This document shows positions 1 through 64,000 of a stretch of 64,000 bases of DNA, in pieces. A model generated the notes under the pieces. That model searched no databases. It saw only the letters and a program-made list of their open reading frames with translations, and was not told where the DNA came from. Both the position numbers and the translations under genes were made by a program. The first letter of the stretch is position 1; the number at the start of each line of letters is the position of its first letter. Source of the stretch: Amycolatopsis methanolica 239 (lineage in GTDB: Bacteria; Actinomycetota; Actinomycetes; Mycobacteriales; Pseudonocardiaceae); contig NZ_CP009110.1 in NCBI RefSeq assembly GCF_000739085.1, positions 6,262,001 to 6,326,000 of the forward strand. The letters are read 5' to 3'.

Positions 1-176
1 CCCATGATCCGCTCCACGATCCCGGCATCGACCAGGGCGTCGAGGTGGAATCGAGCGGTGTTGGGGTGGATGCCGACCTGCTCGGCGATCCCGGCAACGC
101 CCACCGGTTCCGTGGCGCGCTGGATCGCCTGCAGCACCTGGCGGCGGCGCTCGCCACCCGGGTCGTGCGCGGTCAT
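1..176 (-). CDS. Winged-helix (ArsR/MarR-like) transcriptional regulator, 3' end cut by window
   Basis: The reading frame opens with ATG at 176 and is still open at base 1, so only about 58 residues are visible. They contain a helix-turn-helix with the recognition-helix text IHPNTARFHLDALVDAGI, typical of ArsR-like winged-helix regulators that read a DNA operator as a dimer. The gene is divergent from the hemerythrin/DUF2249-cupin-oxidase cluster starting at 344 and shares its 167-bp promoter region, so it probably controls that cluster. The ligand-sensing part lies outside the window, so the signal cannot be named. Confidence 0.7.
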   Translation of the reverse strand, partial: MTAHDPGGERRRQVLQAIQRATEPVGVAGIAEQVGIHPNTARFHLDALVDAGIVERIM

Positions 177-343
177 CGTCGCCTCCCTGGCATCGGTGGA
201 TGACGCTGAGACGGAGTTTACACTATTACCACTTGTATTAATTGGGCATACCTGCTGAGCTGGTTCCACCGAGTCACGCTGCGACCGCCGATCACCTCGA
301 TGCCGGGCGCACGGGGCATCTTCGATCCGGAAAAGGACACGAC
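177..343. promoter_or_regulatory. Divergent promoter region
   Basis: This gap separates two divergent starts. Around 217-245 it holds an AT-rich patch (TTTACACTATTACCACTTG and TATTAATTG) that stands out against the GC-rich surroundings and includes -10-like hexamers such as TACACT. It probably holds both promoters and the operator of the winged-helix regulator. I found no clean dyad. Confidence 0.5.
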
Positions 344-1108
344 ATGGGGTCGGCAACAGAGATCTACCTTCGGGGTTCGGCCGGCGATCCAGCGGTACGG
401 GCACTCGCCTTGCTGCGCGACCGCAATGACGAGCTGCTCGCCGAGACGTGGGCGAAGGCGGCGCTGCTCAGCGAACTGCGGCTCGCCGCCGCGGACCGGC
501 AGACCGCGCGAGACGGCATGGTCGTGTTCTGCACCGACCGGGTCCTGTGCCACCTGGTCTCGGTCGACTGGGCGCTCTACGCGCCCGCATCGGGAGCCGC
601 CGACACCCGCCTGCTGGTGCGCGCGCTGCGCGCCCAGCACCAGATCATCACCGGCCACATCCACGATCTGCGCGCGGCCAGCACCGCCGACCAGGTGAAC
701 GCCGCCGCCCACGCGGTGGCCACGGCGCTCGCCGCCTGCCAGGAGGTCGAGCGCAGGGTGTTGCTGCCCGCGCTCGCCGAGCTGCCCGGGGTAGACCTCG
801 TCTCCCTCGTCGAGGACCTGGAAACGCTGCTGGACGGGGGCAGCCTGGAGCCGCCGGACGAGCTCGACGTCCGCGGGATCCCGCACGGCCAGCGGCATCC
901 CCGCATTTTCGGCAGCTTTGCCCGGCTGGCGAAGGGCGAGTCGTTCGTGCTGGTCAACAACCACGACCCGAAGCCGCTTCGGCGCGAGTTCGAAGCCACC
1001 TACCCGGGGCAATTCGCTTGGGAATACGTCGAATCCGGCCCCACCGAGTGGCGCATCAGGATCGGCCGTTTCCCGGTGGCCGCGCACGACGGCCAGGTCG
1101 ATGCCTGA
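344..1108 (+). CDS. Hemerythrin-like / DUF2249 two-domain protein
   Basis: 254 aa, ATG at 344 with a purine-rich stretch (GGAAAAGGA) upstream. Residues about 1-165 form a four-helix hemerythrin-like domain, with the usual C-terminal element seen as ERRVLLPALAEL, but several canonical iron-ligand histidines are not obvious, so metal binding may be lost or altered. Residues about 175-245 are a DUF2249 domain (ELDVRGIPHGQRHPRIF, then FVLVNNHDPKPLR and EWRIRIG). DUF2249/hemerythrin proteins often sit next to NO-related or respiratory genes. Here the gene overlaps a cupin gene, which in turn overlaps ctaD. A role in nitrosative-stress or oxygen sensing for the oxidase is an inference from this context. 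Confidence 0.8.
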   Translation: MGSATEIYLRGSAGDPAVRALALLRDRNDELLAETWAKAALLSELRLAAADRQTARDGMVVFCTDRVLCHLVSVDWALYAPASGAADTRLLVRALRAQHQIITGHIHDLRAASTADQVNAAAHAVATALAACQEVERRVLLPALAELPGVDLVSLVEDLETLLDGGSLEPPDELDVRGIPHGQRHPRIFGSFARLAKGESFVLVNNHDPKPLRREFEATYPGQFAWEYVESGPTEWRIRIGRFPVAAHDGQVDA

Positions 1109-1538
1109 CCCGCACCAGGCCGTGTCGCCCAGTCGGCCACGCGTGCTGTGCGATGCGCACGCCACGCTCGCCGACACGGCGGTGCCGGCAGGCGTGCTCT
1201 GGCGGCTGACCGAAACGGATCGGCAACTCGACGCGAACCTGGTGCGCCTGGCACCGGGTGAAGATGTTGGCACACATGCGGAATCCGCCCTGGACGTGCT
1301 GCTCGTCGTGATCGCCGGAACCGGGATGCTGACCACCGGCGACGGCGCGCTGGCGCTCACCGAAGGCGCGGTGACCTGGCTGCCGAAGGGCTCGACCCGC
1401 GCCATCGCCGCCGGCGCTCACGGCCTGGCCTACCTCACCGTGCACCGGCGGCGGCCGGGCCTGCGGATCGGCAGCAGGCCGCCGGGCTGGCCGGAGCAGG
1501 CGAACCGCCGGGCCGCCGGCGAGACGGACCTACCGTGA
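1101..1538 (+). CDS. Cupin-domain protein
   Basis: 145 aa. ATG at 1101 overlaps the end of the preceding gene by 8 bp, indicating translational coupling. The protein is a small single-domain beta-barrel cupin: [48 protein letters not shown] matches the two cupin motifs in outline, with one recognisable His (GTHAE) but otherwise reduced metal ligands. Residues beyond about 115 are a basic, proline-rich tail. It lies between a hemerythrin/DUF2249 protein and cytochrome oxidase subunit I, so it may sense or buffer a small ligand in the same stress response. No catalytic role can be assigned. Confidence 0.75.
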
Positions 1539-3274
1539 CCGGCGTCATCCACCCACCACACCCGGCCCGCCGGTACCCGCCACCGCGAGCGGCCAAGGGG
1601 TCGGCCCTGCTCGGGAATCTGCGCACGACCGACCCCAAACGGCTCGGGATCATGTACCTGACCACGTCGTTCGGGTTCTTCCTCGTTGGCGGCGTGCTGG
1701 CCCTGCTGATGCGCACCGAGCTCGCCCAACCGGGACAGCAGTTCCTGTCCCCTGAGCAGTACAACCAGCTGTTCACCATGCACGGCACGATCATGCTGCT
1801 GCTGTACGCGACGCCAACCGTCTTCGGGTTCGCCAACTACCTCCTGCCGTTGCAGATCGGTTCCCCCGACGTCGCGTTCCCCCGGTTGAACGCGTTGTCC
1901 TACTGGCTCTTCCTCTTCGGCGGGTTGATCGTGCTCTCCGGTTTCCTCACCCCTGGCGGTGCCGCGGATTTCGGCTGGTTCGCCTACACCCCGCTGTCCG
2001 ACGCGATCCACTCCCCCGGCATCGGGGCCGACCTATGGATCAGCGGGCTGGTGGTGTCCGGGCTCGGCACCATCCTCGGCGCGGTCAACATGATCACGAC
2101 GGTGGTCTGCCTACGCGCCCCGGGAATGACGATGTTCCGGATGCCGATCTTCACCTGGAACATCCTGATCACCAGCATGCTCATCCTGGTCGCCTTCCCG
2201 ATCCTGACCGCGGCGCTGCTCGGCCTGCTCGCCGACCGGCGGCTCGGCGCGCACGTGTTCGACCCGGCAAATGGCGGGGCGATCCTGTGGCAGCACCTGT
2301 TCTGGTTCTTCGGCCATCCCGAGGTCTACATCGTCGCGCTGCCGTTCTTCGGCATCGTCACCGAGATCATTCCGGTGTTCTGCCGCAAACCGCTGTTCGG
2401 CTACCAGGGCATGGTCTACGCGACCCTGGCGATCGCCGGGTTGTCCGCGACCGTGTGGGCACATCACATGTTCGCCACCGGGGCGGTGCTGCTGCCGTTC
2501 TTCTCCCTGATGAGCTTCCTGATCGCGATCCCGACCGGATTCAAGTTCTTCAACTGGATCGGCACCATGTGGAAAGGGCAGCTCACCTTCGAGAATCCGA
2601 TGCTGTGGTCGATCGGCTTCATGGTGACGTTCCTGTTCGGCGGGCTGACCGGCGTGCTGCTCGCCTCTCCGCCGATCGATTTCCACGTCACCGACACCTA
2701 TTTCGTTGTCGCGCATTTCCACTACGTGCTCTTCGGCACGATCGTGTTCGCGACCTTCGCCGGAATCTATTTCTGGTTCCCCAAGATGACCGGCCGGATG
2801 CTCGACGAGCGATGGGGCAAGCTCCATTTCTGGACCACGTTCCTCGGTTTTCACCTCACCTTTCTCGTCCAGCACTGGCTCGGCGCGCAGGGCATGCCCC
2901 GGCGCTACGCCGACTACCTGAGCTCCGACGGGTTCACCGTGCTCAACACGGTTTCCACGATCGGCTCCTACGTCCTCGGCGCGTCGATGCTTCCGTTCAT
3001 CTACAACGTCATCAAGAGCTACCGGTACGGCGAGGCCGTCACCGTGGACGACCCGTGGGGCTACGGGAACTCACTGGAATGGGCCACCTCCTGCCCGCCG
3101 CCAAGGCACAACTTCACCGAGCTGCCCCGCATCCGCTCCGAGCGCCCGGCCTTCTGGCTGCACTACCCGCACATGATCGAGCGGATGACCGCGGAAGCCC
3201 ATGTCGGCCATCGCCGACCGTCTGCGGAGCGGCACCCGCCTGGGGTGAACGGCGGTCACCGCCCCCGCGGTTGA
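1535..3274 (+). CDS. ctaD: Cytochrome c oxidase subunit I (A-type haem-copper oxidase)
   Basis: 579 aa, GTG start in a 4-bp GTGA overlap with the cupin gene. It is the catalytic subunit reducing O2 to water in the membrane, with about 12 transmembrane segments. Visible motifs: haem ligand in FTMHGTIM, the D-channel region [24 protein letters not shown] with the CuB His, the Tyr crosslink and the channel Glu, the CuB pair [10 protein letters not shown]-channel lysine in PTGFKFFNW, and VAHFHYVL for the other haem ligands. All A-type hallmarks are intact, so it is an oxidase and not an NO reductase. No subunit II or III gene is adjacent, so it is a second, orphan subunit I. The last 30 residues are a His/Arg/Pro-rich tail. 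Confidence 0.93.
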
Positions 3275-3305
3275 CCCGGTATCACGGCCCCCATAATCTC
3301 GCGGC

Positions 3306-3929
3306 ATGAACAAGCGTTCTCCCGAAACCACGCTGATCCGCGACTCCGGGCGCGGCAACGAGGCCGCGATCCTCAACGCGGCGCTGCAGGCGTACGGGGA
3401 GAAGGGTTTCAACGGGGCATCGATGCGCGATGTGGCCCGTGGAGCCAACACGAGCCTGTCCAACCTGTACAACTACTTTCCGTCGAAATCGCATCTGCTC
3501 GCCGAACTGTTGCGGCGGGCGAACAGCGAGCTGCTGGCCAGGACCACCGCCGCGATCGAGGCCGCCGGCGACGACCCGGTCGCGAAGCTGCGTGACGCCG
3601 TCAAGGCTTATGTCGGCTTCGTGGTGGACCACCAGACCGCCGCGCTGGTGGCGATCAGTGAGGTCCGCTACCTCACCGGCGAGGAGCGCAGCCGGGTGGT
3701 GGACGCCAGGGACCGCACGCAGTCACTGTTCGAGCAGATCGTCGCCGACGGTGCCCGCACCGGCGTGTTCGCCACCCCGTACCCCAAGGACGCGGCCCGC
3801 AGCATCGTGTCGCTGTGCTCGGCGATCTCCACCTGGTACCGCCCAGGCGGCCGGCTGTCCAAGAAGACACTCGGCGAACAGCACGCCCGCTACGCCCTGG
3901 CCCTGCTCGAAGCCCCCCTCACGCCATGA
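3306..3929 (+). CDS. TetR/AcrR family transcriptional regulator
   Basis: 207 aa. The N-terminal HTH (residues about 17-65) reads AILNAALQAYGEKGFNGASM, then VARGANTSLSNLYNYFPSKS, the classic TetR tetra-helical DNA-binding domain. The remainder is a helical ligand domain with FVVDHQTAALVAISEVRYL. The gene lies 31 bp after ctaD in the same direction and converges on the end of the mce operon with a 15-bp gap. The N-terminal extension MNKRSPETTLIRDSGRG is unstructured. Its target could be the mce genes or the fatty-acid genes nearby, but no operator was identified. Confidence 0.88.
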   Translation: MNKRSPETTLIRDSGRGNEAAILNAALQAYGEKGFNGASMRDVARGANTSLSNLYNYFPSKSHLLAELLRRANSELLARTTAAIEAAGDDPVAKLRDAVKAYVGFVVDHQTAALVAISEVRYLTGEERSRVVDARDRTQSLFEQIVADGARTGVFATPYPKDAARSIVSLCSAISTWYRPGGRLSKKTLGEQHARYALALLEAPLTP

Positions 3930-3944
3930 GGCCCGGGCCCGCGA

Positions 3945-4661
3945 TCACAGCACGGTGAGGTCGCTGATCTTCCAGGTGTCGCCGGTCTTCTTCGCCACCA
4001 CCGACAGCTGGGCGGCCGCATTGCTGGTCTGGTTGGTGTCCCCGCGGGTCGATCGCTGATCCGCCATGACCAGCAGCTGGGCCTGGTCACCATCCAACCT
4101 GGTCACCGCGGTCGCCCTGATGGTCGTGGTGAGCACCAGCTTCTGTGCCGGGGCGAGCCGTTTCACCTGCTCGAACAGCTGGTTGTACTGCTCGACCGCG
4201 CCGTCGCGGAGCAGGTTCTGCGCGGCGTTCTGGGTCTTCGCGGTGTCGCTGAAGTCGAACGAGAACACCGTCTCGACCGCCTTGTTGACCTGCCCGAGCA
4301 CATCGCTGGTGGCCGCCGCGTCGGTGAGCGCGGTGTTGCGGGTGTCGTCGTCGGAGGCCGGCGCCCCGGCGATACCCGCCGCCACCGCCGTTGCGGTGAA
4401 CACCACCAGCAGCACGAGCAGGATGATCACCTGCCGCCGGCGCCGGGGGTCGACCTCGACGGTGTCCGACGCCGGCGACGGCTCCCCGGTCTTCCGCTGG
4501 TCCCCGGTCTCCCGCTGGTCCACCGCATCCGTCTGGTCCACGGTCTCCGGCTCGGACCGGCGGACCGGGCTCGGTGCCGCGTCGCCGCGTGACCGTCCGG
4601 CCACGGTCGGCCGGCGTCGATGTGGTGCTGGCGCGCTGCCCTTGCTTCGCACGTGTGGCAT
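3945..4661 (-). CDS. Mce-associated membrane protein (last gene of mce operon)
   Basis: 238 aa. A charged, low-complexity cytoplasmic N-terminus (about 1-75, with VDQTDAVDQRETGDQRKTGEP) is followed by one transmembrane helix (RRRRQVIILLVLLVVFTATAV, about 73-95) and an extracytoplasmic alpha+beta domain of the Mas/NTF2-like type (ending TGDTWKISDLTVL). Such proteins stabilise the Mce importer in actinomycetes. It follows the other Mce-associated gene by 24 bp and is the distal gene of the 15045-3945 transcript. Confidence 0.85.
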   Translation of the reverse strand: MPHVRSKGSAPAPHRRRPTVAGRSRGDAAPSPVRRSEPETVDQTDAVDQRETGDQRKTGEPSPASDTVEVDPRRRRQVIILLVLLVVFTATAVAAGIAGAPASDDDTRNTALTDAAATSDVLGQVNKAVETVFSFDFSDTAKTQNAAQNLLRDGAVEQYNQLFEQVKRLAPAQKLVLTTTIRATAVTRLDGDQAQLLVMADQRSTRGDTNQTSNAAAQLSVVAKKTGDTWKISDLTVL

Positions 4662-4685
4662 GGCCGGTACTCCTTTCGCGATGGG

Positions 4686-5237
4686 TCAGCCGCCGATGGC
4701 GAGCGCTTGGATGGAGCTGAGCTTCCATCCCTGGTCGGTCCGCTGGAGATCGGCCTGGAAGCGGTTCCGTTTGGTCACCGGCTGCCCCTGGTCCGGCGTC
4801 ACCACGATCTCGGCCACCGCGATCATCTTCGCGGTCCCGCCGGCCGCGTCCAGCTCGGTGAGGCCACCGCTGAGGATCTTGGCACTGGTCGAGGTCCGGC
4901 CGTTCTTGATCACCTGGCTCTGCTGCTGCCGGGACTTCTTGACCTCCTCGTTGAGCGGCCCGGTGGACACCCGTTCCCACTCGTCGAGCCCGGCGTCGAC
5001 GTTGCGGTAGTCGAGCGTGCCGAACACGGCGATGGCCTGCTCCCCCGCCCGCTCGGCCTCTCCCCTGGTGTGCGCGGCGGCCGCCGCGGCGTCGCTGCCG
5101 GAGAGCCAGGCCGTCACGAACCAGACGGCGGCCGCGAGGGCCACCACGGTCAGCGCGGACAGCGTGACGAGAAACGGCTTGCCGACCCACATCGGGGCAC
5201 CGGCCCGCTTCCGCGCGTTCTCGGTTTGATCCGTCAT
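4686..5237 (-). CDS. Mce-associated membrane protein
   Basis: 183 aa from ATG at 5237, chosen because GGAGAACGC precedes it at normal spacing. A longer GTG-started form is possible. One N-terminal membrane anchor (PFLVTLSALTVVALAAAVWFV, about 20-40) is followed by a single exported domain with QVIKNGRTSTSAKILSGGL and DQGWKLSSIQALAIGG. The pattern is that of Mas-type subunits found downstream of mceF. It sits 32 bp after mceF. Confidence 0.85.
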   Translation of the reverse strand: MTDQTENARKRAGAPMWVGKPFLVTLSALTVVALAAAVWFVTAWLSGSDAAAAAAHTRGEAERAGEQAIAVFGTLDYRNVDAGLDEWERVSTGPLNEEVKKSRQQQSQVIKNGRTSTSAKILSGGLTELDAAGGTAKMIAVAEIVVTPDQGQPVTKRNRFQADLQRTDQGWKLSSIQALAIGG

Positions 5238-5269
5238 GCGTTCTCCGTTCGGCACGCTGTTGTCGTGGT

Positions 5270-6520
5270 TCACCGTGGCAGCCCGAGCAATGCGGCAAGG
5301 TCGGTCGGCCCGCTGATCCCGGTCAGCCCGGCCAGTCCCGGCAGCGGCGCCGGGCTGCCGGCCGGCCCCGGCTGCTGCTGGGTTCCCGGCGCGCTCGGCG
5401 CGCGCCGCGGGGTCCCGCCGTACGGCGCGTTCTGCGCGCCGCGAACCGAGGTGGGGCTCCCGGGGGGCTCGGCGCAGTAGAGGTCGGGGTTCGCCGGCCG
5501 GGGCGCGACCTGGTCGGCCGGTCGCAGCCGGGTGCCCTGATAGCCCTTGGTGCACACGAGCGGGTCGAAGAAGTTCAGCACCAGGCCGAGGTGGGCGGTG
5601 CCGTCGCCGGGCACCACGGTGTTCGCGGCCGCGGTGAGCACCGGGTAGGTGGCGAGGATGTTCTCCAGCCCGCTGGTGCGCGGGCCGAGGATGTCGGCCG
5701 TGGTGAGCAGGTTGGCGATCACCTTGCCGAGTCCCGGCCCCGTTTCCGCGAGCAGCCCGGACAGCTCGGCGGAGACCGGTGGCACCGCCCGGATGAAGTG
5801 GTCGAGGTTCGGGTTGGCCTTCTTCAGCTCACCCGCGAGCAGCCGCAGGTCCGAGCTGAACGACCGCAGGTTGCCGGCTTCGGCGTTCTGGGTGGTCAGC
5901 ACCGTACGGGCCGAGGACAGCAGGTCCTTGGTCGCCGGCAGGTACTCCTTGGCCGTGGCGGCGAAGGCACTGGTCGAGTCCAGCACGGTGCGCAGGTCCG
6001 GCCCGGCCCCGTTGAACGCGTTGTACAGCTCGTCGACCACGGTCTTCAACGAACCGGTCGGCACGCTGGCGGCCAGCGCGTCGACGTTGCCGAGCAGCTG
6101 GTCGAGCGGCACCGGGGTGACCGTGTCCTTGGCCTTGATCGTGGACCCCTCGGTGAGGAACGGCCCGTTGCTGGTCCGCGGCCGCAGGTCGACGTACTGC
6201 TCGCCGACCGCGGACCGGTTCGCGACAACGGCCTCCACGTCGGCGGGCACCGCGGGCGCACCGTCGTTGATGACCAGCTCCACCTCGGTGCCGTCCGGGA
6301 CGACGTTGAGGTCGCCGACCTTGCCGATGGTCACCCCGCGGTAGGTCACGTCGGCGTTGGTGAAGATCCCGCCGGAATCCGCCAGCTGCAGTTTGACCAC
6401 CATGCCGCCGCGGCCGAACAGGCTCTGCAGCCCGGCGTAGCGGAAACCGGTGTATCCGATCCCGGCCACCGCGATGACCAGGAAGATCGCGACCTGGATC
6501 CGAACCCTCCGAGTGAGCAT
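5270..6520 (-). CDS. mceF: MCE family protein MceF
   Basis: 416 aa. An N-terminal membrane anchor (about 6-28) is followed by an MCE/MlaD domain (about 38-115) with the typical NADVTYRGVTIGKVGDL turn, then a long helical coiled region (about 125-300) that forms the lipid-conducting tube. The C-terminus (from about 345) is a Pro/Gly/Ala-rich tail without clear fold. Position as the sixth mce gene and the terminal Pro-rich tail identify it as MceF. It starts in a 1-bp TGATG overlap with mceE. Confidence 0.9.
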   Translation of the reverse strand: MLTRRVRIQVAIFLVIAVAGIGYTGFRYAGLQSLFGRGGMVVKLQLADSGGIFTNADVTYRGVTIGKVGDLNVVPDGTEVELVINDGAPAVPADVEAVVANRSAVGEQYVDLRPRTSNGPFLTEGSTIKAKDTVTPVPLDQLLGNVDALAASVPTGSLKTVVDELYNAFNGAGPDLRTVLDSTSAFAATAKEYLPATKDLLSSARTVLTTQNAEAGNLRSFSSDLRLLAGELKKANPNLDHFIRAVPPVSAELSGLLAETGPGLGKVIANLLTTADILGPRTSGLENILATYPVLTAAANTVVPGDGTAHLGLVLNFFDPLVCTKGYQGTRLRPADQVAPRPANPDLYCAEPPGSPTSVRGAQNAPYGGTPRRAPSAPGTQQQPGPAGSPAPLPGLAGLTGISGPTDLAALLGLPR

Positions 6521-7698
6521 CAGGCACCGCCAAGCAAGGAGTTCAGCACCCCGGCCAGTCCCTGCTGCCCGGCGGCCGGCGGCGGTGCCGATGAAGGCAC
6601 CGGCGACGCCAGCGGCAGCGGGGCGGCCGGAGCCGGGGCGACCGGCGGGTTCCCCATACCGGGCAGCGCGATCGGCGGCTGCTTCGGGTTGAGGAACAGG
6701 TTGGTCAGCAAGCTGTCCAGCTTGAGGTCGAGCCGGAGGTCCAGGTTGGTGTAGTCACCGCGGATCGCTTCCCGGGAATGGCTGGTGAACGGGAAGGTCA
6801 GCAGGGTGTCCAGGGCCCTCGGCAGCTTGTCGCCCGCCTCGGTCAGCTTCTGCAGGGTCGGCTGCAGCGCGCGCAGGTCGGCGATCAGGTCCTCGCGGGA
6901 CCTGGTGATGGTGTCCACCGCGACGCCGGACAGCCCGTCCAGCGACTGCAGCATGTGCACCAGGTCACCGCGCTGCTCGGCGAGCACGCGCAGCCCGGGC
7001 TCCAGGTTGTCCAGCGCGTTGCCGATGTTGTCGTTCTGCCCGACCAGCGTGGCGGAGAGCCGGTTCAGCCCGTCGATGGCCCTGGTGATGTTGTCGCGTT
7101 GCCCGGCGAGGTCGCCGGTGAGCTTGTCGACGTTGGTCAGCAGCGCGCGGATGTCGCCCTCCTTGCCGGCCAGCGCGTCGTTCACCTCGCGGCTGATCGT
7201 GCGCAGCTGCTCGACACCGCCCCCGTTGAGGAGCATCGACAGCGCGCCGAAAACCTCCTCGACCTCCGGGTTGCGGTTGGTCCGCTGCACCGGGATCACC
7301 GCGCCGTCCGCGAGCTGCGTCGGGGCGGGCGCGGTGGGGCTCGTCAACGACACGTACTTCTCACCGAGCAGGCTGGACTGCACGAGCATGGCGTTAGCGT
7401 TCGCCGGCAGCTTCACGTCGCCGTTGATGGCCACCGTGACCTCGGCCGTCCAGCCGTCCGGGGCGAACCCGATGTTCTCCACCCGGCCGACCGGGACGTC
7501 GTTGACCTTCACCGCCGCCTGCGGCACCAGGTCGAGCACGTCGGCGAACTGGACCTTAAGCTGGTACGGGTGGTCGCCCAGGTCGGCGCCACCCGGCAGG
7601 GGCGCGCCGTACAGGCCGCTGAACCCACCGGACCCGCAGCCGGTCACGGCCACGCTGAGCACCGCGGCAAGGCAGCCAAGGGACACACGCCGCTTCAT
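6520..7698 (-). CDS. mceE: MCE family lipoprotein MceE
   Basis: 392 aa. It begins MKRRVSLGCLAAVLSVAVTGC: a signal peptide ending in a lipobox (VTGC) with Cys21 as the lipidation site, the hallmark of MceE/LprK subunits. The MCE domain follows (about 45-125), with KVNDVPVGRVENIGF and SLLGEKYVSLTSP, then a helical segment to about 320 and a Pro/Ala tail. It is one of six different MCE subunits in the importer ring and tube. It is joined by 1-bp overlaps to mceD and mceF. Confidence 0.92.
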   Translation of the reverse strand: MKRRVSLGCLAAVLSVAVTGCGSGGFSGLYGAPLPGGADLGDHPYQLKVQFADVLDLVPQAAVKVNDVPVGRVENIGFAPDGWTAEVTVAINGDVKLPANANAMLVQSSLLGEKYVSLTSPTAPAPTQLADGAVIPVQRTNRNPEVEEVFGALSMLLNGGGVEQLRTISREVNDALAGKEGDIRALLTNVDKLTGDLAGQRDNITRAIDGLNRLSATLVGQNDNIGNALDNLEPGLRVLAEQRGDLVHMLQSLDGLSGVAVDTITRSREDLIADLRALQPTLQKLTEAGDKLPRALDTLLTFPFTSHSREAIRGDYTNLDLRLDLKLDSLLTNLFLNPKQPPIALPGMGNPPVAPAPAAPLPLASPVPSSAPPPAAGQQGLAGVLNSLLGGA

Positions 7699-8870
7699 CA
7701 GCGACCACCTCCGGACTGGGTGGGCGAGAGCAGCGGCAGCGGCGGGAGATTCCCGCTCTGCAGCCCACCGACGATCTGCGCCGCCGACGGCAGCGGAACC
7801 GCACCGTTGAGCACCGGGGCCAGCTTGTCGCAGGTATCCGCCAGCGCCTGCGGGAGCTGGGTCGGCGTGCCGCGCCGGAGCAGCCCGCAGATCGTGACGA
7901 TCGGCGGGGTGGACAGCTCGTTCGGGTTGGCCCGGATGTCCAGCGTGCCGGAACTGGCGTTGTAGGCGTTCGCCAGGTTGCCCAGCGTCAGCGGTGCCAC
8001 GTCAAGGGATTCGGCCAGCGCGCCACGCTGATCGACCAGCACCTGGGTCACCGCGGCCAGATTGTCCACATTGGACTTGATCCGGCCACGGTTGTCCGCG
8101 ACGAAGGTGCGGACCGAGTCCAGCGCGGTCGCCAGCTCGCCGAGCGCCTGGGTGAGGTTCTGCCGCTCACCGGCGAGGAACGCGCTCACATCGGCGAGCT
8201 GGCCGCTCAGATCGCGCAGCTGCCCGTCACTGGTCGCCAGGGTTTCGGTGAACTTCCGGAGATTGTCGACGGTCGAGAACAGGTCACCGCGGTTGTCCGA
8301 CAGCGTCGCGGTGAGACCGGCCAGCTTCGTGATGGTCTCGTTGATCGCCGCACCGTTACCGGCGAGGTTGCGCGCCCCGACGTCGAGCAGCGCGGACAGG
8401 GACCCGTCCGCGTTGGCGCCCTTGGGCCCGAGCGCGGTGGTGACCTGGTCGAGGCTCCGGTACAGCTCGTCGACCTCGACCGGGGTCGCCGTGCGCGCCA
8501 TCGGGATGACCGCGCCGTCGGCGATCTTGGGGCCACCGGTGTAGACCGGGGTCAGCTGCACGTACCGGTCGGCGACCAGGCTGGGCGGGACGACGACCGC
8601 GCCGGCGTCCGCCGGCACGTCGATGCCGGGGTCGATGGTCAGCTCGACCCGTACCTGCTCCCCCTCCGGGGTCACCGAGTCGATGGTGCCCGCCTTCACC
8701 CCGAGTATCCGGACGTCGCCGCCCTCGAACACGCCGATGCCCTGGGAGAACAGCGCCGTCACCTTCGTTCCGGCCGAGCGGGACGTGATCCACCACGCGC
8801 CGCCCGCCGCGACCAGCGTCAGCACGAGCACGATCGACAGCCGCCGCACGGCCTTCGTGGGAATGCTCAT
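7698..8870 (-). CDS. mceD: MCE family protein MceD
   Basis: 390 aa. An N-terminal transmembrane anchor (about 10-28, RLSIVLVLTLVAAGGAWWI) precedes the MCE domain (about 35-110; VRILGVKAGTIDSVTPEGEQ, SLVADRYVQLTP). A long helical region with repeated DNRGDLFSTVDNLRKF-like heptads extends to about 290, then a Pro/Leu-rich tail. It starts in an ATGA overlap with mceC, so the operon is translationally coupled throughout. Confidence 0.9.
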   Translation of the reverse strand: MSIPTKAVRRLSIVLVLTLVAAGGAWWITSRSAGTKVTALFSQGIGVFEGGDVRILGVKAGTIDSVTPEGEQVRVELTIDPGIDVPADAGAVVVPPSLVADRYVQLTPVYTGGPKIADGAVIPMARTATPVEVDELYRSLDQVTTALGPKGANADGSLSALLDVGARNLAGNGAAINETITKLAGLTATLSDNRGDLFSTVDNLRKFTETLATSDGQLRDLSGQLADVSAFLAGERQNLTQALGELATALDSVRTFVADNRGRIKSNVDNLAAVTQVLVDQRGALAESLDVAPLTLGNLANAYNASSGTLDIRANPNELSTPPIVTICGLLRRGTPTQLPQALADTCDKLAPVLNGAVPLPSAAQIVGGLQSGNLPPLPLLSPTQSGGGR

Positions 8871-9898
8871 CGGCCGCCTCCGGTGACCCCTGAGTTCGTC
8901 GCCGGGGGCTCACAGCCACCCGGATTGATGTTGAGCAGGTTGAGGTTGACGGTCGGCGGCAGCAGGCCGCACACGTACACGTCGAACCAGTGGCCGTTGC
9001 CGAGGGTGTTGGCGAACAGCCGGTAGAACGGGGCGAGCTGGTTGAGGCTCACGTTCAGGTTCTCCTGGTTGCGTTCCAGCAGCCCGGTCACCTGGTCGAG
9101 CTGGGCCAGCGCGGGCGCGAGCTGCTGCTGGTTGTCCGACACCAGCCCGGCCAGCTGCACCGAGAGCGCCCTGGCGCCCTGCAGCAGCGAGCTGATCGCC
9201 GTCTTGCGGGCCTGCACCTCGTCGAGCAACAGCGTGCCGTCACCGATCAGCCGCTGGAACTGGCCGCTGCGGTCGGCGAGGGTCTTGCTGAGCTGGCTGG
9301 TGTTGTCAAGGAGCTTGTGCAGCTGCTCGTCGCGGCCGGCGATCGTGGTGGACAGCGCGGACAGGCTGTCCAGCGCTGGCCGGATCTGCTCCGGGGTACC
9401 GGAGAACTCCTGCGCGATGGTCTGGAAGCTCTGCGCCAGCTGCTTGGTGTCGATCTGGTCGACCGTCCTGGACAGCCCGGTGAAGGCGTCACTGACGTCG
9501 AACGGCGCCTTCGTCCGTGCCACCGGGATCGGGCTGGCGGGGTCGAGCGGGGCCTTGCCGGCGGACTCCAGCGCGACGTACTTCTGCCCGAGCAGCGTCT
9601 TGATCTCGATGGACGCCCTGGTCTGGTCGCCGAGGAAGGCGTTCTTCGCCCGGAAACTCACCAGGACGTGCCCGCCGTTCAGTTCGATCTTCTTGACCTG
9701 ACCGATCTTGACGCCGGCCATGCGGACCTCGTCGTCCGCCTTCAGCCCGGCGGCCTCGGTGAATTCGGCCTGGTACACCGCTCCACCACCGATCAGCGGC
9801 AGGTCGTCGTAGAAGTAGGCGGCGACGGTCAGCAGCGCGATGATCACCACGCTGGCGATGCCGATCGGGACGGGATTGCGTTCCTCGAAGGCTTTCAC
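8867..9898 (-). CDS. mceC: MCE family protein MceC
   Basis: 343 aa from GTG at 9898, which forms a 4-bp GTGA overlap with the mceB stop. The open frame extends further upstream but only inside mceB, so the overlap start is preferred. The protein begins VKAFEERNPVPIGIASVVII, the conserved MceC opening (F-x-E-R-N-P), then the MCE domain (about 42-115; VRMAGVKIGQVKKIELNG, LLGQKYVALESAG) and a helical tube region. A PTVNLNLLNINPGG segment sits near the C-terminus. Confidence 0.9.
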   Translation of the reverse strand: MKAFEERNPVPIGIASVVIIALLTVAAYFYDDLPLIGGGAVYQAEFTEAAGLKADDEVRMAGVKIGQVKKIELNGGHVLVSFRAKNAFLGDQTRASIEIKTLLGQKYVALESAGKAPLDPASPIPVARTKAPFDVSDAFTGLSRTVDQIDTKQLAQSFQTIAQEFSGTPEQIRPALDSLSALSTTIAGRDEQLHKLLDNTSQLSKTLADRSGQFQRLIGDGTLLLDEVQARKTAISSLLQGARALSVQLAGLVSDNQQQLAPALAQLDQVTGLLERNQENLNVSLNQLAPFYRLFANTLGNGHWFDVYVCGLLPPTVNLNLLNINPGGCEPPATNSGVTGGGR

Positions 9899-10935
9899 GA
9901 TGTACACCTCGACGGGGTCTGGGCGAGCGGCACCGGGAGCACCGGGACGTTCAGCCCGAGCGACTGCACGCCGACATTCCCGACCGCCGCGCACAGGTAG
10001 AAGTTGAACCAGGAGCCGTACGAGGCCGTTGGGGTGATGGTCTCCACGTTGCGCGGCAGGTTGTTGAGGAACTGCTCGACCAGGCTGGAACCGCGGTTCA
10101 GGTTGGCCGCGAGCGCGCCGAGCCCCGCGATGTCCTGCTTGAGCGGTTCCCTCGCCTCGGCGAGGAACCCGCTCGTGGTCGCGCTCAGCTCGGCGAGCGC
10201 GCTGACCGACTCCCCGATCGGCTCGCGGTCCGCGGCGAGCCCGGTGACCAGTTCCTGCAGGGTGCCGACCAGCCCGGAGAGTTCGTCCCCGCGGCCGTTG
10301 ACGGTGTCCAGCACGGTGTTCAGGTTGTCGATCACCTGGCCGATCGCCTGGTCCTTGCCGGCGATCGTCGACGCCAGCTCCGTGGTGTGCCGAAGCAGCG
10401 AGTTGATCGTGCCGCCCTCGCCCTGCAGCACCTGGATCAGTTCGTAGGACAGCTTGTTGACGTCATCCGGCGACAGCGCCTGGAACAGCGGCTTGAACCC
10501 GTTGAACAGCTGGGTCAGGTTGAGCGCCGGCTTGGTCTGCCGCAAGGGAATGGTGTCCCCCGGGTTGAGCACCCCGCCGGCGTCGCCCGGCTGCTGTTCC
10601 AGCGCGATGTAACGCTGGCCGACCAGGTTGCGGTACTTGAGCACGGCCTGGATCGAGCGGGGCAGCTTGCGGCCGGCGTCGACCGAGAAGTCGACCCTGG
10701 CCACGTTCTCGTTGTCGCCGCCGACCTCGATCGCGTCGACCTGGCCGACACGCACGCCGGACACCCGGACGTCGTCGCCGACGTTCAGCGAGGTCACGTC
10801 TGAGAACACCGCGTGGTAGGAGTTCGACGGCTGGAAGGTGATGTTGGCGATGGTGGCCGCGAGCAGCAGGGTGGACAGCACGGTGAACACCACGAAGATG
10901 GACAGCTTCGTCACCGGCCCGACGAGCGACTTCAC
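9895..10935 (-). CDS. mceB: MCE family protein MceB
   Basis: 346 aa from GTG at 10935, overlapping the mceA stop as GTGA. VKSLVGPVTKLSIFVVFTVL is the membrane anchor. The MCE domain (about 38-115) shows VRVSGVRVGQVDAIEVGG and NLVGQRYIALEQQPGD, followed by the helical region (ELASTIAGKDQAIGQVIDNL). The C-terminal segment with NLPRNVETITPTASYGSWFN is typical of MceB. A 364-aa reading from an upstream ATG would start inside mceA and is not preferred. Confidence 0.9.
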   Translation of the reverse strand: MKSLVGPVTKLSIFVVFTVLSTLLLAATIANITFQPSNSYHAVFSDVTSLNVGDDVRVSGVRVGQVDAIEVGGDNENVARVDFSVDAGRKLPRSIQAVLKYRNLVGQRYIALEQQPGDAGGVLNPGDTIPLRQTKPALNLTQLFNGFKPLFQALSPDDVNKLSYELIQVLQGEGGTINSLLRHTTELASTIAGKDQAIGQVIDNLNTVLDTVNGRGDELSGLVGTLQELVTGLAADREPIGESVSALAELSATTSGFLAEAREPLKQDIAGLGALAANLNRGSSLVEQFLNNLPRNVETITPTASYGSWFNFYLCAAVGNVGVQSLGLNVPVLPVPLAQTPSRCTS

Positions 10936-12290
10936 CGGACGGTCACCTCCTGGCCGCGATAGAGCGGCCCGACCAGCACGCTGCTCCACTGTGGAACGTC
11001 ACCGGGGGCGGTGCCCATCGACGGCGCGAGCAGCGTCGCGACCAGCGCACGTTCCGCCGCCGAATTGGCCAGCGACGGCACCTGCTGCCCGTCCGCGGCC
11101 GGCGTGGCCATGGCGCCGTCGAGTAGCGAGTTCATGCCGGAGGGTGTCCTGGTGGCACCGGCCGGCGGCGGGGTGGAGCCGTCGCGGAGCGGCCCGGCGC
11201 CCGGGTACTGCGGGAAGTTCCCGTTGGTGGCGATCGGGTAGCAGGCCGGCCCGCGTTTGTCGTTGTACGCCGGCGTGTCCCTGCCCGGCACGTATTTGCC
11301 GCGGCTGGCGGTGATCTCGATGGTCAGGTTCAGGGCGTGGTTGTTGTTGCGCCCACCGCCCCAGATCTCGTCGAGTTTCGGCACCAGGTCGGAGAGCTGG
11401 CCGAGCAGGCACGGGTACTCCGGCGCGTACTTGGCCAGAAGCTCCACTGTGGACCTGCTGGCACCGACCAGCCCGATCAGGTTGTTCTTGTTCACTTCCA
11501 GGAAGCTCCGCAGGTCCGCGGAGGTCGCGGACAGGCTGTCGAACAGCCCGTGCAGGTTCTGTTGCTGGTCCACCAGGGTTTTGCTCGTCACGGTGAGATC
11601 GGACAGGGTTTGCAAGAGGTCGGGCGCCGCGTCGCGGTAGGCGTCGGCGACCCCGGCGAGCTGCCGGATGTCCTCGGTGAGGTCGGGCAGCGACGGGTTG
11701 AGCTCCCGCACGTACTCGTTGAGAGTGACCAGGGTCTGGCCGAGGTCCTTGCCACGGCCGTCGGAGAGCGCGTCGGACACCGCGGTGAGGGTGCTGGACA
11801 GTTTCTCCGGCTGGACCGACTTGAGCACCGGCATCAGGCTGTCGAGCACGCGGTTCAACTCGACTGCGGCCGACGAGCGGTCGAGGCCGATGGTGTCGCC
11901 GGCCTCGATCCGCCCGACCGCGCCGGTCTTCGGCAGCACCAGGTTGACGTAGCGCTCACCGAAGAGCGTCTTGGGCAGCAACCTGGCCGTGACGTTCTTC
12001 GGGATCAGGTCGATCTTGTCCGGGTTCAGTGCGAGGTGCAGCGTCGCGCCTTCGAAGGAGGTGTCGATGCTGCGCACCTCGCCGACGATCACGCCGCGCA
12101 CCTTCACGTCCGACTGCGGCAGCAGCTGGTCGCCCAGCTTCTGCACGCGCAGGTCCACCATGACGACCGGGGTGAAGCGCTTCTGGTAGAAGGCGATCGT
12201 CAGCGCGAAGAACAGCACGATCGCGAGCAGGTACACCAGGCCGAGCACCCGACGCGGAATCGCCGGCAGCACACCACGTTCGGCGCTCAT
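10932..12290 (-). CDS. mceA: MCE family protein MceA
   Basis: 452 aa from ATG at 12290 (ATGA overlap with the yrbEB stop). The open frame continues much further upstream, but that part lies antisense or in another frame over the permease gene and is spurious. The protein has a transmembrane anchor (RRVLGLVYLLAIVLFFALTI), an MCE domain (about 40-118) with VKVRGVIVGEVRSIDTSFEG, a helical tube region, the segment EYPCLLGQLSDLVPKLDEIW, and a C-terminal part (about 330-452) with RDTPAYNDKRGPACYP, typical of MceA. First MCE subunit of the importer. Confidence 0.92.
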   Translation of the reverse strand: MSAERGVLPAIPRRVLGLVYLLAIVLFFALTIAFYQKRFTPVVMVDLRVQKLGDQLLPQSDVKVRGVIVGEVRSIDTSFEGATLHLALNPDKIDLIPKNVTARLLPKTLFGERYVNLVLPKTGAVGRIEAGDTIGLDRSSAAVELNRVLDSLMPVLKSVQPEKLSSTLTAVSDALSDGRGKDLGQTLVTLNEYVRELNPSLPDLTEDIRQLAGVADAYRDAAPDLLQTLSDLTVTSKTLVDQQQNLHGLFDSLSATSADLRSFLEVNKNNLIGLVGASRSTVELLAKYAPEYPCLLGQLSDLVPKLDEIWGGGRNNNHALNLTIEITASRGKYVPGRDTPAYNDKRGPACYPIATNGNFPQYPGAGPLRDGSTPPPAGATRTPSGMNSLLDGAMATPAADGQQVPSLANSAAERALVATLLAPSMGTAPGDVPQWSSVLVGPLYRGQEVTVR

Positions 12291-13147
12291 CCGGCCACCC
12301 GCACCGTGGTCGTGGTGCCCCAGATCGCGAGGCTGAGGAAGAAGTCGAGGATGACCACGGTGACGATCGCGGTCTTCACCGCGCGCCCGACCGCGACCCC
12401 GACGCCCGCGGGACCGCCGCCAGCGGTGTACCCGTAGTAGCAGTGGATGAGGATGATCACCACGGCGAAGACCAGGATCTTCGCGAAGGACCACAACACG
12501 TCCTCCGGCGGCAGGAACAGGTTGAAGTAGTGGTCGTACGTTCCGGCGGACTGGCCGTTGAACGTGATCGTGATGAACCTCGACGCGACGTAGGAGGCCA
12601 GCAGGCCGAGGGTGTACAGCGGCAGGATGGCCACGAAGCCGGCGACCATCCTGGTGGTGACCAGGTAGGGCAGGCTCGGGATGCCCATCGTCTCGAGCGC
12701 GTCGATCTCCTCGGCGATGCGCATCGCGCCGAGCTGCGCGGTGAACCCGGAGCCGACGGTCGCCGAGAGCGCGATCCCGGCGACCAGCGGGGAGATCTCG
12801 CGCGTGTTGAAATAGGCGGACACAAACCCGGTGAACGCCTCGGTACCGATCTGGTTCAGCGCCGCATACCCTTGCAGGCCGACCACGGTGCCGACGAACA
12901 GGTTGAGCGCCACCATCACGCCGATCGTCCCGCCGATCACCGCCAGCGCGCCGCTGCCGAAGGACACTTCGGACAGCAGCCGGATGATTTCCTTGGAATA
13001 CCGGCGAATCGTGCGAGGAATCCACAGGAAGGCACGGATGTAGAACCAGAGCTGGTTGCCGTAGTCGTCGAGGCTCGCCACCGGTTTCCTGGCGGCCTTC
13101 CTGGCGCGATCGGCGATCACGGCACGCTTGGGCATGGTGTCGACCAC
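12287..13147 (-). CDS. yrbEB: YrbE-type (MlaE-like) Mce permease, second subunit
   Basis: 286 aa integral membrane protein of the MlaE family with about 5-6 transmembrane helices. Conserved core: GTEAFTGFVSAYFNTREISP, SATVGSGFTAQLGAMRIAEE and DALETMGIPSLPYLVTTRM, the coupling-helix EID(A)LE motif that contacts the ATPase. It pairs with the neighbouring YrbE protein to form the membrane channel that receives lipid from the MCE tube. 3-bp gap to yrbEA, 4-bp overlap with mceA. Confidence 0.93.
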   Translation of the reverse strand: MVDTMPKRAVIADRARKAARKPVASLDDYGNQLWFYIRAFLWIPRTIRRYSKEIIRLLSEVSFGSGALAVIGGTIGVMVALNLFVGTVVGLQGYAALNQIGTEAFTGFVSAYFNTREISPLVAGIALSATVGSGFTAQLGAMRIAEEIDALETMGIPSLPYLVTTRMVAGFVAILPLYTLGLLASYVASRFITITFNGQSAGTYDHYFNLFLPPEDVLWSFAKILVFAVVIILIHCYYGYTAGGGPAGVGVAVGRAVKTAIVTVVILDFFLSLAIWGTTTTVRVAG

Positions 13148-13150
13148 GGA

Positions 13151-13942
13151 TCAGCTCCCCTTCGGCGGCACGATGTGCAAGTACAGGGTGGTCAGCACGA
13201 AGTTGACGAAATACAGCAGCAGGAACGTGATCACCACTGCCTGGTTGACCGAGTCGCCGACGCCTTTCGGGCCGCCACGCGGGTTCAGCCCGCGATAGGA
13301 GGCGACCACCCCGGCGACCAGACCGAAGATCAACGCCTTGAGCTCGCTGATGTAGATGTCCGGCAGCTGGGCGAGCGCGTTGAAGCTGGACAGGTACGCG
13401 CCGGGCGTGCCGCCCTGCAGGAAGACGTTGAAGAAGTAGCCACCGGCCACACCCACGATGCTGACCAGGCCGTTGAGCAGCACCGCGACGAACGCCATCG
13501 CGAGCACGCGTGGGACGATCAGCCGCTGCACCGGGGAGACGCCGAGCACCTTCATCGCGTCGATCTCTTCCCGGATCGTCCTGGACCCGATGTCCGCGCA
13601 CACCGCGGAGCCACCGGCGCCGGCGATGATCAGCGCGGTGACGATCGGCGCGGCCTGCTGCACAGTGGCCAGCACCCCGGCGGCCCCGGTGAAGGACTGC
13701 GCACCGAGCTGCCGAGTCAGCGAACCGAGCTGGAGCGCGATCACCGCGCCGAACGGGATGGACACCAGCGCGCTCGGCAGCAGCGAGACGCTGGCGACGA
13801 ACCAGGCCTGCTGCAGAAACTCGCGCAGCTGGAACGGGCGCTTGGGCAGCAGCCGGAACACATCGAGGCCGAGCGCGAACAATCGGCCGGTCTCACGGAA
13901 CGCGCCGACGCCGGGGAAGGAGAACTGCTTGGTGCCGCTCAC
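13151..13942 (-). CDS. yrbEA: YrbE-type (MlaE-like) Mce permease, first subunit
   Basis: 263 aa, MlaE family, about 5-6 membrane segments. Core motifs: AGAGGSAVCADIGSRTIREE and IDAMKVLGVSPVQRLIVPRV, the coupling-helix signature. The N-terminal amphipathic helix (VGAFRETGRLFALGLDVFRL) is typical. It starts at 13942 in an ATGA overlap with the Mkl stop. Forms the transmembrane heterodimer with the next gene's product. Confidence 0.93.
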   Translation of the reverse strand: MSGTKQFSFPGVGAFRETGRLFALGLDVFRLLPKRPFQLREFLQQAWFVASVSLLPSALVSIPFGAVIALQLGSLTRQLGAQSFTGAAGVLATVQQAAPIVTALIIAGAGGSAVCADIGSRTIREEIDAMKVLGVSPVQRLIVPRVLAMAFVAVLLNGLVSIVGVAGGYFFNVFLQGGTPGAYLSSFNALAQLPDIYISELKALIFGLVAGVVASYRGLNPRGGPKGVGDSVNQAVVITFLLLYFVNFVLTTLYLHIVPPKGS

Positions 13943-15045
13943 GAAATGCTCCCGCTGTTCCGGATCACCGGCAGCTCGACCGTGTCGGTGGGCCCGGCCC
14001 GGAAATCGCTGTGGTGGCGCCCGGACGCGGCGAGCGTGCTCGCGTCAACGCCGTAGCGGTGTTGTTCTTCCGGGGTGAGTGAGTCGATGATGCCTTCCTG
14101 CGCGGCGGGCGGCAGGGTGTGCAGGATCTTCATCACCCGGTCCTTCCGGCGGCGCACCCCCTTGCGCTCGGGCAACCCCGGGGTCGGCTGCAACTGCGGC
14201 ACCACCCCCCGCACATCCTCGGTGGACCCGTCGTGATGACCCGCATCCGCCTGCGCCTGCTCCCGCGCCATCTGCGCGGAATCCTTCTCCTCACTCATCC
14301 CGATCGGACCAAGCCGGCGACCATTGAGGAACTGCTCCACCACCGGCTCATCACTGGTCAGCAACACCTCCCGCGGACCGAACATCACCAGTTCCTTGCG
14401 GAACAACATCCCAATGTTGTCCGGCACCGTCCGCGCCAGGTTGATGTTGTGCGTGACGATCAGGATCGTCGCATCGATCTGCGCATTCAAATCGATCAGC
14501 AACTGCGACAGATACGCCGTGCGCACCGGATCCAAACCCGAATCCGGCTCATCACACAAAATGATCTCCGGGTCCAGCACCAACGCCCGCGCCAGCCCGG
14601 CCCGCTTCCGCATCCCACCGGAGATCTCCCCCGGCAACTTCTTCTCCGCACCGGCCAAACCGGTCATCTCCAGCTTTTCCAGCACGATCCGCTTGATCTC
14701 GGACTCGGACTTCTTCGTGTGCTCACGCAGCGGAAACGCCACATTGTCATACAGATTCATCGAGCCGAACAACGCGCCGTCCTGGAACAACACCCCGAAC
14801 AGCTTCCGCGTCTCGTACAACCGGTGCTCAGAACACGTCACGATGTCCACACCGTTGATCACACAGGAACCCCGGTCCGGCTTCAGCAAGCCGATCATCG
14901 ACTTCAAAAACACCGACTTACCGGTACCCGACGGCCCCAACATCACCGAGACTTCACCCGGCGGCAGCGTCAACGACACATCACGCCAGATGGCCTGCTT
15001 ACCGAAAGACTTGGTCAAGCCCTCGATGACCACCTCAGCACCCAT
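13939..15045 (-). CDS. mkl: Mce ABC-transporter ATPase (Mkl/MceG-type)
   Basis: 368 aa from ATG at 15045, preceded by GAGGAGTG. The open frame extends to 15357 but without a better start signal. The ABC domain (about 1-250) has Walker A GPSGTGKS, signature GEISGGMRKRAGLARAL, Walker B IILCDEP and a switch His in VTHNI. A C-terminal tail of about 110 residues (LNGRRLGPIGMSEEKDSAQM, then KILHTLPPAAQEGIIDSL) resembles the tail of mycobacterial MceG, which regulates YrbE interaction. It energises lipid import. Here it heads the mce operon, so the importer is genetically self-contained. Confidence 0.92.
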   Translation of the reverse strand: MGAEVVIEGLTKSFGKQAIWRDVSLTLPPGEVSVMLGPSGTGKSVFLKSMIGLLKPDRGSCVINGVDIVTCSEHRLYETRKLFGVLFQDGALFGSMNLYDNVAFPLREHTKKSESEIKRIVLEKLEMTGLAGAEKKLPGEISGGMRKRAGLARALVLDPEIILCDEPDSGLDPVRTAYLSQLLIDLNAQIDATILIVTHNINLARTVPDNIGMLFRKELVMFGPREVLLTSDEPVVEQFLNGRRLGPIGMSEEKDSAQMAREQAQADAGHHDGSTEDVRGVVPQLQPTPGLPERKGVRRRKDRVMKILHTLPPAAQEGIIDSLTPEEQHRYGVDASTLAASGRHHSDFRAGPTDTVELPVIRNSGSIS

Positions 15046-15259
15046 CAACACTCCTCGTCGAGTCGATCTGCCGGGACTCTGCCGGGTGGTGACGCCGGCC
15101 ACCATGGCCACGGGGGCCAACCATGGCCTCCGAGGGCCAAGAACACCGGACTTGGACAGAATCCACAGTGGGCGGCCGCCGGGATGGTCCGCGACAGCCG
15201 GCACGTCCGCCGTGCACGTCGCGGTGATTTTCCCAGTAGCGCCGGTCATATGTGTCGTT

Positions 15260-15286
15260 CCGCGGCGACGATAACCATCGCCGCGG
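15260..15286 (-). terminator. Hairpin after the PucR-like regulator gene
   Basis: CCGCGGCGA (15260-15268) and TCGCCGCGG (15278-15286) form a perfect 9-bp stem with a 9-nt loop, 8 bp beyond the stop of the leftward PucR-like gene. No U-run follows, so termination is likely but not certain. It also lies upstream of the mce operon start. Confidence 0.5.
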
Positions 15287-15293
15287 TTGTCAC

Positions 15294-16592
15294 TTACGAA
15301 CAAGAACGGGGCGGCCGCTCTGTGCCGGAGAGCACCGCGGACCCCAGCCAGCGGCACGCGGTCAACGCCATCTCGACGTCGACCCGGTCGCCGTTGATCG
15401 GCCGGCCGCGTACCTCCTCGGCCTTGAGCACCCGGTACTTCACCGAGTTCTTGTGCAGGTTCAGCGCCGCGGCGGCCGCGGTATAGCTGCCACCGCCGGC
15501 AAGGAAGACGCGGAGGGTCTCGCGTAACCGCGCATGCTGCTCGTCGTCGGCGGCCAGCGGGCCGAGCACGTGGGTGAGCCAGGCGCGGGTATGTTTCAGG
15601 TCCGCGCAGAGCAGTGCCACGGTGCCGACCTGCGCGAACCGGGAGACCAGCGGGGCCCGCTGGCCGGCCGTCACCGCGACGGTCTGCGCCTGGGTGGCCT
15701 GCCAGTGCGTCGTGCGGAAGCCTTCCAGGTCGCTCTCGATCTCACCGAGGGCCACCCGTGCCGGGAAATCCCACTCCTTCAAGGTGTTCTCGATGATGTC
15801 GTGGTCGACCCGCGCGCCTTCCGCGAAGGGCAGCCAGGCCCAGGAGCTCGCCTCGTCGCAGGGCACGGTCAGCGGGCGTGCCACGCAACCGAGGCGTTCT
15901 GCGATGGTCACGATGAGACGGTCCAAATTGGCCAGTTCGAACTCGCGGCGGGCCACGTCGTCGATCCACACCACGATGCCGAGGTGCTGCTGCCGCAGGC
16001 GGTAGCCGAGCACGCCCTCCACCACCGACCGGTTCACCGAGCGCCCGGCGAGCAGCTCGCGGATCCTGCCGGCCCGCGCGGTGCTGCGGTTGCGCAGCCA
16101 GCTCTCCCGCTCCTCCTCGTAGACCACCGCGACCCGCTGGGACATCAGGTCGATGTAGTCGAAGCTGAAGGTCACGATCCGGCTGGTGATCGCGCTCGTG
16201 CGGGTGGCGTCGAAGCCCTCGCGGTGCACCTCCTCGATGAGCAACCGGACCAGGCTGTCCTGGCCGAGGCGGTACGCCCGGATCAAGGCCACCAGCGGCA
16301 CGTCGTGCTGGGCCAGCCGCCGCGCGTACTCACCGGCCGCCCACGGCGTCTCGAACCCGTCCAGCGCCATGCCGTGCTGCAGCAGGTGCAGCACCGTCTC
16401 GACGTTGCTCTCCACGCTGGCGTTGAGCAGCGGCGTCAGCCGCTCGTCCACCCCGAGCTCGGGGATCTCCTCGGACATCCGCTCGATCATGTGCCGCACG
16501 AGCGCGGGCACCCGCGAGCGCAGCCGGCTCGCGATGGCCACGATGCTGGCGACTTCGGCATCCTGGATCTCGTCGTCGGCGTCTTCGGTCAT
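15294..16592 (-). CDS. PucR/CdaR-type transcriptional regulator
   Basis: 432 aa, ATG at 16592. The N-terminal half is an all-helical sensor region (VRHMIERMSEEIPELGVDER, QHDVPLVALIRAYRLGQDS) of the RsbRD/PucR N-terminal kind. The middle (about 195-320) is a GGDEF-like alpha/beta domain as in CdaR. The last 60 residues carry the PucR HTH (FLAGGGSYTAAAAALNLHKN, then SVKYRVLKAEEV). Such proteins regulate degradative operons, often from a neighbouring gene. It lies just upstream of mkl in the same direction, 248 bp before it, and is divergent from an AraC regulator (168-bp gap). The mce operon is its most plausible target. Confidence 0.85.
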   Translation of the reverse strand: MTEDADDEIQDAEVASIVAIASRLRSRVPALVRHMIERMSEEIPELGVDERLTPLLNASVESNVETVLHLLQHGMALDGFETPWAAGEYARRLAQHDVPLVALIRAYRLGQDSLVRLLIEEVHREGFDATRTSAITSRIVTFSFDYIDLMSQRVAVVYEEERESWLRNRSTARAGRIRELLAGRSVNRSVVEGVLGYRLRQQHLGIVVWIDDVARREFELANLDRLIVTIAERLGCVARPLTVPCDEASSWAWLPFAEGARVDHDIIENTLKEWDFPARVALGEIESDLEGFRTTHWQATQAQTVAVTAGQRAPLVSRFAQVGTVALLCADLKHTRAWLTHVLGPLAADDEQHARLRETLRVFLAGGGSYTAAAAALNLHKNSVKYRVLKAEEVRGRPINGDRVDVEMALTACRWLGSAVLSGTERPPRSCS

Positions 16593-16759
16593 GGCTTGGT
16601 CACTCGTTCATGGTCTCCACGGCGGTACCCGGCGTGGTCGTCTTACTCGGGGCTACCGAGGGTAAGCGGCGCCGCGGCGACCTCCCAGGGTCATCGAGGC
16701 CAGTGAGTTGATATTTTTGGCCAAGCGGTTCGACAGCGGAGTCGGCGGGAGGTGCCATC

Positions 16760-17800
16760 GTGGGATCCGAGAGTGTGCTGCGCGCGCCCGCGAGCGCCCT
16801 GCTCCTGACCAGGCTGGGGATGGAGCGCGGGGTACCGGCCGCGGAGTCCCTTCGCGGGACCGGGCTGCGGATGGCGGATCTGGCCAACCCCGACCAGCCG
16901 GTGACCGCCGCGCAGGAAATGACCGTCATCGCCAACCTGGTGCGCACCCTGGGTGACCCGCCGGGGCTGGGCCTGGACGCCGGCCTGCGCTACCACCTCA
17001 CCACCTACGGCATCTGGGGTTTCGCCCTGATCAGCAGCCCCACCCTGCGTAGCGCCATCTCGGTCGGCCTGCGCTACCTCGACCTGACCTACTCGTTCTG
17101 CCGGATGACCCCGGTCGAGGCCGGCGACGAGCTCACTCTGGTCCTCGACGCATCCGCGGCACCGGAGGAGCTGAGACGCTTCCTGCTGGAACGGGACGCG
17201 GCGGCGATCCACACCATCCAGCGCGAGCTGCTCGCCGCGCCGAGCCGGCTGCATCGGGTCAGCTTCGCGTTCGCTCCACCCGCCGGCGGCCTCGCTCGCT
17301 ACACCGAGGTCTTCGGGCTGCGGCCCGAGTTCGGCGCGGCGGCCGACTCGGTCTCGTTCGACCGGGCGAGCCTCGATTCGCCACTCCCCCAGGCGGAACC
17401 CCTCACCGCGAGCCTGGCAGAAGCCCAGTGCCGGCGGCTGCTCGAACAGCGGCGGACCAGGACTGGGCTGCCGAACCGGGTGCGCGAGGTGCTGCTCGGC
17501 CGGCCGCAGGCGCCACCGACGGTGGTCGAGGTGGCGAGCAGGCTGCACCTGTCGCCGAGAACGCTGCGCCGGCGGCTGTCCGAGGAGGGAACGTCCTACC
17601 GCTGCCTGCTCGATGAGGTGCGTGAGGAGCTGGCCGACGAACTGCTGGACGCCGGCCGGCTGACGGTCGAGGAAGTCGCCTACCGGCTGGGGTACGCCGA
17701 GACGTCCAGCTTCACGCACGCCTTCCGGCGGTGGAAGGGGGTCAGCCCCAGGGCGCACCGGCGGGCTGTCCGGGCCCACCCGCGACCGGGTCACCGCTGA
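16760..17800 (+). CDS. AraC family transcriptional regulator (AraC_binding_2/OruR-like)
   Basis: 346 aa, ATG at 16760. Residues about 20-200 match the N-terminal ligand domain typical of OruR/ArgR-like regulators (GLRYHLTTYGIWGFALISSP). Residues about 245-335 are the double-HTH AraC domain (VEVASRLHLSPRTLRRRLSE, then VEEVAYRLGYAETSSFTHAF and RRWKGVSPRAHRR). It is divergent from the PucR-like gene and 130 bp upstream of the acyl-CoA synthetase operon in the same direction, so it probably activates that operon. Confidence 0.88.
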   Translation: MGSESVLRAPASALLLTRLGMERGVPAAESLRGTGLRMADLANPDQPVTAAQEMTVIANLVRTLGDPPGLGLDAGLRYHLTTYGIWGFALISSPTLRSAISVGLRYLDLTYSFCRMTPVEAGDELTLVLDASAAPEELRRFLLERDAAAIHTIQRELLAAPSRLHRVSFAFAPPAGGLARYTEVFGLRPEFGAAADSVSFDRASLDSPLPQAEPLTASLAEAQCRRLLEQRRTRTGLPNRVREVLLGRPQAPPTVVEVASRLHLSPRTLRRRLSEEGTSYRCLLDEVREELADELLDAGRLTVEEVAYRLGYAETSSFTHAFRRWKGVSPRAHRRAVRAHPRPGHR

Positions 17801-17816
17801 CCAGGGCCTTTGTACG

Positions 17817-17854
17817 TTCCGAACAAACGGGTTGCGCAGATTCGTCTTCCGAAC
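17817..17854 (+). promoter_or_regulatory. Repeated TTCCGAAC boxes upstream of acyl-CoA synthetase operon
   Basis: The octamer TTCCGAAC occurs at 17817-17824 and again at 17847-17854, exactly 30 bp (about three helical turns) apart on the same face. A related GGGTTCGTACC follows at 17874. Tandem same-face sites are what an AraC-family activator uses. A TATATCT near 17905 may be the -10. Confidence 0.45.
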
Positions 17855-17930
17855 CTATGGAACGGATCACAGTGGGTTCGTACCTTTGCCCGCACTGGAG
17901 CGGTATATCTGCTGTAACCCGAGGAGCGAC

Positions 17931-19400
17931 ATGCACTTGGCAACGCTGCCGGACGTGCGCGCGGAACAACGACCCGATGCCCCCGCACTGGCCGACGATG
18001 CCGTGAACCTGAGCAACGCCGATTTCCTGGATCGGGTGCTCCGGGCCGCAACAACCCTGCGGCGGCACGGGATCGCCAGCGGCGATGTGGTGGCGGTTCG
18101 GCTCCCCAATCGCGTCGAACTCGTCATCACCCTGTTCGCGGCCTGGCGGCTCGGTGCCGCGGTGACCCCGATCAACCCCGCGCTGACCGTCGCCGAGGCC
18201 GAATATCAGATCGCCGATTCCGGCGCGAAGATCGTCATCGCCGAGTCCGCGGATACTGCGGTGAAAACAATCGGCGTGGCCGAACTCGAAGGCGCGATCG
18301 ACGACGCCGTCCTGGCGTCCTCGCCGCCGGTCGAGGTCGACACGCTGGCCTTGCTGATCTATACCAGCGGCACCACCGGCAAGCCGAAGGGCGTGATGCT
18401 CGATCACGCCAACCTGCTGGCGATGTGCTCGATGGCCATCGAGTCCGTCGGGCTCGGCGATGACCAGCACAGCCTGCTGATCCTGCCGCTGTTCCACGTC
18501 AACGGAATCGTGGTCAGCATCCTGTCGCCACTGATCGCCGGCGGCCGCGCCACGATCGCCGGGAAATTCAGCCCGAAGACGTTCTTCCGCGTCATCGAGA
18601 CCGTGCGGCCGACCTACTTTTCGGCGGTGCCCGCCATCTACGCGATGCTGACGGCACTACCGGAGGAGGTGCGGCCGGACACATCCTCACTGCGGTTGGC
18701 GGTCTGCGGTGCCGCGCCGATGCCGGCCGAACTCATCGAGCGGTTCGAAAACCGTTTCGGCGTCACCATCATCGAGGGCTACGGGCTCTCGGAAGGCACC
18801 TGCGCGTCGACGATCAACCCGATCGACGGTGTCCGCAAGCCCGGCACGGTCGGGCTGCCGATGAAGGGGCAGGAAGTCGCGATCATGGACGCCGCCGGCA
18901 ATCTCCTCCCGGCCGGCGAGACCGGCGAGGTCGTCGTGCGCGGCCCCAACGTGATGCGCGGTTATCTCAACAAGCCGGAGGAGACCGCGAAGACCATTGT
19001 GGACGGTTGGCTGCACACCGGCGACGTCGGCCGGTTCGACGAGGATGGCTACCTCGTGCTCGTCGACCGGATCAAGGACATGATCATCCGCGGCGGGGAG
19101 AACATCTACCCCAAGGAGATCGAATCCGTGCTCTACGGCCATCCCGGGGTGCTAGAAGCCGCGGTGATCGGCGCCCCGCACGAGGTGCTCGGTGAGGTGC
19201 CGCTGGCGTTCGTCGCCCTGCGGCCGGGAGCCTCGGTCGGCACGGACGAACTGCACGAGCTGTGCCGCGGCTCGTTGTCCAAGTACAAGCTTCCCGCCGA
19301 CATCGTCACGATGGACGCGCTGCCGAAGAACTCCGTCGGCAAGATCGACAAGCCTGCCCTGCGCGCGGGCCTCGCGGCCACGGCGGGCTCACCCGCCTGA
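17931..19400 (+). CDS. Class I adenylate-forming acyl-CoA synthetase (FadD-like)
   Basis: 489 aa from ATG at 17931, preceded by GAGGAG. It activates a carboxylic acid with ATP to the acyl-AMP and then the CoA thioester. Visible motifs: P-loop A3 YTSGTTGKPKGVMLDH (about 144-160), EGYGLSEGTC (A5), W-L-HTGDVGRFDEDGYL (A7) with DRIKDMIIRGGENIYPKE (A8), and the catalytic lysine region PKNSVGKIDKPAL (A10). At under 500 aa it is short for a long-chain FadD and nearer to medium-chain or aryl-acid ligases. It starts an operon with the DUF3556 protein and an FAD oxidoreductase. Confidence 0.9.
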   Translation: MHLATLPDVRAEQRPDAPALADDAVNLSNADFLDRVLRAATTLRRHGIASGDVVAVRLPNRVELVITLFAAWRLGAAVTPINPALTVAEAEYQIADSGAKIVIAESADTAVKTIGVAELEGAIDDAVLASSPPVEVDTLALLIYTSGTTGKPKGVMLDHANLLAMCSMAIESVGLGDDQHSLLILPLFHVNGIVVSILSPLIAGGRATIAGKFSPKTFFRVIETVRPTYFSAVPAIYAMLTALPEEVRPDTSSLRLAVCGAAPMPAELIERFENRFGVTIIEGYGLSEGTCASTINPIDGVRKPGTVGLPMKGQEVAIMDAAGNLLPAGETGEVVVRGPNVMRGYLNKPEETAKTIVDGWLHTGDVGRFDEDGYLVLVDRIKDMIIRGGENIYPKEIESVLYGHPGVLEAAVIGAPHEVLGEVPLAFVALRPGASVGTDELHELCRGSLSKYKLPADIVTMDALPKNSVGKIDKPALRAGLAATAGSPA

Positions 19401-19434
19401 TTCGCCACCGGCATCCCCAGAACGAAGGACCACC

Positions 19435-21204
19435 ATGGGATTCATCTCGCCCTTGTTACCCGACCTCGACCTCAAGGAATGGCGGTCGAGGCCGCATCTC
19501 CAGCGCATCCGTCCGCTCGCCCAGCACTGGGCGGAAAACGGCTTCGGCACGCCGTATGCCGTGTACCTGCTCTACGTCGTCAAGCTCGTCGGCTACGTGC
19601 TCGGTGCGATCGCGGTCATCTCGGCGACCCCCGGCCTCGGCTCGGTCGGAGATTTCGGGTCTTGGTGGACCGAACCGATCGTCTACCAGAAGGTCGTGGT
19701 CTGGACCCTGCTCTACGAGGTGCTCGGGTTCGGTTGCGGCTCGATGCCGCTGACCTTCCGGTTCCTGCCGCCGATCGGCGGCTTCCTCTACTGGCTTCGG
19801 CCGGGCACCGTGCGGCTGCCACCGTGGCCGGACAAGGTGCCGCTCACCCGCGGCACCCGGCGCTCCATTGTGGACGTCGCGCTGTACCTGGTGGTGATCG
19901 CGTCGGCGGTCTGGCTGCTCTGCTCGCCGGGGACCGCGGACAGCGTCCCGCCGGGCAACACGGTCGGGCTGCTCGACCCGGTCCGGATAATCCCGCTGGT
20001 GGTCGCGCTGCCGCTGCTGGGCCTGCGGGACAAGACGATCTTCCTGGCCGCGCGCGGTGAGCAGTACTGGCTGACCCTGCTGGTGTTCTTCTTCCCCTAC
20101 CTGGACATGATGGTCGGCCTGAAACTGATCATGGTCGGGCTCTGGTGGGGCGCGGCGACCTCCAAGCTCAACCGGCACTTCCCGTTCGTGGTCGCCGTCA
20201 TGATCAGCAACAGCCCGTTGCAGCGGGTCAAGTGGATCAAGCGCAAGCTCTACCGCGACTTCCCGCACGACCTGCGGCCCTCGAAGCTCTCCGGATTCGC
20301 CGCGCACACCGGGACGGTCATCGAGTACCTGCTCCCGCCGGTGCTCTTCTTCTCCCACGGCGGCATCGTCACCACCGTCGTGCTGACCATCATGGTGATC
20401 TTCCACCTGCACATCCTGTCCACCTTCCCGATGGGCGTGCCGCTGGAATGGAACATCTTCTTCATCTTCTCCGCGCTGTTCCTGTTCGGGCACTACGCCG
20501 AGATCGGGCTGTCCGACTTCGGTTCGCCGCTGCTCGCGGCGCTGCTGCTGGTCTGCCTGGTCGGGCTGCCGGTGCTGGGCAACATGAAGCCGCACCTGGT
20601 CTCGTTCCTGCCGTCGATGCGCTACTACGCGGGTAACTGGGCCACCAGCCTGTGGGTGTTCCGCAAGGGCAGCGAGCAGAAGCTGACCAAGCACATCGTC
20701 ACCGCCGCGGCCACCCCCAAGGAGCAGCTCACCAAGCTCTACGGCGAGGAGAAGGCCGAGCTGATGCTGCAGAAGGCGATGGCGTGGCGGTCCATGCACA
20801 GCCACGGCCGGGCGCTCAACGGCCTGCTGTGCCGGGCGGTGGACAACCTCGACGACTACGACGTGCGCGAAGGCGAGTTCGCCGCCGGTATGGTGCTCGG
20901 CTGGAACTTCGGCGAAGGCCACCTGCACAACCAGCAGCTGATCGATGCCGTCCAGCAGCGGTGTAACTTCGCCCCGGGCGAGCTGCGGGTGATCATGCTC
21001 GAATCGCAGCCGATCCAGCGCCAGCGCCAGCACTACCGGATCGTCGACGCGGCGACCGGGCAGCTCGAGGAGGGTTACGTGGCCGTCAAGGACATGGTCA
21101 CCCGCCAGCCGTGGCTCGACGACCAGGACCCGAGCATCCCCGTCCAGGTCCTGCGCCGCACGCCGTGGCAGCGCGACCGGCGTGGTGCGCCGGCCCATGA
21201 CTGA
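19435..21204 (+). CDS. DUF3556 integral membrane protein
   Basis: 589 aa from ATG at 19435 with AACGAAGGA upstream. The opening MGFISPLLPDLDLKEWRSRP and the ARHWAE-like HWAENGFGTPYAVYLLY are typical of the DUF3556 family found in mycobacteria and relatives. About 10 hydrophobic segments are visible between residues 40 and 400. The C-terminal 170 residues are soluble and contain MHSHGRALNGLLCRAV and GEGHLHNQQLIDAVQQRC, with several His/Cys residues. Function is not known. The family tends to sit with acyl-CoA ligases and lipid oxidoreductases, as here. Confidence 0.82.
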   Translation: MGFISPLLPDLDLKEWRSRPHLQRIRPLAQHWAENGFGTPYAVYLLYVVKLVGYVLGAIAVISATPGLGSVGDFGSWWTEPIVYQKVVVWTLLYEVLGFGCGSMPLTFRFLPPIGGFLYWLRPGTVRLPPWPDKVPLTRGTRRSIVDVALYLVVIASAVWLLCSPGTADSVPPGNTVGLLDPVRIIPLVVALPLLGLRDKTIFLAARGEQYWLTLLVFFFPYLDMMVGLKLIMVGLWWGAATSKLNRHFPFVVAVMISNSPLQRVKWIKRKLYRDFPHDLRPSKLSGFAAHTGTVIEYLLPPVLFFSHGGIVTTVVLTIMVIFHLHILSTFPMGVPLEWNIFFIFSALFLFGHYAEIGLSDFGSPLLAALLLVCLVGLPVLGNMKPHLVSFLPSMRYYAGNWATSLWVFRKGSEQKLTKHIVTAAATPKEQLTKLYGEEKAELMLQKAMAWRSMHSHGRALNGLLCRAVDNLDDYDVREGEFAAGMVLGWNFGEGHLHNQQLIDAVQQRCNFAPGELRVIMLESQPIQRQRQHYRIVDAATGQLEEGYVAVKDMVTRQPWLDDQDPSIPVQVLRRTPWQRDRRGAPAHD

Positions 21205-22612
21205 CGCGATCGTGGTGGGGGCCGGCCCGAACGGGCTGGCCTCCGCCGTCGCACTGGCCAGGCGCGGCCTGCGCGTCACGGTCGTCGAGGGCGCGGACGA
21301 GATCGGCGGTGGCACCAGGAGCAGCGAGCTGACCGTGCCGGGGGTGCTGCACGACCACTGCTCCGCGGTGCACCAGATCGCCGTCGGTTCCCCGTTCCTC
21401 GCCTCGCTCGGCCTGGATCGCTACGGCCTGCAATGGGCCCTGCCCGAAGTGGACCTCGCCCACCCGCTCGACTCCGGCGACCCCGGGGTGCTGCTGCGGG
21501 CCGTCGACGCCACGGCCGACGGCCTCGGCGTCGACGGCCCGGCGTGGCAGCGCCTGTTCGGCCCGCTCGCCGACGGCTTCGACGCGCTGGCGGAAGAGCT
21601 GATGCGGCCCGTGGTCCACCTGCCGAGGCATCCGATACACCTGGCGCGGTTCGGGCTGCGCGCGCTGCAACCGGCCACCGCCGTCGCGCGCCGGTGGCGG
21701 ACCGACCGGGCACGCGCACTGTTCGCCGGGGTGGCCGCGCACGCGTTCCATCCGCTGACCCGGCCGACCACCGCGGCGATCGGGCTGATGCTGACCGCGG
21801 CCGGGCACCGGTTCGGCTGGCCGGTCGCGGTCGGCGGGTCGAGGGCGATCACCGACGCACTCGCCGCGATGCTGACCGAGCTCGGTGGCACCATCGAGAC
21901 CGGGATCGTGGTGCGCTCGCTCGCCGAGCTGCCGCCGTCGAAGGTGGTGCTGCTCGACCTCGCCCCCGCCGCCGCCGCGGAGGTCATCGGCGACCGCCTG
22001 CCCGGCCGGGTCCGGCACGCGTACCGGCGATGGAAGCACGGGCCGGGAGCGTTCAAGGTCGACCTGGCCGTCGAGGGCGGGGTGCCGTGGCGCGACGAGG
22101 CCTGCCGCAAGGCGGGCACCGTGCACGTCGGCGGGACGCTGGAGGAGATCGTGCACGCCGAGCGGGAGACGGCCCACGGCCGGATGCCGGAGCGCCCGTT
22201 CGTGCTGGTGTCGCAGCAGTACCTGGCCGACCCCAGCCGGTCGGCCGGCAACGTCCATCCGATCTGGGCCTACGCGCACGTCCCGAACGGTTACCCGGGC
22301 GACGCCACGGACACGATCCTCGACCAGATCGAGCGCTTCGCACCGGGCCTGCGGGAGCGGATCGTCGGCAAGTTCGTCCGGTCCACCACCGAGATGGCGC
22401 GGTACAACCCGAACTACGTCGGCGGCGACATCATCACCGGGGCCAACACCCCGTTGCAGGTGGCGATCCGGCCGCGCCTCGCGCTCGACCCCTACCGCAC
22501 CGGTGTGCCCGGGGTGTTCCTGTGCTCCGCGGCCACACCCCCCGGCGCCGGCGCGCACGGAATGTGCGGCTTCAACGCGGCCGAGTCCGCCCTGCGCTTC
22601 CTCGGCCACTGA
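21197..22612 (+). CDS. Phytoene-desaturase-like NAD(P)/FAD oxidoreductase
   Basis: 471 aa from ATG at 21197, overlapping the upstream stop by 8 bp. N-terminal dinucleotide fold DAIVVGAGPNGLASAVALAR, followed by VTVVEGADEIGGGTRSSELT, places it with the CrtI/amine-oxidase-like flavoproteins. The C-terminal FAD contact is GVFLCSAATPPGAGAHGMCG. The middle (PNYVGGDIITGANTPLQVAI) matches the uncharacterised CrtI-like group found with lipid genes. No carotenoid genes are adjacent, so a lipid or isoprenoid substrate linked to the ligase and DUF3556 protein is more plausible than carotenoid synthesis. Confidence 0.87.
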   Translation: MTDAIVVGAGPNGLASAVALARRGLRVTVVEGADEIGGGTRSSELTVPGVLHDHCSAVHQIAVGSPFLASLGLDRYGLQWALPEVDLAHPLDSGDPGVLLRAVDATADGLGVDGPAWQRLFGPLADGFDALAEELMRPVVHLPRHPIHLARFGLRALQPATAVARRWRTDRARALFAGVAAHAFHPLTRPTTAAIGLMLTAAGHRFGWPVAVGGSRAITDALAAMLTELGGTIETGIVVRSLAELPPSKVVLLDLAPAAAAEVIGDRLPGRVRHAYRRWKHGPGAFKVDLAVEGGVPWRDEACRKAGTVHVGGTLEEIVHAERETAHGRMPERPFVLVSQQYLADPSRSAGNVHPIWAYAHVPNGYPGDATDTILDQIERFAPGLRERIVGKFVRSTTEMARYNPNYVGGDIITGANTPLQVAIRPRLALDPYRTGVPGVFLCSAATPPGAGAHGMCGFNAAESALRFLGH

Positions 22613-22617
22613 GACGC

Positions 22618-22834
22618 CGAGTTGGCCGGTCCGGGCGGCGAGTTGGCCACTTCGGGCACCGACTTGGCCGGTTCGGTGCGTGACCGGCCGCCTCGGATTC
22701 GCGCGGCCGCCGCAGCCCGCCAACACGACGCCCGAAGTGGCCAACCGGACGCCGCAACCGGCCAACTCGGCACCGCAGACAGCCAACTCGGTGCCGCAAG
22801 CGGCCAACTCGGCACCGCAGACGGCCAACTCGGT
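22618..22834. repeat. 21-bp-period inverted repeat array, family 1 (GAGTTGGCC)
   Basis: Three forward units beginning CGAGTTGGCC / CGAGTTGGCC / CGACTTGGCC start at 22618, 22639 and 22660, exactly 21 bp apart. After about 60 bp, inverted units GCCAACTCGG start at 22761, 22782, 22803 and 22824, again every 21 bp, with a degenerate one near 22739. The two arms can fold into a long hairpin. The array fills the gap between two convergent genes, so it may act as a two-way terminator or transcription barrier. No gene is seen in this gap. Confidence 0.85.
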
Positions 22835-22843
22835 GCGCGAAGG

Positions 22844-23521
22844 CTAAGTCGCGTCCTCGGCGAACTTTGAGGTGCTGTCCAGCAGGCCGTAGGTACCGGC
22901 CAGCCCGGCGGCCTCCACCCGGTTGGCCGCACCGATCTTGTTCAGCAGCGAGGCGACCATCCGCTTGGCGGTGCGCTCGGAGACCAGCATCCGGTTGGCG
23001 ATGTCATTGGTCTCCAGGCCACGCGCGAGGAACGTCCACAGCCGCAGATCCTGCGAACCGAGCTCTTCCAGCAGCGCCTCCGGCGGCTTCCTGGTCGCGG
23101 TCAGCAGCAGGTCGAGCAGCTCCCCTTCGAGCACCCGGAACCCGGCCGCCACCGTCAGCAACGGCGCGACGAGAACCTCCGGGTCCGCCGACTTGGTCAG
23201 GTAACCGTCCGCGCCGGCCCGCAGCGCCTGCTCGGCGAGGTCGAGATCGTCCGAACCGGACAGTGCGAGCACCCTCGTTCCCGGAAAACGCCGCTTGATC
23301 TGGCGAATCGCCGCGGTCCCACCGAGCGGGGGCATGGCCAGATCCACGATCGCGAGATCGGCACCGCAGGACTCGACGAGCGCCGGCGCCTCCTCCACGT
23401 GGGTGGTGAGGCCGCCGACCTCGAACCGGTCACCAGCATTGGTCGACAGCAGCAGGGCGAGCCCCCTGGCGAACAGTTCGTGGTCGTCCACAATCACGAT
23501 CACGAGCCGCCGGTCTTTCAC
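22844..23521 (-). CDS. LuxR/NarL-type response regulator
   Basis: 225 aa from GTG at 23521. The receiver domain begins immediately (RRLVIVIVDDHELFARGLAL) with acidic pocket Asp12/13, phospho-acceptor Asp60 (LAIVDLAMPP) and the conserved lysine in YLTKSAD. The C-terminal HTH (about 155-210) reads LARGLETNDIANRMLVSERT, AKRMVASLLNKIGAANRVEA. The GTG start follows a TAATACT box by only 7-8 bases, which suggests a leaderless transcript. An ATG at 23575 would add 18 residues. It is divergent from the histidine kinase gene. Confidence 0.88.
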   Translation of the reverse strand: MKDRRLVIVIVDDHELFARGLALLLSTNAGDRFEVGGLTTHVEEAPALVESCGADLAIVDLAMPPLGGTAAIRQIKRRFPGTRVLALSGSDDLDLAEQALRAGADGYLTKSADPEVLVAPLLTVAAGFRVLEGELLDLLLTATRKPPEALLEELGSQDLRLWTFLARGLETNDIANRMLVSERTAKRMVASLLNKIGAANRVEAAGLAGTYGLLDSTSKFAEDAT

Positions 23522-23596
23522 CGGCCTAGTATTACACGCACTTTTGACCACGGGATCCGCACCGCGAGCCCACACAGGGAGGGGTCGGACACGACC

Positions 23597-24886
23597 ATGT
23601 CAACTAGCGAGGCCGAGCAAGTCGATCTCGGCGCGACACCGATCGCCAGGGTGATGGTCGGCGTGCGCGTCGTGGTGGTGCTGTCGATCTCGCTGCTGCT
23701 GGTCGTCGGCGGCGACAACCTCCGACAGCACCTGCGGCTGGTCATCGTGGTCCTCGTGGTGGCCTGCTGTTACGCGGTCGCGGTCGCCACCCACCCCCGC
23801 TGGGAGCTGCGAGGCCGGCGCACCGCCTGGCTGGTCACCGCCCTGGACAGCACCTTCGCGCTGCTCGCGGTCGCCCTGTCCGGCGCGGCAAGCAGTCCGG
23901 CGGTGGCCATCCTGCTGCTGGTGGTAACCGCGGCGGCCATCCGCCTGCCGCTGCGGCCCACCGTGCTGCTGGCGTTCACCCTCGGTGCCGCCTACCTGGC
24001 GATCGCGCTCTTCGTGGACCCCGGGCTGACGCCCCTTGAGGAGCGGGTCCGCCAGGGCGCCTGGTGGGCCGGCTACCTGGTGCTCACCGGGGTGCTCGGC
24101 GCGAGCCTGTCGCGGCTGGTCGAGCGCGAGCGCGAGGCGAGCATCGCGGCGCGGGTGGAGGCGATGGCCGAGCACGCCGCGGCCGAGGAGGAACGGGACC
24201 TGCGGCGCCGGCTGCTGGAGTCCTACGCGGCGCAGCAGGACGGGCTGGCCGTGATGCTGCACGAGTTCCGCACCCCGGTGGCCTCGCTGCGGGCGCTGAG
24301 CCGCGGCCTGGCCGACCCGGAGAGCAGCATCACCCTGGCCGACCGGGCGGCCAGTACCCGGCTGGTCGCCGAGCACGCGAACCACCTCTCGGACATGCTC
24401 GACGCGCTCGCCGACGTCGCCGCGAGCCGCCGTCCCACGTTCAGCACCGGCCGCGTCCGCGCGGTGGAGCTGCGCGGGCTGCTGCTGGCCTCGGCCGACG
24501 CCGCAGGCCTTCGCCCACCGCGCCTGCGCCTGCTGCTCGACGACCAGGATCAGATGGTAACCGCCGATTCGCAACGCCTCCGGCGGGTGCTGACGAACCT
24601 GCTGGAGAACGCCGCCCGGCACGGCGAGGGGCATCCCGTGGACGTCGAGGCCAGGGTCGTCGACGAGCATCTCCACGTGCAGGTGCTCGACCGTGGGCCG
24701 GGGATCGAACCGGAGAACCTGGAGAAGCTCACCGGCAAGTACACCGCGACCGGTTCGAACCGGGGCACGGCGGGACTGGGGCTGTGGATCGTCGAGCAGA
24801 TCGTGCAGGCGCTCGGCGGCAAGCTGGAGTTCCAGCAACGCCCCGGCGGCGGCCTGATCGCCCGGTTCGAGGTCCCGGTGGGCTGA
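23597..24886 (+). CDS. Sensor histidine kinase
   Basis: 429 aa. Four to five N-terminal transmembrane segments (about 20-175) without a large extracytoplasmic loop suggest intramembrane sensing. A coiled linker ([20 protein letters not shown]) leads to the dimerisation domain with His222 in [16 protein letters not shown], then an ATPase domain with N-box [15 protein letters not shown]1 [10 protein letters not shown] and G2 [12 protein letters not shown]. It probably phosphorylates the divergently encoded response regulator (76-bp gap). It lies directly upstream of the R2lox operon, a possible target. Confidence 0.9.
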
Positions 24887-24970
24887 CCGGGCAACAAAAC
24901 TGGCACTCCCGGGCCAGAACTGGCGCGCGTGGCCCCCTTCCCGGCGACCCGTTTGCGTAATCCTGTGGGC

Positions 24971-24985
24971 CCGCGTTCAACGCGG
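24971..24985. promoter_or_regulatory. Perfect palindrome upstream of the R2lox operon
   Basis: CCGCGTT-C-AACGCGG is a perfect 7+1+7 inverted repeat 38 bp before the R2lox ATG. It follows a TTGCGTAATCC sequence that may be part of the promoter. This position suits a repressor or response-regulator operator. Confidence 0.45.
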
Positions 24986-25022
24986 ACAACGTAGTTCCCG
25001 AACCGGAGTCCAGGGAGTCGTC

Positions 25023-26003
25023 ATGCCCATCGACCGCAGTATCGAACACGGTAACCGCACCGGATTCGGCAGCCTTTCCCAAGGCGGCCTCCGTCTCGAC
25101 TCGTTCCCGATGAAGCTGTTCCGCAAGGGCAACAAGAAGTTCTGGAACCCCGACGACATCGACCTCTCGCAGGACGCGGCGGACTTCGCGGCGCTGAGCG
25201 AGGACGAGAAGCGGATGACCTGCGTCCTTGCCGCGAACTTCATGGCAGGCGAGGAATCGGTGACCCAGGACCTCCAGCCGTTCATGAACGCGATGGCGGC
25301 GGAAGGGCGCCTCGGCGACGAGACGTATCTGACGCAGTTCACCTTCGAAGAGGGCAAGCACATGCAGGCCTTCCGGATGTGGTTCGATGCCGTCGGGGTG
25401 ACCGAGGACCTGCACGCGTTTACCGAGAACGGTGACTCGTACCGCAAGATCTTCATGGAGGAGCTGCCGTCCTCGCTGTACGCGCTGTCCGAGGACACCT
25501 CGCCGGCCGCGCAGATCCGGGCCTCGGTGACCTACAACCATGTCGTCGAAGGCTGCCTCGCGCTGACCGGCTACTTCGCCTGGGCGAAGATCTGCCACAG
25601 CCGCGGAATCCTGCCCGGCATGCAGCAGATCGTCAAGTACATCGGCGACGACGAGCGCCGCCACATGGCGTGGGGCACCTTCACCTGCCGCCGGCACGTG
25701 GCCGCCGACGACGCGAACTGGGACGTCGTGTCCGGGCGCATGCAGGAGCTGCTGGAGCCGGCCGTCGGCCTGATCACCGAGATGCTCGCGCCGTTCGGCG
25801 AGAACCCGCCGTTCGGGGTCAGCGTGCAGGCCATGACCGAGTACGCGCTGGACAAGGTCAGCCGCCGCCTGCAGTCGATCGAAAGCGCCCGCGGCCGTGC
25901 GGTCGAGGAGATCGACGACGACTACTCGCCGATGACCCTGGAAGACAAGTTCGCCGAAGAAGACCGGGTGCACACCGAGGCCGCGGCCGGAGTGGCCGGT
26001 TGA
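25023..26003 (+). CDS. R2-like ligand-binding oxidase (R2lox)
   Basis: 326 aa ferritin-fold protein related to class Ic ribonucleotide reductase R2. All metal ligands are present: Glu77 (AGEESV), Glu110 and His113 (TFEEGKH), Glu176 (VVEG), Glu211 and His214 (DDERRH). Val80 and Tyr171, the pair that forms the Tyr-Val ether crosslink in this family, are also present. Every one of these positions is the M. tuberculosis R2lox number (as I recall it) plus 9. The family assembles a Mn/Fe cofactor, binds a long-chain fatty acid and performs two-electron oxidations; its physiological substrate is unknown. First gene of a redox operon. Confidence 0.93.
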
Positions 26004-27001
26004 GCGCGCCCACCCGGGTCGATCTCCTGCTGGTAGGCGCCGGACCGGTCGGTCTGTTCGGCGCCTACTACGCGGGGTTTCGCGGGTTGAGCGTGGCCGT
26101 GATGGACTCGCTGCCGCAGGTCGGCGGGCAGGTCAGCGCGCTGTACCCGCAGAAGAACATCTATGACATCGCCGGGTTCCCCAGTGTCAAGGGCCAGGAG
26201 CTGGTCGACCGGCTGTTCCGGCAGGCCGCGCCGTTCGACCCGCTCTACCTGCTCGGGCAGCAGGCGGAGCGGCTGGAACACCGGGACGGCAAGGTCGTGG
26301 TCACCAGCCACGAAGGCGTCACCGTCGAGGCCGGCGCCGTGGTGATCACGGCAGGCGTCGGCTCCGCCAGCCCGCGGCCGCTGCCCTGCGGCGAGCAGTA
26401 CCTCGGCCGGGGCCTGCACTACTTCGTGCCGGACCTGGACGTGTTCACCGGCCGGGACGTGGTCGTGGTCGGCGGGGGCGACTCGGCGGTGGACTGGGCG
26501 CTGGCCGCCGTCGAGAAGGCGAAGAGTGTCCGGTTGGTACACCGGCGGCAGGCGTTCCGGGCGCACGAGCACTCCGTGGCCCAGCTGCACGCGTCGCGAT
26601 GCGAGCTGCTGCTGGACGCGCAGGTTTCCGCGCTGCACGGCGACGACCGGGTGACCGCGGTCGAGGTCGGCACCGGCGAGGGACCCGTCGTCGTGCCGGC
26701 GGACGTCGTGGTCGCCGCGCTCGGCTTCAAGCTGCAGCTCGGCCCGATCGCGTCGTGGGGACTGGAACTGCGCGACCGCTCGATCCTGGTCGACGCGACG
26801 ATGGCCACCAACCTCCCCCAGGTGTACGCGGCTGGCGACATCGCGACGCACGACGGCAAGGTCAAGCTGATCGCCGTCGGTTTCGGCGAGGTCGCCACCG
26901 CCGTCAACAACGCGGCCGCCGTGCTGCAACCGGAAGTCGGCCTGGCCCCCGGCCACTCGTCCGACGCACCGCCGGCCGCGCTCGAACGGGTCCAGGCATA
27001 G
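26000..27001 (+). CDS. Thioredoxin-reductase-like ferredoxin-NAD(P)+ reductase
   Basis: 333 aa. The only sensible start is TTG at 26000, forming a TTGA overlap with the R2lox stop. FAD motif [20 protein letters not shown], then [20 protein letters not shown] (typical of the TrxR-like FNR family, which lacks the redox CxxC), an NADP motif [15 protein letters not shown], and a C-terminal FAD contact [20 protein letters not shown]. It should pass electrons from NAD(P)H to the ferredoxin encoded next, or directly to R2lox. Confidence 0.92.
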
Positions 27002-27015
27002 CGAAGGAGAAGACA

Positions 27016-27333
27016 ATGGCGTTCGTGATCGGCGAACCGTGCGTCGACGAGATGGACAAGTCGTGCATCGAGGAATGCCCGGTCGACTGCATTTACGAGG
27101 GCGAGCGGATGATGTACATCCACCCCACCGAGTGCATCGACTGCGGCGCCTGCGAAGCGGTCTGCCCGGTCGAAGCGATCCGGCCCGCGCAACGCCTCGA
27201 CGAGCGGTGGCTGCCCTTCCAGGAGACCAGCCGCGAGGTGTTCGCCGAGATCGGCTCCCCAGGCGGGTCGACGAATGTGGACGGCAAGCTGACCGACCCG
27301 CCGTTCGTCGCCGAGCTGGAAAAGGACGTGTGA
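27016..27333 (+). CDS. fdxA: 7Fe ferredoxin (3Fe-4S/4Fe-4S)
   Basis: 105 aa, RBS AAGGAGA before ATG at 27016. Cysteines 9, 17, 21 and 25 plus CIDCGACEAVCP (Cys40, 43, 46, 50) give the pattern of actinobacterial FdxA-type ferredoxins carrying a [3Fe-4S] and a [4Fe-4S] cluster. The C-terminal half (REVFAEIGSPGGSTNVDGK) is the usual extension. Its place between a ferredoxin reductase and a fused oxygenase makes it an electron carrier of this operon. Confidence 0.93.
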   Translation: MAFVIGEPCVDEMDKSCIEECPVDCIYEGERMMYIHPTECIDCGACEAVCPVEAIRPAQRLDERWLPFQETSREVFAEIGSPGGSTNVDGKLTDPPFVAELEKDV

Positions 27334-29372
27334 TGGCTGTCCTCGACCGGGAAAACCCTCTGCCCGACCCCTCAGGCCCGGTACTCAGCGAAGCCGAGGC
27401 GCGCGCGGTTCGCCGCGGGGTGCCCGACCCCGGCATCCCACTGGCCCGCGCGTCCGCCCCGACGGTGGTGCTGTTCCTTGCTTCCCTGGTGTTGTGGGTC
27501 TTCGCCACCTGGCTGGTGCTCGGCACCGAGACCTCCGCATGGCTGACCATCCCCCTGCACGCCGTGGTCACCTTCACCATGTTCACCGTGCTGCACGAGG
27601 CCACCCACCACGCGGCGGGCCGGTGGACCTGGGTCAACGAGGTGCTCGGCCGGCTGTCCCTGCCGTTCGTGGCGAGTTACGTGAGTTTCGGCGCGATCCG
27701 GTACATCCACATCGAGCACCACCGCAACACCAACGAGGACATCGGCACCGACCCGGACGCGTGGACCAGCCACGGCCCCTGGTGGCAGCTGCCGTACCGG
27801 TGGCTGACCATCGACGCCTGGTACGTGCGGTTCTACGTGCCGCGCATGCCACGCCGGCCGAGGGGCGAGTCCTGGGAAACCGTGGTGATGGTGACGCTCA
27901 GCCTGGCCGGCGCCTGCGCCGCGATCGCCACCGGCCACCTGTGGGAACTCGCGGTGATCTACCTGATCCCGCAGCGGATCGGCCTTGCCGTGCTCGCCTG
28001 GTGGTTCGACTGGTTGCCGCACCACGGGTTGCCGGAAACCGCGGCGCAGAACCGGTTCCGCGCCACCAGGATGCGGGTGGGCATGGAATGGCTGCTCACC
28101 CCGGTGATGCTGTACCAGAACTACCACCTGGTGCACCACCTGCACCCGGCGATCCCGTTCTACCGGTACGTGCAGGCGTGGCGGCGCAACCAGGAGGCCT
28201 ACCTCGACCGCGACGTGCCGATCCTGACCGCCTGGGGCCGCGAGCTCACCGCGTCGGAGTACCGCGCGTGGCGGCGGCTCACCGACTCCTTCCCCAGCGA
28301 ACCCAGTGCCCGCCCGGAATTCCACCGGCTGACCGTGTCCGAGGTGCGGCCGCTGACCGCGGACAGCGTGTCCATCAGCTTCGACGTGCCAGCCGAGCTG
28401 CGTGCCGATTTCCGGTTCCGGCCTGGCCAGCACCTCACGCTGCGCCGGTTCGTCAACGGTGCCGAGCTGCGCCGTACCTACTCGATCTGCGCGTCCGCGA
28501 GTTCCGATCTACTCCGCATCGCGGTCAAGCGGATCGGCGAGTTCTCCGGCTATCTCACCGAGCAGGTCCGGGCCGGTGACGTGCTGGAGGTGCTGCCCCC
28601 GGCCGGCCGGTTCACCCTCGAACCGTTGCCAGGCAACGCGAAACACTACGTCGGCATCGCCGCGGGCAGCGGGATCACACCGATCATCTCGATGCTCAGC
28701 ACCGCGCTCGCGGTGGAGGAGGAAAGCCGGTTCACGCTGCTCTACGGCAACCGGACGAGCACGTCCACGATGTTCCGGGACGAGCTGGAAATGCTCGCGC
28801 GGCAGTTCGAGGGGCGGCTGCGAATCATCCACTTCCACACCGGAGAGCGGACCGAGTTCCGTCCCGGCTCCCATTTCGAGGAGCGGGTGGACGGGCGGAT
28901 CACCACCGAGCGGTTGGCCGAGTTGCTCGGTGGCGCGCTGTCTCCGGCTAAGGTCGACGCCTGGTACCTGTGCGGTCCGCAGGCGCTGATCGAGGACACC
29001 CGCGCGTTGCTCGACGAGCACGGTGTCGCATCAGGGACTGTCCACTTTGAACTGTTCCGCACCGAGTCCGGGCAGTCCACTATGGAGGGTGCGGTGGCCG
29101 CCACGATCACCGCGACGATCGGTGGGAAGCTAGCCACCGCCGACGGCACCGGGCAGGAGTCGGTGCTGGAATCCCTGCTACGCGCTGGCGTCGACGCCCC
29201 GTACGCCTGTATGGGTGGCGCCTGCGGCACCTGCCGCGCCAAGGTGGTGCGGGGCACCGGCGAGATGGAACTCAACTACGCGCTCAGCGACGACGAGGTC
29301 GCCGCGGGGTACGTACTCACCTGCCAGACCAGACCGACCAGCGACCGCTTCGACGTCGACTACGACGCCTGA
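27333..29372 (+). CDS. Three-domain fusion: membrane desaturase/hydroxylase + flavin reductase + 2Fe-2S ferredoxin
   Basis: 679 aa, TGATG overlap with fdxA. Residues 1-300 are a membrane-bound diiron fatty-acid-desaturase/AlkB-like domain with histidine boxes H88-EATHH, H126-IEHH and H265-LVHHLH, plus LPHHG at 229, and about four membrane spans. Residues about 328-575 are a ferredoxin-reductase domain: FAD motif RTYS (381-384), NAD motif GIAAGSGITP, YLCGPQ. Residues about 585-679 are a plant-type 2Fe-2S ferredoxin with Cys626, 631, 634 and 664 (CMGGACGTC...C). Such an enzyme carries its own electron chain from NAD(P)H to the diiron site. It could desaturate or hydroxylate lipid chains. Substrate unknown. 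Confidence 0.9.
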   Translation: MAVLDRENPLPDPSGPVLSEAEARAVRRGVPDPGIPLARASAPTVVLFLASLVLWVFATWLVLGTETSAWLTIPLHAVVTFTMFTVLHEATHHAAGRWTWVNEVLGRLSLPFVASYVSFGAIRYIHIEHHRNTNEDIGTDPDAWTSHGPWWQLPYRWLTIDAWYVRFYVPRMPRRPRGESWETVVMVTLSLAGACAAIATGHLWELAVIYLIPQRIGLAVLAWWFDWLPHHGLPETAAQNRFRATRMRVGMEWLLTPVMLYQNYHLVHHLHPAIPFYRYVQAWRRNQEAYLDRDVPILTAWGRELTASEYRAWRRLTDSFPSEPSARPEFHRLTVSEVRPLTADSVSISFDVPAELRADFRFRPGQHLTLRRFVNGAELRRTYSICASASSDLLRIAVKRIGEFSGYLTEQVRAGDVLEVLPPAGRFTLEPLPGNAKHYVGIAAGSGITPIISMLSTALAVEEESRFTLLYGNRTSTSTMFRDELEMLARQFEGRLRIIHFHTGERTEFRPGSHFEERVDGRITTERLAELLGGALSPAKVDAWYLCGPQALIEDTRALLDEHGVASGTVHFELFRTESGQSTMEGAVAATITATIGGKLATADGTGQESVLESLLRAGVDAPYACMGGACGTCRAKVVRGTGEMELNYALSDDEVAAGYVLTCQTRPTSDRFDVDYDA

Positions 29373-29382
29373 GGCACCAGCC

Positions 29383-29550
29383 GTGTCCGCACTTCGTGCG
29401 CGCGTGTCCGCACTTCCCGACCACGTGTCGCGCATGCGTGCACTCGCACACGGCACGCGCGGCTCGGGAGGCTCGGGTGACCGTGCACGGATCGCGGACA
29501 CGTGCGCACAGGGCGCGGACACGCGTACACAGAGCGCGGACACGAGTACA
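29383..29550. repeat. 21-bp-period inverted repeat array, family 2 (GTGTCCGCA)
   Basis: Forward units GTGTCCGCACTTC start at 29383 and 29404 with a degenerate copy at 29425. Inverted units GCGGACAC start at 29494, 29515 and 29536, all at 21-bp spacing. The hairpin lies inside the operon, between the desaturase fusion and the GMC oxidoreductase, and ends about 15 bp before the latter's start. It may partially terminate or process the transcript. Confidence 0.85.
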
Positions 29551-29566
29551 GAAATGGGACATGACC

Positions 29567-31285
29567 ATGAGCTATGACTACGACGTTGTGGTGATCGGCT
29601 CCGGCTTCGGCGGCTCGGTCACGGCGTTACGCCTGACCGAAAAGGGCTACCGTGTCGGCGTGCTCGAGGCCGGCAGGCGGTTCGACGAGTCCAGCTATCC
29701 GAAGACGTCCTGGGATGTGCGGAACTTCCTCTGGGCACCCAAACTCGGCTGTTTCGGGCTGCAGCGCATCGCCCTGCTGCGCGATGTCGTCGTACTCGCC
29801 GCGGCCGGGGTCGGCGGCGGCTCGCTGCTGTACGCCAACACGCTGTACGAACCGTCGTCCGACTCCTTCTACAACGACCCGCAGTGGCGTGACATCACCG
29901 ACTGGCGCGCGGAACTCGCCCCGCACTACGACCAGGCCAAGCGGATGCTCGGCGTGGTGCGCAACCCGCTGCACACCCCGGCCGACACAGTGATGCGCGA
30001 GGTCGCCGAGGACATGGGCGTCGGCGACACCTTCCGGCTGACCCCGGTCGGGGTGCTCTTCGGCCCGGAGGGCACGAAACCGGGCACCGAGATCGCCGAC
30101 CCGTTCTTCGGCGGCGCCGGGCCCACACGCCGGACCTGCATCGGCTGCGGTTCATGCATGACCGGCTGCCGGCACAACGCGAAGAACACGCTGCCGAAGA
30201 ACTACCTGCACCTGGCCGAAGCCAACGGCGCGCAGGTGCATCCGCTGACCACGGTCACCGAGGTGCGCCCGCTACCCGGCGGCGGGTACGCCGTGCGCAC
30301 GGTCCGCACCGGCAAGGCGCCGAGCCCGAAGCACGCCCGCACCTTCACCGCAGAGCAGGTGGTGTTCGCCGCCGGCACCTACAACACGCAGAAGCTCCTG
30401 CACCGGCTGCGCGACGACGGCGCCCTGCCGAACATCTCGCGCCGGCTCGGCGAGCTCACCCGCACCAACTCCGAATCCATCCTGAGCGCCAAGTCACGGC
30501 TGCCCGGCACCGACTACAGCACCGGGATCGCCATCACGTCCTCGTTCCATCCCGACGAGAACACCCATGTCGAGCCGGTCCGGTACGGCAAGGGCAGCAA
30601 CGCGATGGCGCTGCTGCAGACCGCGCTGACCGACGGCGGCGGGCGGGTGCCCCGCTGGCTGCGCTGGCTGAAAGAAATCGCCAGCAACCCCCGGCACCTG
30701 TCCTGGCACCTCTGGCCGCGCCGCTGGTCGGAGAAGTCGATCATCCTGCTGGTCATGCAGTCGCTCGACAACTCGATCACCGTCTTCGGCCGCAAGGGAC
30801 TCTTCGGGCGCCACAAGCTCAGCTCGAAGCAGGGCCACGGCGAGCCGAACCCCAGCTGGATCCCGGCCGCGAACGACGCCGCGCGGCGCACCGCGGAGAA
30901 GATCGACGGCATCGCGGGCGGCACGATCGGCGAGATCGCGAACATCCCGCTGACCGCGCACTTCATCGGCGGCTGCCCGATCGGCGACTCGCCGGACAGC
31001 GGTGTGATCGACCCATGGCACCGGCTCTACGGCCACCCGGGGCTGCACGTGATCGACGGCTCCACGGTCTCGGCGAACCTGGGTGTCAACCCCTCGCTCA
31101 CCATCACCGCGCAGGCCGAGCGGGCGATGTCGTTCTGGCCGAACAAGGGGCAGCCGGATCCCCGGCCACCGGTCGGCGAGCGCTACCGACGACTGCCCGC
31201 CGTCGAACCGAAGCGGCCGGCCGTCCCGAGCGGCGCGCCGGGGGCGCTGCGGCTGCCGGTCGTCGAGGTGCGCTCGAAGCGTTGA
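29567..31285 (+). CDS. GMC-family FAD oxidoreductase (cholesterol-oxidase-like)
   Basis: 572 aa from ATG at 29567, preferred over 29561 because the GGGA at 29556 is then at normal distance. FAD motif DVVVIGSGFGGSVTALRLTE, the GMC region AAAGVGGGSLLYANTL, a Cys-rich insert RRTCIGCGSCMTGCRHNAKN (common in this ChoD-like subgroup; its function is unclear), and the C-terminal active-site region TAHFIGGCPIGDSPDSGVID, then STVSANLGVNPSLTITAQAE. It likely oxidises an alcohol, possibly sterol-like or a product of the neighbouring oxidases. It is separated from the fusion gene by a hairpin repeat. Confidence 0.9.
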   Translation: MSYDYDVVVIGSGFGGSVTALRLTEKGYRVGVLEAGRRFDESSYPKTSWDVRNFLWAPKLGCFGLQRIALLRDVVVLAAAGVGGGSLLYANTLYEPSSDSFYNDPQWRDITDWRAELAPHYDQAKRMLGVVRNPLHTPADTVMREVAEDMGVGDTFRLTPVGVLFGPEGTKPGTEIADPFFGGAGPTRRTCIGCGSCMTGCRHNAKNTLPKNYLHLAEANGAQVHPLTTVTEVRPLPGGGYAVRTVRTGKAPSPKHARTFTAEQVVFAAGTYNTQKLLHRLRDDGALPNISRRLGELTRTNSESILSAKSRLPGTDYSTGIAITSSFHPDENTHVEPVRYGKGSNAMALLQTALTDGGGRVPRWLRWLKEIASNPRHLSWHLWPRRWSEKSIILLVMQSLDNSITVFGRKGLFGRHKLSSKQGHGEPNPSWIPAANDAARRTAEKIDGIAGGTIGEIANIPLTAHFIGGCPIGDSPDSGVIDPWHRLYGHPGLHVIDGSTVSANLGVNPSLTITAQAERAMSFWPNKGQPDPRPPVGERYRRLPAVEPKRPAVPSGAPGALRLPVVEVRSKR

Positions 31286-31431
31286 GCCGAGCCTGGTGCA
31301 GCGCAATCGGATGACCGGGCCGCGAAACCCTGCTCCGTCACACGGCTGGGGTCGGCGGCCCGTCTCCACACATCCGGACCATCGGCACGCCACGTCCGGC
31401 GGCCCGCGCCGCCCGGCCTCACTCACGAGAC

Positions 31432-31484
31432 ACACGTAGGCATCGGCGGCCAGCTTCACGAAGGCACACCTAGGCATCGGCGGC
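31432..31484 (+). repeat. Direct repeat pair (CACAC-TAGGCATCGGCGGC)
   Basis: TAGGCATCGGCGGC occurs at 31437-31450 and at 31471-31484, each preceded by CACAC plus one base, 34 bp apart, with flanks also similar. This is an internally duplicated non-coding element. Origin unknown. Confidence 0.7.
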
Positions 31485-31496
31485 AGCGCGAGGGCC

Positions 31497-31548
31497 CTGG
31501 CGGCGACTCTCCGTCGTCCGCCAGGGTCCAGCGCCCGACGGAGAGTCG
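31497..31548. other. Overlapping alternative hairpins
   Basis: CGACTCTCCGTCG (31504-31516) pairs perfectly with CGACGGAGAGTCG (31536-31548), and TGGCGG before the left arm can extend the stem after a 5-nt bulge. CTGGCGG (31497-31503) can instead pair with CCGCCAG (31519-31525). The two folds are mutually exclusive, as in attenuators, but no coding gene follows closely. It may be a decayed mobile-element end. Confidence 0.55.
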
Positions 31549-31631
31549 CAGCGCCGCCAACGCGCGCTCGTCCGGCAGCCCCATCGCGGCGAGTACCGGC
31601 GATGGTCGTTCGCCGCCCTCGTGGCAGGCGG

Positions 31632-31712
31632 GCCGGCCTCGACTTCACGATCGTCGATGCGCACCCGAACACCGGCGACTCGTGGCGGCAGCAGTGGGAC
31701 TCGCTCGGGCTC
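31632..31712 (+). pseudogene. Remnant of a flavin-dependent monooxygenase/oxidoreductase
   Basis: About 27 codons read AGLDFTIVDAHPNTGDSWRQ then QWDSLGL. This is the sequence that follows the first FAD-binding motif in flavin-containing monooxygenase-like proteins (the usual form is 'DAHP..GDSWR.RWDSLRLF'). The GxGxxG part upstream and everything downstream are missing, and the frame continues into repeats. It marks a deleted gene. Confidence 0.6.
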
Positions 31713-31791
31713 GACTCGGCACTGATCAGCGGGGTCGCGGGCGAGTCAATGCGCTGCTGCGGCACCTGCTCGTGCCGCGTCAAGCAGTGCT

Positions 31792-31814
31792 ATTCCCGCT
31801 GCCCGATCAGGAAT
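31792..31814. repeat. Palindrome-ended element, copy 1
   Basis: A 23-bp element running from ATTCC to GGAAT with core CCGCTGCCCGATC. A close copy (25 bp, 2-bp indel) lies at 48014-48038. Both copies border decayed DNA and repeat arrays. Confidence 0.55.
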
Positions 31815-31815
31815 G

Positions 31816-32022
31816 GCGAACACCCGGTCGCCAAGTGCGAACACCCGGTCGCCAACGTCGGACACGCGGTCACAGATCGCGGACACGCGGTCATCAGGTG
31901 CGGACACGCCGGGGCGGAGCCCAAGACCGATCTCGGGCGTGTCCGCGATCCGTGTGCGGGTGTCCGCGGTCTGCGTGCGGGTGTCCGCGGGTGGCGTACG
32001 CGTGTCCGCGGGTGGCGGCGTG
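31816..32022. repeat. 21-bp-period inverted repeat array, family 2, nine units
   Basis: Five units (GCGAACAC/GCGGACAC) start at 31816, 31837, 31858, 31879 and 31900. Four inverted units (GTGTCCGC) start at 31939, 31960, 31981 and 32002. Spacing is exactly 21 bp in both arms, with a short central gap. It is the same family as 29383-29550 and 49225-49309. Confidence 0.88.
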
Positions 32023-32032
32023 GGCACCGGCA

Positions 32033-32066
32033 CCGGCACCGGCGACATTCGGGACAACGGTGCCGG
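32033..32066 (-). terminator. Terminator hairpin of idi
   Basis: CCGGCACC (32033-32040) and GGTGCCGG (32059-32066) form an 8-bp stem about 10 bp past the idi stop. An extra CCGGCACC copy just before gives an alternative register. Confidence 0.5.
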
Positions 32067-32074
32067 ACGGAGCG

Positions 32075-32677
32075 TTACGGAACCGCTGAGCCGGGCTCGG
32101 GGATCGCGGCCGGCGGCAGCTCCCGCTGCTCGGCGACCGGCCACCGGTCCGGCCGGCTGCCGAGCGGGCCCAGCTGCTCGATCTGCCACCGGCACCACGG
32201 GGAAACCGCGCGACGCCCGGCGAGCACGTCCGTGGCGAACTCCGTCCAGTCCGTCCACGCGAAGTCGGCCACCTCCGCCTCGTCGACCTCCGGTTCGCCG
32301 TCGGTGGTCGCTCGGAAGACCGGGCAGACCTCGTTCTCCACCATGCCGTTGTCCATGACCGCCCGGTAGCGGAACCGGGGCAGCACCGGATCGACCCGGT
32401 TCGTGGTGAGTCCGAGCTCCTGCCGCAACCGGCGGGCCACCGCCACCGTCAGCGGCTCGCCGGGCGCCGGATGGCCACAGCAGCTGTTCGTCCATACCCC
32501 CGGCCAGGTCTTCTTGTCATCCGCTCGCCGGGTGATCAGGAACCGTCCGTCGGAGTCGAACACGTAGCAGGAAAATGCGAGATGCAGCGGGGTGTCCATG
32601 CCATGTACCGCCGCCTTCTCGGCGGTTCCCGCCGGCCGGCCGTGCTCGTCGACCAGAATGACGCGTTCCTCGCTCAC
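32075..32677 (-). CDS. idi: Isopentenyl-diphosphate delta-isomerase, type I
   Basis: 200 aa from GTG at 32677, with GGGAGGT at good spacing upstream. It interconverts IPP and DMAPP in the cytoplasm. Nudix-fold enzyme with catalytic Cys67 (NSCCGHP), metal-site His25, His32 and His69, and Glu114/Glu116 (VENEV), all at the numbers I recall for E. coli IDI. The C-terminus after about 180 is a short Pro-rich tail. It is monocistronic, lying between a repeat array and a divergent IclR gene. No other isoprenoid gene is close. Confidence 0.94.
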   Translation of the reverse strand: MSEERVILVDEHGRPAGTAEKAAVHGMDTPLHLAFSCYVFDSDGRFLITRRADDKKTWPGVWTNSCCGHPAPGEPLTVAVARRLRQELGLTTNRVDPVLPRFRYRAVMDNGMVENEVCPVFRATTDGEPEVDEAEVADFAWTDWTEFATDVLAGRRAVSPWCRWQIEQLGPLGSRPDRWPVAEQRELPPAAIPEPGSAVP

Positions 32678-32849
32678 TACCGACCTCCCCGGGCACCCTG
32701 CGGCAGGGCACCGCCACCAGTCCACTCCACACGATCGAATCGCACTACGCCAACCGGGGGCGGCCGTGATCGAGCACACGGCTTGTCAACCGGCTTGCCT
32801 GGTCGCATGCTGGAAGCGCTCCAGCAACGACGCGTACGGAGGTGCCACG

Positions 32850-33593
32850 ATGGCCGGTGCCCCCACCCTGATCGGTTCCGTTCAGCGCGCACTGCACCTG
32901 CTGGACGCGGTCGGTGCGAGCGAGCGCCCGGCGACGGCGAAGTTCCTCGCCCGCGCCCTCGACCTGCCGCTGCCCACCACGTACCACCTGCTTCGGACCC
33001 TTGTCCACGAAGGCTACCTGCGCAAACTCGACGACGGGTACGTCCTGGGCAACCGGGTGGACGCGCTCGGCCAGCGGAACACGGTGCAGGCGGTGGTCAG
33101 CAGGGCGAGGCCCGCCCTGCAGTCGCTGCGGGACGAGTTGCGCGGCGCCACCTACCTCTCGCTCTACCAGGACGGTGAGATCAAGCTGATCGACGTCGCG
33201 GACGGGCCGAGTATGCCGTCCGTCGATCTGTGGGTCGGCGTGCACGAAGTGGGGCACGCGACGGCGTTCGGCAAGTGCATTCTGTCCTGTTTGGACAAGC
33301 CGGGCCGGGACGACTACCTATCGAGGTACAAGCTGGCCGACCTCACCCCGCACACCGTCACCGATCCCAGGGTGCTCGAGCAGCGGCTGCGGCTGAACAG
33401 GGGCGTGGTGGCCGATCGCGAGGAGTACCTGCTCGGCACCGCGTGCGTCGCCGCGCCGGTGCGGGCGCCCGGCCTGATCGGCGCGGTCGCGATCTCGGCG
33501 CCGGTCCGCAGGTACCCGGCGCTGATGGCCGATCCCGGCGCGCTGAGCCGGGCCGCGAACCGGGTCGCCCGCGCCGTCGCGCTGCGGGCCTAG
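32850..33593 (+). CDS. IclR family transcriptional regulator
   Basis: 247 aa from ATG at 32850, with CGGAGGTG upstream. The N-terminal winged helix (about 8-65) reads VQRALHLLDAVGASERPATA, LPLPTTYHLLRTLVHEGYLR. The effector domain (about 80-245) shows GHATAFGKCILSCLDKPGRD and REEYLLGTACVAAPVRAPG, the usual IclR effector-binding signature. It is 135 bp upstream of and co-directional with the E1 alpha/beta genes, separated by a terminator hairpin, so it is probably their regulator. Confidence 0.9.
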   Translation: MAGAPTLIGSVQRALHLLDAVGASERPATAKFLARALDLPLPTTYHLLRTLVHEGYLRKLDDGYVLGNRVDALGQRNTVQAVVSRARPALQSLRDELRGATYLSLYQDGEIKLIDVADGPSMPSVDLWVGVHEVGHATAFGKCILSCLDKPGRDDYLSRYKLADLTPHTVTDPRVLEQRLRLNRGVVADREEYLLGTACVAAPVRAPGLIGAVAISAPVRRYPALMADPGALSRAANRVARAVALRA

Positions 33594-33598
33594 GACTA

Positions 33599-33630
33599 CC
33601 TCGGCCACGGCGCGCCGTGGCCGGCCGAGG
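33599..33630 (+). terminator. Terminator hairpin after the IclR gene
   Basis: The 16-bp palindrome CCACGGCGCGCCGTGG (33605-33620) is flanked by CCTCGG (33599-33604) and CCGAGG (33625-33630), giving a long GC stem with a small bulge, 6 bp after the iclR stop. There is no U-run. Confidence 0.6.
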
Positions 33631-33728
33631 GGCACCAGGCCCTCGGCGGTATCACCATTTGAAATCCGCGCCGTTGTCGGCGGTGGCCGCGCAGCGCGAG
33701 AGTTACTCCTGGATGCCAGGGAGGTCAG

Positions 33729-34703
33729 ATGGAACCGAAGATCGCATTGGATCTCTATCGCACCATGGTGCTGATCCGCACCTTCGAGGAAGCGATCCTG
33801 CGCGAGTACCACGCGGACAAGAAGCCCGTGTTCGACATCGGCGCGGGGCAGATTCCCGGCGAGATGCACCTGTCCGCCGGCCAGGAACCGGTCGCGGCGG
33901 GTGTCTGCGCACACCTCACCACCGACGACGCGGTGACCGCGACGCACCGGCCGCACCACTTCGCCATCGCGCACGGCGTCGACCTGCGGAAGATGGCCGC
34001 GGAGATCTTCGGCCGCGTCGATGGGCTCGGCCACGGCCGGGGCGGTCACATGCACCTGTTCGACCCCGACACCCACTTCTCCTGTTCCGGGATCATCGCC
34101 GAGGGCTACCCGCCGGCGCTCGGGCAGGCGCTCGCGTTCCAGCGCCAGGGCAACGCCCGCATCGCGGTGGCGGTCACCGGCGAGGGCGCGGCGAACCAGG
34201 GCGCCTTCCACGAATCCTTGAACCTGGCGTCGCTGTGGAAGCTGCCGGTGGTGTTCGTGGTGGAGGACAACGACTGGGGCATCTCGGTGCCGCGCAGCGC
34301 ATCCACCTGTGTCACCTCGAACGCGGTCCGCGCCGCCGGCTACGACATGCCGGGCGAGCGGGTCGAAGACAACTCCGTCGAGGCGGTGCACGCGGCGGCG
34401 GAGCGGGCCGTCGCCCGTGCGCGGGCCGGGGAGGGACCCAGCCTGATCGAGGTCCACACGCTCCGGCTCTGGGGACACTTCGAAGGCGACGCGCAGGGCT
34501 ACCGGCCCGACCTCGAAGGCGTGCCCGGCCGCGATCCGCTGCCGACCTACGAGGCCGAGCTGCGCCGAGCCGGCGTACTCGGCGACGCCGGGGCGCGGGA
34601 GGCGGCCGACGCGGCGGCGCAACGGGTGGAGGACGCGATCGCCTTCGCCAAGCAGAGCGCCGAACCGGCACCCGAAACCGCACGCGACTACGTGTTCGCC
34701 TGA
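33729..34703 (+). CDS. TPP-dependent 2-oxoacid/acetoin dehydrogenase E1 alpha subunit
   Basis: 324 aa, RBS GGGAGG before ATG at 33729. It belongs to the PdhA/AcoA family: HLSAGQEPVAAGVCAHLTTD, GRGGHMHLFD, and the thiamine-pyrophosphate motif GEGAANQGAFHESLNLASLW ending in EDNDWGIS. It decarboxylates or cleaves an oxo-compound and transfers the acyl group to lipoate together with the beta subunit. The single-domain size and the HMHLF motif fit acetoin-dehydrogenase-like E1. Substrate not provable. Operon: E1 alpha, E1 beta, lipoyl protein, with IclR upstream. Confidence 0.88.
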   Translation: MEPKIALDLYRTMVLIRTFEEAILREYHADKKPVFDIGAGQIPGEMHLSAGQEPVAAGVCAHLTTDDAVTATHRPHHFAIAHGVDLRKMAAEIFGRVDGLGHGRGGHMHLFDPDTHFSCSGIIAEGYPPALGQALAFQRQGNARIAVAVTGEGAANQGAFHESLNLASLWKLPVVFVVEDNDWGISVPRSASTCVTSNAVRAAGYDMPGERVEDNSVEAVHAAAERAVARARAGEGPSLIEVHTLRLWGHFEGDAQGYRPDLEGVPGRDPLPTYEAELRRAGVLGDAGAREAADAAAQRVEDAIAFAKQSAEPAPETARDYVFA

Positions 34704-34721
34704 CCCGATCGAGGAGAAGCC

Positions 34722-35768
34722 ATGACGCTCACCGAACCCTCGTCACCGGTACCCACCTCGACCCAACGCAAGCTCAGTACCGCCAAGGCCATGGTCGAGG
34801 GCATCGCGCAGGAAATGGAGCGTGATCCCGGCGTATTCGTGCTCGGCGAAGACGTCGGCAGTTACGGCGGGATCTTCAGCTCCACCACCGGGCTGCTGGA
34901 GAAGTTCGGCCCGCAGCGGGTGCTGGACACGCCGATCTCGGAGACCGCGTTCATCGGCACCGCGATCGGGGCCGCGGTCGAGGGCATGCGGCCGATCGTG
35001 GAGCTCATGTTCGTCGACTTCTTCGGCGTGTGCATGGACCAGATCTACAACCACATGGCCAAGATCCACTTCGAGTCCGGCGGCAACCTCACGGTGCCGA
35101 TGGTGCTCACCACGGCGGTCGGCGGCGGCTACTCCGATGGTGCGCAGCACTCGCAGTGCCTCTGGGGCACCTTCGCGCACCTGCCCGGCATGAAGGTGGT
35201 CGTGCCGAGTACGCCCGCGGACGCCAAGGGCCTGATGATCTCCGCCATCCGCGACGACAACCCGGTGGTCTACCTGTTCCACAAGGGGATCATGGGCCTG
35301 CCGTGGATGGCCAAGAACCGGCGCTCGATCGGCCCGGTGCCGGAGGACGAGTACGAGGTGCCCATCGGCAAGGCGAGCATCGTCCGCCCCGGCAGGGACG
35401 TGACGATCGTGACCCTGTCGCTGTCGGTGCACCACGCCCTTGACGTGGCCGACGAGCTGGCCGGCGACAACGTCGAGTGCGAGGTCATCGACCTGCGCAG
35501 CCTGGTGCCCATGGACACCGACACCATCCTCGAATCGGTTGGCCGGACCGGCAGGCTGCTCGTGGTGGACGAGGACTACCTGTCGTTCGGGTTGTCCGGC
35601 GAGGTGATCGCCCGCGTCGTCGAGCGCGATCCGACCCTGCTGCGCGCTCCCGCCAGGCGAGTCTGCGTTCCCGACGTGCCCATCCCGTACGCCCGCTCGC
35701 TCGAATACGCGGTCCTGCCGACCGCGGATCGGATCCGGCGGGCCGTGCTCGAGGTGGTCACCGCGTGA
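34722..35768 (+). CDS. TPP-dependent 2-oxoacid/acetoin dehydrogenase E1 beta subunit
   Basis: 348 aa, RBS GAGGAGA before ATG at 34722. PdhB/AcoB family: MERDPGVFVLGEDVGSYGGI, the DTPISETAFIGTAIGAAVEG region, and VECEVIDLRSLVPMDTDTIL of the transketolase C-terminal domain. It forms an alpha2beta2 E1 with the preceding product. 18-bp gap upstream, GTGA overlap with the lipoyl gene downstream. Confidence 0.9.
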   Translation: MTLTEPSSPVPTSTQRKLSTAKAMVEGIAQEMERDPGVFVLGEDVGSYGGIFSSTTGLLEKFGPQRVLDTPISETAFIGTAIGAAVEGMRPIVELMFVDFFGVCMDQIYNHMAKIHFESGGNLTVPMVLTTAVGGGYSDGAQHSQCLWGTFAHLPGMKVVVPSTPADAKGLMISAIRDDNPVVYLFHKGIMGLPWMAKNRRSIGPVPEDEYEVPIGKASIVRPGRDVTIVTLSLSVHHALDVADELAGDNVECEVIDLRSLVPMDTDTILESVGRTGRLLVVDEDYLSFGLSGEVIARVVERDPTLLRAPARRVCVPDVPIPYARSLEYAVLPTADRIRRAVLEVVTA

Positions 35769-35998
35769 CCGAGATCCCGTGTCCGATCATCTCCGACACC
35801 GACCCGGACGCCGAGGGGGTGGTCGCCACCTGGTTCGTCACCGATGGCGACCAGGTGCGGGAGGGCGACCTCATCGCCGAGGTGGCCGTCGACAAGGTCG
35901 ACATGGAGATCCCGGCCCCCGCATCCGGCGTGATTCGGCTACTGGCCAAGGAAGGTGACGTCCTCACCCAGGGCACCGTCGTGGCCCGCATCGAGTGA
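35765..35998 (+). CDS. Stand-alone lipoyl/biotinyl-domain protein
   Basis: 77 aa, GTG start overlapping the E1 beta stop (GTGA). The whole protein is one lipoyl domain: GVVATWFVTDGDQVREGDLI, then AVDKVDMEI with Lys44 as the lipoylation site, and ASGVIRLLAKEGDVLTQGTV. A normal E2 would continue with a peripheral-subunit-binding domain and a 230-residue acyltransferase. Neither is present, and the next gene is convergent. The protein can accept the acyl group from E1, but the acceptor that removes it is not encoded here. Confidence 0.88.
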   Translation: MTEIPCPIISDTDPDAEGVVATWFVTDGDQVREGDLIAEVAVDKVDMEIPAPASGVIRLLAKEGDVLTQGTVVARIE

Positions 35999-36003
35999 CC
36001 GCG

Positions 36004-36975
36004 CTACCCGGAGCTCCCGGCTGCTTGCCGCGCGTCGAGGCCGTTGCTCAGCGTGGCGAAGTCGCAGTAGGCGCGCGGTGACAGGCCGAACCGGCGGCGG
36101 AACTCGTTGATGAAGTGCGATGCGCTGGGGTAGCCGACCGCGCGCGAGATGCTGGCCACGGTACCGCCACCCGACACGAGCAGCTCCCGCGCGCGGTTCA
36201 ACCGCATCTCCTTGACGAACTGGTAGGGCGACTTACCGGTGGATTCGCGGAACAGCGCGGTGAAGGCGGACGGGCTGAGGGAGACGTGCTCGGCCATGTC
36301 CGCCACCGACAGCGGCTCGGCCAGGTGGTCGCGGGCGTAGGAGATGGCACGGGTGACCGGGTCGTGGAACTGCTGGTCCGCGGCTATCTGCAGGAGCCGG
36401 GAGTACTGGTCCGCCTGCAGCACGCGGTACACCATTTCCTGCAGGTAGGCCGGGGCGAGGATGCGCCGGTCCGAACCGCTGTCCAGCGCGCGCAGGAACC
36501 GCAGGACGGCGCCCATCAGGCCGCAGTCCAACGCGGAGACGAACGCGGGAGCGGACTCGGCGCCCGGCGACGGTTCGGTCAGCGCGGCCGACCGCCGCTC
36601 GACCATCTCGACCGAGACCTTCCGCACCACGGCCGGATCGATCTGCAGCACGAAGGACAGAAACGGCTTGGCGGCACTCGCTTCGACGATCTCCGCCTGG
36701 AAATGCAGGTGACTGTTGAGCACGAGGTAGTTCAACGGGTCGTAGCGGTAGGGCACGCCGTCGACGGTCACACATTTGCGTCCCTGCGCGACCACGCAAA
36801 GCGACAGCGACTGGACTTCCTCCCAGGTCGGCGCCGCCGGCTCGGCGAACCGGTAGATGGTCAGCCCTGGCCATAGCCCGGTGTTGGCCCCGAGTTCCGG
36901 GGCCCGCTCCAGCAACGCGGCGATGAGGTCGCCGGACGTCATCCTCTCTTCGAGGGCGCGCACTTCCTTGTGCAT
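36004..36975 (-). CDS. AraC family regulator (first of two paralogues flanking the monooxygenase operon)
   Basis: 323 aa. The N-terminal AraC_N cupin-like domain (about 25-190) reads WPGLTIYRFAEPAAPTWEEV, VAQGRKCVTVDGVPYRYDP. The C-terminal double HTH (about 205-305) reads SVADMAEHVSLSPSAFTALF, ISRAVGYPSASHFINEFRRR. It is clearly similar along its length to the AraC protein at 46071-47051. It sits downstream of the monooxygenase operon in the same direction (146-bp gap) and converges on the lipoyl gene. Likely an activator of the operon. Confidence 0.9.
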   Translation of the reverse strand: MHKEVRALEERMTSGDLIAALLERAPELGANTGLWPGLTIYRFAEPAAPTWEEVQSLSLCVVAQGRKCVTVDGVPYRYDPLNYLVLNSHLHFQAEIVEASAAKPFLSFVLQIDPAVVRKVSVEMVERRSAALTEPSPGAESAPAFVSALDCGLMGAVLRFLRALDSGSDRRILAPAYLQEMVYRVLQADQYSRLLQIAADQQFHDPVTRAISYARDHLAEPLSVADMAEHVSLSPSAFTALFRESTGKSPYQFVKEMRLNRARELLVSGGGTVASISRAVGYPSASHFINEFRRRFGLSPRAYCDFATLSNGLDARQAAGSSG

Positions 36976-37121
36976 GCCACACTCCCCGCTCGCCAGCAGT
37001 CAGCACACCACGGCCGGTGAACCGCGAGCCGCGGTCACGCCGTAATCGAGGAGTTTACTCCGCCGGATGGCCCTCCGGGATGTTCGAGCGCGACGGCACG
37101 GGGTTGACCATGAAGGCGGCG

Positions 37122-37412
37122 TCAGTCGATCGTCTCGAAGGTGGCGACACTGCGCTCCACCAGGTTGGGAATGACCTCGCCGACGACGTAGGACTGAAAC
37201 GCGTCACTCGCCTTGTGGTCCGCATAGCCGGAGGCGTCGACATACTTCTCGTAGACCACGAACGTGTCCGGGTCGTCGATGCTGACCTGGGCCTGGAAGT
37301 GCAGCATCTTCTCCTCGGCCCGATTGATCGGGGTCACCGTTTCCAGCACTTTCCTGATGTGCTCGGCCTGGCCCGGCTTCGCCTTCCAGGTCGCGATCAC
37401 CACGTACGCCAT
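37122..37412 (-). CDS. Small antibiotic-biosynthesis-monooxygenase (ABM) domain protein
   Basis: 96 aa from ATG at 37412, with GGAGGG upstream. A single ferredoxin-like ABM fold: MAYVVIATWKAKPGQAEHIR, HFQAQVSIDDPDTFVVYEKY, VDASGYADHKASDAFQSY. ABM proteins are cofactor-free monooxygenases or, often, small dimeric binding proteins. As the distal gene of the diiron monooxygenase operon (20 bp after the L22/DUF59 gene), it may act on a downstream intermediate. The substrate is unknown. Confidence 0.85.
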   Translation of the reverse strand: MAYVVIATWKAKPGQAEHIRKVLETVTPINRAEEKMLHFQAQVSIDDPDTFVVYEKYVDASGYADHKASDAFQSYVVGEVIPNLVERSVATFETID

Positions 37413-37432
37413 TCGAACCCTCCTGCGCAAGA

Positions 37433-38194
37433 TCAGAAATTGGTGAAGCCGATTGCCCGCAGCTGCTCGCGGCCTTCGGCACTGATGTCCGCGGGCCGCC
37501 AGGTCGGCACCCACACCCATTCGACGAGGAAGTCCGAAACCAGGCCGCCGTTGTCAGTCAGCAGCACGGTGCGGATCTGATCCTCCATCACCTCGGTCAG
37601 CGGGCAGGCCGCCGAGGTGAGCGTCATGGTGATGGTCGCGACCCCGTTGTCGTCGACCACGACGTCGCGCACGAACCCCAGGTCGACGATGTTGACCCCG
37701 AGATCCGGGTCGATCACCTCGTACAGCGCCTCGCGGACGGTCTCGGCCATCGGGTTCGGTGTGACGTCCTGGTGCGCGCTCGCCTGCGGGCTCGCCGTGG
37801 TGCCGGGTCGATCGGGCGGCGCGGGAGCAGTGCCCACCTGAGTGACGTACAGCCCGGCCGGCTGGAGTTCGACGGACACATCGGCGGTGGGGCTGCTGAT
37901 CCAGTCCGCGATGCCGTGTGCCTTGCGCCGGACGCGAACAATGTCCTCCGCCGGTTCGGCCGATCCACCCGCGACGACCAGCTGGTCCGCCGCGATACCC
38001 GCCGCGTCCGCCCGCGCGAGCGCCTTGTCGATCACCCGCGCGACCGGTTCGCAGGTCCGTCCTGGTCCGAGCCTGAGCTTGGCCACCGCTTTGACGGCCG
38101 GCAACCCTCGGACCGCTTCGAGCGCGACGCGGGCTTCGTCCGCGACGACCCGCGCCTGCTGCTCCCGGACGGCCAGTATTCCCATCGTGGTCAT
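37433..38194 (-). CDS. Fusion of an L22-like domain with a DUF59/MIP18 Fe-S assembly domain
   Basis: 253 aa. Residues 1-112 resemble ribosomal protein uL22 (RVVADEARVALEAVRGLPAV, VIDKALARADAAGIAADQLV, RVRRKAHG) but lack the long extended hairpin typical of the ribosomal protein. A linker (113-148, TAPAPPDRPGTTASPQASAH) leads to a DUF59 domain (149-253: YEVIDPDLGVNIVDLGFVRD, TSAACPLTEVMEDQI with the conserved Cys197). DUF59 proteins help mature Fe-S or diiron proteins and recur near diiron monooxygenases. The L22-like part is unexplained and could bind RNA or a partner subunit. Confidence 0.8.
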   Translation of the reverse strand: MTTMGILAVREQQARVVADEARVALEAVRGLPAVKAVAKLRLGPGRTCEPVARVIDKALARADAAGIAADQLVVAGGSAEPAEDIVRVRRKAHGIADWISSPTADVSVELQPAGLYVTQVGTAPAPPDRPGTTASPQASAHQDVTPNPMAETVREALYEVIDPDLGVNIVDLGFVRDVVVDDNGVATITMTLTSAACPLTEVMEDQIRTVLLTDNGGLVSDFLVEWVWVPTWRPADISAEGREQLRAIGFTNF

Positions 38195-38221
38195 GGTGAC
38201 TCCTTCTCCGACACTGGCGGC

Positions 38222-39463
38222 TCAAGCTCGGGCGGTGGCCCACGGCGACCGCGGTATCAGCCGCTTGAGGGGTACCGATTCGTCGCGCAGTTGCTCGGCG
38301 GTCACCTCGTGCGGCGCGAAGAGCATCCGCCGCACCTCAAGCACGTCTCGGGGGCGGTTGAGGGAGATCACCGCTTGGATCCGGCCGTCGACAAGGGAGA
38401 ACGCCGAGAAGTCGTGGTCCTCCAACGAGCCGCGGATGACGAGGTCTTCGAGGTCGGCCGGCCGGCCGACCGACTGCAGGCTGTGCTCGTACTGATCCGA
38501 CCAGAACCAGTGCGCCTCGGCGAACGGCTCCGCCGAGCCGGTCAGATTGAGTGCCACATTGGCGCCCTGGCGCAGGGCGTTGTCGTGATGCTCCACCCGG
38601 ATCGTCCTGCCGTAGACCGGGTGATACTGCGCTGCCACGTCGCCTGCCGCGTAGATATCCGGCGCCGAGGTCCGCCCGTACTCGTCGACCACGATCCCGC
38701 CGTCCGTCGCCAGGCCGGCCTCGGCGGCGAGTTCGACATTGGGTTCACAGCCGATCCCCACCACCACCAGGTCACACTCGACACGGTGGCCGAGGTTGGA
38801 GGTCAGCAGCATCCCGTCCCCGGTGTGCCGGAGCTCGCTGATGTACTCCCCCGCCCGGATCTGCACCCCGCGCGACCGGTGGATCCCGGTCATCACGGAG
38901 CCGATCGTGGCGCCGAGCACCCGCGCCAGTGGGGTCGGCGCCGGATCGAAGATCGTCACCTGCTTGCCGAGCCCGACCGCCGCCGCGGCCACCTCGCACC
39001 CGATGAAACCCGCGCCGATGACCACCACCCGCTCGGACTCGGCCAGCTGCGCGCGAAGCCGCTGCGAGTCCGCGGCGGTCCGCAGGTAGTGCACCCGGTC
39101 GCCGTCGAACCCAGGCAGCCGCCGTGGCCGCACCCCGGTGGCGAGCACCAGCCCGTCGTACCCGAGCCGCTCGCCGGTGGACAAGGTCACCGACCGCCCC
39201 GGCACATCGATCGCGGTCACCCTGATGCCGACGCGCAGGTCGACAGACTGCTCGTCGTACCAGGCCGGCGGCCGCACCTGGAACTCCTCGAATTCGGTGG
39301 TCCCGAGCAGGAAGTCCTTGGACAGCGGCGGCCGCTCGTACGGCGGCTGTGGCTCGTCGCCGACCAGCACGATCTCACCGTCAAATCCGTGCTTGCGCAG
39401 GTGGGTGGCGGTGGCCGCGGCCGCGACCCCGCCCCCCACCAGCACATGACGCCGGGTGCTCAT
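38222..39463 (-). CDS. CamA/BphA4-class ferredoxin reductase of the diiron monooxygenase
   Basis: 413 aa from ATG at 39463 (ATGA overlap with the Rieske gene). FAD fold RRHVLVGGGVAAAATATHLR, LSKDFLLG, NAD fold RVVVIGAGFIGCEVAAAAVG, and second FAD contact IYAAGDVA. A C-terminal reductase_C domain (HWFWSDQYEHSLQSVGR) follows. It passes electrons from NAD(P)H to the Rieske ferredoxin. Unlike TmoF/IsoF-type reductases of group-2 diiron monooxygenases, it has no plant-type 2Fe-2S domain and belongs to the glutathione-reductase-like fold. Confidence 0.9.
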   Translation of the reverse strand: MSTRRHVLVGGGVAAAATATHLRKHGFDGEIVLVGDEPQPPYERPPLSKDFLLGTTEFEEFQVRPPAWYDEQSVDLRVGIRVTAIDVPGRSVTLSTGERLGYDGLVLATGVRPRRLPGFDGDRVHYLRTAADSQRLRAQLAESERVVVIGAGFIGCEVAAAAVGLGKQVTIFDPAPTPLARVLGATIGSVMTGIHRSRGVQIRAGEYISELRHTGDGMLLTSNLGHRVECDLVVVGIGCEPNVELAAEAGLATDGGIVVDEYGRTSAPDIYAAGDVAAQYHPVYGRTIRVEHHDNALRQGANVALNLTGSAEPFAEAHWFWSDQYEHSLQSVGRPADLEDLVIRGSLEDHDFSAFSLVDGRIQAVISLNRPRDVLEVRRMLFAPHEVTAEQLRDESVPLKRLIPRSPWATARA

Positions 39464-39786
39464 CGGACGTCCACCAGGATCGTGCCGTCCTCTTCGACCC
39501 GGCACGGGTAGGTGATCAGCTCGCAGTTGTCCGGGTTCGTGCCCTTGCCGCTGAGCGCGTCGAACGTCCACATGTGGCGCACGCAGGTGATGGTCTGCCC
39601 GTCGAAGTCGCCTTCGTCGAGGGCCCACGCCTGGTGCGGGCACCGGTTCTTGTACGCCCGGACCTCACCGTCGATATTGACGAGCAGGACCTTCTTGCCG
39701 TCGATCTCGACGCCCTCCATCTCGCCTTCCCAGAGGTCGTCGAGATGCATGGCTTCCTGCCACTGCCCGGTTATTGCGCTGCTCAT
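39460..39786 (-). CDS. Rieske ferredoxin component of the diiron monooxygenase (TmoC-like)
   Basis: 108 aa from ATG at 39786 (TGATG overlap with the beta-subunit stop). Cluster ligands Cys49-x-His51 (NRCPHQAWAL) and Cys68-x2-His71 (ITCVRHMWTF) define a [2Fe-2S] Rieske protein of the TmoC type, which delivers electrons to the hydroxylase diiron site. In toluene-4-monooxygenase clusters it is the third gene; here it is fifth, next to the reductase. Confidence 0.93.
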   Translation of the reverse strand: MSSAITGQWQEAMHLDDLWEGEMEGVEIDGKKVLLVNIDGEVRAYKNRCPHQAWALDEGDFDGQTITCVRHMWTFDALSGKGTNPDNCELITYPCRVEEDGTILVDVR

Positions 39787-40838
39787 CACCCTGCCCTCTT
39801 CCCTTCTCCGGCCGCCTCCAGCCCCTCGAACAGTCGCGCGTGGAAGGCTTCCCGCGCCGCCTTGGCCCCGGCCGCGACCTCGTCGGCCGCTCGACCGTGC
39901 TCCGGCCGGGTCTCCAGTAACCTGCCGAGCCCGTGTGCCGCCGCGTCCGCGACCGGGGTCCAGCGGGCAATCCAGCGACGGAGCACGTCGGCGTTTTCGG
40001 GTTTCTGCTGCAGGCAGAAGCCCGCGAGCGCGGCGCTCCACCGGTTGCGGCGATCGTTGTCCGCCTGCAGGAAGGACAGCAGCAACCAGGAGAGCTGGTC
40101 GCCGTTGTCGCGCGAGACCTCCGTGAACTGGCGGACCAGCACGTCATCGATGGTCGGTGCCAGCACCAGGTTGAGCGCGGTGAACGCCTCACCCCAGTCG
40201 TAGGCGATCAGTGCCTTCTCGATCGCCTGCCGTGCCGGCTGCCATGCCTCGTCGTTTTCCCAGATCCCGCGCTCCGCGGTGCCGATGCCCGAGTCCGGGT
40301 GGGCAAGCTGCAGCTCGCGGGTTCGGTACGCGGTGAGGGTCACCCGGCGCAGGTAGTCCGCGGTCGCGAAGCTGGCCGCGTTGGTGACGTACGACGTCGG
40401 CGCCATGTAGCCGATGTAGGCCTCGACCTGCTGGCATCCGTGCAGGAGGTAGCGGGACGGGGTGAACATCGACCCGAGCAGCGCGACCTGGCCGGGGGTG
40501 AGCGCCGAGTCCGCGTTCGCCTCGGCGAACTCCTCCAGCACGCCCGCGGTCTTGGTCTCGGCTTCGGCCTGCAGGTTGACGTAGGTCTTGTACGTCATCG
40601 AGTCCGGGTCGCGGAACTGCTCCCAGTCCTCCGCCTTGAGCGGTGAGTTCTCCCGGTAGGTGAGGAACCACAGGTTAGGCGGGGACGACGGGTTGTGCTC
40701 GAACGCCGACGGGCGGTTGGCACGCATCGTCCAGTTCTGCCCGTGCGTCACGATCTCGTACTCGCTCGGCATCCGGCGCACGTCGCCGAATGCGCTGAAG
40801 GTCCGGCGCGGGCGCGCCTTCCTCGGCTGACCGGTCAT
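39786..40838 (-). CDS. Diiron monooxygenase hydroxylase beta subunit (TmoE-like)
   Basis: 350 aa from ATG at 40838 (ATGA overlap with the effector stop). Four-helix-bundle non-catalytic partner of the alpha subunit: RRTFSAFGDVRRMPSEYEIV, SPLKAEDWEQFRDPDSMTYK (family signature), and GCQQVEAYIGYMAPTSYVTN. It lacks the carboxylate/histidine ligand set, as expected. The C-terminus (about 320-350) is a charged helical tail. It forms the (alpha-beta-gamma)2 hydroxylase with its neighbours. Confidence 0.92.
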   Translation of the reverse strand: MTGQPRKARPRRTFSAFGDVRRMPSEYEIVTHGQNWTMRANRPSAFEHNPSSPPNLWFLTYRENSPLKAEDWEQFRDPDSMTYKTYVNLQAEAETKTAGVLEEFAEANADSALTPGQVALLGSMFTPSRYLLHGCQQVEAYIGYMAPTSYVTNAASFATADYLRRVTLTAYRTRELQLAHPDSGIGTAERGIWENDEAWQPARQAIEKALIAYDWGEAFTALNLVLAPTIDDVLVRQFTEVSRDNGDQLSWLLLSFLQADNDRRNRWSAALAGFCLQQKPENADVLRRWIARWTPVADAAAHGLGRLLETRPEHGRAADEVAAGAKAAREAFHARLFEGLEAAGEGKRAG

Positions 40839-41152
40839 GACCGCGCTCCTTCCCTCGCCAAGGCGTTCTTCTTCGCCGACACCTTCTCCCACGTGATCGA
40901 GTCACTCGTAGTGGTGATGCGGCCGTTGAAGGACGACATCATCGACTCGAAGGTGCGGATCTCGTAGTCCGCGCCGAGGTAGGCGCGGAGCGTGTCCTGG
41001 GTGACGACCAGGCGATCTTCGCCCTGCACCCGGATGTACGAGCCGCGGTCGATGACCTCGATCTCGTGGTCCGGGTTGTCGTCTTCGATGGCGGCGATGA
41101 TCTGCTCGACCTCGTCGCCCATCCGCAGGATCGGCCCGACAGGATTCTTCAT
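40835..41152 (-). CDS. Diiron monooxygenase effector/coupling protein (MmoB/DmpM family, TmoD-like)
   Basis: 105 aa, ATGA overlap with the gamma-subunit stop. VGPILRMGDEVEQIIAAIED and NPDHEIEVIDRGSYIRVQGE are the MmoB/DmpM hallmark. ESMMSSFNGRITTTSDSITW ends the fold. It binds the alpha subunit near the diiron site and gates O2 and substrate, and has no cofactor of its own. Confidence 0.92.
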   Translation of the reverse strand: MKNPVGPILRMGDEVEQIIAAIEDDNPDHEIEVIDRGSYIRVQGEDRLVVTQDTLRAYLGADYEIRTFESMMSSFNGRITTTSDSITWEKVSAKKNALAREGARS

Positions 41153-41457
41153 GACTTGCCCTTCGGGATGTCGTACTCGACGCGGACGTGATCCAGCGGC
41201 GCTATGCCCGCTTCGGCGACGGTCATCTCCGGTGGCAGGCGCCTGCCGTTGTGGAAGACGACCTTCTCGTAGGGCAGGGCGCGGACCCGCTTGCCCTCGA
41301 CGTGGTGCGCGACCGCGGCCGCGACCTCGCGGACGGTGTCTGCGGTGGTCACCGGCACCAGGATCTGCACGAAGTCGTCGGCGAAGACCGCGTTCAGCGG
41401 CACCACCTGCGGCGCCTGGTCCTCGATGGGAAGCTCCACCGTGGCATTCTCGGTCAT
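41149..41457 (-). CDS. Diiron monooxygenase hydroxylase gamma subunit (TmoB-like)
   Basis: 102 aa, ATG at 41457 overlapping the alpha-subunit stop. The ubiquitin-like TmoB fold is recognisable: VFADDFVQILVPVTTADTVR, EVAAAVAHHVEGKRV, RLPPEMTVAEAGIAPLDHVR. It is about 18 residues longer than I recall for TmoB because of an N-terminal extension (TENATVELPIEDQAPQ). Structural subunit of the hydroxylase. Confidence 0.9.
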   Translation of the reverse strand: MTENATVELPIEDQAPQVVPLNAVFADDFVQILVPVTTADTVREVAAAVAHHVEGKRVRALPYEKVVFHNGRRLPPEMTVAEAGIAPLDHVRVEYDIPKGKS

Positions 41458-42986
41458 GACTGGTCACCCTTCGCCGTGCTCAGCGCGAGCCCGGTCGCCG
41501 GCCGGCCGGTGTAGTCCTTGGTCCATGCGGCGTAGTCGGGGTCGTCGCCCATCACGTCCGGGGTCATCCCCATGTAGTTGAGGATGCCGCCGACGTCCAT
41601 CGGCTGGATATGGCCGGCCAGAAAGCGATCGATCAGCGTCTCGTGGTTGACGTTGTCACGGTCCTTCCACCAAATCTGCCGGCACGCGTTGGTGCAGAAG
41701 TGATAGGTCTTCCCGCCGTAGGACAGGGACCAGTCACGCACCCGCCAGGTGCCGTCGCGCGACTGGGTGGCGTTGCACGCCGGCAGGTGGCACATGCTGC
41801 ACAACCACGGCAACGTCTCGGGCAGCGTGGCCTCGACGTTGTTCGCGTTGATGTTGTCGATCATGGTGTCCCACTTGCCGCCGTACACCTTCTCCCAGTT
41901 GGGGTACTTCTCCTGCAGCCACTCGCGCTCGTCCTTGCTGACCCCGGCCTTCGGCCGCCACCACAGGGTCGGGCGCCAGTACCACAGGCCCATGTGCAGC
42001 CCGTGGTGCCAGGTGTCCAGGCCACGCATGAACTCGTCCCAGAACCAGGGCTTCTTCAGCCCGTAGTCCTCGATGGTGTGGATGAACTGGTCGATGATCC
42101 ACTCCTCCATGAACTCCCGGTAGGACTGCTTCCGGTGTTCCAGAGGGGTGTAGTAGTCCATCGCCGGGCCGGTGAGCGCGGCGAACGCGCGAGCGGAACC
42201 CCAGAAACTGCGGTCGATGACCCATTGCGCGCGCACCGGGTCGTGCTCGACCAGGATCTCCATGGTCGGCCCGCCCTGCTGGGAGTGCCTGGCCTCGTCG
42301 GTCTGGATCGACGAAATCATGTTCGCGAAGTTGACGTCGCCGGACTCCAGCGCGTCGGCCGACAGCGCGACGAACTGGAGGTTGGTGAAGCCGGTCTCGA
42401 AGGTGAACGGCAGCTCGATCGCCAGGTCGACCACGTTCGGCGAGATCATCATGTTGTCGAAGAGGTTCCGCAGCGCGATCGGCACCCAATCGTTGGTGTG
42501 GAAGGTCTTCTGCGTCCAGTCGTACTGCGGGTCCTTGCCGACGAACTCGTGCCCGAAGAAGGTGGTGATCTGCGCGTGGCGCAGCTCGTCCAGCTGACCG
42601 AAGGTCGCCATGTTGCGCCAGGCCCCGTTGAGGCCGAACCGAGCCATCTTCAGCTCGCCGAGGACCGCGGCGTACTCGACGAGGGCCACCCCGCCGAAGT
42701 GCATCTTGGTGGAGGATTTCCAGCCCTCGTCCAGGTTGTCGAAGGCGGTGGACCGCTGCAGCGCCGCCTTCACCGCGTACGCCGACGCTTCCTTCTCACG
42801 CTGTGTCGCGACGTACTCAGGGTAGGTGACCTTGTAGTTCTCCTCCCAGGACAACCACGCCTCACGCGGCACCTTGCCGGTACCGCTGTGCCACTCCGGG
42901 AACACCGCCTCGTCGTCAACGTAGCGGAAGGTCCAGTCGACGTCACGAACGAAGTGCTGCCACTCTTCGCGTTTCAGCAAGGTCAT
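41454..42986 (-). CDS. Soluble diiron monooxygenase alpha subunit, group 2 (toluene-4-monooxygenase type)
   Basis: 510 aa catalytic subunit. Diiron ligands Glu104, Glu134, His137, Glu197, Glu231 and His234 fall at the numbers I recall for toluene-4-monooxygenase, and Thr201, Phe205, Phe176, Phe196, Asn202 and Gln228 of its pocket and gate are kept. Position 103 is Val where T4MO has Gly, and 100 is Val where it has Ile, so the cavity should be smaller. The C-terminal region carries a YHS-like Cys site (LCSMCHLP, then YHFCTNACRQIWW). It inserts one O atom from O2 into an aromatic, alkene or alkane. First of six monooxygenase genes (order A-B-D-E-C-F). Confidence 0.93.
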   Translation of the reverse strand: MTLLKREEWQHFVRDVDWTFRYVDDEAVFPEWHSGTGKVPREAWLSWEENYKVTYPEYVATQREKEASAYAVKAALQRSTAFDNLDEGWKSSTKMHFGGVALVEYAAVLGELKMARFGLNGAWRNMATFGQLDELRHAQITTFFGHEFVGKDPQYDWTQKTFHTNDWVPIALRNLFDNMMISPNVVDLAIELPFTFETGFTNLQFVALSADALESGDVNFANMISSIQTDEARHSQQGGPTMEILVEHDPVRAQWVIDRSFWGSARAFAALTGPAMDYYTPLEHRKQSYREFMEEWIIDQFIHTIEDYGLKKPWFWDEFMRGLDTWHHGLHMGLWYWRPTLWWRPKAGVSKDEREWLQEKYPNWEKVYGGKWDTMIDNINANNVEATLPETLPWLCSMCHLPACNATQSRDGTWRVRDWSLSYGGKTYHFCTNACRQIWWKDRDNVNHETLIDRFLAGHIQPMDVGGILNYMGMTPDVMGDDPDYAAWTKDYTGRPATGLALSTAKGDQS

Positions 42987-43029
42987 TTCTCCGAGATTCC
43001 TTTCACTGCGCTGAGCAAGAAGGGGATTG

Positions 43030-43506
43030 TCAGTCGACTTCGAGGTGGCCGAGCTGGCGGTTGATTCCGGCCCCATTCCAGTAAGCCTTGATCTTGTCGA
43101 TGAGGCCGTTCTCGTCGACGTGGAAGATGAACAGGTGTGGCTCGCTGAACCTGCCACCCTTCGGTGCGGCGAACCCCCACGGGGACTGCTGGGTTCCGCC
43201 GATGTCGCACATCACAACGACATCGCCCTTGTCATTGGCGTCGATGCTGTGGACCACGTTGAACAGATCGGGAAAGGAGTTGATCAGGCCGCTCCAGATG
43301 ACCTTGCCGACGGTGCGCACCTTGCCGTCCCCGCGCAGCACCCGCTGCTTCCCCCACACCTCGTACGGGACATAGGAGAAGTCGGCGTTGTCGGTGCACA
43401 TCTCGGTCATCGTCTCGACGTCGTGGCGCGAGTACGCCTCGAAGAACGCGGCGACCACATCGGCGGGGGACGTGAGCTCTCGGGTTGCTGGTTCCGTGGT
43501 AGTCAT
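43030..43506 (-). CDS. NTF2-like (SnoaL/ketosteroid-isomerase fold) protein
   Basis: 158 aa, ATG at 43506. A single cone-shaped NTF2-like domain: ADVVAAFFEAYSRHDVETMT, EMCTDNADFSYVPYEVWG, LINSFPDLFNVVHSIDANDK, LFIFHVDENGLIDKIKAYWN. The fold hosts SnoaL cyclases, ketosteroid isomerases and limonene-type epoxide hydrolases. Placed 43 bp upstream of the monooxygenase alpha gene, it may process the oxygenated product, such as an epoxide. The catalytic set is not identifiable by eye. Confidence 0.85.
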   Translation of the reverse strand: MTTTEPATRELTSPADVVAAFFEAYSRHDVETMTEMCTDNADFSYVPYEVWGKQRVLRGDGKVRTVGKVIWSGLINSFPDLFNVVHSIDANDKGDVVVMCDIGGTQQSPWGFAAPKGGRFSEPHLFIFHVDENGLIDKIKAYWNGAGINRQLGHLEVD

Positions 43507-43514
43507 GGGAGCCC

Positions 43515-43994
43515 TCACACAATCGCGATCTGGTCGAGTCGTTTCACGGCAAGGCGGCGGTAGAGCTGGTTCTGGCACCAGTAGACGTGGATACCGACGA
43601 TGTGGTCACCATCCACTGTGAACCGCCACGCCTGATCGACGTCCAGGTGCTTCTCCTGGTTGACCGCGCCGGCGTAGTCCGCGGCCTGGGTGCCCTCGAC
43701 CTTGAGTTCCGCGGTGACCACCGAGCCGGTTTCGATGACGTCCTTGATCACCAGGTGAAGATCGGGGAATGCGGTGACGATGTCCGTCAGCGCGGTGCGG
43801 ATGTCGTCGAAGCCGCCTTCTCGGACATCGAGGGGAAAGATCTCCACTCGGACCGACTTGTCCACAACGGACAGTGCTGCCTCGACATCCCTGAGCTGGA
43901 AGGCGTTGAGGAATGCCCTGACGGTCTGTTCCGGCGTAGTGTTCACAATCCCTTGCTCCTCACGGGGAATCGACTTGCGTTTGAAGAGCTTCAT
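43515..43994 (-). CDS. NTF2-like (SnoaL fold) protein
   Basis: 159 aa from ATG at 43994 (ATGA overlap with the DJ-1 gene). VRAFLNAFQLRDVEAALSVV, IVTAFPDLHLVIKDVIETGS and HLDVDQAWRFTVDGDHIVGI show the fold. It is a second, diverged NTF2-like protein, 8 bp before the other. Paired NTF2-like genes often make heteromeric enzymes, such as the small-alpha/beta ketosteroid-type hydratases, and that is possible here. Confidence 0.83.
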   Translation of the reverse strand: MKLFKRKSIPREEQGIVNTTPEQTVRAFLNAFQLRDVEAALSVVDKSVRVEIFPLDVREGGFDDIRTALTDIVTAFPDLHLVIKDVIETGSVVTAELKVEGTQAADYAGAVNQEKHLDVDQAWRFTVDGDHIVGIHVYWCQNQLYRRLAVKRLDQIAIV

Positions 43995-45010
43995 CGGATC
44001 TGGAGTGCCTTGAGGACAGCGTCCGCGGTGGCCTCGGTCGATGCGGGGTTCTGACCGGTGATCAGATTGCGGTCGACCACCACATGCGAGACCCACGCGG
44101 CCGGGCCGTCGTCGAACACCGCGCCGGCGTTCTTCAGTGCGGTGTCCACGTACCACGGCAACCCGAGCTTGCCGGGGGCCGTCTGGTCCTCCTCCTCGTC
44201 GGTGAAACAAGTCATGCGGTAGCCGTCGAACAGCCACTGCCCGTCTTCCCGCTCCGGCGCGGACAGCAGCAGGGCGGGGCCGTGGCACAGCGAGGCGATC
44301 GGCGCGGTCTTCTCGTGCAGGATCGTCAGCAGGCGGGCGACGTGCGGGTTGTCTGCGAGGTCGACCATCGGCCCGTGCCCGCCTGGGGCGAACACGGCGT
44401 CGAACTCGGCGAGCTGCTCGTCGGTCAGATCGGCTAGGGAAACGGGATTGCGGAAGCCCGGAATGGCTTCGAGTCGCCTGCGGCGCTCCGCGGCGAGCGC
44501 CCGGCTCGCCTCGTCTAGCTCGTCGACGGCCGCCTGGATCTCCGCACGGGACAGACCGCCGTCGATACCCTCCTCCACCATCACATCGATCAGCTGGCGG
44601 TCCTCCCGCCACGCGATCTTCGCCGCCTTGCTGACCAGCGCATGCGCGTCGCTCGCCGACATCCCGCGCTCCTTGAGTCGCGCCGCGATGCGGCGTGCCG
44701 CGACCAGACCCTGTTCGGTCATATGGTGCAGCGTCACCCGGACGTCGTCGGGATCCTGGTGGAACGTACGGGTGACGGAGGCGAAGTAGTCCTGGTCCTC
44801 TTCGGGATAGTGGAAGAAGTTCTCGAGCCCGTACGGGTCGGCGAAAGGCTCGCGGCCGTCCGGGGTGACCACTACGACGTCGGCGCCCGCGGCAACAAAC
44901 CGTTCGTACGGTTTCAAGGCTTCTTCGGCGAAGTAACCGGTGGGATGCAGTGTGCCGTCTGCGAGTTCGATCTCGCGAGCACTCGAGACCAGGTAAGCGA
45001 TACGCGGCAT
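43991..45010 (-). CDS. DJ-1/PfpI (Hsp31-like) protein with a long helical insertion
   Basis: 339 aa, the first gene of the monooxygenase operon. The DJ-1 alpha/beta core is split: strand 1 and the acid residue (GYFAEEALKPYERF, about 26-40) are followed by an insertion of about 120 residues (70-190), mostly helical and highly charged (KERGMSASDAHALVSKAAKI, RALAAERRRRLEAIPGF). The core then resumes with FDAVFAPGGHGPMVDLADNP and nucleophile Cys242 (ASLCHGPALLLSA). Ordinary Hsp31/glyoxalase-III-type members are 220-290 aa. It may remove methylglyoxal or similar reactive carbonyls produced by the pathway. Confidence 0.87.
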   Translation of the reverse strand: MPRIAYLVSSAREIELADGTLHPTGYFAEEALKPYERFVAAGADVVVVTPDGREPFADPYGLENFFHYPEEDQDYFASVTRTFHQDPDDVRVTLHHMTEQGLVAARRIAARLKERGMSASDAHALVSKAAKIAWREDRQLIDVMVEEGIDGGLSRAEIQAAVDELDEASRALAAERRRRLEAIPGFRNPVSLADLTDEQLAEFDAVFAPGGHGPMVDLADNPHVARLLTILHEKTAPIASLCHGPALLLSAPEREDGQWLFDGYRMTCFTDEEEDQTAPGKLGLPWYVDTALKNAGAVFDDGPAAWVSHVVVDRNLITGQNPASTEATADAVLKALQIR

Positions 45011-45087
45011 GTCAACTCCAGGTGAACGGCTGGTTATCGAAGACCGTGGCGGAACGGTACCCAGCGTGTGACCCGGCTCGCATCGAA

Positions 45088-45165
45088 GATTCCTACGAGA
45101 GTTGTGCGGATTCCGACACGGTTGGGAGGGGTGTGTGGATTCCTGCTGATCTCTGCAAGATTCAG
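45088..45165. repeat. 21-bp-period repeat, family 3 (GATTCC)
   Basis: GATTCC/GATTCA boxes start at 45088, 45109, 45138 and 45159. Two intervals are exactly 21 bp and one is 29 bp. TGCGGATTCCGAC and TGTGGATTCCTGCTGA recur almost unchanged at 47471-47504. It lies in the divergent promoter region of the two DJ-1 genes. Confidence 0.65.
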
Positions 45166-45212
45166 CCGAAGGAGCTGACCGTTCAGGTTCGCCGCGATTA
45201 GGGTCATAACAT

Positions 45213-45240
45213 GTTTCCGCGTGCGTGGCGCCGCGGAAAC
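45213..45240. promoter_or_regulatory. Inverted repeat upstream of the second DJ-1 gene
   Basis: GTTTCCGCG (45213-45221) and CGCGGAAAC (45232-45240) form a perfect 9-bp dyad with a 10-bp spacer, 30 bp before the ATG at 45271. It could be an operator or a leader hairpin. Confidence 0.5.
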
Positions 45241-45270
45241 CTCATCACATCCGACGCAGAGAGGCATTCC

Positions 45271-45996
45271 ATGACGCGCGTACTGTTCGCAGTGTCCGGA
45301 AAGGACTACTGGACGCTGGCCGACGGCACCCGGCACTCCTGCGGTTTCTGGCCCGAGGAGCTGGCCGTTCCGCACCAGGTCTTCCGCGCCGCCGGTTTCG
45401 ACATCACGATCGCCACCCCTGGCGCCGCCGTCCCGACGGCGGACGAAGCCGGTTTCACCGCGGCCATGAACGGGGGTTCGGAAGAGCCGGGCAAGCGATT
45501 CCGCGCATACCTCGACAGCATCGCCGCCGAGCTCAACTCGCCGGTGGATCTGGACGAAGTGGACGCCGGCGACTTCGACTTCGTGTTCGTCCCCGGTGGA
45601 CACGGGCCGATGGAGGATCTTGCCGTGTCGGAGAAGTTCGGCGCGCTCGTCCGCAACTTCACCGACTCCGGGAAAGCGGTCGCGGCCGTCTGCCACGGCC
45701 CGGCCGCCCTGTTGCCGGCCAAGGACGACAACGGAAACTGGCTGTTCGCGGGCCGTCGGGTCACCGGCTTCAGCAATGTCGAGGAGGGGCAGGTCGGCTT
45801 CGCCGACAAGGCGCCGTGGCTGCTGGAAGACCGGCTCATCGCCAGCGGCGGCAAGTTCGAGAAGAGCGGCGGCCCATGGGAACCGCACGTGGTGGTGGAC
45901 GGGAACCTTTACACCGGACAGAATCCGGCGGCCTCCGAGCCTCTGGCGGAGCAGCTCGTCAAGGCGCACAGCGCGGTGCTGGAAACCGTGAAGTAA
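45271..45996 (+). CDS. DJ-1/PfpI family protein (Hsp31/glyoxalase III-like)
   Basis: 241 aa. VLFAVSGKDYWTLADGTRHS, GFWPEELAVPHQVFRAAGFD with the active-site Glu, FVFVPGGHGPMEDL, and nucleophile Cys141 in AVCHGPAALLPA. This is the compact form of the family without the insertion found in its divergent neighbour. It is divergent from the monooxygenase operon (260-bp gap) and ends at a strong terminator. Likely a glutathione-independent glyoxalase or chaperone protecting against reactive carbonyls. Confidence 0.88.
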   Translation: MTRVLFAVSGKDYWTLADGTRHSCGFWPEELAVPHQVFRAAGFDITIATPGAAVPTADEAGFTAAMNGGSEEPGKRFRAYLDSIAAELNSPVDLDEVDAGDFDFVFVPGGHGPMEDLAVSEKFGALVRNFTDSGKAVAAVCHGPAALLPAKDDNGNWLFAGRRVTGFSNVEEGQVGFADKAPWLLEDRLIASGGKFEKSGGPWEPHVVVDGNLYTGQNPAASEPLAEQLVKAHSAVLETVK

Positions 45997-46018
45997 CGCG
46001 GATCGCTTCCGCCGTCAC

Positions 46019-46064
46019 GAGGCCGTGCTCGTGGGGCACCCTGCCGCCCCACGAGCACGGCCTC
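46019..46064. terminator. Strong bidirectional terminator
   Basis: GAGGCCGTGCTCGTGGGG (46019-46036) pairs perfectly with CCCCACGAGCACGGCCTC (46047-46064): an 18-bp stem with a 10-nt loop. It lies between the convergent DJ-1 (+) and AraC (-) genes and can serve both. Confidence 0.9.
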
Positions 46065-46070
46065 TCGTCG

Positions 46071-47051
46071 TCAGCCCTTCTGGATTCGCAGCTCATGACT
46101 GAGCGACTGCAGATCGCAGTACGCACGCGGGGTCGCACCGAACCGGTCGCGGAACTCATTGATGAAATGGGATGCGCTCGAATAGCCGACCGCCCGCGAG
46201 ATCTGCGTTACGCTCAGCTTGTTCTCGATCAGCAACTCCCGCGCGCGGTTGAGCCGCGTCTCTTTCACGAATTGGTAAGGCGACTTACCCGTGACGTCGC
46301 GGAAGAGATGAGAGAACGCGGACGGGCTGAGTGAAACCTGCTCCGCCATGTCGCTCACCGTCAGGGGCTCGGACATGTTTTTCCGCACGTAGGAGATGAC
46401 CTCGCTGACCGGGTTGCTGGCGGCCTGGGTGGCGGCGATCTCCAGCAGCCGGGCGTACTGCTCCGCCTGCAGCACCCGGTAGACCATCTCCTGCAGATAG
46501 ACCGGCGCCAGCACCCGCCGGTCGGCCCCGGTGTGCGTCGCACGGAGGAACCGCATCGCCGCGCCCATCAGGTTACAGTCGAGCGCGGTGACGAACGCGC
46601 GCTCCGGCTTGCTCTCCACCGGCCGCCCGAAGGTCGTGGTGCGGCGGTCGAGGATGTCCGACGACACCCGCCGGACCAGGGTGGGATCGATCTGCAGAAC
46701 GAAGGACAGGAAGGGCTTGGCCGGGGTGGCTTCGAGGATCTCGGCCTGGAAGTGCTGGCTGCTACTCAGCACCAGGTAGTTGAACGGGTCATAGAAGTAC
46801 TTCTGCCCGTCGACCGTGACGCATTTGCGCCCCTGCGCGATGATGCACAGCGACAGCGACTTGACCTCGGCCCACTTCGGCGCGACCGGATGCGTGAAAC
46901 GATAGAACGTCAGCCCTGGCCATCCCCCGTTATTGCCGCCGAGCTCCGGGGCACGGGATCGGATCTCGGTGAGCAGGTCACCCGAGGTGTGGATCTCGTG
47001 GAGCTGACGAAGCATTTCGGTCATGTCGGCATCTCCCGTGGTGTCGATCAT
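46071..47051 (-). CDS. AraC family regulator (second paralogue near the monooxygenase operon)
   Basis: 326 aa. AraC_N domain (WPGLTFYRFTHPVAPKWAEV, IAQGRKCVTVDGQKYFYDP) and C-terminal double HTH (TVSDMAEQVSLSPSAFSHLF, QISRAVGYSSASHFINEFRD). It shares long identical blocks (KCVTVDG, KPFLSFVLQIDP, GKSPYQFVKE, LNRARELL) with the AraC at 36004-36975, so the two arose by duplication. It probably regulates the divergent DJ-1/monooxygenase promoters that lie next to it. Confidence 0.9.
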   Translation of the reverse strand: MIDTTGDADMTEMLRQLHEIHTSGDLLTEIRSRAPELGGNNGGWPGLTFYRFTHPVAPKWAEVKSLSLCIIAQGRKCVTVDGQKYFYDPFNYLVLSSSQHFQAEILEATPAKPFLSFVLQIDPTLVRRVSSDILDRRTTTFGRPVESKPERAFVTALDCNLMGAAMRFLRATHTGADRRVLAPVYLQEMVYRVLQAEQYARLLEIAATQAASNPVSEVISYVRKNMSEPLTVSDMAEQVSLSPSAFSHLFRDVTGKSPYQFVKETRLNRARELLIENKLSVTQISRAVGYSSASHFINEFRDRFGATPRAYCDLQSLSHELRIQKG

Positions 47052-47093
47052 CGAGCCCGGCGTCCGATCGAGGAGTAGCCGACTGGGGCTGCG

Positions 47094-47335
47094 AGTGCCG
47101 CGCTCGGTTCGGCCAGAGCCAGTGCCGCGTGCGACTCGGCGGGGGCCAGCGATGCCGCGCTCGGTTCGGTCGAAGCCAACGCCCCACCACGCGGCTGGGC
47201 CGAGGCCGGTGCCACGCCGTACCGCTCACCTGCAGGTACCAGCGCCGCTGCGTACGGCCCAGTCGGGACCACCTCCGTCGCCACCTGCGGCTCGGCCGGA
47301 GCTACCAGCGCCGCGCCGTATCGCCCAGCGCTCGC
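47094..47335. repeat. Degenerate 27/30/33-bp tandem repeat, family 4
   Basis: Units marked by AGTGCCGCG-like starts lie at about 47094, 47121, 47151, 47178, 47208 and 47241, with more diverged copies to 47335. GCGCTCGGTTCGG recurs at 47099 and 47156. Unit lengths are multiples of three, so the minus strand reads as Ala/Pro/Glu-rich decapeptide-like repeats, but no start signal supports translation. It occupies the upstream region of the AraC gene. Confidence 0.6.
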
Positions 47336-47473
47336 CCTAGCCGCCTGAGCAGGCAATTCGAGCTCGGCCGGTAGTCCAATCACCGCATTCCTCCCCATGC
47401 AGGTTCCCGGTGCGCACCCCGTCCCGTGCGGCACTGATCGACATTACGGCTGGTCGGGGACCGCGATGATGTG

Positions 47474-47527
47474 GATTCCTACTGAGTTCGTGCGGATTCC
47501 GACTGGATCGCCGTTGGCGGGGATTGG
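47474..47527. repeat. 21-bp-period repeat, family 3 (GATTCC), second locus
   Basis: GATTCC at 47474 and 47495 (21 bp apart) with a weaker GATTGG at 47522. The surrounding text matches the array at 45088-45165. Confidence 0.6.
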
Positions 47528-47708
47528 CCGTGGGGCGAGGCGTTGCACCGGACGTCGGGTGCCAGGCGGTATCGGCGTTCTGGGAGAGAGGTGGTTGGGT
47601 TTCGGGCACGCCTTCGGCGCACCGGTGGGGATTCGCGCTCGTATGCTCATCATGGCGGGGTGGCTGGTGGCGCGAATTCCCACCGGATCGCATGCCCGGT
47701 CACCCTAA

Positions 47709-47987
47709 GTACCGGCGCTCGTTGCGGAAATCCACCCAACGGGCGGTACGCCAGTCGACCCCGCCCGCCGCCACGGCCGCGACGTCCAGTTGATGGACCA
47801 GGGCGAGGGCATGGTCACCCTCACCTCGGACCAACCGGTGGCGGTGGGGACGGCGACCTATGGGCGGGTCGACGCCGAAGCCCGCCGCCGCAAACCCAGC
47901 GAATCAGACAAACCCCGCACACCACCTGCCCCCACACCCGAACCCGCGCCCGACGCCAAGCCCGACAACGAACCACCACCCTTCTAA
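47709..47987 (+). other. Decayed or spurious ORF of unknown origin
   Basis: Ninety-two open codons between two stops, with the only ATGs at 47790 and 47793. The text MDQGEGMVTLTSDQPVAVGT followed by AEARRRKPSESDKPRTPPAP has a disordered Pro-rich tail. No RBS precedes the ATGs and no family was recognised. The whole 47052-48202 interval (more than 1.1 kb) otherwise holds only repeats, an element copy and a terminator. Confidence 0.3.
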
Positions 47988-48013
47988 CACTCCACGCCGA
48001 GCAACGTTGATGC

Positions 48014-48038
48014 ATTCTCCCGCTGTCCGATCGGGAAT
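48014..48038. repeat. Palindrome-ended element, copy 2
   Basis: A 25-bp element from ATTC to GGAAT with core CCGCTGTCCGATC, the partner of 31792-31814. The two differ by two substitutions and a 2-bp indel. Confidence 0.55.
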
Positions 48039-48155
48039 CCCCGTCACCGGCGCCGGACACGTGGTCACCACCCCTGAATCGGCCGGGTGCATGCGGATCG
48101 GCCGGATGCCGGCAAGCCACGACCGGACACGGAGGGCGCCAAGCGCCGAAAGCCG

Positions 48156-48192
48156 TCCGGCTGCTCCCGCGTGCCCTGCGGGAGCAGCCGGA
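48156..48192 (-). terminator. Terminator downstream of the broken enolase-superfamily gene
   Basis: TCCGGCTGCTCCCGC (48156-48170) pairs with GCGGGAGCAGCCGGA (48178-48192): a perfect 15-bp stem with a 7-nt loop, about 11 bp past the stop at 48203. Confidence 0.8.
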
Positions 48193-48202
48193 TCACACCT
48201 GC

Positions 48203-49077
48203 TCATCCCCGGGTGAGTCGGCGCACCTTCTCCTCGTCGAGTGTCACCCCGAGGCCGGGACCGTGCGGTACGCGCAGGTGCCCGTCCCGGTAGTCGAGCG
48301 GCTCGACGAGCAGCTCCTCGGCCATCAGCAGCGGCCCGAACAGTTCGCTGCCGAAGGTCACCGACGGGGTGGCGCAGCACAGGTGCAGCCCGGCGACCGT
48401 GCCGATCGGCGATTCGATGGCCGTGCCGCCGTGGCACGGTATCCCGGCCGCGGTGGCGACCGCGGCGATCCGCTGGGTCACCGTGAAACCGCCGGACTTG
48501 GTGACCTTCAGCGAGAAGATGTCCGCCGCGTTGGCCTTGACGATGCGCAGCGCGTCCTGTTCGCTGCGCAGGCTCTCGTCCGCCATGATCGGGATCTCCC
48601 GGAGCTGGGCGAGCCGGGCCGCCCCGTCGTGTCCCAGGCCGGCAGCGGCTGCTCGATGAGCTCGACGCCGGCGGCCTGCAGCCGCGGAAGGTAGCGGGTG
48701 GCGGTCAGCTCGTCCCATGCCGCATTGATGTCCATCCGCAGGCTCGCCCGGGAAGCCAGCGCCGAGGCGACCTTTTCGATCCGCTCGACATCGGCCTCCG
48801 GATCCTGCGAACCCATCTTCAGCTTGAAACTGGCGTGCTTCCCGGCATCCAGCTTGCCGGTGGCCTCCTCGATGATCTCGTGCGGCCGGGCGGCACCCAG
48901 CGCCCAGGTGACCGGGACACGATCCTGCGCGAGCCCGCCGAGCAGCGCGTACACCGGCAACCCGACGGTCCTGCCCCAGGCATCGAAGAGCGCCACCTCC
49001 ACCGCGGCCTTGGCGAACCGGTTCTCCGCGACCAGCCGGTCCATGGTGGCGCGCAAGGCCGGCACCTCGGCGATTCC
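48203..49077 (-). pseudogene. Broken muconate cycloisomerase-like enolase-superfamily gene
   Basis: Coding identity runs from about 49077 in one frame (LVAENRFAKAAVEVALFDAW, ASFKLKMGSQDPEADVERIE with the KxK acid-base pair, LRMDINAAWDELTATRYLPR, AGVELIEQPLPAWD). It then jumps near 48630 to the next frame (DGAARLAQLREIPIMADESL, KVTKSGGFTVTQRIAAVATA, AIESPIGTVAGLHLCCATPS). A one-base deletion explains the shift. The N-terminal cap (about 90 residues) is absent and replaced by repeats at 49225-49309. The two defects together make a pseudogene more likely than a sequencing error. Confidence 0.85.
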
Positions 49078-49224
49078 GCACCTGGGCCAAGGGGGGACCC
49101 ACGGCATCGGGCTGTCCTTCGGGAGCGCAGCGCTCGTGCTGGCGCGCTTGATGCCAGTTTCGATCCCGACCGGTGGCGTGCGGCCGGGGTCGCCGCGGGA
49201 AAGCCCCGCGCTCCTGTTCGTGGA

Positions 49225-49309
49225 TGCACGACACGCGATCGCAGAGTGCGGACACCCGCTCACGAAGTGCGGACAGGCGCGCATGAAATGCGGACACGCC
49301 TGCCATGGA
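49225..49309. repeat. 21-bp-period repeat, family 2, one-arm copy
   Basis: TGCGGACAC-type units start at 49247, 49268 and 49289, with a degenerate TGCACGACAC at 49225. They point in one direction only. The missing opposite arm, and the truncated gene beside it, suggest a deletion with one end inside the array. Confidence 0.8.
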
Positions 49310-49323
49310 TCGCACCGGGACGA

Positions 49324-50181
49324 TCACACCACGGTGACTACCACGCCCTCGTCCTGGAATCGGCGCACCAGATCCGCCGGCGCACCGTCGTCCGTGACGA
49401 GCGTGTCGATCGCCCCGATCGGGCAGATCCTGGCGAACGCCCCGGCACCGAGCTTGGAGCTGTCCGCGACCACCACCACCCGGCTCGCCCGCTCCACCAT
49501 CAACCGGTTGATGCCGGCCTCGTCCTCGTTGTGCGCGCAGGCGCCGAACGCGGGGTCGATCGCATCCACCCCGAGGAACAGCAGGTCCAGGGTGAGATCG
49601 TCCAGGATGCGCGCGGCCAGCTGCCCGGCCAGCTCGAAGGTCTTCCGGCGCGCCACCCCGCCGGTGACCACGATCTTCACCTGCGGCCGGGGAACCAGAT
49701 CGTTGGCGATGTTCAGCGCGTTCGTCACCACGGTGAACGCCACGTCGTCACCCATCGACGCGAGGTCCGACCGGAGGGCGAGGCTGCGTGCGACCTCCGT
49801 GGTGGTGGTACCGCCATTGATCCCGATGACGCTGCCTCGCTCGACCAGCTCCGCTGCCGCCCGCGCGATCCTGCCCTTGGCCACCGCATTCCTGCCGGTC
49901 CGGTACCGCACGGGCAGGTCGTAGGCGACCCCGTTCGCGACGGCTCCGCCCCTGGTTCGGATGAGCAGCTGCTGCTCGGCGAGGTGGTCGAGGTCGCGGC
50001 GGACCGTGGCCGTCGAGACGGCCAGCTCGGCCGCGAGCGTTTCGACGTCGAGCTTGCCGTGCCGCCCCAACAGTTCCAGCAGCGCGCCGAGCCGTTCGTG
50101 CCGATCCAACCTTTGCCCCGATCCCGCGTTGTCCGCCCGTCCACCGACCCGCGCAAGTATCGCCCCTCGGCGAGGAAACAC
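49324..50181 (-). CDS. DeoR/GlpR family transcriptional repressor
   Basis: 285 aa from GTG at 50181. A later start near residue 24 (LDRHERLGALLELLG) is possible, since the DeoR HTH begins there: KLDVETLAAELAVSTATVRR, DLDHLAEQQLLIRTRGGA. The C-terminal sugar-phosphate-binding domain shows GSVIGINGGTTTTEVARSLA, VTNALNIANDLV and LLFLGVDAIDPAFGACAHNE. It is divergent from the SIS-kinase-aldolase operon, with an operator-like dyad between, so it is the likely local repressor released by a sugar phosphate. Confidence 0.9.
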   Translation of the reverse strand: MFPRRGAILARVGGRADNAGSGQRLDRHERLGALLELLGRHGKLDVETLAAELAVSTATVRRDLDHLAEQQLLIRTRGGAVANGVAYDLPVRYRTGRNAVAKGRIARAAAELVERGSVIGINGGTTTTEVARSLALRSDLASMGDDVAFTVVTNALNIANDLVPRPQVKIVVTGGVARRKTFELAGQLAARILDDLTLDLLFLGVDAIDPAFGACAHNEDEAGINRLMVERASRVVVVADSSKLGAGAFARICPIGAIDTLVTDDGAPADLVRRFQDEGVVVTVV

Positions 50182-50232
50182 GCGGTAAGACTACCCATGT
50201 CCGCCTAAAACTGATTGAATATGCCCGATATC

Positions 50233-50254
50233 GATCAACTTTCTGCAGTTGATC
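50233..50254. promoter_or_regulatory. Operator-like dyad between DeoR gene and amino-sugar operon
   Basis: GATCAACT (50233-50240) and AGTTGATC (50247-50254) form a perfect 8-bp inverted repeat with spacer TTCTGC. It sits in an AT-rich 111-bp gap with CTTTC and TTTCTT direct elements nearby, and is well placed to block the rightward promoter. Confidence 0.7.
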
Positions 50255-50292
50255 TTCAAGTTTCTTCAGCGGCTAGGTCAGGAGCGTGCCGG

Positions 50293-51177
50293 ATGTCCCA
50301 TACCGAGGCGGAGATCGCGAGCCAACCGGAGTGCTGGCGGCGCACCGCGGCCCTCGTACCCGACGTCGCCGGCGTGCTGCCTCGGCGCGGCGAGCGGATC
50401 GCGGTGATGGGCTGCGGCACGTCGTGGTTCATCGCCAAGGCCTACGCCGCACTCCGGGAGCGGGCGGGATGGGGACACACCGACGCGTTCCCCGCCTCCG
50501 AGTTCCCCGCCGGGCGCCGCTACGACCGGGTGCTGGCGCTCACCCGCTCCGGCACCACGACGGAGGTGCTGCGCCTGCTCGCCGAGCTGCGCGGGCGCAC
50601 GCCGACCGTCGCCATCACCGCGGACCCGGCCACCGCGGTGGCCGACCTGGCCGACGAGGTGCTCCCGCTGGCGTTCGCCGACGAGCGCTCGGTGGTGCAG
50701 ACCCGCTTCGCCACCACGCAGCTCGCGCTGCTGCGCGCGCACCTCGGCGAGGACATCGGCACGGCGGTGCTGGACGCTCGGCTCGCACTGGACGAGGAGC
50801 TGCCGGCGGATCTCGTGGCCGCCGAGCAGTTCACCTTCCTCGGTCGCGGGTGGACGATCGGCCTGGCGCACGAAGCCGCGCTGAAGATGCGTGAGGCGGC
50901 ACGGTCCTGGACCGAGACCTACCCCGCCATGGAGTACCGGCACGGCCCGATCGCCATCGCCGGGCCAGGCCGCGTCGTGTGGTCGCTCGGCGAGCCGCCG
51001 GAAGGCCTCGCGCAGGACGTCGCACGAACCGGCGCCACGTTCGTGCGCACCGGCCGCGACCCGATGGCCGACCTCATCCGCGTCCAGCGCCTCGCGGTCG
51101 CCATCGCCGGCGCCAACGGCTACGACCCCGACCGGCCGCGGAACCTGACCCGCTCGGTCGTGCTCACCGAGGCATAG
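50293..51177 (+). CDS. SIS-domain sugar-phosphate isomerase/deaminase (AgaS/GlmS-C-like)
   Basis: 294 aa, AGGAG upstream of ATG at 50293. Two SIS domains: RIAVMGCGTSWFIAKAYAAL, LALTRSGTTTEVLRLL and, in the second, FTFLGRGWTIGLAHEAALKM, REAARSWTETYPAMEYRHGP. The HGP motif is typical of GlmS-isomerase-like and AgaS proteins acting on hexosamine 6-phosphates. Context (ROK kinase, PfkB kinase, aldolase) favours conversion of galactosamine-6-P to tagatose-6-P. Confidence 0.86.
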   Translation: MSHTEAEIASQPECWRRTAALVPDVAGVLPRRGERIAVMGCGTSWFIAKAYAALRERAGWGHTDAFPASEFPAGRRYDRVLALTRSGTTTEVLRLLAELRGRTPTVAITADPATAVADLADEVLPLAFADERSVVQTRFATTQLALLRAHLGEDIGTAVLDARLALDEELPADLVAAEQFTFLGRGWTIGLAHEAALKMREAARSWTETYPAMEYRHGPIAIAGPGRVVWSLGEPPEGLAQDVARTGATFVRTGRDPMADLIRVQRLAVAIAGANGYDPDRPRNLTRSVVLTEA

Positions 51178-51180
51178 GCG

Positions 51181-52107
51181 ATGCACGTCGTCGCGCTGGA
51201 CGTCGGCGGGACCACCATGAAGGGCGCCCTGCTCGACCACGACGGCGGTGTGGCCCACACGGCCGCCCGGCCGACCGATCGGGACCGCGGGCCGGACGCG
51301 GTGGTGGCCGGCATCGTCGACTTCGCCGCCGAACTGGCCGCCACCGCCGGCGCCAGGTTCGGCACCGAGGTCGGCGCCGCGGCCGTCGTCGTCCCGGGCC
51401 TTGTCGACGAGCCGGCCGGCATCGCCAGCTACTCCGCCAACATCGGCTGGCGGGACGTGCCGCTGAGGACCATGCTCGCCGAACGGCTCGGCGTGCCGGT
51501 CGCGCTCGGCCACGACGTACGCGCCGGCGCGCTCGCGGAGGCGCGGTGGGGTGCGGGCCGCGGGCACGGCTCCTTCCTGTTCCTGCCGATCGGCACCGGG
51601 CTCGCGGCCGCGATCGTGCTCGACGGCAAGGTCGTCCCCGGGACGAACGGGTGCGCGGGGGAGCTCGGCCACCTTCACGTCGCCCCGCACGGCGACCCGT
51701 GCGAATGCGGCGCGCGTGGCTGCCTGGAGACCCTCGCCTCGGCCAGTGCGATCGCCCGCCGGTACACGGCGGAGGGCGGGCGGGGCGCCGTCACCGCGGA
51801 GGACGTGGCACGGCTGGCCGGTCGCGGCGATCGGACGGCCGCGAAGGTCTGGGACGAGGCCGTCGCGGCGCTGGCCGACGGGCTGGCCGCCGGCACGAGG
51901 ATCCTCGATCCGCCGCTCGTGGTCCTCGGCGGTGGCCTGAGCGGGGCGGGGGAAACCCTGCTGGCGCCGCTGCGCACGGCACTGGCCGAGCGGCTGACCT
52001 TCCAACCGCCGCCGCGCGTGGTGATCGCCGAACTCGGTCACCGGGCCGGCTGCCTCGGTGCCGGGCTGCTCGCCATCGAACTCGGCGGCGACCGGGGGGC
52101 CTCGTGA
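51181..52107 (+). CDS. ROK family sugar kinase
   Basis: 308 aa. Phosphate motif VVALDVGGTTMKGALLDHDG, catalytic region PVALGHDVRAGALAEARWGA, and zinc-binding ROK signature GELGHLHVAPHGDPCECGAR, GCLETLAS. It phosphorylates a hexose or N-acetylhexosamine, probably the first step for the sugar handled by the neighbouring SIS protein. It starts 4 bp after the SIS gene. Confidence 0.9.
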   Translation: MHVVALDVGGTTMKGALLDHDGGVAHTAARPTDRDRGPDAVVAGIVDFAAELAATAGARFGTEVGAAAVVVPGLVDEPAGIASYSANIGWRDVPLRTMLAERLGVPVALGHDVRAGALAEARWGAGRGHGSFLFLPIGTGLAAAIVLDGKVVPGTNGCAGELGHLHVAPHGDPCECGARGCLETLASASAIARRYTAEGGRGAVTAEDVARLAGRGDRTAAKVWDEAVAALADGLAAGTRILDPPLVVLGGGLSGAGETLLAPLRTALAERLTFQPPPRVVIAELGHRAGCLGAGLLAIELGGDRGAS

Positions 52108-53048
52108 TCGTCGTCGTCTGCCCCAACCTCGCGCTGGACGTCACCTATCACATGGCGGTCGCCACCCCCGGCGCCGCCAACCGGGTGGATCGGGTGACCA
52201 CCATGGCCGGTGGCAAGGGCGTGAACGTCGCCAGGGTATTGACCGCGCTCGGTGCCGAGGCCACCGTGCTGGGTTTCTCCGGTGGCCGCGCCGGGAATGC
52301 GGTGCGTGCCGACCTCGCCGCGAGCGGGGTGCCGCAGTCCGTGCTTCCGGTGTCCGGCGAGACCAGGCGGACCGTCGCCGTTGTCGAGGAAAGCACCGGC
52401 CGGACCACCCTGTACCTGGAGCCGGGACCGGTGGTCTCCCACCCCGAGTGGGCACAGCTGCTCGCTCGGTTCGCGGAGCTGATGGACGCGGCGGCGCTCG
52501 CCGTGCTGTCCGGGAGCCTGCCGCCTGGGCTCCCGGTCGACGCGTACGCCCAGCTGGTGCGCCTCGCCCGCCAACACGGCGTGCCCGCGCTGGTGGACGC
52601 CGACGGCGAGCCATTGCTCCGGGCACTGGCCGAGCGGCCGGCGCTGATCAAGCCGAACGCCGATGAGCTCGTGGCCGCCACCGAGCTGACCGACCCGCTC
52701 GCGGCGGCCCGTGCCCTGCGCGAGCGGGGAAGCGAGGCGGTGGTGGCCTCGCTCGGCCCGGACGGCCTGCTCGCCGTGGACGCGGGCGGCACGTGGCGGG
52801 CGAGGCCACCGGAACGGTTCACCGGCAACCCGACCGGGGCGGGTGACTCGGCGGTGGCCGCACTCGCACTCGGGCTCGTGGACGCGACCCCTTGGCCGCG
52901 GCGGCTGGCCGAGGCCGTCGCGCTGTCGGCCGCGACCGTGCTCAGCCCGGTCGCCGGCGGCTTCGACCTGCCGGCCTACCGGCGGCTGCGTGGCCGGATC
53001 CGAGTGACCCGCATCGAACCCGACGAGGAGCAGTCATGCCCGAAGTAG
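52104..53048 (+). CDS. PfkB-family tagatose-6-phosphate/1-phosphofructokinase
   Basis: 314 aa, GTG start in a GTGA overlap with the ROK kinase. VTTMAGGKGVNVARVLTALG (LacC/FruK signature 1), VLSGSLPPGLPVDAYAQLV, ALIKPNADELVAATEL, and catalytic Asp in FTGNPTGAGDSAVAALALG. It phosphorylates a ketohexose phosphate to the bisphosphate used by the following aldolase. Overlaps the aldolase gene by 13 bp. Confidence 0.9.
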   Translation: MIVVVCPNLALDVTYHMAVATPGAANRVDRVTTMAGGKGVNVARVLTALGAEATVLGFSGGRAGNAVRADLAASGVPQSVLPVSGETRRTVAVVEESTGRTTLYLEPGPVVSHPEWAQLLARFAELMDAAALAVLSGSLPPGLPVDAYAQLVRLARQHGVPALVDADGEPLLRALAERPALIKPNADELVAATELTDPLAAARALRERGSEAVVASLGPDGLLAVDAGGTWRARPPERFTGNPTGAGDSAVAALALGLVDATPWPRRLAEAVALSAATVLSPVAGGFDLPAYRRLRGRIRVTRIEPDEEQSCPK

Positions 53049-53881
53049 GAACCGGCGAGATCGTGGCCACCGCGCGGCGGGAGCGGCGTGGCGTCGGCGC
53101 GTTCAACGTGGTCCAGGTGGAGCACGCCGAAGGGATTGTGGCCGGCGCCGAGGAGTGCGACGCCCCGGTGATCCTGCAGATCAGCCAAAACACGGTCGAC
53201 TACCACGGCGGGCTCGCCCCGCTCGGCATGGCCGCACGCGCGGTTGCCCGCGCGGCCAGGGTGCCGGTTGCGGTGCACCTCGACCACGCCACCAGGGCCG
53301 AACTGGTCGCGGAGGCGGTGGGGATCGGTTTCGGCTCGGTCATGTTCGACGCATCGAACATGACCTACGCGGACAACGTGGCCGCCACCGCCGAGGTCGT
53401 GCGGCGCTGCCACGAGGCAGGCGCGTGGGTGGAGGCCGAGCTCGGCGAGATCGGCGGGAAGGACGGGGTGCACGCCCCCGGCGCGCGTACCGATCCGGCC
53501 GAGGCTGCCGCGTTCGTCGCCGCGACCGGGGTGGACGCGCTCGCGGTGGCCGTCGGCACCTCGCACGCCATGCTCACCAGGGACGCGAGCCTGGACTTCG
53601 ACCTGATCGGCAGGCTGCACGCCGGCGTGCCGGTGCCGCTGGTGCTGCACGGTTCCTCCGGCGTCCCCGACGACCAGTTGACCACCGCGGTGACCGCCGG
53701 GATGACGAAGATCAACATCGCGACGCAGCTCAATAAGGTGCTCACCGGAGCCGTGCGCGAGTGCCTTGCCAGGGAACCGCGCGCGGTGGACACCCGTCGC
53801 TACCTCGGTCCCGGCCGCGCGGCCGTCACCCGCGAGGTCACCAGGCTCTGCCGCATCCTGCGGCCGGTCGCTATCCGGTAG
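53036..53881 (+). CDS. Class II (zinc) ketose-bisphosphate aldolase, GatY/KbaY-like
   Basis: 281 aa from ATG at 53036. VGAFNVVQVEHAEGIVAGAE, metal site in PVAVHLDHATRAELV, VMFDASNMTYADNVAATAEV, EIGGKDGVHAPGARTD, and LVLHGSSGVPDDQL with TKINIATQLNKV. It cleaves tagatose or fructose 1,6-bisphosphate to DHAP and glyceraldehyde 3-phosphate. Last gene of the rightward operon; its end overlaps the convergent Gfo/Idh pseudogene by 11 bp. Confidence 0.92.
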   Translation: MPEVGTGEIVATARRERRGVGAFNVVQVEHAEGIVAGAEECDAPVILQISQNTVDYHGGLAPLGMAARAVARAARVPVAVHLDHATRAELVAEAVGIGFGSVMFDASNMTYADNVAATAEVVRRCHEAGAWVEAELGEIGGKDGVHAPGARTDPAEAAAFVAATGVDALAVAVGTSHAMLTRDASLDFDLIGRLHAGVPVPLVLHGSSGVPDDQLTTAVTAGMTKINIATQLNKVLTGAVRECLAREPRAVDTRRYLGPGRAAVTREVTRLCRILRPVAIR

Positions 53882-54737
53882 GGACACCGACGACGGTCCC
53901 GCAGTGGCGGGCTCGTTCCGCCGCGAACGCGACGAGGTGGCTGGCCAGCGACTCACCGGGCCCGGTCCGGATGGCGCGCGGGTCGCCGGTGGCGACGGCC
54001 GTGACGAAGGCGTCCAGCACTCCGGCGTCCGCACCACCGGCCACGGCGGCGCGGCGGTGGACTTCCGCGCCGGTGCGAAAGTCCACGATCCGCACTCCCT
54101 CGCCGTCGCCCTCCAGGAACCCGTGGGTGCCGAAGATCTGGGTGCGGCGGTGGGTCTGCTCGCGGTCATGGTGAAGGTGGCGGCGATCCCGCCGGCCAGC
54201 TCCATGGCCAGCACCTGGTTGTCCACGACGTCGTTGTCGCAGGCGTAGACACAGCGCCCGAACGGCCCTTCACGCAGGGCCAGGAGCACCCCGTCCTCGT
54301 CGGTGTCCTCGGTGATCGAACTGACCGGCCACACCGCACCCCGCTCGCGCTGGACACCCAGGTACAGGCGGGACGCCGAGTACGGGCAGGAGGGCTCCAC
54401 CGCGCACTCGAGGCAGCGGTCGGCGGCCCCGGCCGGCCGGTTCTCCCGGCGGAAGTGCCGCAGCGAACCGAAACTGGAGACCCGCTCGATCCGCCTGCCG
54501 GTGACGTAGCCGATCCAGTCCAGGCCATCCTCGGCGCGGCAAGCAGCTCGCCAACTCGCGCACCTCGGCGCTGCCCGCCGCCACGCGACGGCGTGCTTCG
54601 GCACTCGGATCGGCGACGGCCACCCCCCTGGCCCGCGCCGGGTGCCGCCGGATCCACCGCGAGTAGGTTCGGCCGCGGTCTCCCGCACCGACGACGGCGA
54701 ACGTCACCGGACCACCACGTGAATCCACTGTGGACAT
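53871..54737 (-). pseudogene. Decayed Gfo/Idh/MocA-family oxidoreductase gene
   Basis: ATG at 54737 opens an intact N-terminal Rossmann start (VTFAVVGAGDRGRTYSRWIR). About residue 60 the sequence jumps to a downstream part in another frame (GLDWIGYVTGRRIERVSSFG, CLECAVEPSCPYSASRLYLG, LAMELAGGIAATFTMTA), so about 130 codons are missing. A second frameshift near 54170 leads to the last block (GEGVRIVDFRTGAEVHRRAA). Two shifts and an internal deletion mean no function. It was the distal gene of the leftward carbohydrate operon. Confidence 0.85.
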
Positions 54738-54746
54738 CTCTGCTCC

Positions 54747-55802
54747 TCAGCGCAGCCAGTCCTCGATGTGCTCGGCGACGAACTCATCGTCGGTCAGCTC
54801 GGGGTACTCGCGGCTGACCCGGTCGATCTCGTCCGCCTGGCCTGGCGAGAGCTGTCCGGCCGGGTCGAGGCACCACCGCCCGGCGAGCAGACCCTGACGG
54901 CGCAGCACCTCATGGATACCGGGAACGCACCCGTGGAAGCCATGCGCGGCGTCGAAGATCGCCGCGTTGGCGTCGGTGAGCGCGGGCGCCAGCCCGAGTA
55001 GCGCGCGCAGCTCACCGGGATCGTGCCCGGCGGCGCGCACCCGGTCCAGCAACTCGACCGCGCGCCGGGTCCATACCGCCCACTGCCCGAGCAGCCCGCC
55101 GACGATCCGCTTGTGCACCCGCTCGCCCCGCACCCCGACGGTGAACGGGGTGAGCAGGTCGGCCAGGATGTTGTCGTCGTTTCCGGTGTAGAGCGCGATC
55201 TCGTCCCGGCGGGACGACTCGCAGACCGACCGCACGACGTCGATCGTGGCGTACCGGTCGAACGGAGCGATCTTGATGGCCGCGACACCGGGCAGCTCGG
55301 CCACCGCCCGCCAGTATCCGGCGGACAGCGGGCGGCCACCAACCGCGGGCTGCAGGTAGAAACCGATCACCGGGAGCACCTCGGCGACCGCCGCCGTGCG
55401 GTCAACCAGCTCGTCCTCCGAGTAACCGTCGAGGCCGCCGGGACCGAGCAGCACCGCGTGATAGCCGAGCTCCGCCGCCAGCTCCGCCTCGGCCACCGCC
55501 TGCGCGGTCGGCCCGCAGGCGCCGGCGACGAGCAGCACCGGCCGACCGACCTCCGCGCGCACGACGTCGGCGGCCAGCTCCAGCACCGGCCGCAGCAGCC
55601 CCCACCGCGGGTCGCGGATCTCGAACTGCGTGGTGTGCACACCGACCGCGACCCCGCCGGCACCGGATGCCAGGTAGTAGCGTGTCAGCCCGCGCTGCCG
55701 CCGCTCGTCGAGTCGCCGCGCCTCGTCGATGGCCAGCGGGTGCGCCGGAATCACGCAGCCCTCGCGCAGCAGCGCGGCCCGCTCGACGTCCAGTTCCGCC
55801 AT
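54747..55802 (-). CDS. DapA-family (dihydrodipicolinate synthase-like) lyase/aldolase
   Basis: 351 aa from ATG at 55802. TIM-barrel class I lyase family: VIPAHPLAIDEARRLDERRQ, RYYLASGAGGVAVGVHTTQF, PVIGFYLQPAVGGRPLSAGY, and Schiff-base lysine in VAAIKIAPFDRY. It is longer than DapA (about 290 aa) because of a C-terminal helical part. In sugar-acid operons such enzymes split or dehydrate 2-keto-3-deoxy sugar acids. Next to an epimerase and amidohydrolases this is plausible but unproven. Confidence 0.85.
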   Translation of the reverse strand: MAELDVERAALLREGCVIPAHPLAIDEARRLDERRQRGLTRYYLASGAGGVAVGVHTTQFEIRDPRWGLLRPVLELAADVVRAEVGRPVLLVAGACGPTAQAVAEAELAAELGYHAVLLGPGGLDGYSEDELVDRTAAVAEVLPVIGFYLQPAVGGRPLSAGYWRAVAELPGVAAIKIAPFDRYATIDVVRSVCESSRRDEIALYTGNDDNILADLLTPFTVGVRGERVHKRIVGGLLGQWAVWTRRAVELLDRVRAAGHDPGELRALLGLAPALTDANAAIFDAAHGFHGCVPGIHEVLRRQGLLAGRWCLDPAGQLSPGQADEIDRVSREYPELTDDEFVAEHIEDWLR

Positions 55803-55804
55803 CG

Positions 55805-56821
55805 CTAGAACCTCCCGTCCCTGCGCTCGAACTTGGTCGGCTTGTCCAGCAACGTTCCGCCGGAGCGCACCCAGTCCGCGGTCCAGTCGATGAGCTGGTG
55901 CAGCCCGACGCTCGGGTAGCCGAACAACGCGTGCGCCGCGCCACCGTCTGACAGCAGCGCGGTCGGCGCCTCCTCGCCGGTCAACCGCGCGGAGACACCG
56001 AACCTGGCGGCGAACGCCTCGGCGAGCTTGCGCACCGAGACCGTCTCCGGGCCGGCGATGTTGATGCGCACCGCGGGCGTGCCCGCCAGCCGCAGCGAGC
56101 GCAGCGCGACCTCGTTGGCCCAGCCCTGCCAGACCACGTTGACATTGCCGGTGGTGAGGTCGATCTCCTCGCCGTCGCGGACCCGGCGGGCGATGTCCAC
56201 CAGCACCCCGTAGCGAAGGTCGATCGCGTAGTTCAGCCGCAGCAACGCGATCGGGGTGCCGTTGGCGGACCCGAAGTGCTCCAGCACCCGCTCGCGCCCG
56301 AGGCACGACATCGCGTACTCGCCGACCGGCCCCGGCGGGGTGCGCTCGTCGGCTCCCCCCGCGGTCACCGGCGTCAGGGGGTAGACGTTGCCGGTGGAGA
56401 AGGCGGCGATCCGCGCACCGGCGTAGCGCTGCGCGATCCGGCCAGGCAGGTAGCTGTTGACCATCCAGGTGAAGGATTCGTTGCCGTGGCTGCCGAACTT
56501 CGCGCCGACCAGGTAGACCACCGCGCCCGCGTCCGGCAGTCCGGCCAGGCTGGCTTCGTCGGTGAGGTCGGCGCGCACGATCTCGACGCCATCGGCGGCC
56601 AACCGCTCGGCCAGCTCCCCCGAGCCGAACCTGGACACCGCGATCACCCGCTTGTCCAGCCCGCCGTCGACCACCGCGCGCCTGGCCAGCCGCACCAGGC
56701 TCGGGCCCATCTTGCCGCCGGCGCCGAGCACCACCAGATCACCATCCACAGTGGACAGCTCGGCGATGAGCCCAGGCGACGGCCTTGTCATCAGCTCGTC
56801 GAGTTCAGCCTCGGTCGGCAC
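55805..56821 (-). CDS. NAD-dependent epimerase/dehydratase (extended SDR-like)
   Basis: 338 aa from GTG at 56821, chosen because a consensus AAGGAGG lies 6 bp upstream. An ATG at 56839 would leave that site inside the gene. VDGDLVVLGAGGKMGPSLVR is the NAD motif. VNSYLPGRIAQRYAGARIAA, GNVYPL, and EYAMSCLGRERVLEHFGSAN replace the usual YxxxK with a Cys-containing variant, so the catalytic base is not clear. It lies in the sugar operon and overlaps the upstream amidohydrolase gene by 17 bp. Confidence 0.83.
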   Translation of the reverse strand: MPTEAELDELMTRPSPGLIAELSTVDGDLVVLGAGGKMGPSLVRLARRAVVDGGLDKRVIAVSRFGSGELAERLAADGVEIVRADLTDEASLAGLPDAGAVVYLVGAKFGSHGNESFTWMVNSYLPGRIAQRYAGARIAAFSTGNVYPLTPVTAGGADERTPPGPVGEYAMSCLGRERVLEHFGSANGTPIALLRLNYAIDLRYGVLVDIARRVRDGEEIDLTTGNVNVVWQGWANEVALRSLRLAGTPAVRINIAGPETVSVRKLAEAFAARFGVSARLTGEEAPTALLSDGGAAHALFGYPSVGLHQLIDWTADWVRSGGTLLDKPTKFERRDGRF

Positions 56822-57572
56822 TGGCTTCCTCCTTGTCATCGGCGGGCGTGGCGAGCCCGAACAGCTGCACCGCGTTGCGCCACATCATCTGATCGAGCAC
56901 CTCGGCCGGCAGTGCCGCGGCCCGTACCGCGCCAAGCGCCACCGCCGGGTCGATCAACGTGGCGTCGGTGCCGAACAGCAACTGGCGAGGGTCCACTTCG
57001 GACGCGACGGCGGCCACCCTGCCGGCCTCGAAGTGGGAGAAGCACGGTTCGAGGTACAGCCTTGGGCAGGCCGCGGCGGCCTCGATCGCGTGCCGCCAGC
57101 CCGATCCGCCCATATGCCCGGCGATCGCGCGCAGCTCCGAGATCGCCACACAGTGCGCGGCGAGGTCAAGCACCGCGGTGTCCCAGGCGTGCACCAGCAC
57201 CGGCAGGCCGTGCCCGGCGGCCAGTGCGAGCGCGTCCCGCATCCGCGGTGAGGACATCGGGGTACCGGTGTAGTCGGTGTGGATCTTGACACCGACGAAC
57301 CGGCCGGACGGCAGGAGCTCGGCGAGGTCGCGTTCGGCCTGCGCCAGCTCCCTGGGGTTGATCACCAGGTAGCCGAGCATCCGGTCGGTGGTGGCGAGCA
57401 CCTCGGCCATCCGCCGGTTGCCGGCGGCCGGGTCGTAGATCACCGCCTCGCTGGACGACACGATCTGCAGGTCGATGCCGGCTCGGTCCATCACCGCGAT
57501 GCTGGTCTCCACCCGGCCGACATCCATGGCGAAGAACCACGGGCCCCAGTGCGCGTGCACATCGACGATCAC
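56805..57572 (-). CDS. Amidohydrolase_2 family metal-dependent hydrolase
   Basis: 255 aa. It begins MIVDVHAHWGPWFFAMDVGR with the HxH metal site, then FVGVKIHTDYTGTPMSSPRM, HGLPVLVHAWDT, RAIAGHMGGSGWRHAIEAAA and LLFGTDATLIDPAVA with the catalytic Asp. Such enzymes open lactones or decarboxylate. In a sugar-acid operon a lactonase role is likely. Overlaps the next upstream amidohydrolase gene by 4 bp. Confidence 0.87.
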   Translation of the reverse strand: MIVDVHAHWGPWFFAMDVGRVETSIAVMDRAGIDLQIVSSSEAVIYDPAAGNRRMAEVLATTDRMLGYLVINPRELAQAERDLAELLPSGRFVGVKIHTDYTGTPMSSPRMRDALALAAGHGLPVLVHAWDTAVLDLAAHCVAISELRAIAGHMGGSGWRHAIEAAAACPRLYLEPCFSHFEAGRVAAVASEVDPRQLLFGTDATLIDPAVALGAVRAAALPAEVLDQMMWRNAVQLFGLATPADDKEEASADRG

Positions 57573-58333
57573 GTTCGTCCCTCCAGCAGGCGTCGCAGGT
57601 TCGCGCCGGCGACAAGGCTCCGCTGCGCGTCGTCCAATCCGGACGCCGAGAGCCGCAGTAACGGGACCGCCGGCTCGTAGAGCGGGGACCGGGTGCCCAG
57701 TAGCAACCGCTCGGCACCCACTTCGGCCGCCACCAGTTCCAGTCCGTCCGGCGAGTTGAGCAGCCTGGTCGAGGTGTGGAAGCCCGGCTCGTCCCTTGCC
57801 AGCAAGAGGAAATCACCCAGGTGGTAGAAGTGGGTGTCCAGGAAGACCACGCACGCACCGATCCCGGCGAAGGGCCGCCACATCCGCCGCACGTCCCCGC
57901 CGAGCAGCACCAGGAAGTCGTGCTCGGCGGCCAGCCTGGTGACCCGCCACAGCGCGGGGAAATCCGGCTCGATGTGCTGCTCCTCGCAGAACAACCGGAT
58001 CACCCGCCGGCCGTGCTCGGCGAGCCGGTCAAGGGTTCGCTCGGCGCGCAGCCCGTCCCTTAGGTCCACAGTGGACACCGCGTGCATGCCGGGCAGCCCT
58101 AGCGCCAGCGTCTCCGCGTCACCGGCGTCGACGTCGAAGAGCGCGCCACGCAACGAGCACACCAATCCCCCGCCGATCCCGTGCTCGTCGAGCACGGCCC
58201 GCACCGAGGCCGGGTCCCCCGGCGGGCCCGGCCGGTCCGGGTACCGGCCGATCAGCACGTCCACATCGAGGACCTGCGCGGGAGGGATGCCAGGCAGGCG
58301 TCCCTCCCGCTCGGTCGTGTTCTCGCGCGTCAT
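57569..58333 (-). CDS. Amidohydrolase-like protein, probably non-catalytic partner
   Basis: 254 aa, ATGA overlap with the secreted-protein gene. Same fold as its neighbour (VLDVDVLIGRYPDRPGPPGD, LGLPGMHAVSTVDLRDGLRA, FPALWRVTRLAAEHDFLVLL, LLLGTRSPLYEPAVPLLRLS). However, the N-terminal HxH is replaced by DVDVLIGR and the GTD by GTRS, so key metal ligands are missing. It may be a regulatory or structural partner of the active amidohydrolase. Confidence 0.78.
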   Translation of the reverse strand: MTRENTTEREGRLPGIPPAQVLDVDVLIGRYPDRPGPPGDPASVRAVLDEHGIGGGLVCSLRGALFDVDAGDAETLALGLPGMHAVSTVDLRDGLRAERTLDRLAEHGRRVIRLFCEEQHIEPDFPALWRVTRLAAEHDFLVLLGGDVRRMWRPFAGIGACVVFLDTHFYHLGDFLLLARDEPGFHTSTRLLNSPDGLELVAAEVGAERLLLGTRSPLYEPAVPLLRLSASGLDDAQRSLVAGANLRRLLEGRT

Positions 58334-59964
58334 CCGGCGAGTTCCCCCGCCACCTGGTCGCCCAGCTCGGCGAGTGCCGGCAGCCGGAGCCCGCGAGCCT
58401 GCGCCGCGTAGGCGCGCGCGAGCGCGCCGGCCGCCTGCGGCCGTCCCGCGCGCTGCTGGGCCCAGGCCTGCTCGGCCACGGCGACCAATCCCTGGCGCCC
58501 GGAGTCGCGGGCCTCCAGCACCAGGCGCGCCGGCCCGTACACCCCCTGCACGGCGGCGAACGCCTGGTCCGCGCGGTCGACGAGGTAGTGCTCGATATCG
58601 GGCAGGATCGCCGGGGTGTTGGCCGCCAACTGCCAGCCGTCACGGCTTTCGAAACCGGGATTGGTCACGGTGAACCCGATGGCCTCGATGTCGTCGACGC
58701 GCGCATCGACCCAGAAGTTCGTGACGGCCTTGCGCTCCAGCAGCCGGAAGGTCAGCGTGGCGCTGGTCTTTCCGCGCAGCTGAGCGGAAAGGTCGACCTG
58801 GACATCGGTGTACCCGAGATCGTCGGTGGCCACATCGGCCTCCCACACCGGCTGGCCGTCCACCAGCAGCTGCTTGAACTGGTAGCCCGTCGCCGCGCCG
58901 CCGTTGTAGTACGTGTCGTCCTGCCGGAAGGTGATCCGGTAGTCGGGGGCGTTCGGGTCCACCTGCACGACCTGGCTCGCGCTCGCCTCGTCACCCGGCC
59001 TGGTGGGGGTGGCCATCGGCACGAAGAGGCTGAGCCTGCCCACCCCGCCGTGCGCATGGTTGTCGTTGCGCCAGTCGTCCGCCGGGTTCAGCGGCAGGAT
59101 GTAGGTGACGGTGCCACCCAGCTTTCCGGCGGCCACGTACTCGGCGCCGATCTCGGTGGTGGTGCGCACGTAGTCGGGGTTCGGCGGGAACGGCGTGCCG
59201 GAGAGGTTGCTGGTGTAGTTCATCAGCACCAGCGGTTTGCCGTAGCGGGCGAGGTTCGCCGACGCCGCGTCGAGCTGGCCGCGCAACGTGTCGGTCCGCT
59301 GGGTGTTGCGGTACGGGTCGTCCCGGTAGGCCAGGATCAGCCCGTCGATGATCGGCCCGTAAGAGTCGACGAACGCGGTGGTGACGGTCTGGTTGTAGAC
59401 CTGCGGCAGGAACACCAGGTCCGGGTTGATCGACTTCGCGGTGTCCTGCATCTGCCGCACGTAGTCCGGGGTGAACAGGTCGAGGTTGTGGTTGAAGTCG
59501 TCGATCGCGTAGCCCTTGAGCGCCGGATACTGCTTCGACAGCGTCGCGATCTCCTGCGCCCACCGCAGGTAGTCGGTCTTGAACGGGTAGGAGCACCGCT
59601 CGGCGCTGCACTCGGTCGGCGGCACCAGGTAGACCCACACGTCGAGGCCACGCTGCTGTGCGGCCGGGAGCAGCTCGGTGCGGAAGTCGTCCCAGTCGCT
59701 TGGGGCGTCCCAGATCAGGTTGACGAACGTGGTGTTGTGCAGCTCGGCCAGCTTGTCCAGGGTCGCATCGGTGTCCACGTGGCGGTACCCGTCCGCGCGG
59801 GGCTGTGCCTCACGGATCTCACCACCGTAGGCGGCAAGGATGTTCGCCACCTTCGCCTGCGCGCCTGCCGCGCGTGCGGCCACCGCGGTGCCCGGCAGCA
59901 CCGAGACGAGCACGGTGACCGCCGCGGCCACCGCTGCGAGGATCAGACGTCTTTGTCTGCGCAC
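58330..59964 (-). CDS. Secreted TIM-barrel-like protein of unknown function
   Basis: 544 aa from GTG at 59964 (GGAGAAGGAGA upstream). A signal peptide (VRRQRRLILAAVAAAVTVLV, with an AVA-ARA cleavage zone) is followed by a glycosidase-like barrel (about 40-320: TTFVNLIWDAPSDWDDFRTE, ALKGYAIDDFNHNLDLFTPD, LVFLPQVYNQTVTTAFVDSY). A beta-sandwich region (about 330-460) and a helical C-terminus follow. Asp residues in YAIDDFNHNLD could be catalytic. No GH family can be assigned by eye. The operon also encodes a GH20 enzyme, so polysaccharide or glycan hydrolysis outside the cell is plausible. Confidence 0.75.
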   Translation of the reverse strand: MRRQRRLILAAVAAAVTVLVSVLPGTAVAARAAGAQAKVANILAAYGGEIREAQPRADGYRHVDTDATLDKLAELHNTTFVNLIWDAPSDWDDFRTELLPAAQQRGLDVWVYLVPPTECSAERCSYPFKTDYLRWAQEIATLSKQYPALKGYAIDDFNHNLDLFTPDYVRQMQDTAKSINPDLVFLPQVYNQTVTTAFVDSYGPIIDGLILAYRDDPYRNTQRTDTLRGQLDAASANLARYGKPLVLMNYTSNLSGTPFPPNPDYVRTTTEIGAEYVAAGKLGGTVTYILPLNPADDWRNDNHAHGGVGRLSLFVPMATPTRPGDEASASQVVQVDPNAPDYRITFRQDDTYYNGGAATGYQFKQLLVDGQPVWEADVATDDLGYTDVQVDLSAQLRGKTSATLTFRLLERKAVTNFWVDARVDDIEAIGFTVTNPGFESRDGWQLAANTPAILPDIEHYLVDRADQAFAAVQGVYGPARLVLEARDSGRQGLVAVAEQAWAQQRAGRPQAAGALARAYAAQARGLRLPALAELGDQVAGELAG

Positions 59965-60884
59965 GATGTTCTCCTTCTCCTGTTGTCCCGATTCCCGCTC
60001 CCGTCGCGCACCGACGACCGCAACGCGAGTTGCGCGGCGCCGACGGCGTTGGCCCACTGGCCGAGGCCGGCGGGAAGTACCTGTGGCGCGCCGAGGCCGG
60101 CCAGCCTCGGCGCGAGCGCGGCACGCAAGGGGTCGAACAGCAGGTGGCCGGCCGCGGCCAGTCCGCCACCGACCACGACCACGTCCGGGTCGAGCACCGC
60201 GATCGCGGCGGTGACGCCGTGGGCGAGCGCGTCGACGGCGCGCCGCCAGACCTCTCCGGCGACCGGATCACCCCGCTCCAGCCGTGCGGCGACCTCCCGC
60301 GCGTCCACCCGCTCGCCGGTACGCTTCGTGTACTGGCCGGCGATCGCCGCCGCCGAGCCGATCGCCTCGACGCAGCCGGACTTCCCGCAGGCGCACGGCG
60401 GCCCGTCCCGCTCGGCGACGAGATGGCCGATCTCGCCGGAGAAGCGGGTGGCGCGCACCCGGCCGTCGAGCACCGCCGCCGCGCCAACCCCGGTCCCGAC
60501 GGCGACGAACACGAGGTCGCCAGGGTGCCGTGCCGATTCGGCGGCAGCGCCGAGCCGGACGTCGTGCCCGATCGCGGTCGGCAGGCCGGTGCGCTCGGCG
60601 ATCCCGCTGCGCACCGGCCAGTCGCGCCAGCCAAGGTTCTCCGAGAACACCGCGACCCCGGCGTTCTCGTCGACCACGCCCGGCACGGCGACGCCGATGG
60701 CCGTCGCCCCGGAACGGGCGACCGATGTGTCCACTATGGATAGGATCTGGCCGATGACCGCGGCCGCGCCGGCCTCGCGGGAGATCGGCTCCCGCCAGCG
60801 CTGCCCGACACCGCCGGCGGGCGACCAGGTCAGCGCCTTCACCGAGCTGCCACCGATATCGACGCCGAGTAGGGTCGGGTTCAC
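59943..60884 (-). CDS. ROK family sugar kinase
   Basis: 313 aa from GTG at 60884 (GTGA overlap with the GH20 stop). LLGVDIGGSSVKALTWSPAG phosphate motif, TGLPTAIGHDVRLGAAAESA, GEIGHLVAERDGPPCACGKS, GCVEAIGSAAAIAGQYTKRT zinc/ROK signature. The GH20 neighbour suggests GlcNAc or GalNAc as substrate. Its 3' end overlaps the secreted-protein gene start by 22 bp. Confidence 0.9.
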   Translation of the reverse strand: MNPTLLGVDIGGSSVKALTWSPAGGVGQRWREPISREAGAAAVIGQILSIVDTSVARSGATAIGVAVPGVVDENAGVAVFSENLGWRDWPVRSGIAERTGLPTAIGHDVRLGAAAESARHPGDLVFVAVGTGVGAAAVLDGRVRATRFSGEIGHLVAERDGPPCACGKSGCVEAIGSAAAIAGQYTKRTGERVDAREVAARLERGDPVAGEVWRRAVDALAHGVTAAIAVLDPDVVVVGGGLAAAGHLLFDPLRAALAPRLAGLGAPQVLPAGLGQWANAVGAAQLALRSSVRDGSGNRDNRRRRTSCADKDV

Positions 60885-62785
60885 CCGCGGCCTCCGGCAT
60901 CCAGGTCCTCGGCCAGCCGCCGCAGCCGGTGCACCGCTTCGGCGGACTTGATCTCGGCGAGCTGTTTGGCGCCCGCACCGGCGTAGTCGTCGCGCAGCTC
61001 GGCGGCGAACCTGGTGCGCCAGTCGGCCCAGGCGACCAGCGTGCGCCCCACCCCGGAGCGCGTCTCGTCCCGCGCCCACTCCCCCGCCGGTCCCTGCCGG
61101 GCGGCACACAGGTGGAAGGCGGCCGCCTTCGCCCATCGTTCGGTGTCCGTAGACAGCCTGGCGTGCTCGGCGAGCAGTACGGGCAACCGGCCGTCCGGCC
61201 GCCGCCCGAGCAGGGCCTGCGCGGCCGTCAAGTAGTGCGGTTCACCACGCTCGATCCAGCGCAGCGCCAGCCACACCGGGCCGAGCGCCCGCTCCAGCCG
61301 TTCCTTGCTGGTCGCGGTGTTCCAGTACAGGTGGCCGGAGGCGGCGAGCAGCGATTCCACGCCGGCCATCGGTTCGGTCGGTGGGCTGACCGTGCTGTAG
61401 GCAGACCACGCGGTGCTGACCACGCCGAGTGCGCCGGCCGCCCGCGCATGCCGTGCCCACAACGCGATGTTGCGCAGCCGCCTGCCCCAGCGCGGCGCGC
61501 AGACGTCCTCGCCGTCCGCCCCGCGCGCCGCCGAGGCCCCGATCACCGTGCGGCCGCGGGCGGTCAGCCCGCGCAGCCACGGGAACGGGTGACCGCCGCG
61601 GTCGTCGAGGTCGTATTTGACCGCTCGCAGCAGCCGTTGCTCGTGTTCCGGCAGCGACTCCAGGTCGGCGAGCACGCCGTCCTCCGGAAACTCGGGGAGC
61701 GCGTCCGGGGCGGCACGCAGCCCGGCCGCCGCCACCAGCTGCGGCGGGTTGCCCCAGCGGACGTGCCCGGTGCGTTCCCGGTATGCCGCGTACTCCCAGG
61801 CCATCACCACCGTCTCCGGCGGCAGTTCGTCCACACAGGACGGATCGCGTTCGGAGTACAGCACGTCGTCCCAGACCACCGGCCGGCGCCCGGTGGCCAC
61901 CACGAGTTCGGCGACCCGGCGCACGTACCGCGTCCACAATCGGGCGCGCCCGTGTTCGGCCGCGAACGCCCGGCAGTCCGCGCAGCGCCCGAGCGACCAC
62001 GGTTCGTCGCCGCCGATGTGCACCAGCCGCGCGGTCGGGTGGGCCGCGAGCACCTCCGCCAGCTGCGCTTCGACCAGCTTCAGCGAACCGGGACGCGACG
62101 GGCAGAGCTGCTGGTGTCGCTCGTCCTCGGCGAGATCCCAGTAGCGCGGCCGTTGCAGGGCGTACTCTTTGTGGCCAAGGCACTGCACCAGCGGGATCAC
62201 CTCGATGCCGTTACGCTGCGCTGCCGCCAGCAGGTCCCGCAGCTGGTCGGGATCCAGCGCGTCCTTGCCAGCCAGGTCGAGCCGTTCGGAGTAGGGGAAC
62301 TTGTCCTCGTACTCGACCAGCACGGTGTTCAGCCGCCACCGGCCGAGCCGGTCCATCAGGCCGGCCAGGTAGCCGGGCGCCGGCATCGGCCCCTTCAGAT
62401 CCAGGTGCGCCCCGCGCAGCTCAAGGTCGGCGAAATCCACCACGCGACCGCAGTCCAGCCCACGGTCGGCCAGGGTGGCCGCCGCATACCCCAGCGCGCG
62501 GTCCCCGTTCGCGGCCAGCTCGATGCGGTCGGCCGTGACCGCGATCGCATGCCCCTCCGGCCGGTCGGGCACGACCAGCCCGCCCGGTCCCGGATCGGCG
62601 CCGACGACGATCCGGCCAGGAGAAGCCGTCGTTCTCAACGGAAGTCCGGTGAGCTCGGCGATCCGCCGACCGGCTGGCAGCGCCGTGGCCGCGCAGTACA
62701 CCGCCGAACCAGGTGGCGCATGGAACCGGCCGGGCTCCGGGAAGACCGCGCGAGGCGGCGGGGCGGGAAAATCGCCTCTGGTCAA
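60881..62785 (-). CDS. GH20-like beta-N-acetylhexosaminidase
   Basis: 634 aa. An N-terminal GH20b-like alpha/beta domain (about 10-115, IVVGADPGPGGLVVPDRPEG) precedes the catalytic barrel: VVDFADLELRGAHLDLKGPM, WRLNTVLVEYEDKFPYSERL, and the catalytic pair Asp260-Glu261 in VHIGGDEPWSLG. No signal peptide is visible, so it is probably cytoplasmic. The C-terminal 200 residues are helical. It removes terminal GlcNAc or GalNAc. It overlaps both neighbours by 4 bp, tying it to the kinase and the enolase-superfamily enzyme. Confidence 0.87.
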   Translation of the reverse strand: MTRGDFPAPPPRAVFPEPGRFHAPPGSAVYCAATALPAGRRIAELTGLPLRTTASPGRIVVGADPGPGGLVVPDRPEGHAIAVTADRIELAANGDRALGYAAATLADRGLDCGRVVDFADLELRGAHLDLKGPMPAPGYLAGLMDRLGRWRLNTVLVEYEDKFPYSERLDLAGKDALDPDQLRDLLAAAQRNGIEVIPLVQCLGHKEYALQRPRYWDLAEDERHQQLCPSRPGSLKLVEAQLAEVLAAHPTARLVHIGGDEPWSLGRCADCRAFAAEHGRARLWTRYVRRVAELVVATGRRPVVWDDVLYSERDPSCVDELPPETVVMAWEYAAYRERTGHVRWGNPPQLVAAAGLRAAPDALPEFPEDGVLADLESLPEHEQRLLRAVKYDLDDRGGHPFPWLRGLTARGRTVIGASAARGADGEDVCAPRWGRRLRNIALWARHARAAGALGVVSTAWSAYSTVSPPTEPMAGVESLLAASGHLYWNTATSKERLERALGPVWLALRWIERGEPHYLTAAQALLGRRPDGRLPVLLAEHARLSTDTERWAKAAAFHLCAARQGPAGEWARDETRSGVGRTLVAWADWRTRFAAELRDDYAGAGAKQLAEIKSAEAVHRLRRLAEDLDAGGRG

Positions 62786-64000
62786 CGGATTCCCTCTCGT
62801 GACAACGCGGCCAGGTCCAACTCCCCGTGCCGTACCACCAGCTCACCGGCCGCGCCGGTGTTCCCGGCTGGTGCATACTGCCGGCTGTTGCACTCGAAAG
62901 CCGTTGTGTCGCAACGTAACCAGGACGCCATCGCGGCGGAGTGCGTCAGCGCGTCACCGACGTTGGTGAGATCGGCGACCGCAACGAACCGGCCGTGGTG
63001 GCGAGCCCAGCAGTACCCCAGCAACGACTGGGTGTGCCCGCGCCCGGTCTTCACCGTCACCCCGGACCACCCGGCGGCGGCCAGCCGGTCGAGCGCCGCC
63101 ACGTCGATGAAGGCCTCGTCGAGCAGGACCGGCAGCTGCGCGGTCAGCTCCGCCATGGCGGCCGGGTCCTGCGCGCCGTCGCGGGGAAAGGGTTGTTCCG
63201 CGTACCGCACCGCGTCGCGGGCCGCCGGGGCCAGTCGCCCGAGCGCCCGCAGCACCGCGGCCAGCTGCCCTGGCTCGCGGTAGGCCTCGTTCGGGTCGAG
63301 CGAGATCCGCACCGGTGCCGGTGCGACGGCACTGGTGGCCAGGTACACGTCGCTGATCCGCGCGGCATCGGCGGCGGGGTCACGCCCGGCCAGCTTGACC
63401 TTGAAGCAATGCACGCCGTCACCGGCCACCCACTCGGTCAGCGGCATGGTGGTGCCGTCGGCCTCGTCCCGGCTCAGCGGGTCGGCCACCCCCACCACGT
63501 GCTGCACCGGCAGGCGCTCCAGTGGCGTGGCACGCAGGTAGTCCCCGGGGAAGCGAGTGCGGAAATCCGGGCCGAGGTAGTCGGCGAGGTCCGCGCCGAG
63601 GTGCTCCCCGGTGTAGCACCGATACGCCGGCGCGCCAAGGGCTTTCGCCCACCCGTCGTGCAATGCCGCGTCAACCGGAGCGGCGCAGACGAGCCCGGCG
63701 AGTTCCGGAATTCCTTGCCGCACAACAATTTCCCGGGACGCTGCGGCCAGAAGAGAGCCCAGCCGCAGCGGATCCGCTTGGTCACCGAGGCCGGGCAGCC
63801 CGGCGGTGAGCTGCTCCACCACCCCGCGGAACACGACGTCGCGGTCCTCACCCCGGGGCGGCTGCCCGCCGTAGGCCCACGGGTGGGACAGCAGCACGGA
63901 GCCCCTGCCGCGCGCGGTGCGCCCGGCGCGGTTGCGCACCACGACCTCGACCACCGCCTCGGTGAGCCCGGTGATCGGCCCGGAGCTGAGTACCAGCGGC
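62782..64000 (-). CDS. Mandelate racemase/muconate-lactonizing (enolase superfamily) enzyme, 5' end outside window
   Basis: The frame is open to base 64000, so the N-terminus is cut; the GTG at 63954 is internal (PITGLTEAVVEVVVRNRAGR reads through it). Acid-base and metal residues: KxK in HCFKVKLAGRDP, Asp in ISLDPNEAYREP, Glu in RYAEQPFPRDG, LLDEAFIDVAALDRLAAAGW, and GVTVKTGRGHTQSLLGYCW. Likely a sugar-acid dehydratase or epimerase in this operon. A degraded relative of the superfamily lies at 48203-49077. Confidence 0.85.
   Translation of the reverse strand, partial: PLVLSSGPITGLTEAVVEVVVRNRAGRTARGRGSVLLSHPWAYGGQPPRGEDRDVVFRGVVEQLTAGLPGLGDQADPLRLGSLLAAASREIVVRQGIPELAGLVCAAPVDAALHDGWAKALGAPAYRCYTGEHLGADLADYLGPDFRTRFPGDYLRATPLERLPVQHVVGVADPLSRDEADGTTMPLTEWVAGDGVHCFKVKLAGRDPAADAARISDVYLATSAVAPAPVRISLDPNEAYREPGQLAAVLRALGRLAPAARDAVRYAEQPFPRDGAQDPAAMAELTAQLPVLLDEAFIDVAALDRLAAAGWSGVTVKTGRGHTQSLLGYCWARHHGRFVAVADLTNVGDALTHSAAMASWLRCDTTAFECNSRQYAPAGNTGAAGELVVRHGELDLAALSREGIR

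Follow-up and report, generated by a model that had tools for sequence, protein, structure and literature searches.

Gene content and organisation of the locus

Eleven genes, all oriented leftward, lie at positions 37122-45010 of the 64-kb stretch of DNA that was analysed (the window). According to the ORF coordinates, six junctions overlap and four are 8-43 nt apart, which agrees with the single leftward operon with overlapping or short (<50 bp) junctions that had been predicted originally. Overlaps of 4 nt (ATGA) were present at DJ1a/NTF1, A/B, B/D, D/E and C/F, and an overlap of 1 nt at E/C; the gaps measured 8 nt (NTF1-NTF2), 43 nt (NTF2-A), 27 nt (F-L22) and 20 nt (L22-ABM). Every named domain of the operon was supported by Pfam, including those of the two NTF2-like proteins, the L22/DUF59 fusion and the ABM protein of the original prediction. 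The genes and neighbouring features are as follows.

43991..45010, minus strand: DJ1a, DJ-1/PfpI protein (Hsp31-type), 339 aa, with an ADSL_C-like insert at about residues 101-163 (Pfam, homologue alignment)
43515..43994, minus strand: NTF1, SnoaL-like NTF2-fold protein, 159 aa
43030..43506, minus strand: NTF2, second SnoaL-like NTF2-fold protein, 158 aa
41454..42986, minus strand: A, diiron hydroxylase alpha subunit, 510 aa (PF02332; ligands E104, E134, H137, E197, E231, H234)
41149..41457, minus strand: B, hydroxylase gamma subunit (TmoB), 102 aa (PF06234, 118.2 bits)
40835..41152, minus strand: D, effector/coupling protein (MmoB/DmpM), 105 aa (PF02406, 104.5 bits)
39786..40838, minus strand: E, hydroxylase beta subunit, 350 aa (PF02332, 240.2 bits)
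39460..39786, minus strand: C, Rieske ferredoxin, TmoC-like, 108 aa (PF00355; best solved match T4MO protein C, E 1.6e-23)
38222..39463, minus strand: F, NADH:ferredoxin reductase of the BphA4/putidaredoxin-reductase type, 413 aa (PF07992 and PF14759; best solved match putidaredoxin reductase, E 1.7e-82)
37433..38194, minus strand: L22-MIP18 fusion, 253 aa (Ribosomal_L22 and FeS_assembly_P; Pfam)
37122..37412, minus strand: ABM-domain protein, 96 aa (PF03992, 51.1 bits)
45089..45117, minus strand: putative AraC operator, a 21-bp-spaced direct repeat upstream of DJ1a
47475..47503, minus strand: the operator pattern a second time, 424 nt upstream of where AraC1 starts
45247..45996, plus strand: DJ1b, divergent second DJ-1/PfpI protein (Hsp31-type); start uncertain, 45211 or 45247 (PF01965)
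46071..47051, minus strand: AraC1, AraC_N and HTH_18 regulator (Pfam)
36004..36975, minus strand: AraC2, second AraC_N-type regulator, downstream of ABM (Pfam)

The hydroxylase and its electron-transfer partners

The group-2 components gamma (TmoB), beta, effector and Rieske ferredoxin were all present, and all six diiron ligands were found in A. E197 was present in 119 (with one gap) and the other five ligands in 120 of the 120 best homologues, which here and below are the best 120 of 3681, 1985 and 1479 hits; A also carries T201, N202 and Q228. The alpha subunits of the cassettes formed one clade (100/99) in the tree, for which, as for the alpha alignment and the co-divergence analysis, the family files left out L004, L020, L031 and pieces that were too short. 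As first predicted, A, B and E, with effector D, correspond to a group-2-like diiron hydroxylase, here in its own clade beside the alkene and toluene monooxygenases.

The identity of A was 51% to the ToMO alpha subunit (about 50% across the clade), with T4MO also a strong match, and 46% to the alpha subunit of the Xanthobacter autotrophicus Py2 alkene monooxygenase. The clade grouped with the Py2 enzyme (100/98), with which A has V103 in common. This affinity to alkene monooxygenases is weak, because the branch leading to the Py2 enzyme is long (1.31), the tree is midpoint-rooted, and V103 is present in 55 of the 120 best homologues (I in 34, A in 19).

The complete six-component T4MO-type system of the original prediction was borne out for five components, but not for the reductase. 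TmoF combines a plant-type 2Fe-2S domain with FAD/NAD domains; F consists of Pyr_redox_2 and Reductase_C without a Fer2 domain (Pfam), is not a TmoF-type reductase, and is closest to putidaredoxin and biphenyl-dioxygenase reductases. The reductase was annotated as a 2Fe-2S protein in four of the five outgroup loci and as an FAD-binding oxidoreductase in Xanthobacter Py2. The order in the window, alpha-gamma-coupling-beta-ferredoxin-reductase (A-B-D-E-C-F), is not the standard group-2 order, alpha-gamma-ferredoxin-coupling-beta-reductase (available part of PMC13188929), which was found in 5/5 outgroup loci. Gene order and the type of F thus set the cassette apart from the group-2 systems compared.

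Conservation of the cassette

The original prediction had proposed looking for the eleven-gene order in other actinomycetes; the accessory genes proved to be conserved in relatives. DJ-1 and two NTF2-like genes directly preceded the alpha gene in all 30 loci examined. Of the 23 loci of sufficient length, 22 kept the ten-gene order, as did one annotated plasmid, so the order is not due to chance. Locus L023 had the cassette order with extra copies, and no L22 match was found in the neighbourhood of the early-branching L027. L22 was followed by ABM in 10 of 22 loci and by a third NTF2-like gene instead in 8, and neither was found in 4. The 30 loci were mostly from actinomycetes, many of them Streptomyces, Amycolatopsis and Pseudonocardia, and three were proteobacterial, one of these being Bordetella. 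The Pseudonocardia dioxanivorans genome held two of these cassettes.

The pairwise divergence of the accessory proteins tracked that of A (Spearman 0.88 for DJ1a, 0.73 for NTF1, 0.82 for NTF2 and 0.83 for L22), and 0/500 permutations reached any of these values; at least 310 residues were required for the DJ1a family file. The value for DJ1b (rho 0.29) was unusable because DJ1a was taken as the best hit where DJ1b was absent. Among 298 genomes surveyed at the level of the order, DJ1a (E<=1e-60) was found in exactly the 2 holding an A more than 80% identical, and in 0/7 of those whose A match was 43-48% identical. The only DJ1a match in a phylum-wide survey of 396 genomes was in the window's own genome. 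As the original prediction had supposed, no characterised match with a known substrate, and no description of this cassette, was found in the openly accessible literature searched.

Accessory proteins

DJ1a was described originally as a long DJ-1 protein, and its length is due to an insert resembling the adenylosuccinate-lyase C-terminal domain, which scored 26.9 bits in the window protein, under the cut-off of 32.7, and was matched in 18 of 24 DJ1a family members (E<=1e-3). By sequence alignment rather than superposition, DJ1a has the catalytic Glu, Cys and neighbouring His of Hsp31/glyoxalase III, and E30, C242 and H243 were present in 120/120 best homologues. The Cys and Glu are essential in Hsp31 (available part of PMC5297802).

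Polyketide cyclases, limonene epoxide hydrolase and ketosteroid isomerases ranked close together among the fold matches of NTF1 and NTF2, and these matches therefore assign no reaction. Both proteins have the NTF2-like fold of limonene epoxide hydrolase, an enzyme whose catalytic set is Asp-Arg-Asp.

In the fusion, Ribosomal_L22 (PF00237) scored 53.6 bits (cut-off 28) and FeS_assembly_P 62.9 bits (cut-off 23.5). The L22 half missed the rplV_bact equivalog cut-off (39 vs 73.65), and a separate rplV is present in the genome (666113-666424). The MIP18 half remained under the PaaD, SUF_assoc and SufT equivalog cut-offs (70.3/180, 44.7/108.15, 61.9/143.4 and 47.8/202.6). Near-invariant cysteines were found in both halves, C197 in the MIP18 half (120/120 best homologues) and C48 in the L22 half (116/120). 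The net charge of the L22 half ranged from -2 to +6 in 18 members and from -3 to +6 (median +3) in 120 homologues, compared with +8 over 120 residues for the rplV of this genome, so that this half is only moderately less basic. As 6 of the 18 members also had a pI >9, residual nucleic-acid binding is possible.

Upstream repeat and flanking genes

The 21-bp-spaced direct repeat was present upstream of DJ1a in 22/26 loci, a test that is partly circular because these loci also served to pick the consensus by eye and because shuffling preserved only single-base composition. In the window, the pattern gave 2 hits against 0.02 expected. An AraC1-like gene was near the cassette in 25/29 loci, and AraC2 likewise in L008, L009, L025 and L031. 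The proteobacterial loci L022 and L026 lacked both the repeat and an adjacent AraC1 gene; in L010 and L033 the AraC gene was present, yet the repeat scored only 12/18.

The E1/lipoyl genes, which the original prediction had taken as pathway evidence, were rejected as part of the system together with the IclR gene (all within 32748-35998), since they are not conserved. By tblastn, P. dioxanivorans CB1190 (L031), which is nearly identical to the window, is the one relative where E1/lipoyl genes adjoin the cassette; they were absent from the other 28 loci (flanks of up to 10 kb, less in several). No conserved complete downstream pathway was found when 205 flank ORFs were clustered and the partial sequences of 18 loci were read by eye, a reading by which a single pathway gene could be missed. 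The clusters comprised an aldehyde dehydrogenase (ALDH) family (7 loci), the third NTF2-like protein (6), by eye SDR-like (4) and SRPBCC-like (3) proteins, and five two-locus families. SSADH-like ALDH genes stood beside several relatives; the L026 copy passed the NADP-SSADH equivalog cut-off (855.7 vs 828), and those of L019 and L033 missed the SSADH cut-offs (524.6 and 558.6 vs 646.35). No ALDH adjoins the operon in the window. ALDH genes have been noted for alkene-oxidising group-2 clusters (available part of PMC13188929). A serine hydroxymethyltransferase beside the R. koreensis cassette was peculiar to that locus. A protein resembling a MetA-type protein of phenol degradation was seen by eye in two loci; NCBIfam assigns it no family.

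Proposed function

With moderate confidence, we propose an AraC-induced system that epoxidises alkenes or (hetero)arenes, in which the SnoaL-like pair and DJ-1 would process the reactive products and the fusion would mature metal centres. The cassette appears to be self-contained and may move horizontally. Electrons would pass from NADH through the BphA4-type flavoprotein F and the TmoC-like Rieske protein C to the hydroxylase A/B/E with effector D, which would most likely oxygenate a small hydrophobic alkene or (hetero)arene to an electrophilic epoxide or arene oxide. NTF1 and NTF2 may hydrate, isomerise or rearrange this product, DJ1a, with its Hsp31-type thiol and Glu, could act on the resulting reactive carbonyl, and in several relatives completion of this step may fall to the SSADH-like aldehyde dehydrogenase.

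For the L22-MIP18 fusion, we envisage a maturation factor devoted to the diiron centre, the Rieske centre or both. GroEL-like proteins have a reported maturation role for some other diiron monooxygenases, and no GroEL-type gene was found in the operon or in the neighbouring genes that were scanned, as first noted. More tentatively, the L22 paralogue might be the targeting half of this factor, in a GroEL-like role, and the insert-bearing DJ-1 might carry out an undescribed reaction on an epoxide- or enedial-like product from a SnoaL-like heterodimer.

It is unlikely that the cassette encodes an ordinary toluene/benzene-type ring hydroxylase making phenols, with DJ-1, NTF2-like and ABM proteins only protecting against quinones or stress. 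The identity of A to ToMO and its match to T4MO, the closeness of C to TmoC, and the name 'toluene monooxygenase' in the source records of relatives (taken as automatic) favour this reading, as do A107 and F176, which are common to ToMO though also to all other outgroups aligned. However, the position of ToMO Q141 is T in the window and 24/27 other clade members, and T, S, D or N in 105/120 best homologues; the accessory genes are strictly linked to A and co-diverge with it; and no phenol hydroxylase or ring-cleavage gene was recognised by eye in the flanks, in contrast to the Paraburkholderia outgroup cluster with its meta-cleavage set.

More doubtful is the alpha-oxocarbonyl pathway of the original prediction, in which a ketone would yield an alpha-hydroxyketone, then a 2-oxoaldehyde, then a hydroxy acid by the DJ-1 enzyme. 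The glyoxalase-III-type Glu/Cys/His set of DJ1a still speaks for such an intermediate, as do the genes flanking it, which encode another DJ-1 protein and a regulator of AraC type; AraC1 and E. coli YqhC presumably have an AraC_N domain in common. YqhC, which is AraC-type, responds to glyoxal (available part of PMC5297802). The support from the E1/lipoyl genes has fallen away with their lack of conservation, by Pfam the cassette lacks an alcohol dehydrogenase that could form the oxoaldehyde, and DJ1a is under the NCBIfam HchA equivalog cut-off (90.6 bits vs 365). To our knowledge, group-2 hydroxylases act on alkenes and aromatics, not on ketones. An epoxide-to-aldehyde route fits at least as well, given the SSADH-like genes beside several relatives and the weak alkene-monooxygenase affinity of A.

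Least probable is a biosynthetic tailoring cassette whose product would be a secreted small molecule: polyketide pathways typically contain SnoaL-like and ABM proteins, the closest folds of NTF1 and NTF2 include Streptomyces SnoaL2, AclR and IdmH and the polyketide enzyme KstA15, and many hosts are Streptomyces, Amycolatopsis or Pseudonocardia, but no core biosynthetic gene was recognised by eye in the flanks, the cassette also occurs in Bordetella and two other proteobacterial contigs, and ALDH genes, and in two loci the MetA-type-looking protein, lie near relatives.

The 'toluene monooxygenase' genes of soil actinomycetes include a branch that differs in order, reductase and accessories from the relatives compared, and in which single protein clusters stand for up to 1037 member sequences. 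It may be a mistake to count its carriers among the toluene degraders: P. dioxanivorans, with its two cassettes, is credited with 4 copies in a tmoA survey (available part of PMC9535955). With an accessory set this constant, both the substrate and the part played by the L22-MIP18 fusion are open to direct test.

Comparison with known systems

ibcABCDEF of Mycolicibacterium sp. ELW1 and isoABCDEF are both termed group-2 diiron systems in the available part of PMC13188929, which gives the ibc operon the order alpha-gamma-F-C-beta-R, an epoxide hydrolase, and alcohol and aldehyde dehydrogenases, names ibcH, ibcJ and ibcK as dedicated genes of isobutylene clusters, and in its main text has no occurrence of 'DJ-1' or 'NTF2'. 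The dedicated genes of isoprene clusters are isoGHIJ (available part of PMC12917321). By Pfam, no glutathione transferase, alcohol/aldehyde dehydrogenase or alpha/beta-type epoxide hydrolase is among the eleven genes. The accessory set is thus unlike those of isobutylene and isoprene clusters, as first predicted, a distinction drawn from these partial descriptions.

DJ1a has the active-site Glu, Cys and His of the glyoxalase III/Hsp31-type proteins, but differs from them in carrying an ADSL_C-like insert and numerous additional invariant residues. The two halves of the fusion each pass the Pfam cut-off of their counterparts, uL22 and the MIP18/PaaD/SufT proteins; unlike these, the halves are joined in one protein, and the L22 half is less basic. 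The Py2 alkene monooxygenase has V103 and is the nearest named branch in the alpha tree, and an aldehyde dehydrogenase adjoins its genes and lies near those of some relatives of the window; unlike the window, it has the standard gene order and a 2-hydroxypropyl-CoM lyase gene nearby. With Tmo/TouABCDEF, the cassette has in common the alpha, beta and gamma subunits, effector, Rieske ferredoxin and all diiron ligands, whereas it differs in its A-B-D-E-C-F order, its reductase family and the replacement of Q141, and adds the DJ-1, NTF2-like, L22-MIP18 and ABM genes.

Organisation and conservation of the cassette

The genome was available as a single contig of 7.24 Mb, on which the window occupies G000:C1:6262001-6326000. 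Eleven genes formed one leftward operon (45010 to 37122) in the order DJ1a, NTF1, NTF2, A, B, D, E, C, F, L22-MIP18 and ABM. Its ten junctions comprised five 4-nt overlaps, one 1-nt overlap and four gaps of 8, 43, 27 and 20 nt. The gene names of the original prediction were borne out by Pfam and NCBIfam scans, with two corrections: the reductase F is of the BphA4/putidaredoxin-reductase type, and the DJ-1 protein DJ1a contains an ADSL_C-like insert.

Querying named genomes with the alpha subunit (A) yielded 29 cassette loci (numbered with the prefix L), to which an annotated Rhodococcus koreensis plasmid was added. The number of independent loci is lower than 30, because L004, L031 and L020 each nearly duplicate the window or some other locus. 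The accessory genes, singled out earlier as an unusual set, proved to be conserved in these relatives. DJ1a, NTF1 and NTF2 lay immediately 5' of A in all 29 loci and on the plasmid (DJ1a being truncated at the contig end in L018 and split in two pieces in L032), and the order B-D-E-C-F-L22 continued in 22 of the 23 sufficiently long loci. In L027, an early branch, an AraC gene lies between E and C, F is elsewhere, and no L22 match was found in the locus. The L22 match was split in two pieces in L014, L015, L016, L018 and L023, the last of which also carried ABM, F and L22 pieces in additional copies. The gene after L22 was ABM in 10 of 22 loci, a third NTF2-like gene in 8 (including L019 and L020, apparently one strain) and neither in 4. 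DJ1a, NTF1, NTF2 and L22 diverged in step with A (rho 0.73 to 0.88).

Three loci were proteobacterial: L022 and L028, both from MAGs, and L026 from Bordetella genomosp. 12. On a contig of Amycolatopsis echigonensis JCM 21831 (L004:1-8005), the proteins from AraC1 to A were 97-100% identical to those of the window, which may reflect either recent transfer or contamination.

Distribution of the cassette

Among 298 genomes of the order, A was detected in nine (E<=1e-100), seven of these matches being only 43-48% identical, and DJ1a in two (E<=1e-60), the same two that have a close A. Few sequenced genomes of the order therefore carry the cassette. Among the matches listed, the full-length L22 fusion was restricted to those two order genomes. 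Across the phylum, DJ1a was present in 1 of 396 genomes. Of 70 plasmid records with an alpha-subunit match, 30 were listed, and in these the next best after R. koreensis was 50.9% identical. Single alpha-subunit clusters contained hundreds of metagenomic members.

Some metagenomic alpha subunits were fused to TmoB (about 580-610 aa; P0256, P0259, P0270, P0295, P0313 and others), and two among those listed (P0255, P0347) to an MmoB/DmpM effector.

Second copy and other genes of the genome

A decayed second copy was located near 3.36 Mb (G000:C1:3362600-3366090; L039:6623-10088). Its C and ABM matches were full-length, E was fragmented, F consisted of two overlapping pieces, and the L22-MIP18 frame contained a stop. 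The 19.5 kb around it contained nothing matching A, B, D, DJ1a, NTF1 or NTF2. Genome-wide, NTF1 and NTF2 gave one match each, and no further close match to A or DJ1a was found.

Two further diiron monooxygenase loci, L046 (G000:C1:4452000-4463500) and L047 (2456500-2468000), look by eye like propane-monooxygenase-type clusters with amidohydrolase-like genes. Within the window, a 777-aa fusion of a fatty-acid desaturase with a ferredoxin reductase and, after it, a GMC oxidoreductase (27039-31285, +) resemble a pair that oxidises alkanes or methyl groups. At 25023-26003 lies the gene of an R2-like protein (PF00268), and a Mce-type gene (MlaD and Mce4_CUP1; 6520-7698, -) lies inside a leftward run at 3945-10989.

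Upstream repeat and the AraC1 regulator

An AraC1-like regulator gene was close to the cassette in 25 of 29 loci. A direct repeat with 21-bp spacing, a putative operator, was found 5' of DJ1a (45089-45117 in the window); it scored at least 13/18 in 22 of 26 loci and beat all 60 mononucleotide shuffles in 18 of 26, counts that are partly circular, as the sequences scored had themselves served for deriving the consensus by eye. L022 and L026 lacked both the repeat and a nearby AraC1, and L028 had both; in L010 and L033 the AraC gene was present and the repeat weak.

The 64-kb window held two sites of the repeat pattern, against 0.02 expected, the second being 424 nt 5' of AraC1 and outside the consensus set. 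Genome-wide there were eight sites and none with the backward control; the six outside the window resembled the cassette site less. These pattern counts provide partly independent support for the repeat. One further frame precedes AraC1:

47048-47434, - strand, Ala/Pro-rich ORF, its stop overlapping the AraC1 start (ATGA)

The second window site, an operator-like repeat at 47475-47503, is situated just 5' of this ORF, which is possibly a leader gene of AraC1.

The alpha subunit and possible substrates

In A, all six ligands and T201, N202 and Q228 were intact. The alpha subunits formed a clade of 28 (support 100/99), with Py2 alkene monooxygenase as the closest named branch (100/98) in a midpoint-rooted tree where Py2 has a long branch. 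Outside the clade fell ToMO and four group-2 enzymes encoded on plasmids. V103 of A is common to Py2; V occupied this position in only 55 of the best 120 wider homologues. Q141 of ToMO is replaced by T141 in the window and in 24 of the 27 other clade members, the remaining three having N, G or S; among the best 120 homologues T (49), S (27), D (16) and N (13) were found.

SSADH-like aldehyde dehydrogenases were encoded within 10 kb of the cassette in L011, L013, L019/L020, L022, L026, L023, L025 and L033, with 34-78% identity to that of L026. The L026 protein passed the NADP-SSADH equivalog cut-off, and those of L019 and L033 missed it. Alkene-oxidising group-2 clusters are reported to have aldehyde dehydrogenases directly after them (PMC13188929). 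Because of the SSADH-like neighbours and this parallel, V103 and the tree, alkene-type epoxidation is weakly favoured as the first-choice activity. More speculatively, conversion of a furan-type heteroarene to a C4 dialdehyde would suit both SSADH and DJ-1. The E1/lipoyl genes, previously read as pathway evidence, were set aside, as their presence beside the cassette is not conserved among the loci.

Comparison with known systems

A literature search found no description of this cassette; a tmoA survey counts copies in these species (PMC9535955). Some relatives are labelled 'propane 2-monooxygenase' in UniRef, names taken as automatic. The four-cysteine, YHS-like motif of A (residues 396, 399, 431 and 435) was kept in the clade and in 111-117 of the best 120 homologues. 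It also occurs in three outgroups (two Rhodococcus and one Thermomicrobium), is half present in ToMO and Paraburkholderia and is absent in Py2. The cassette is rated as a separate branch of the group-2-like diiron monooxygenases, marked by a constant set of accessory genes and with a putative function.
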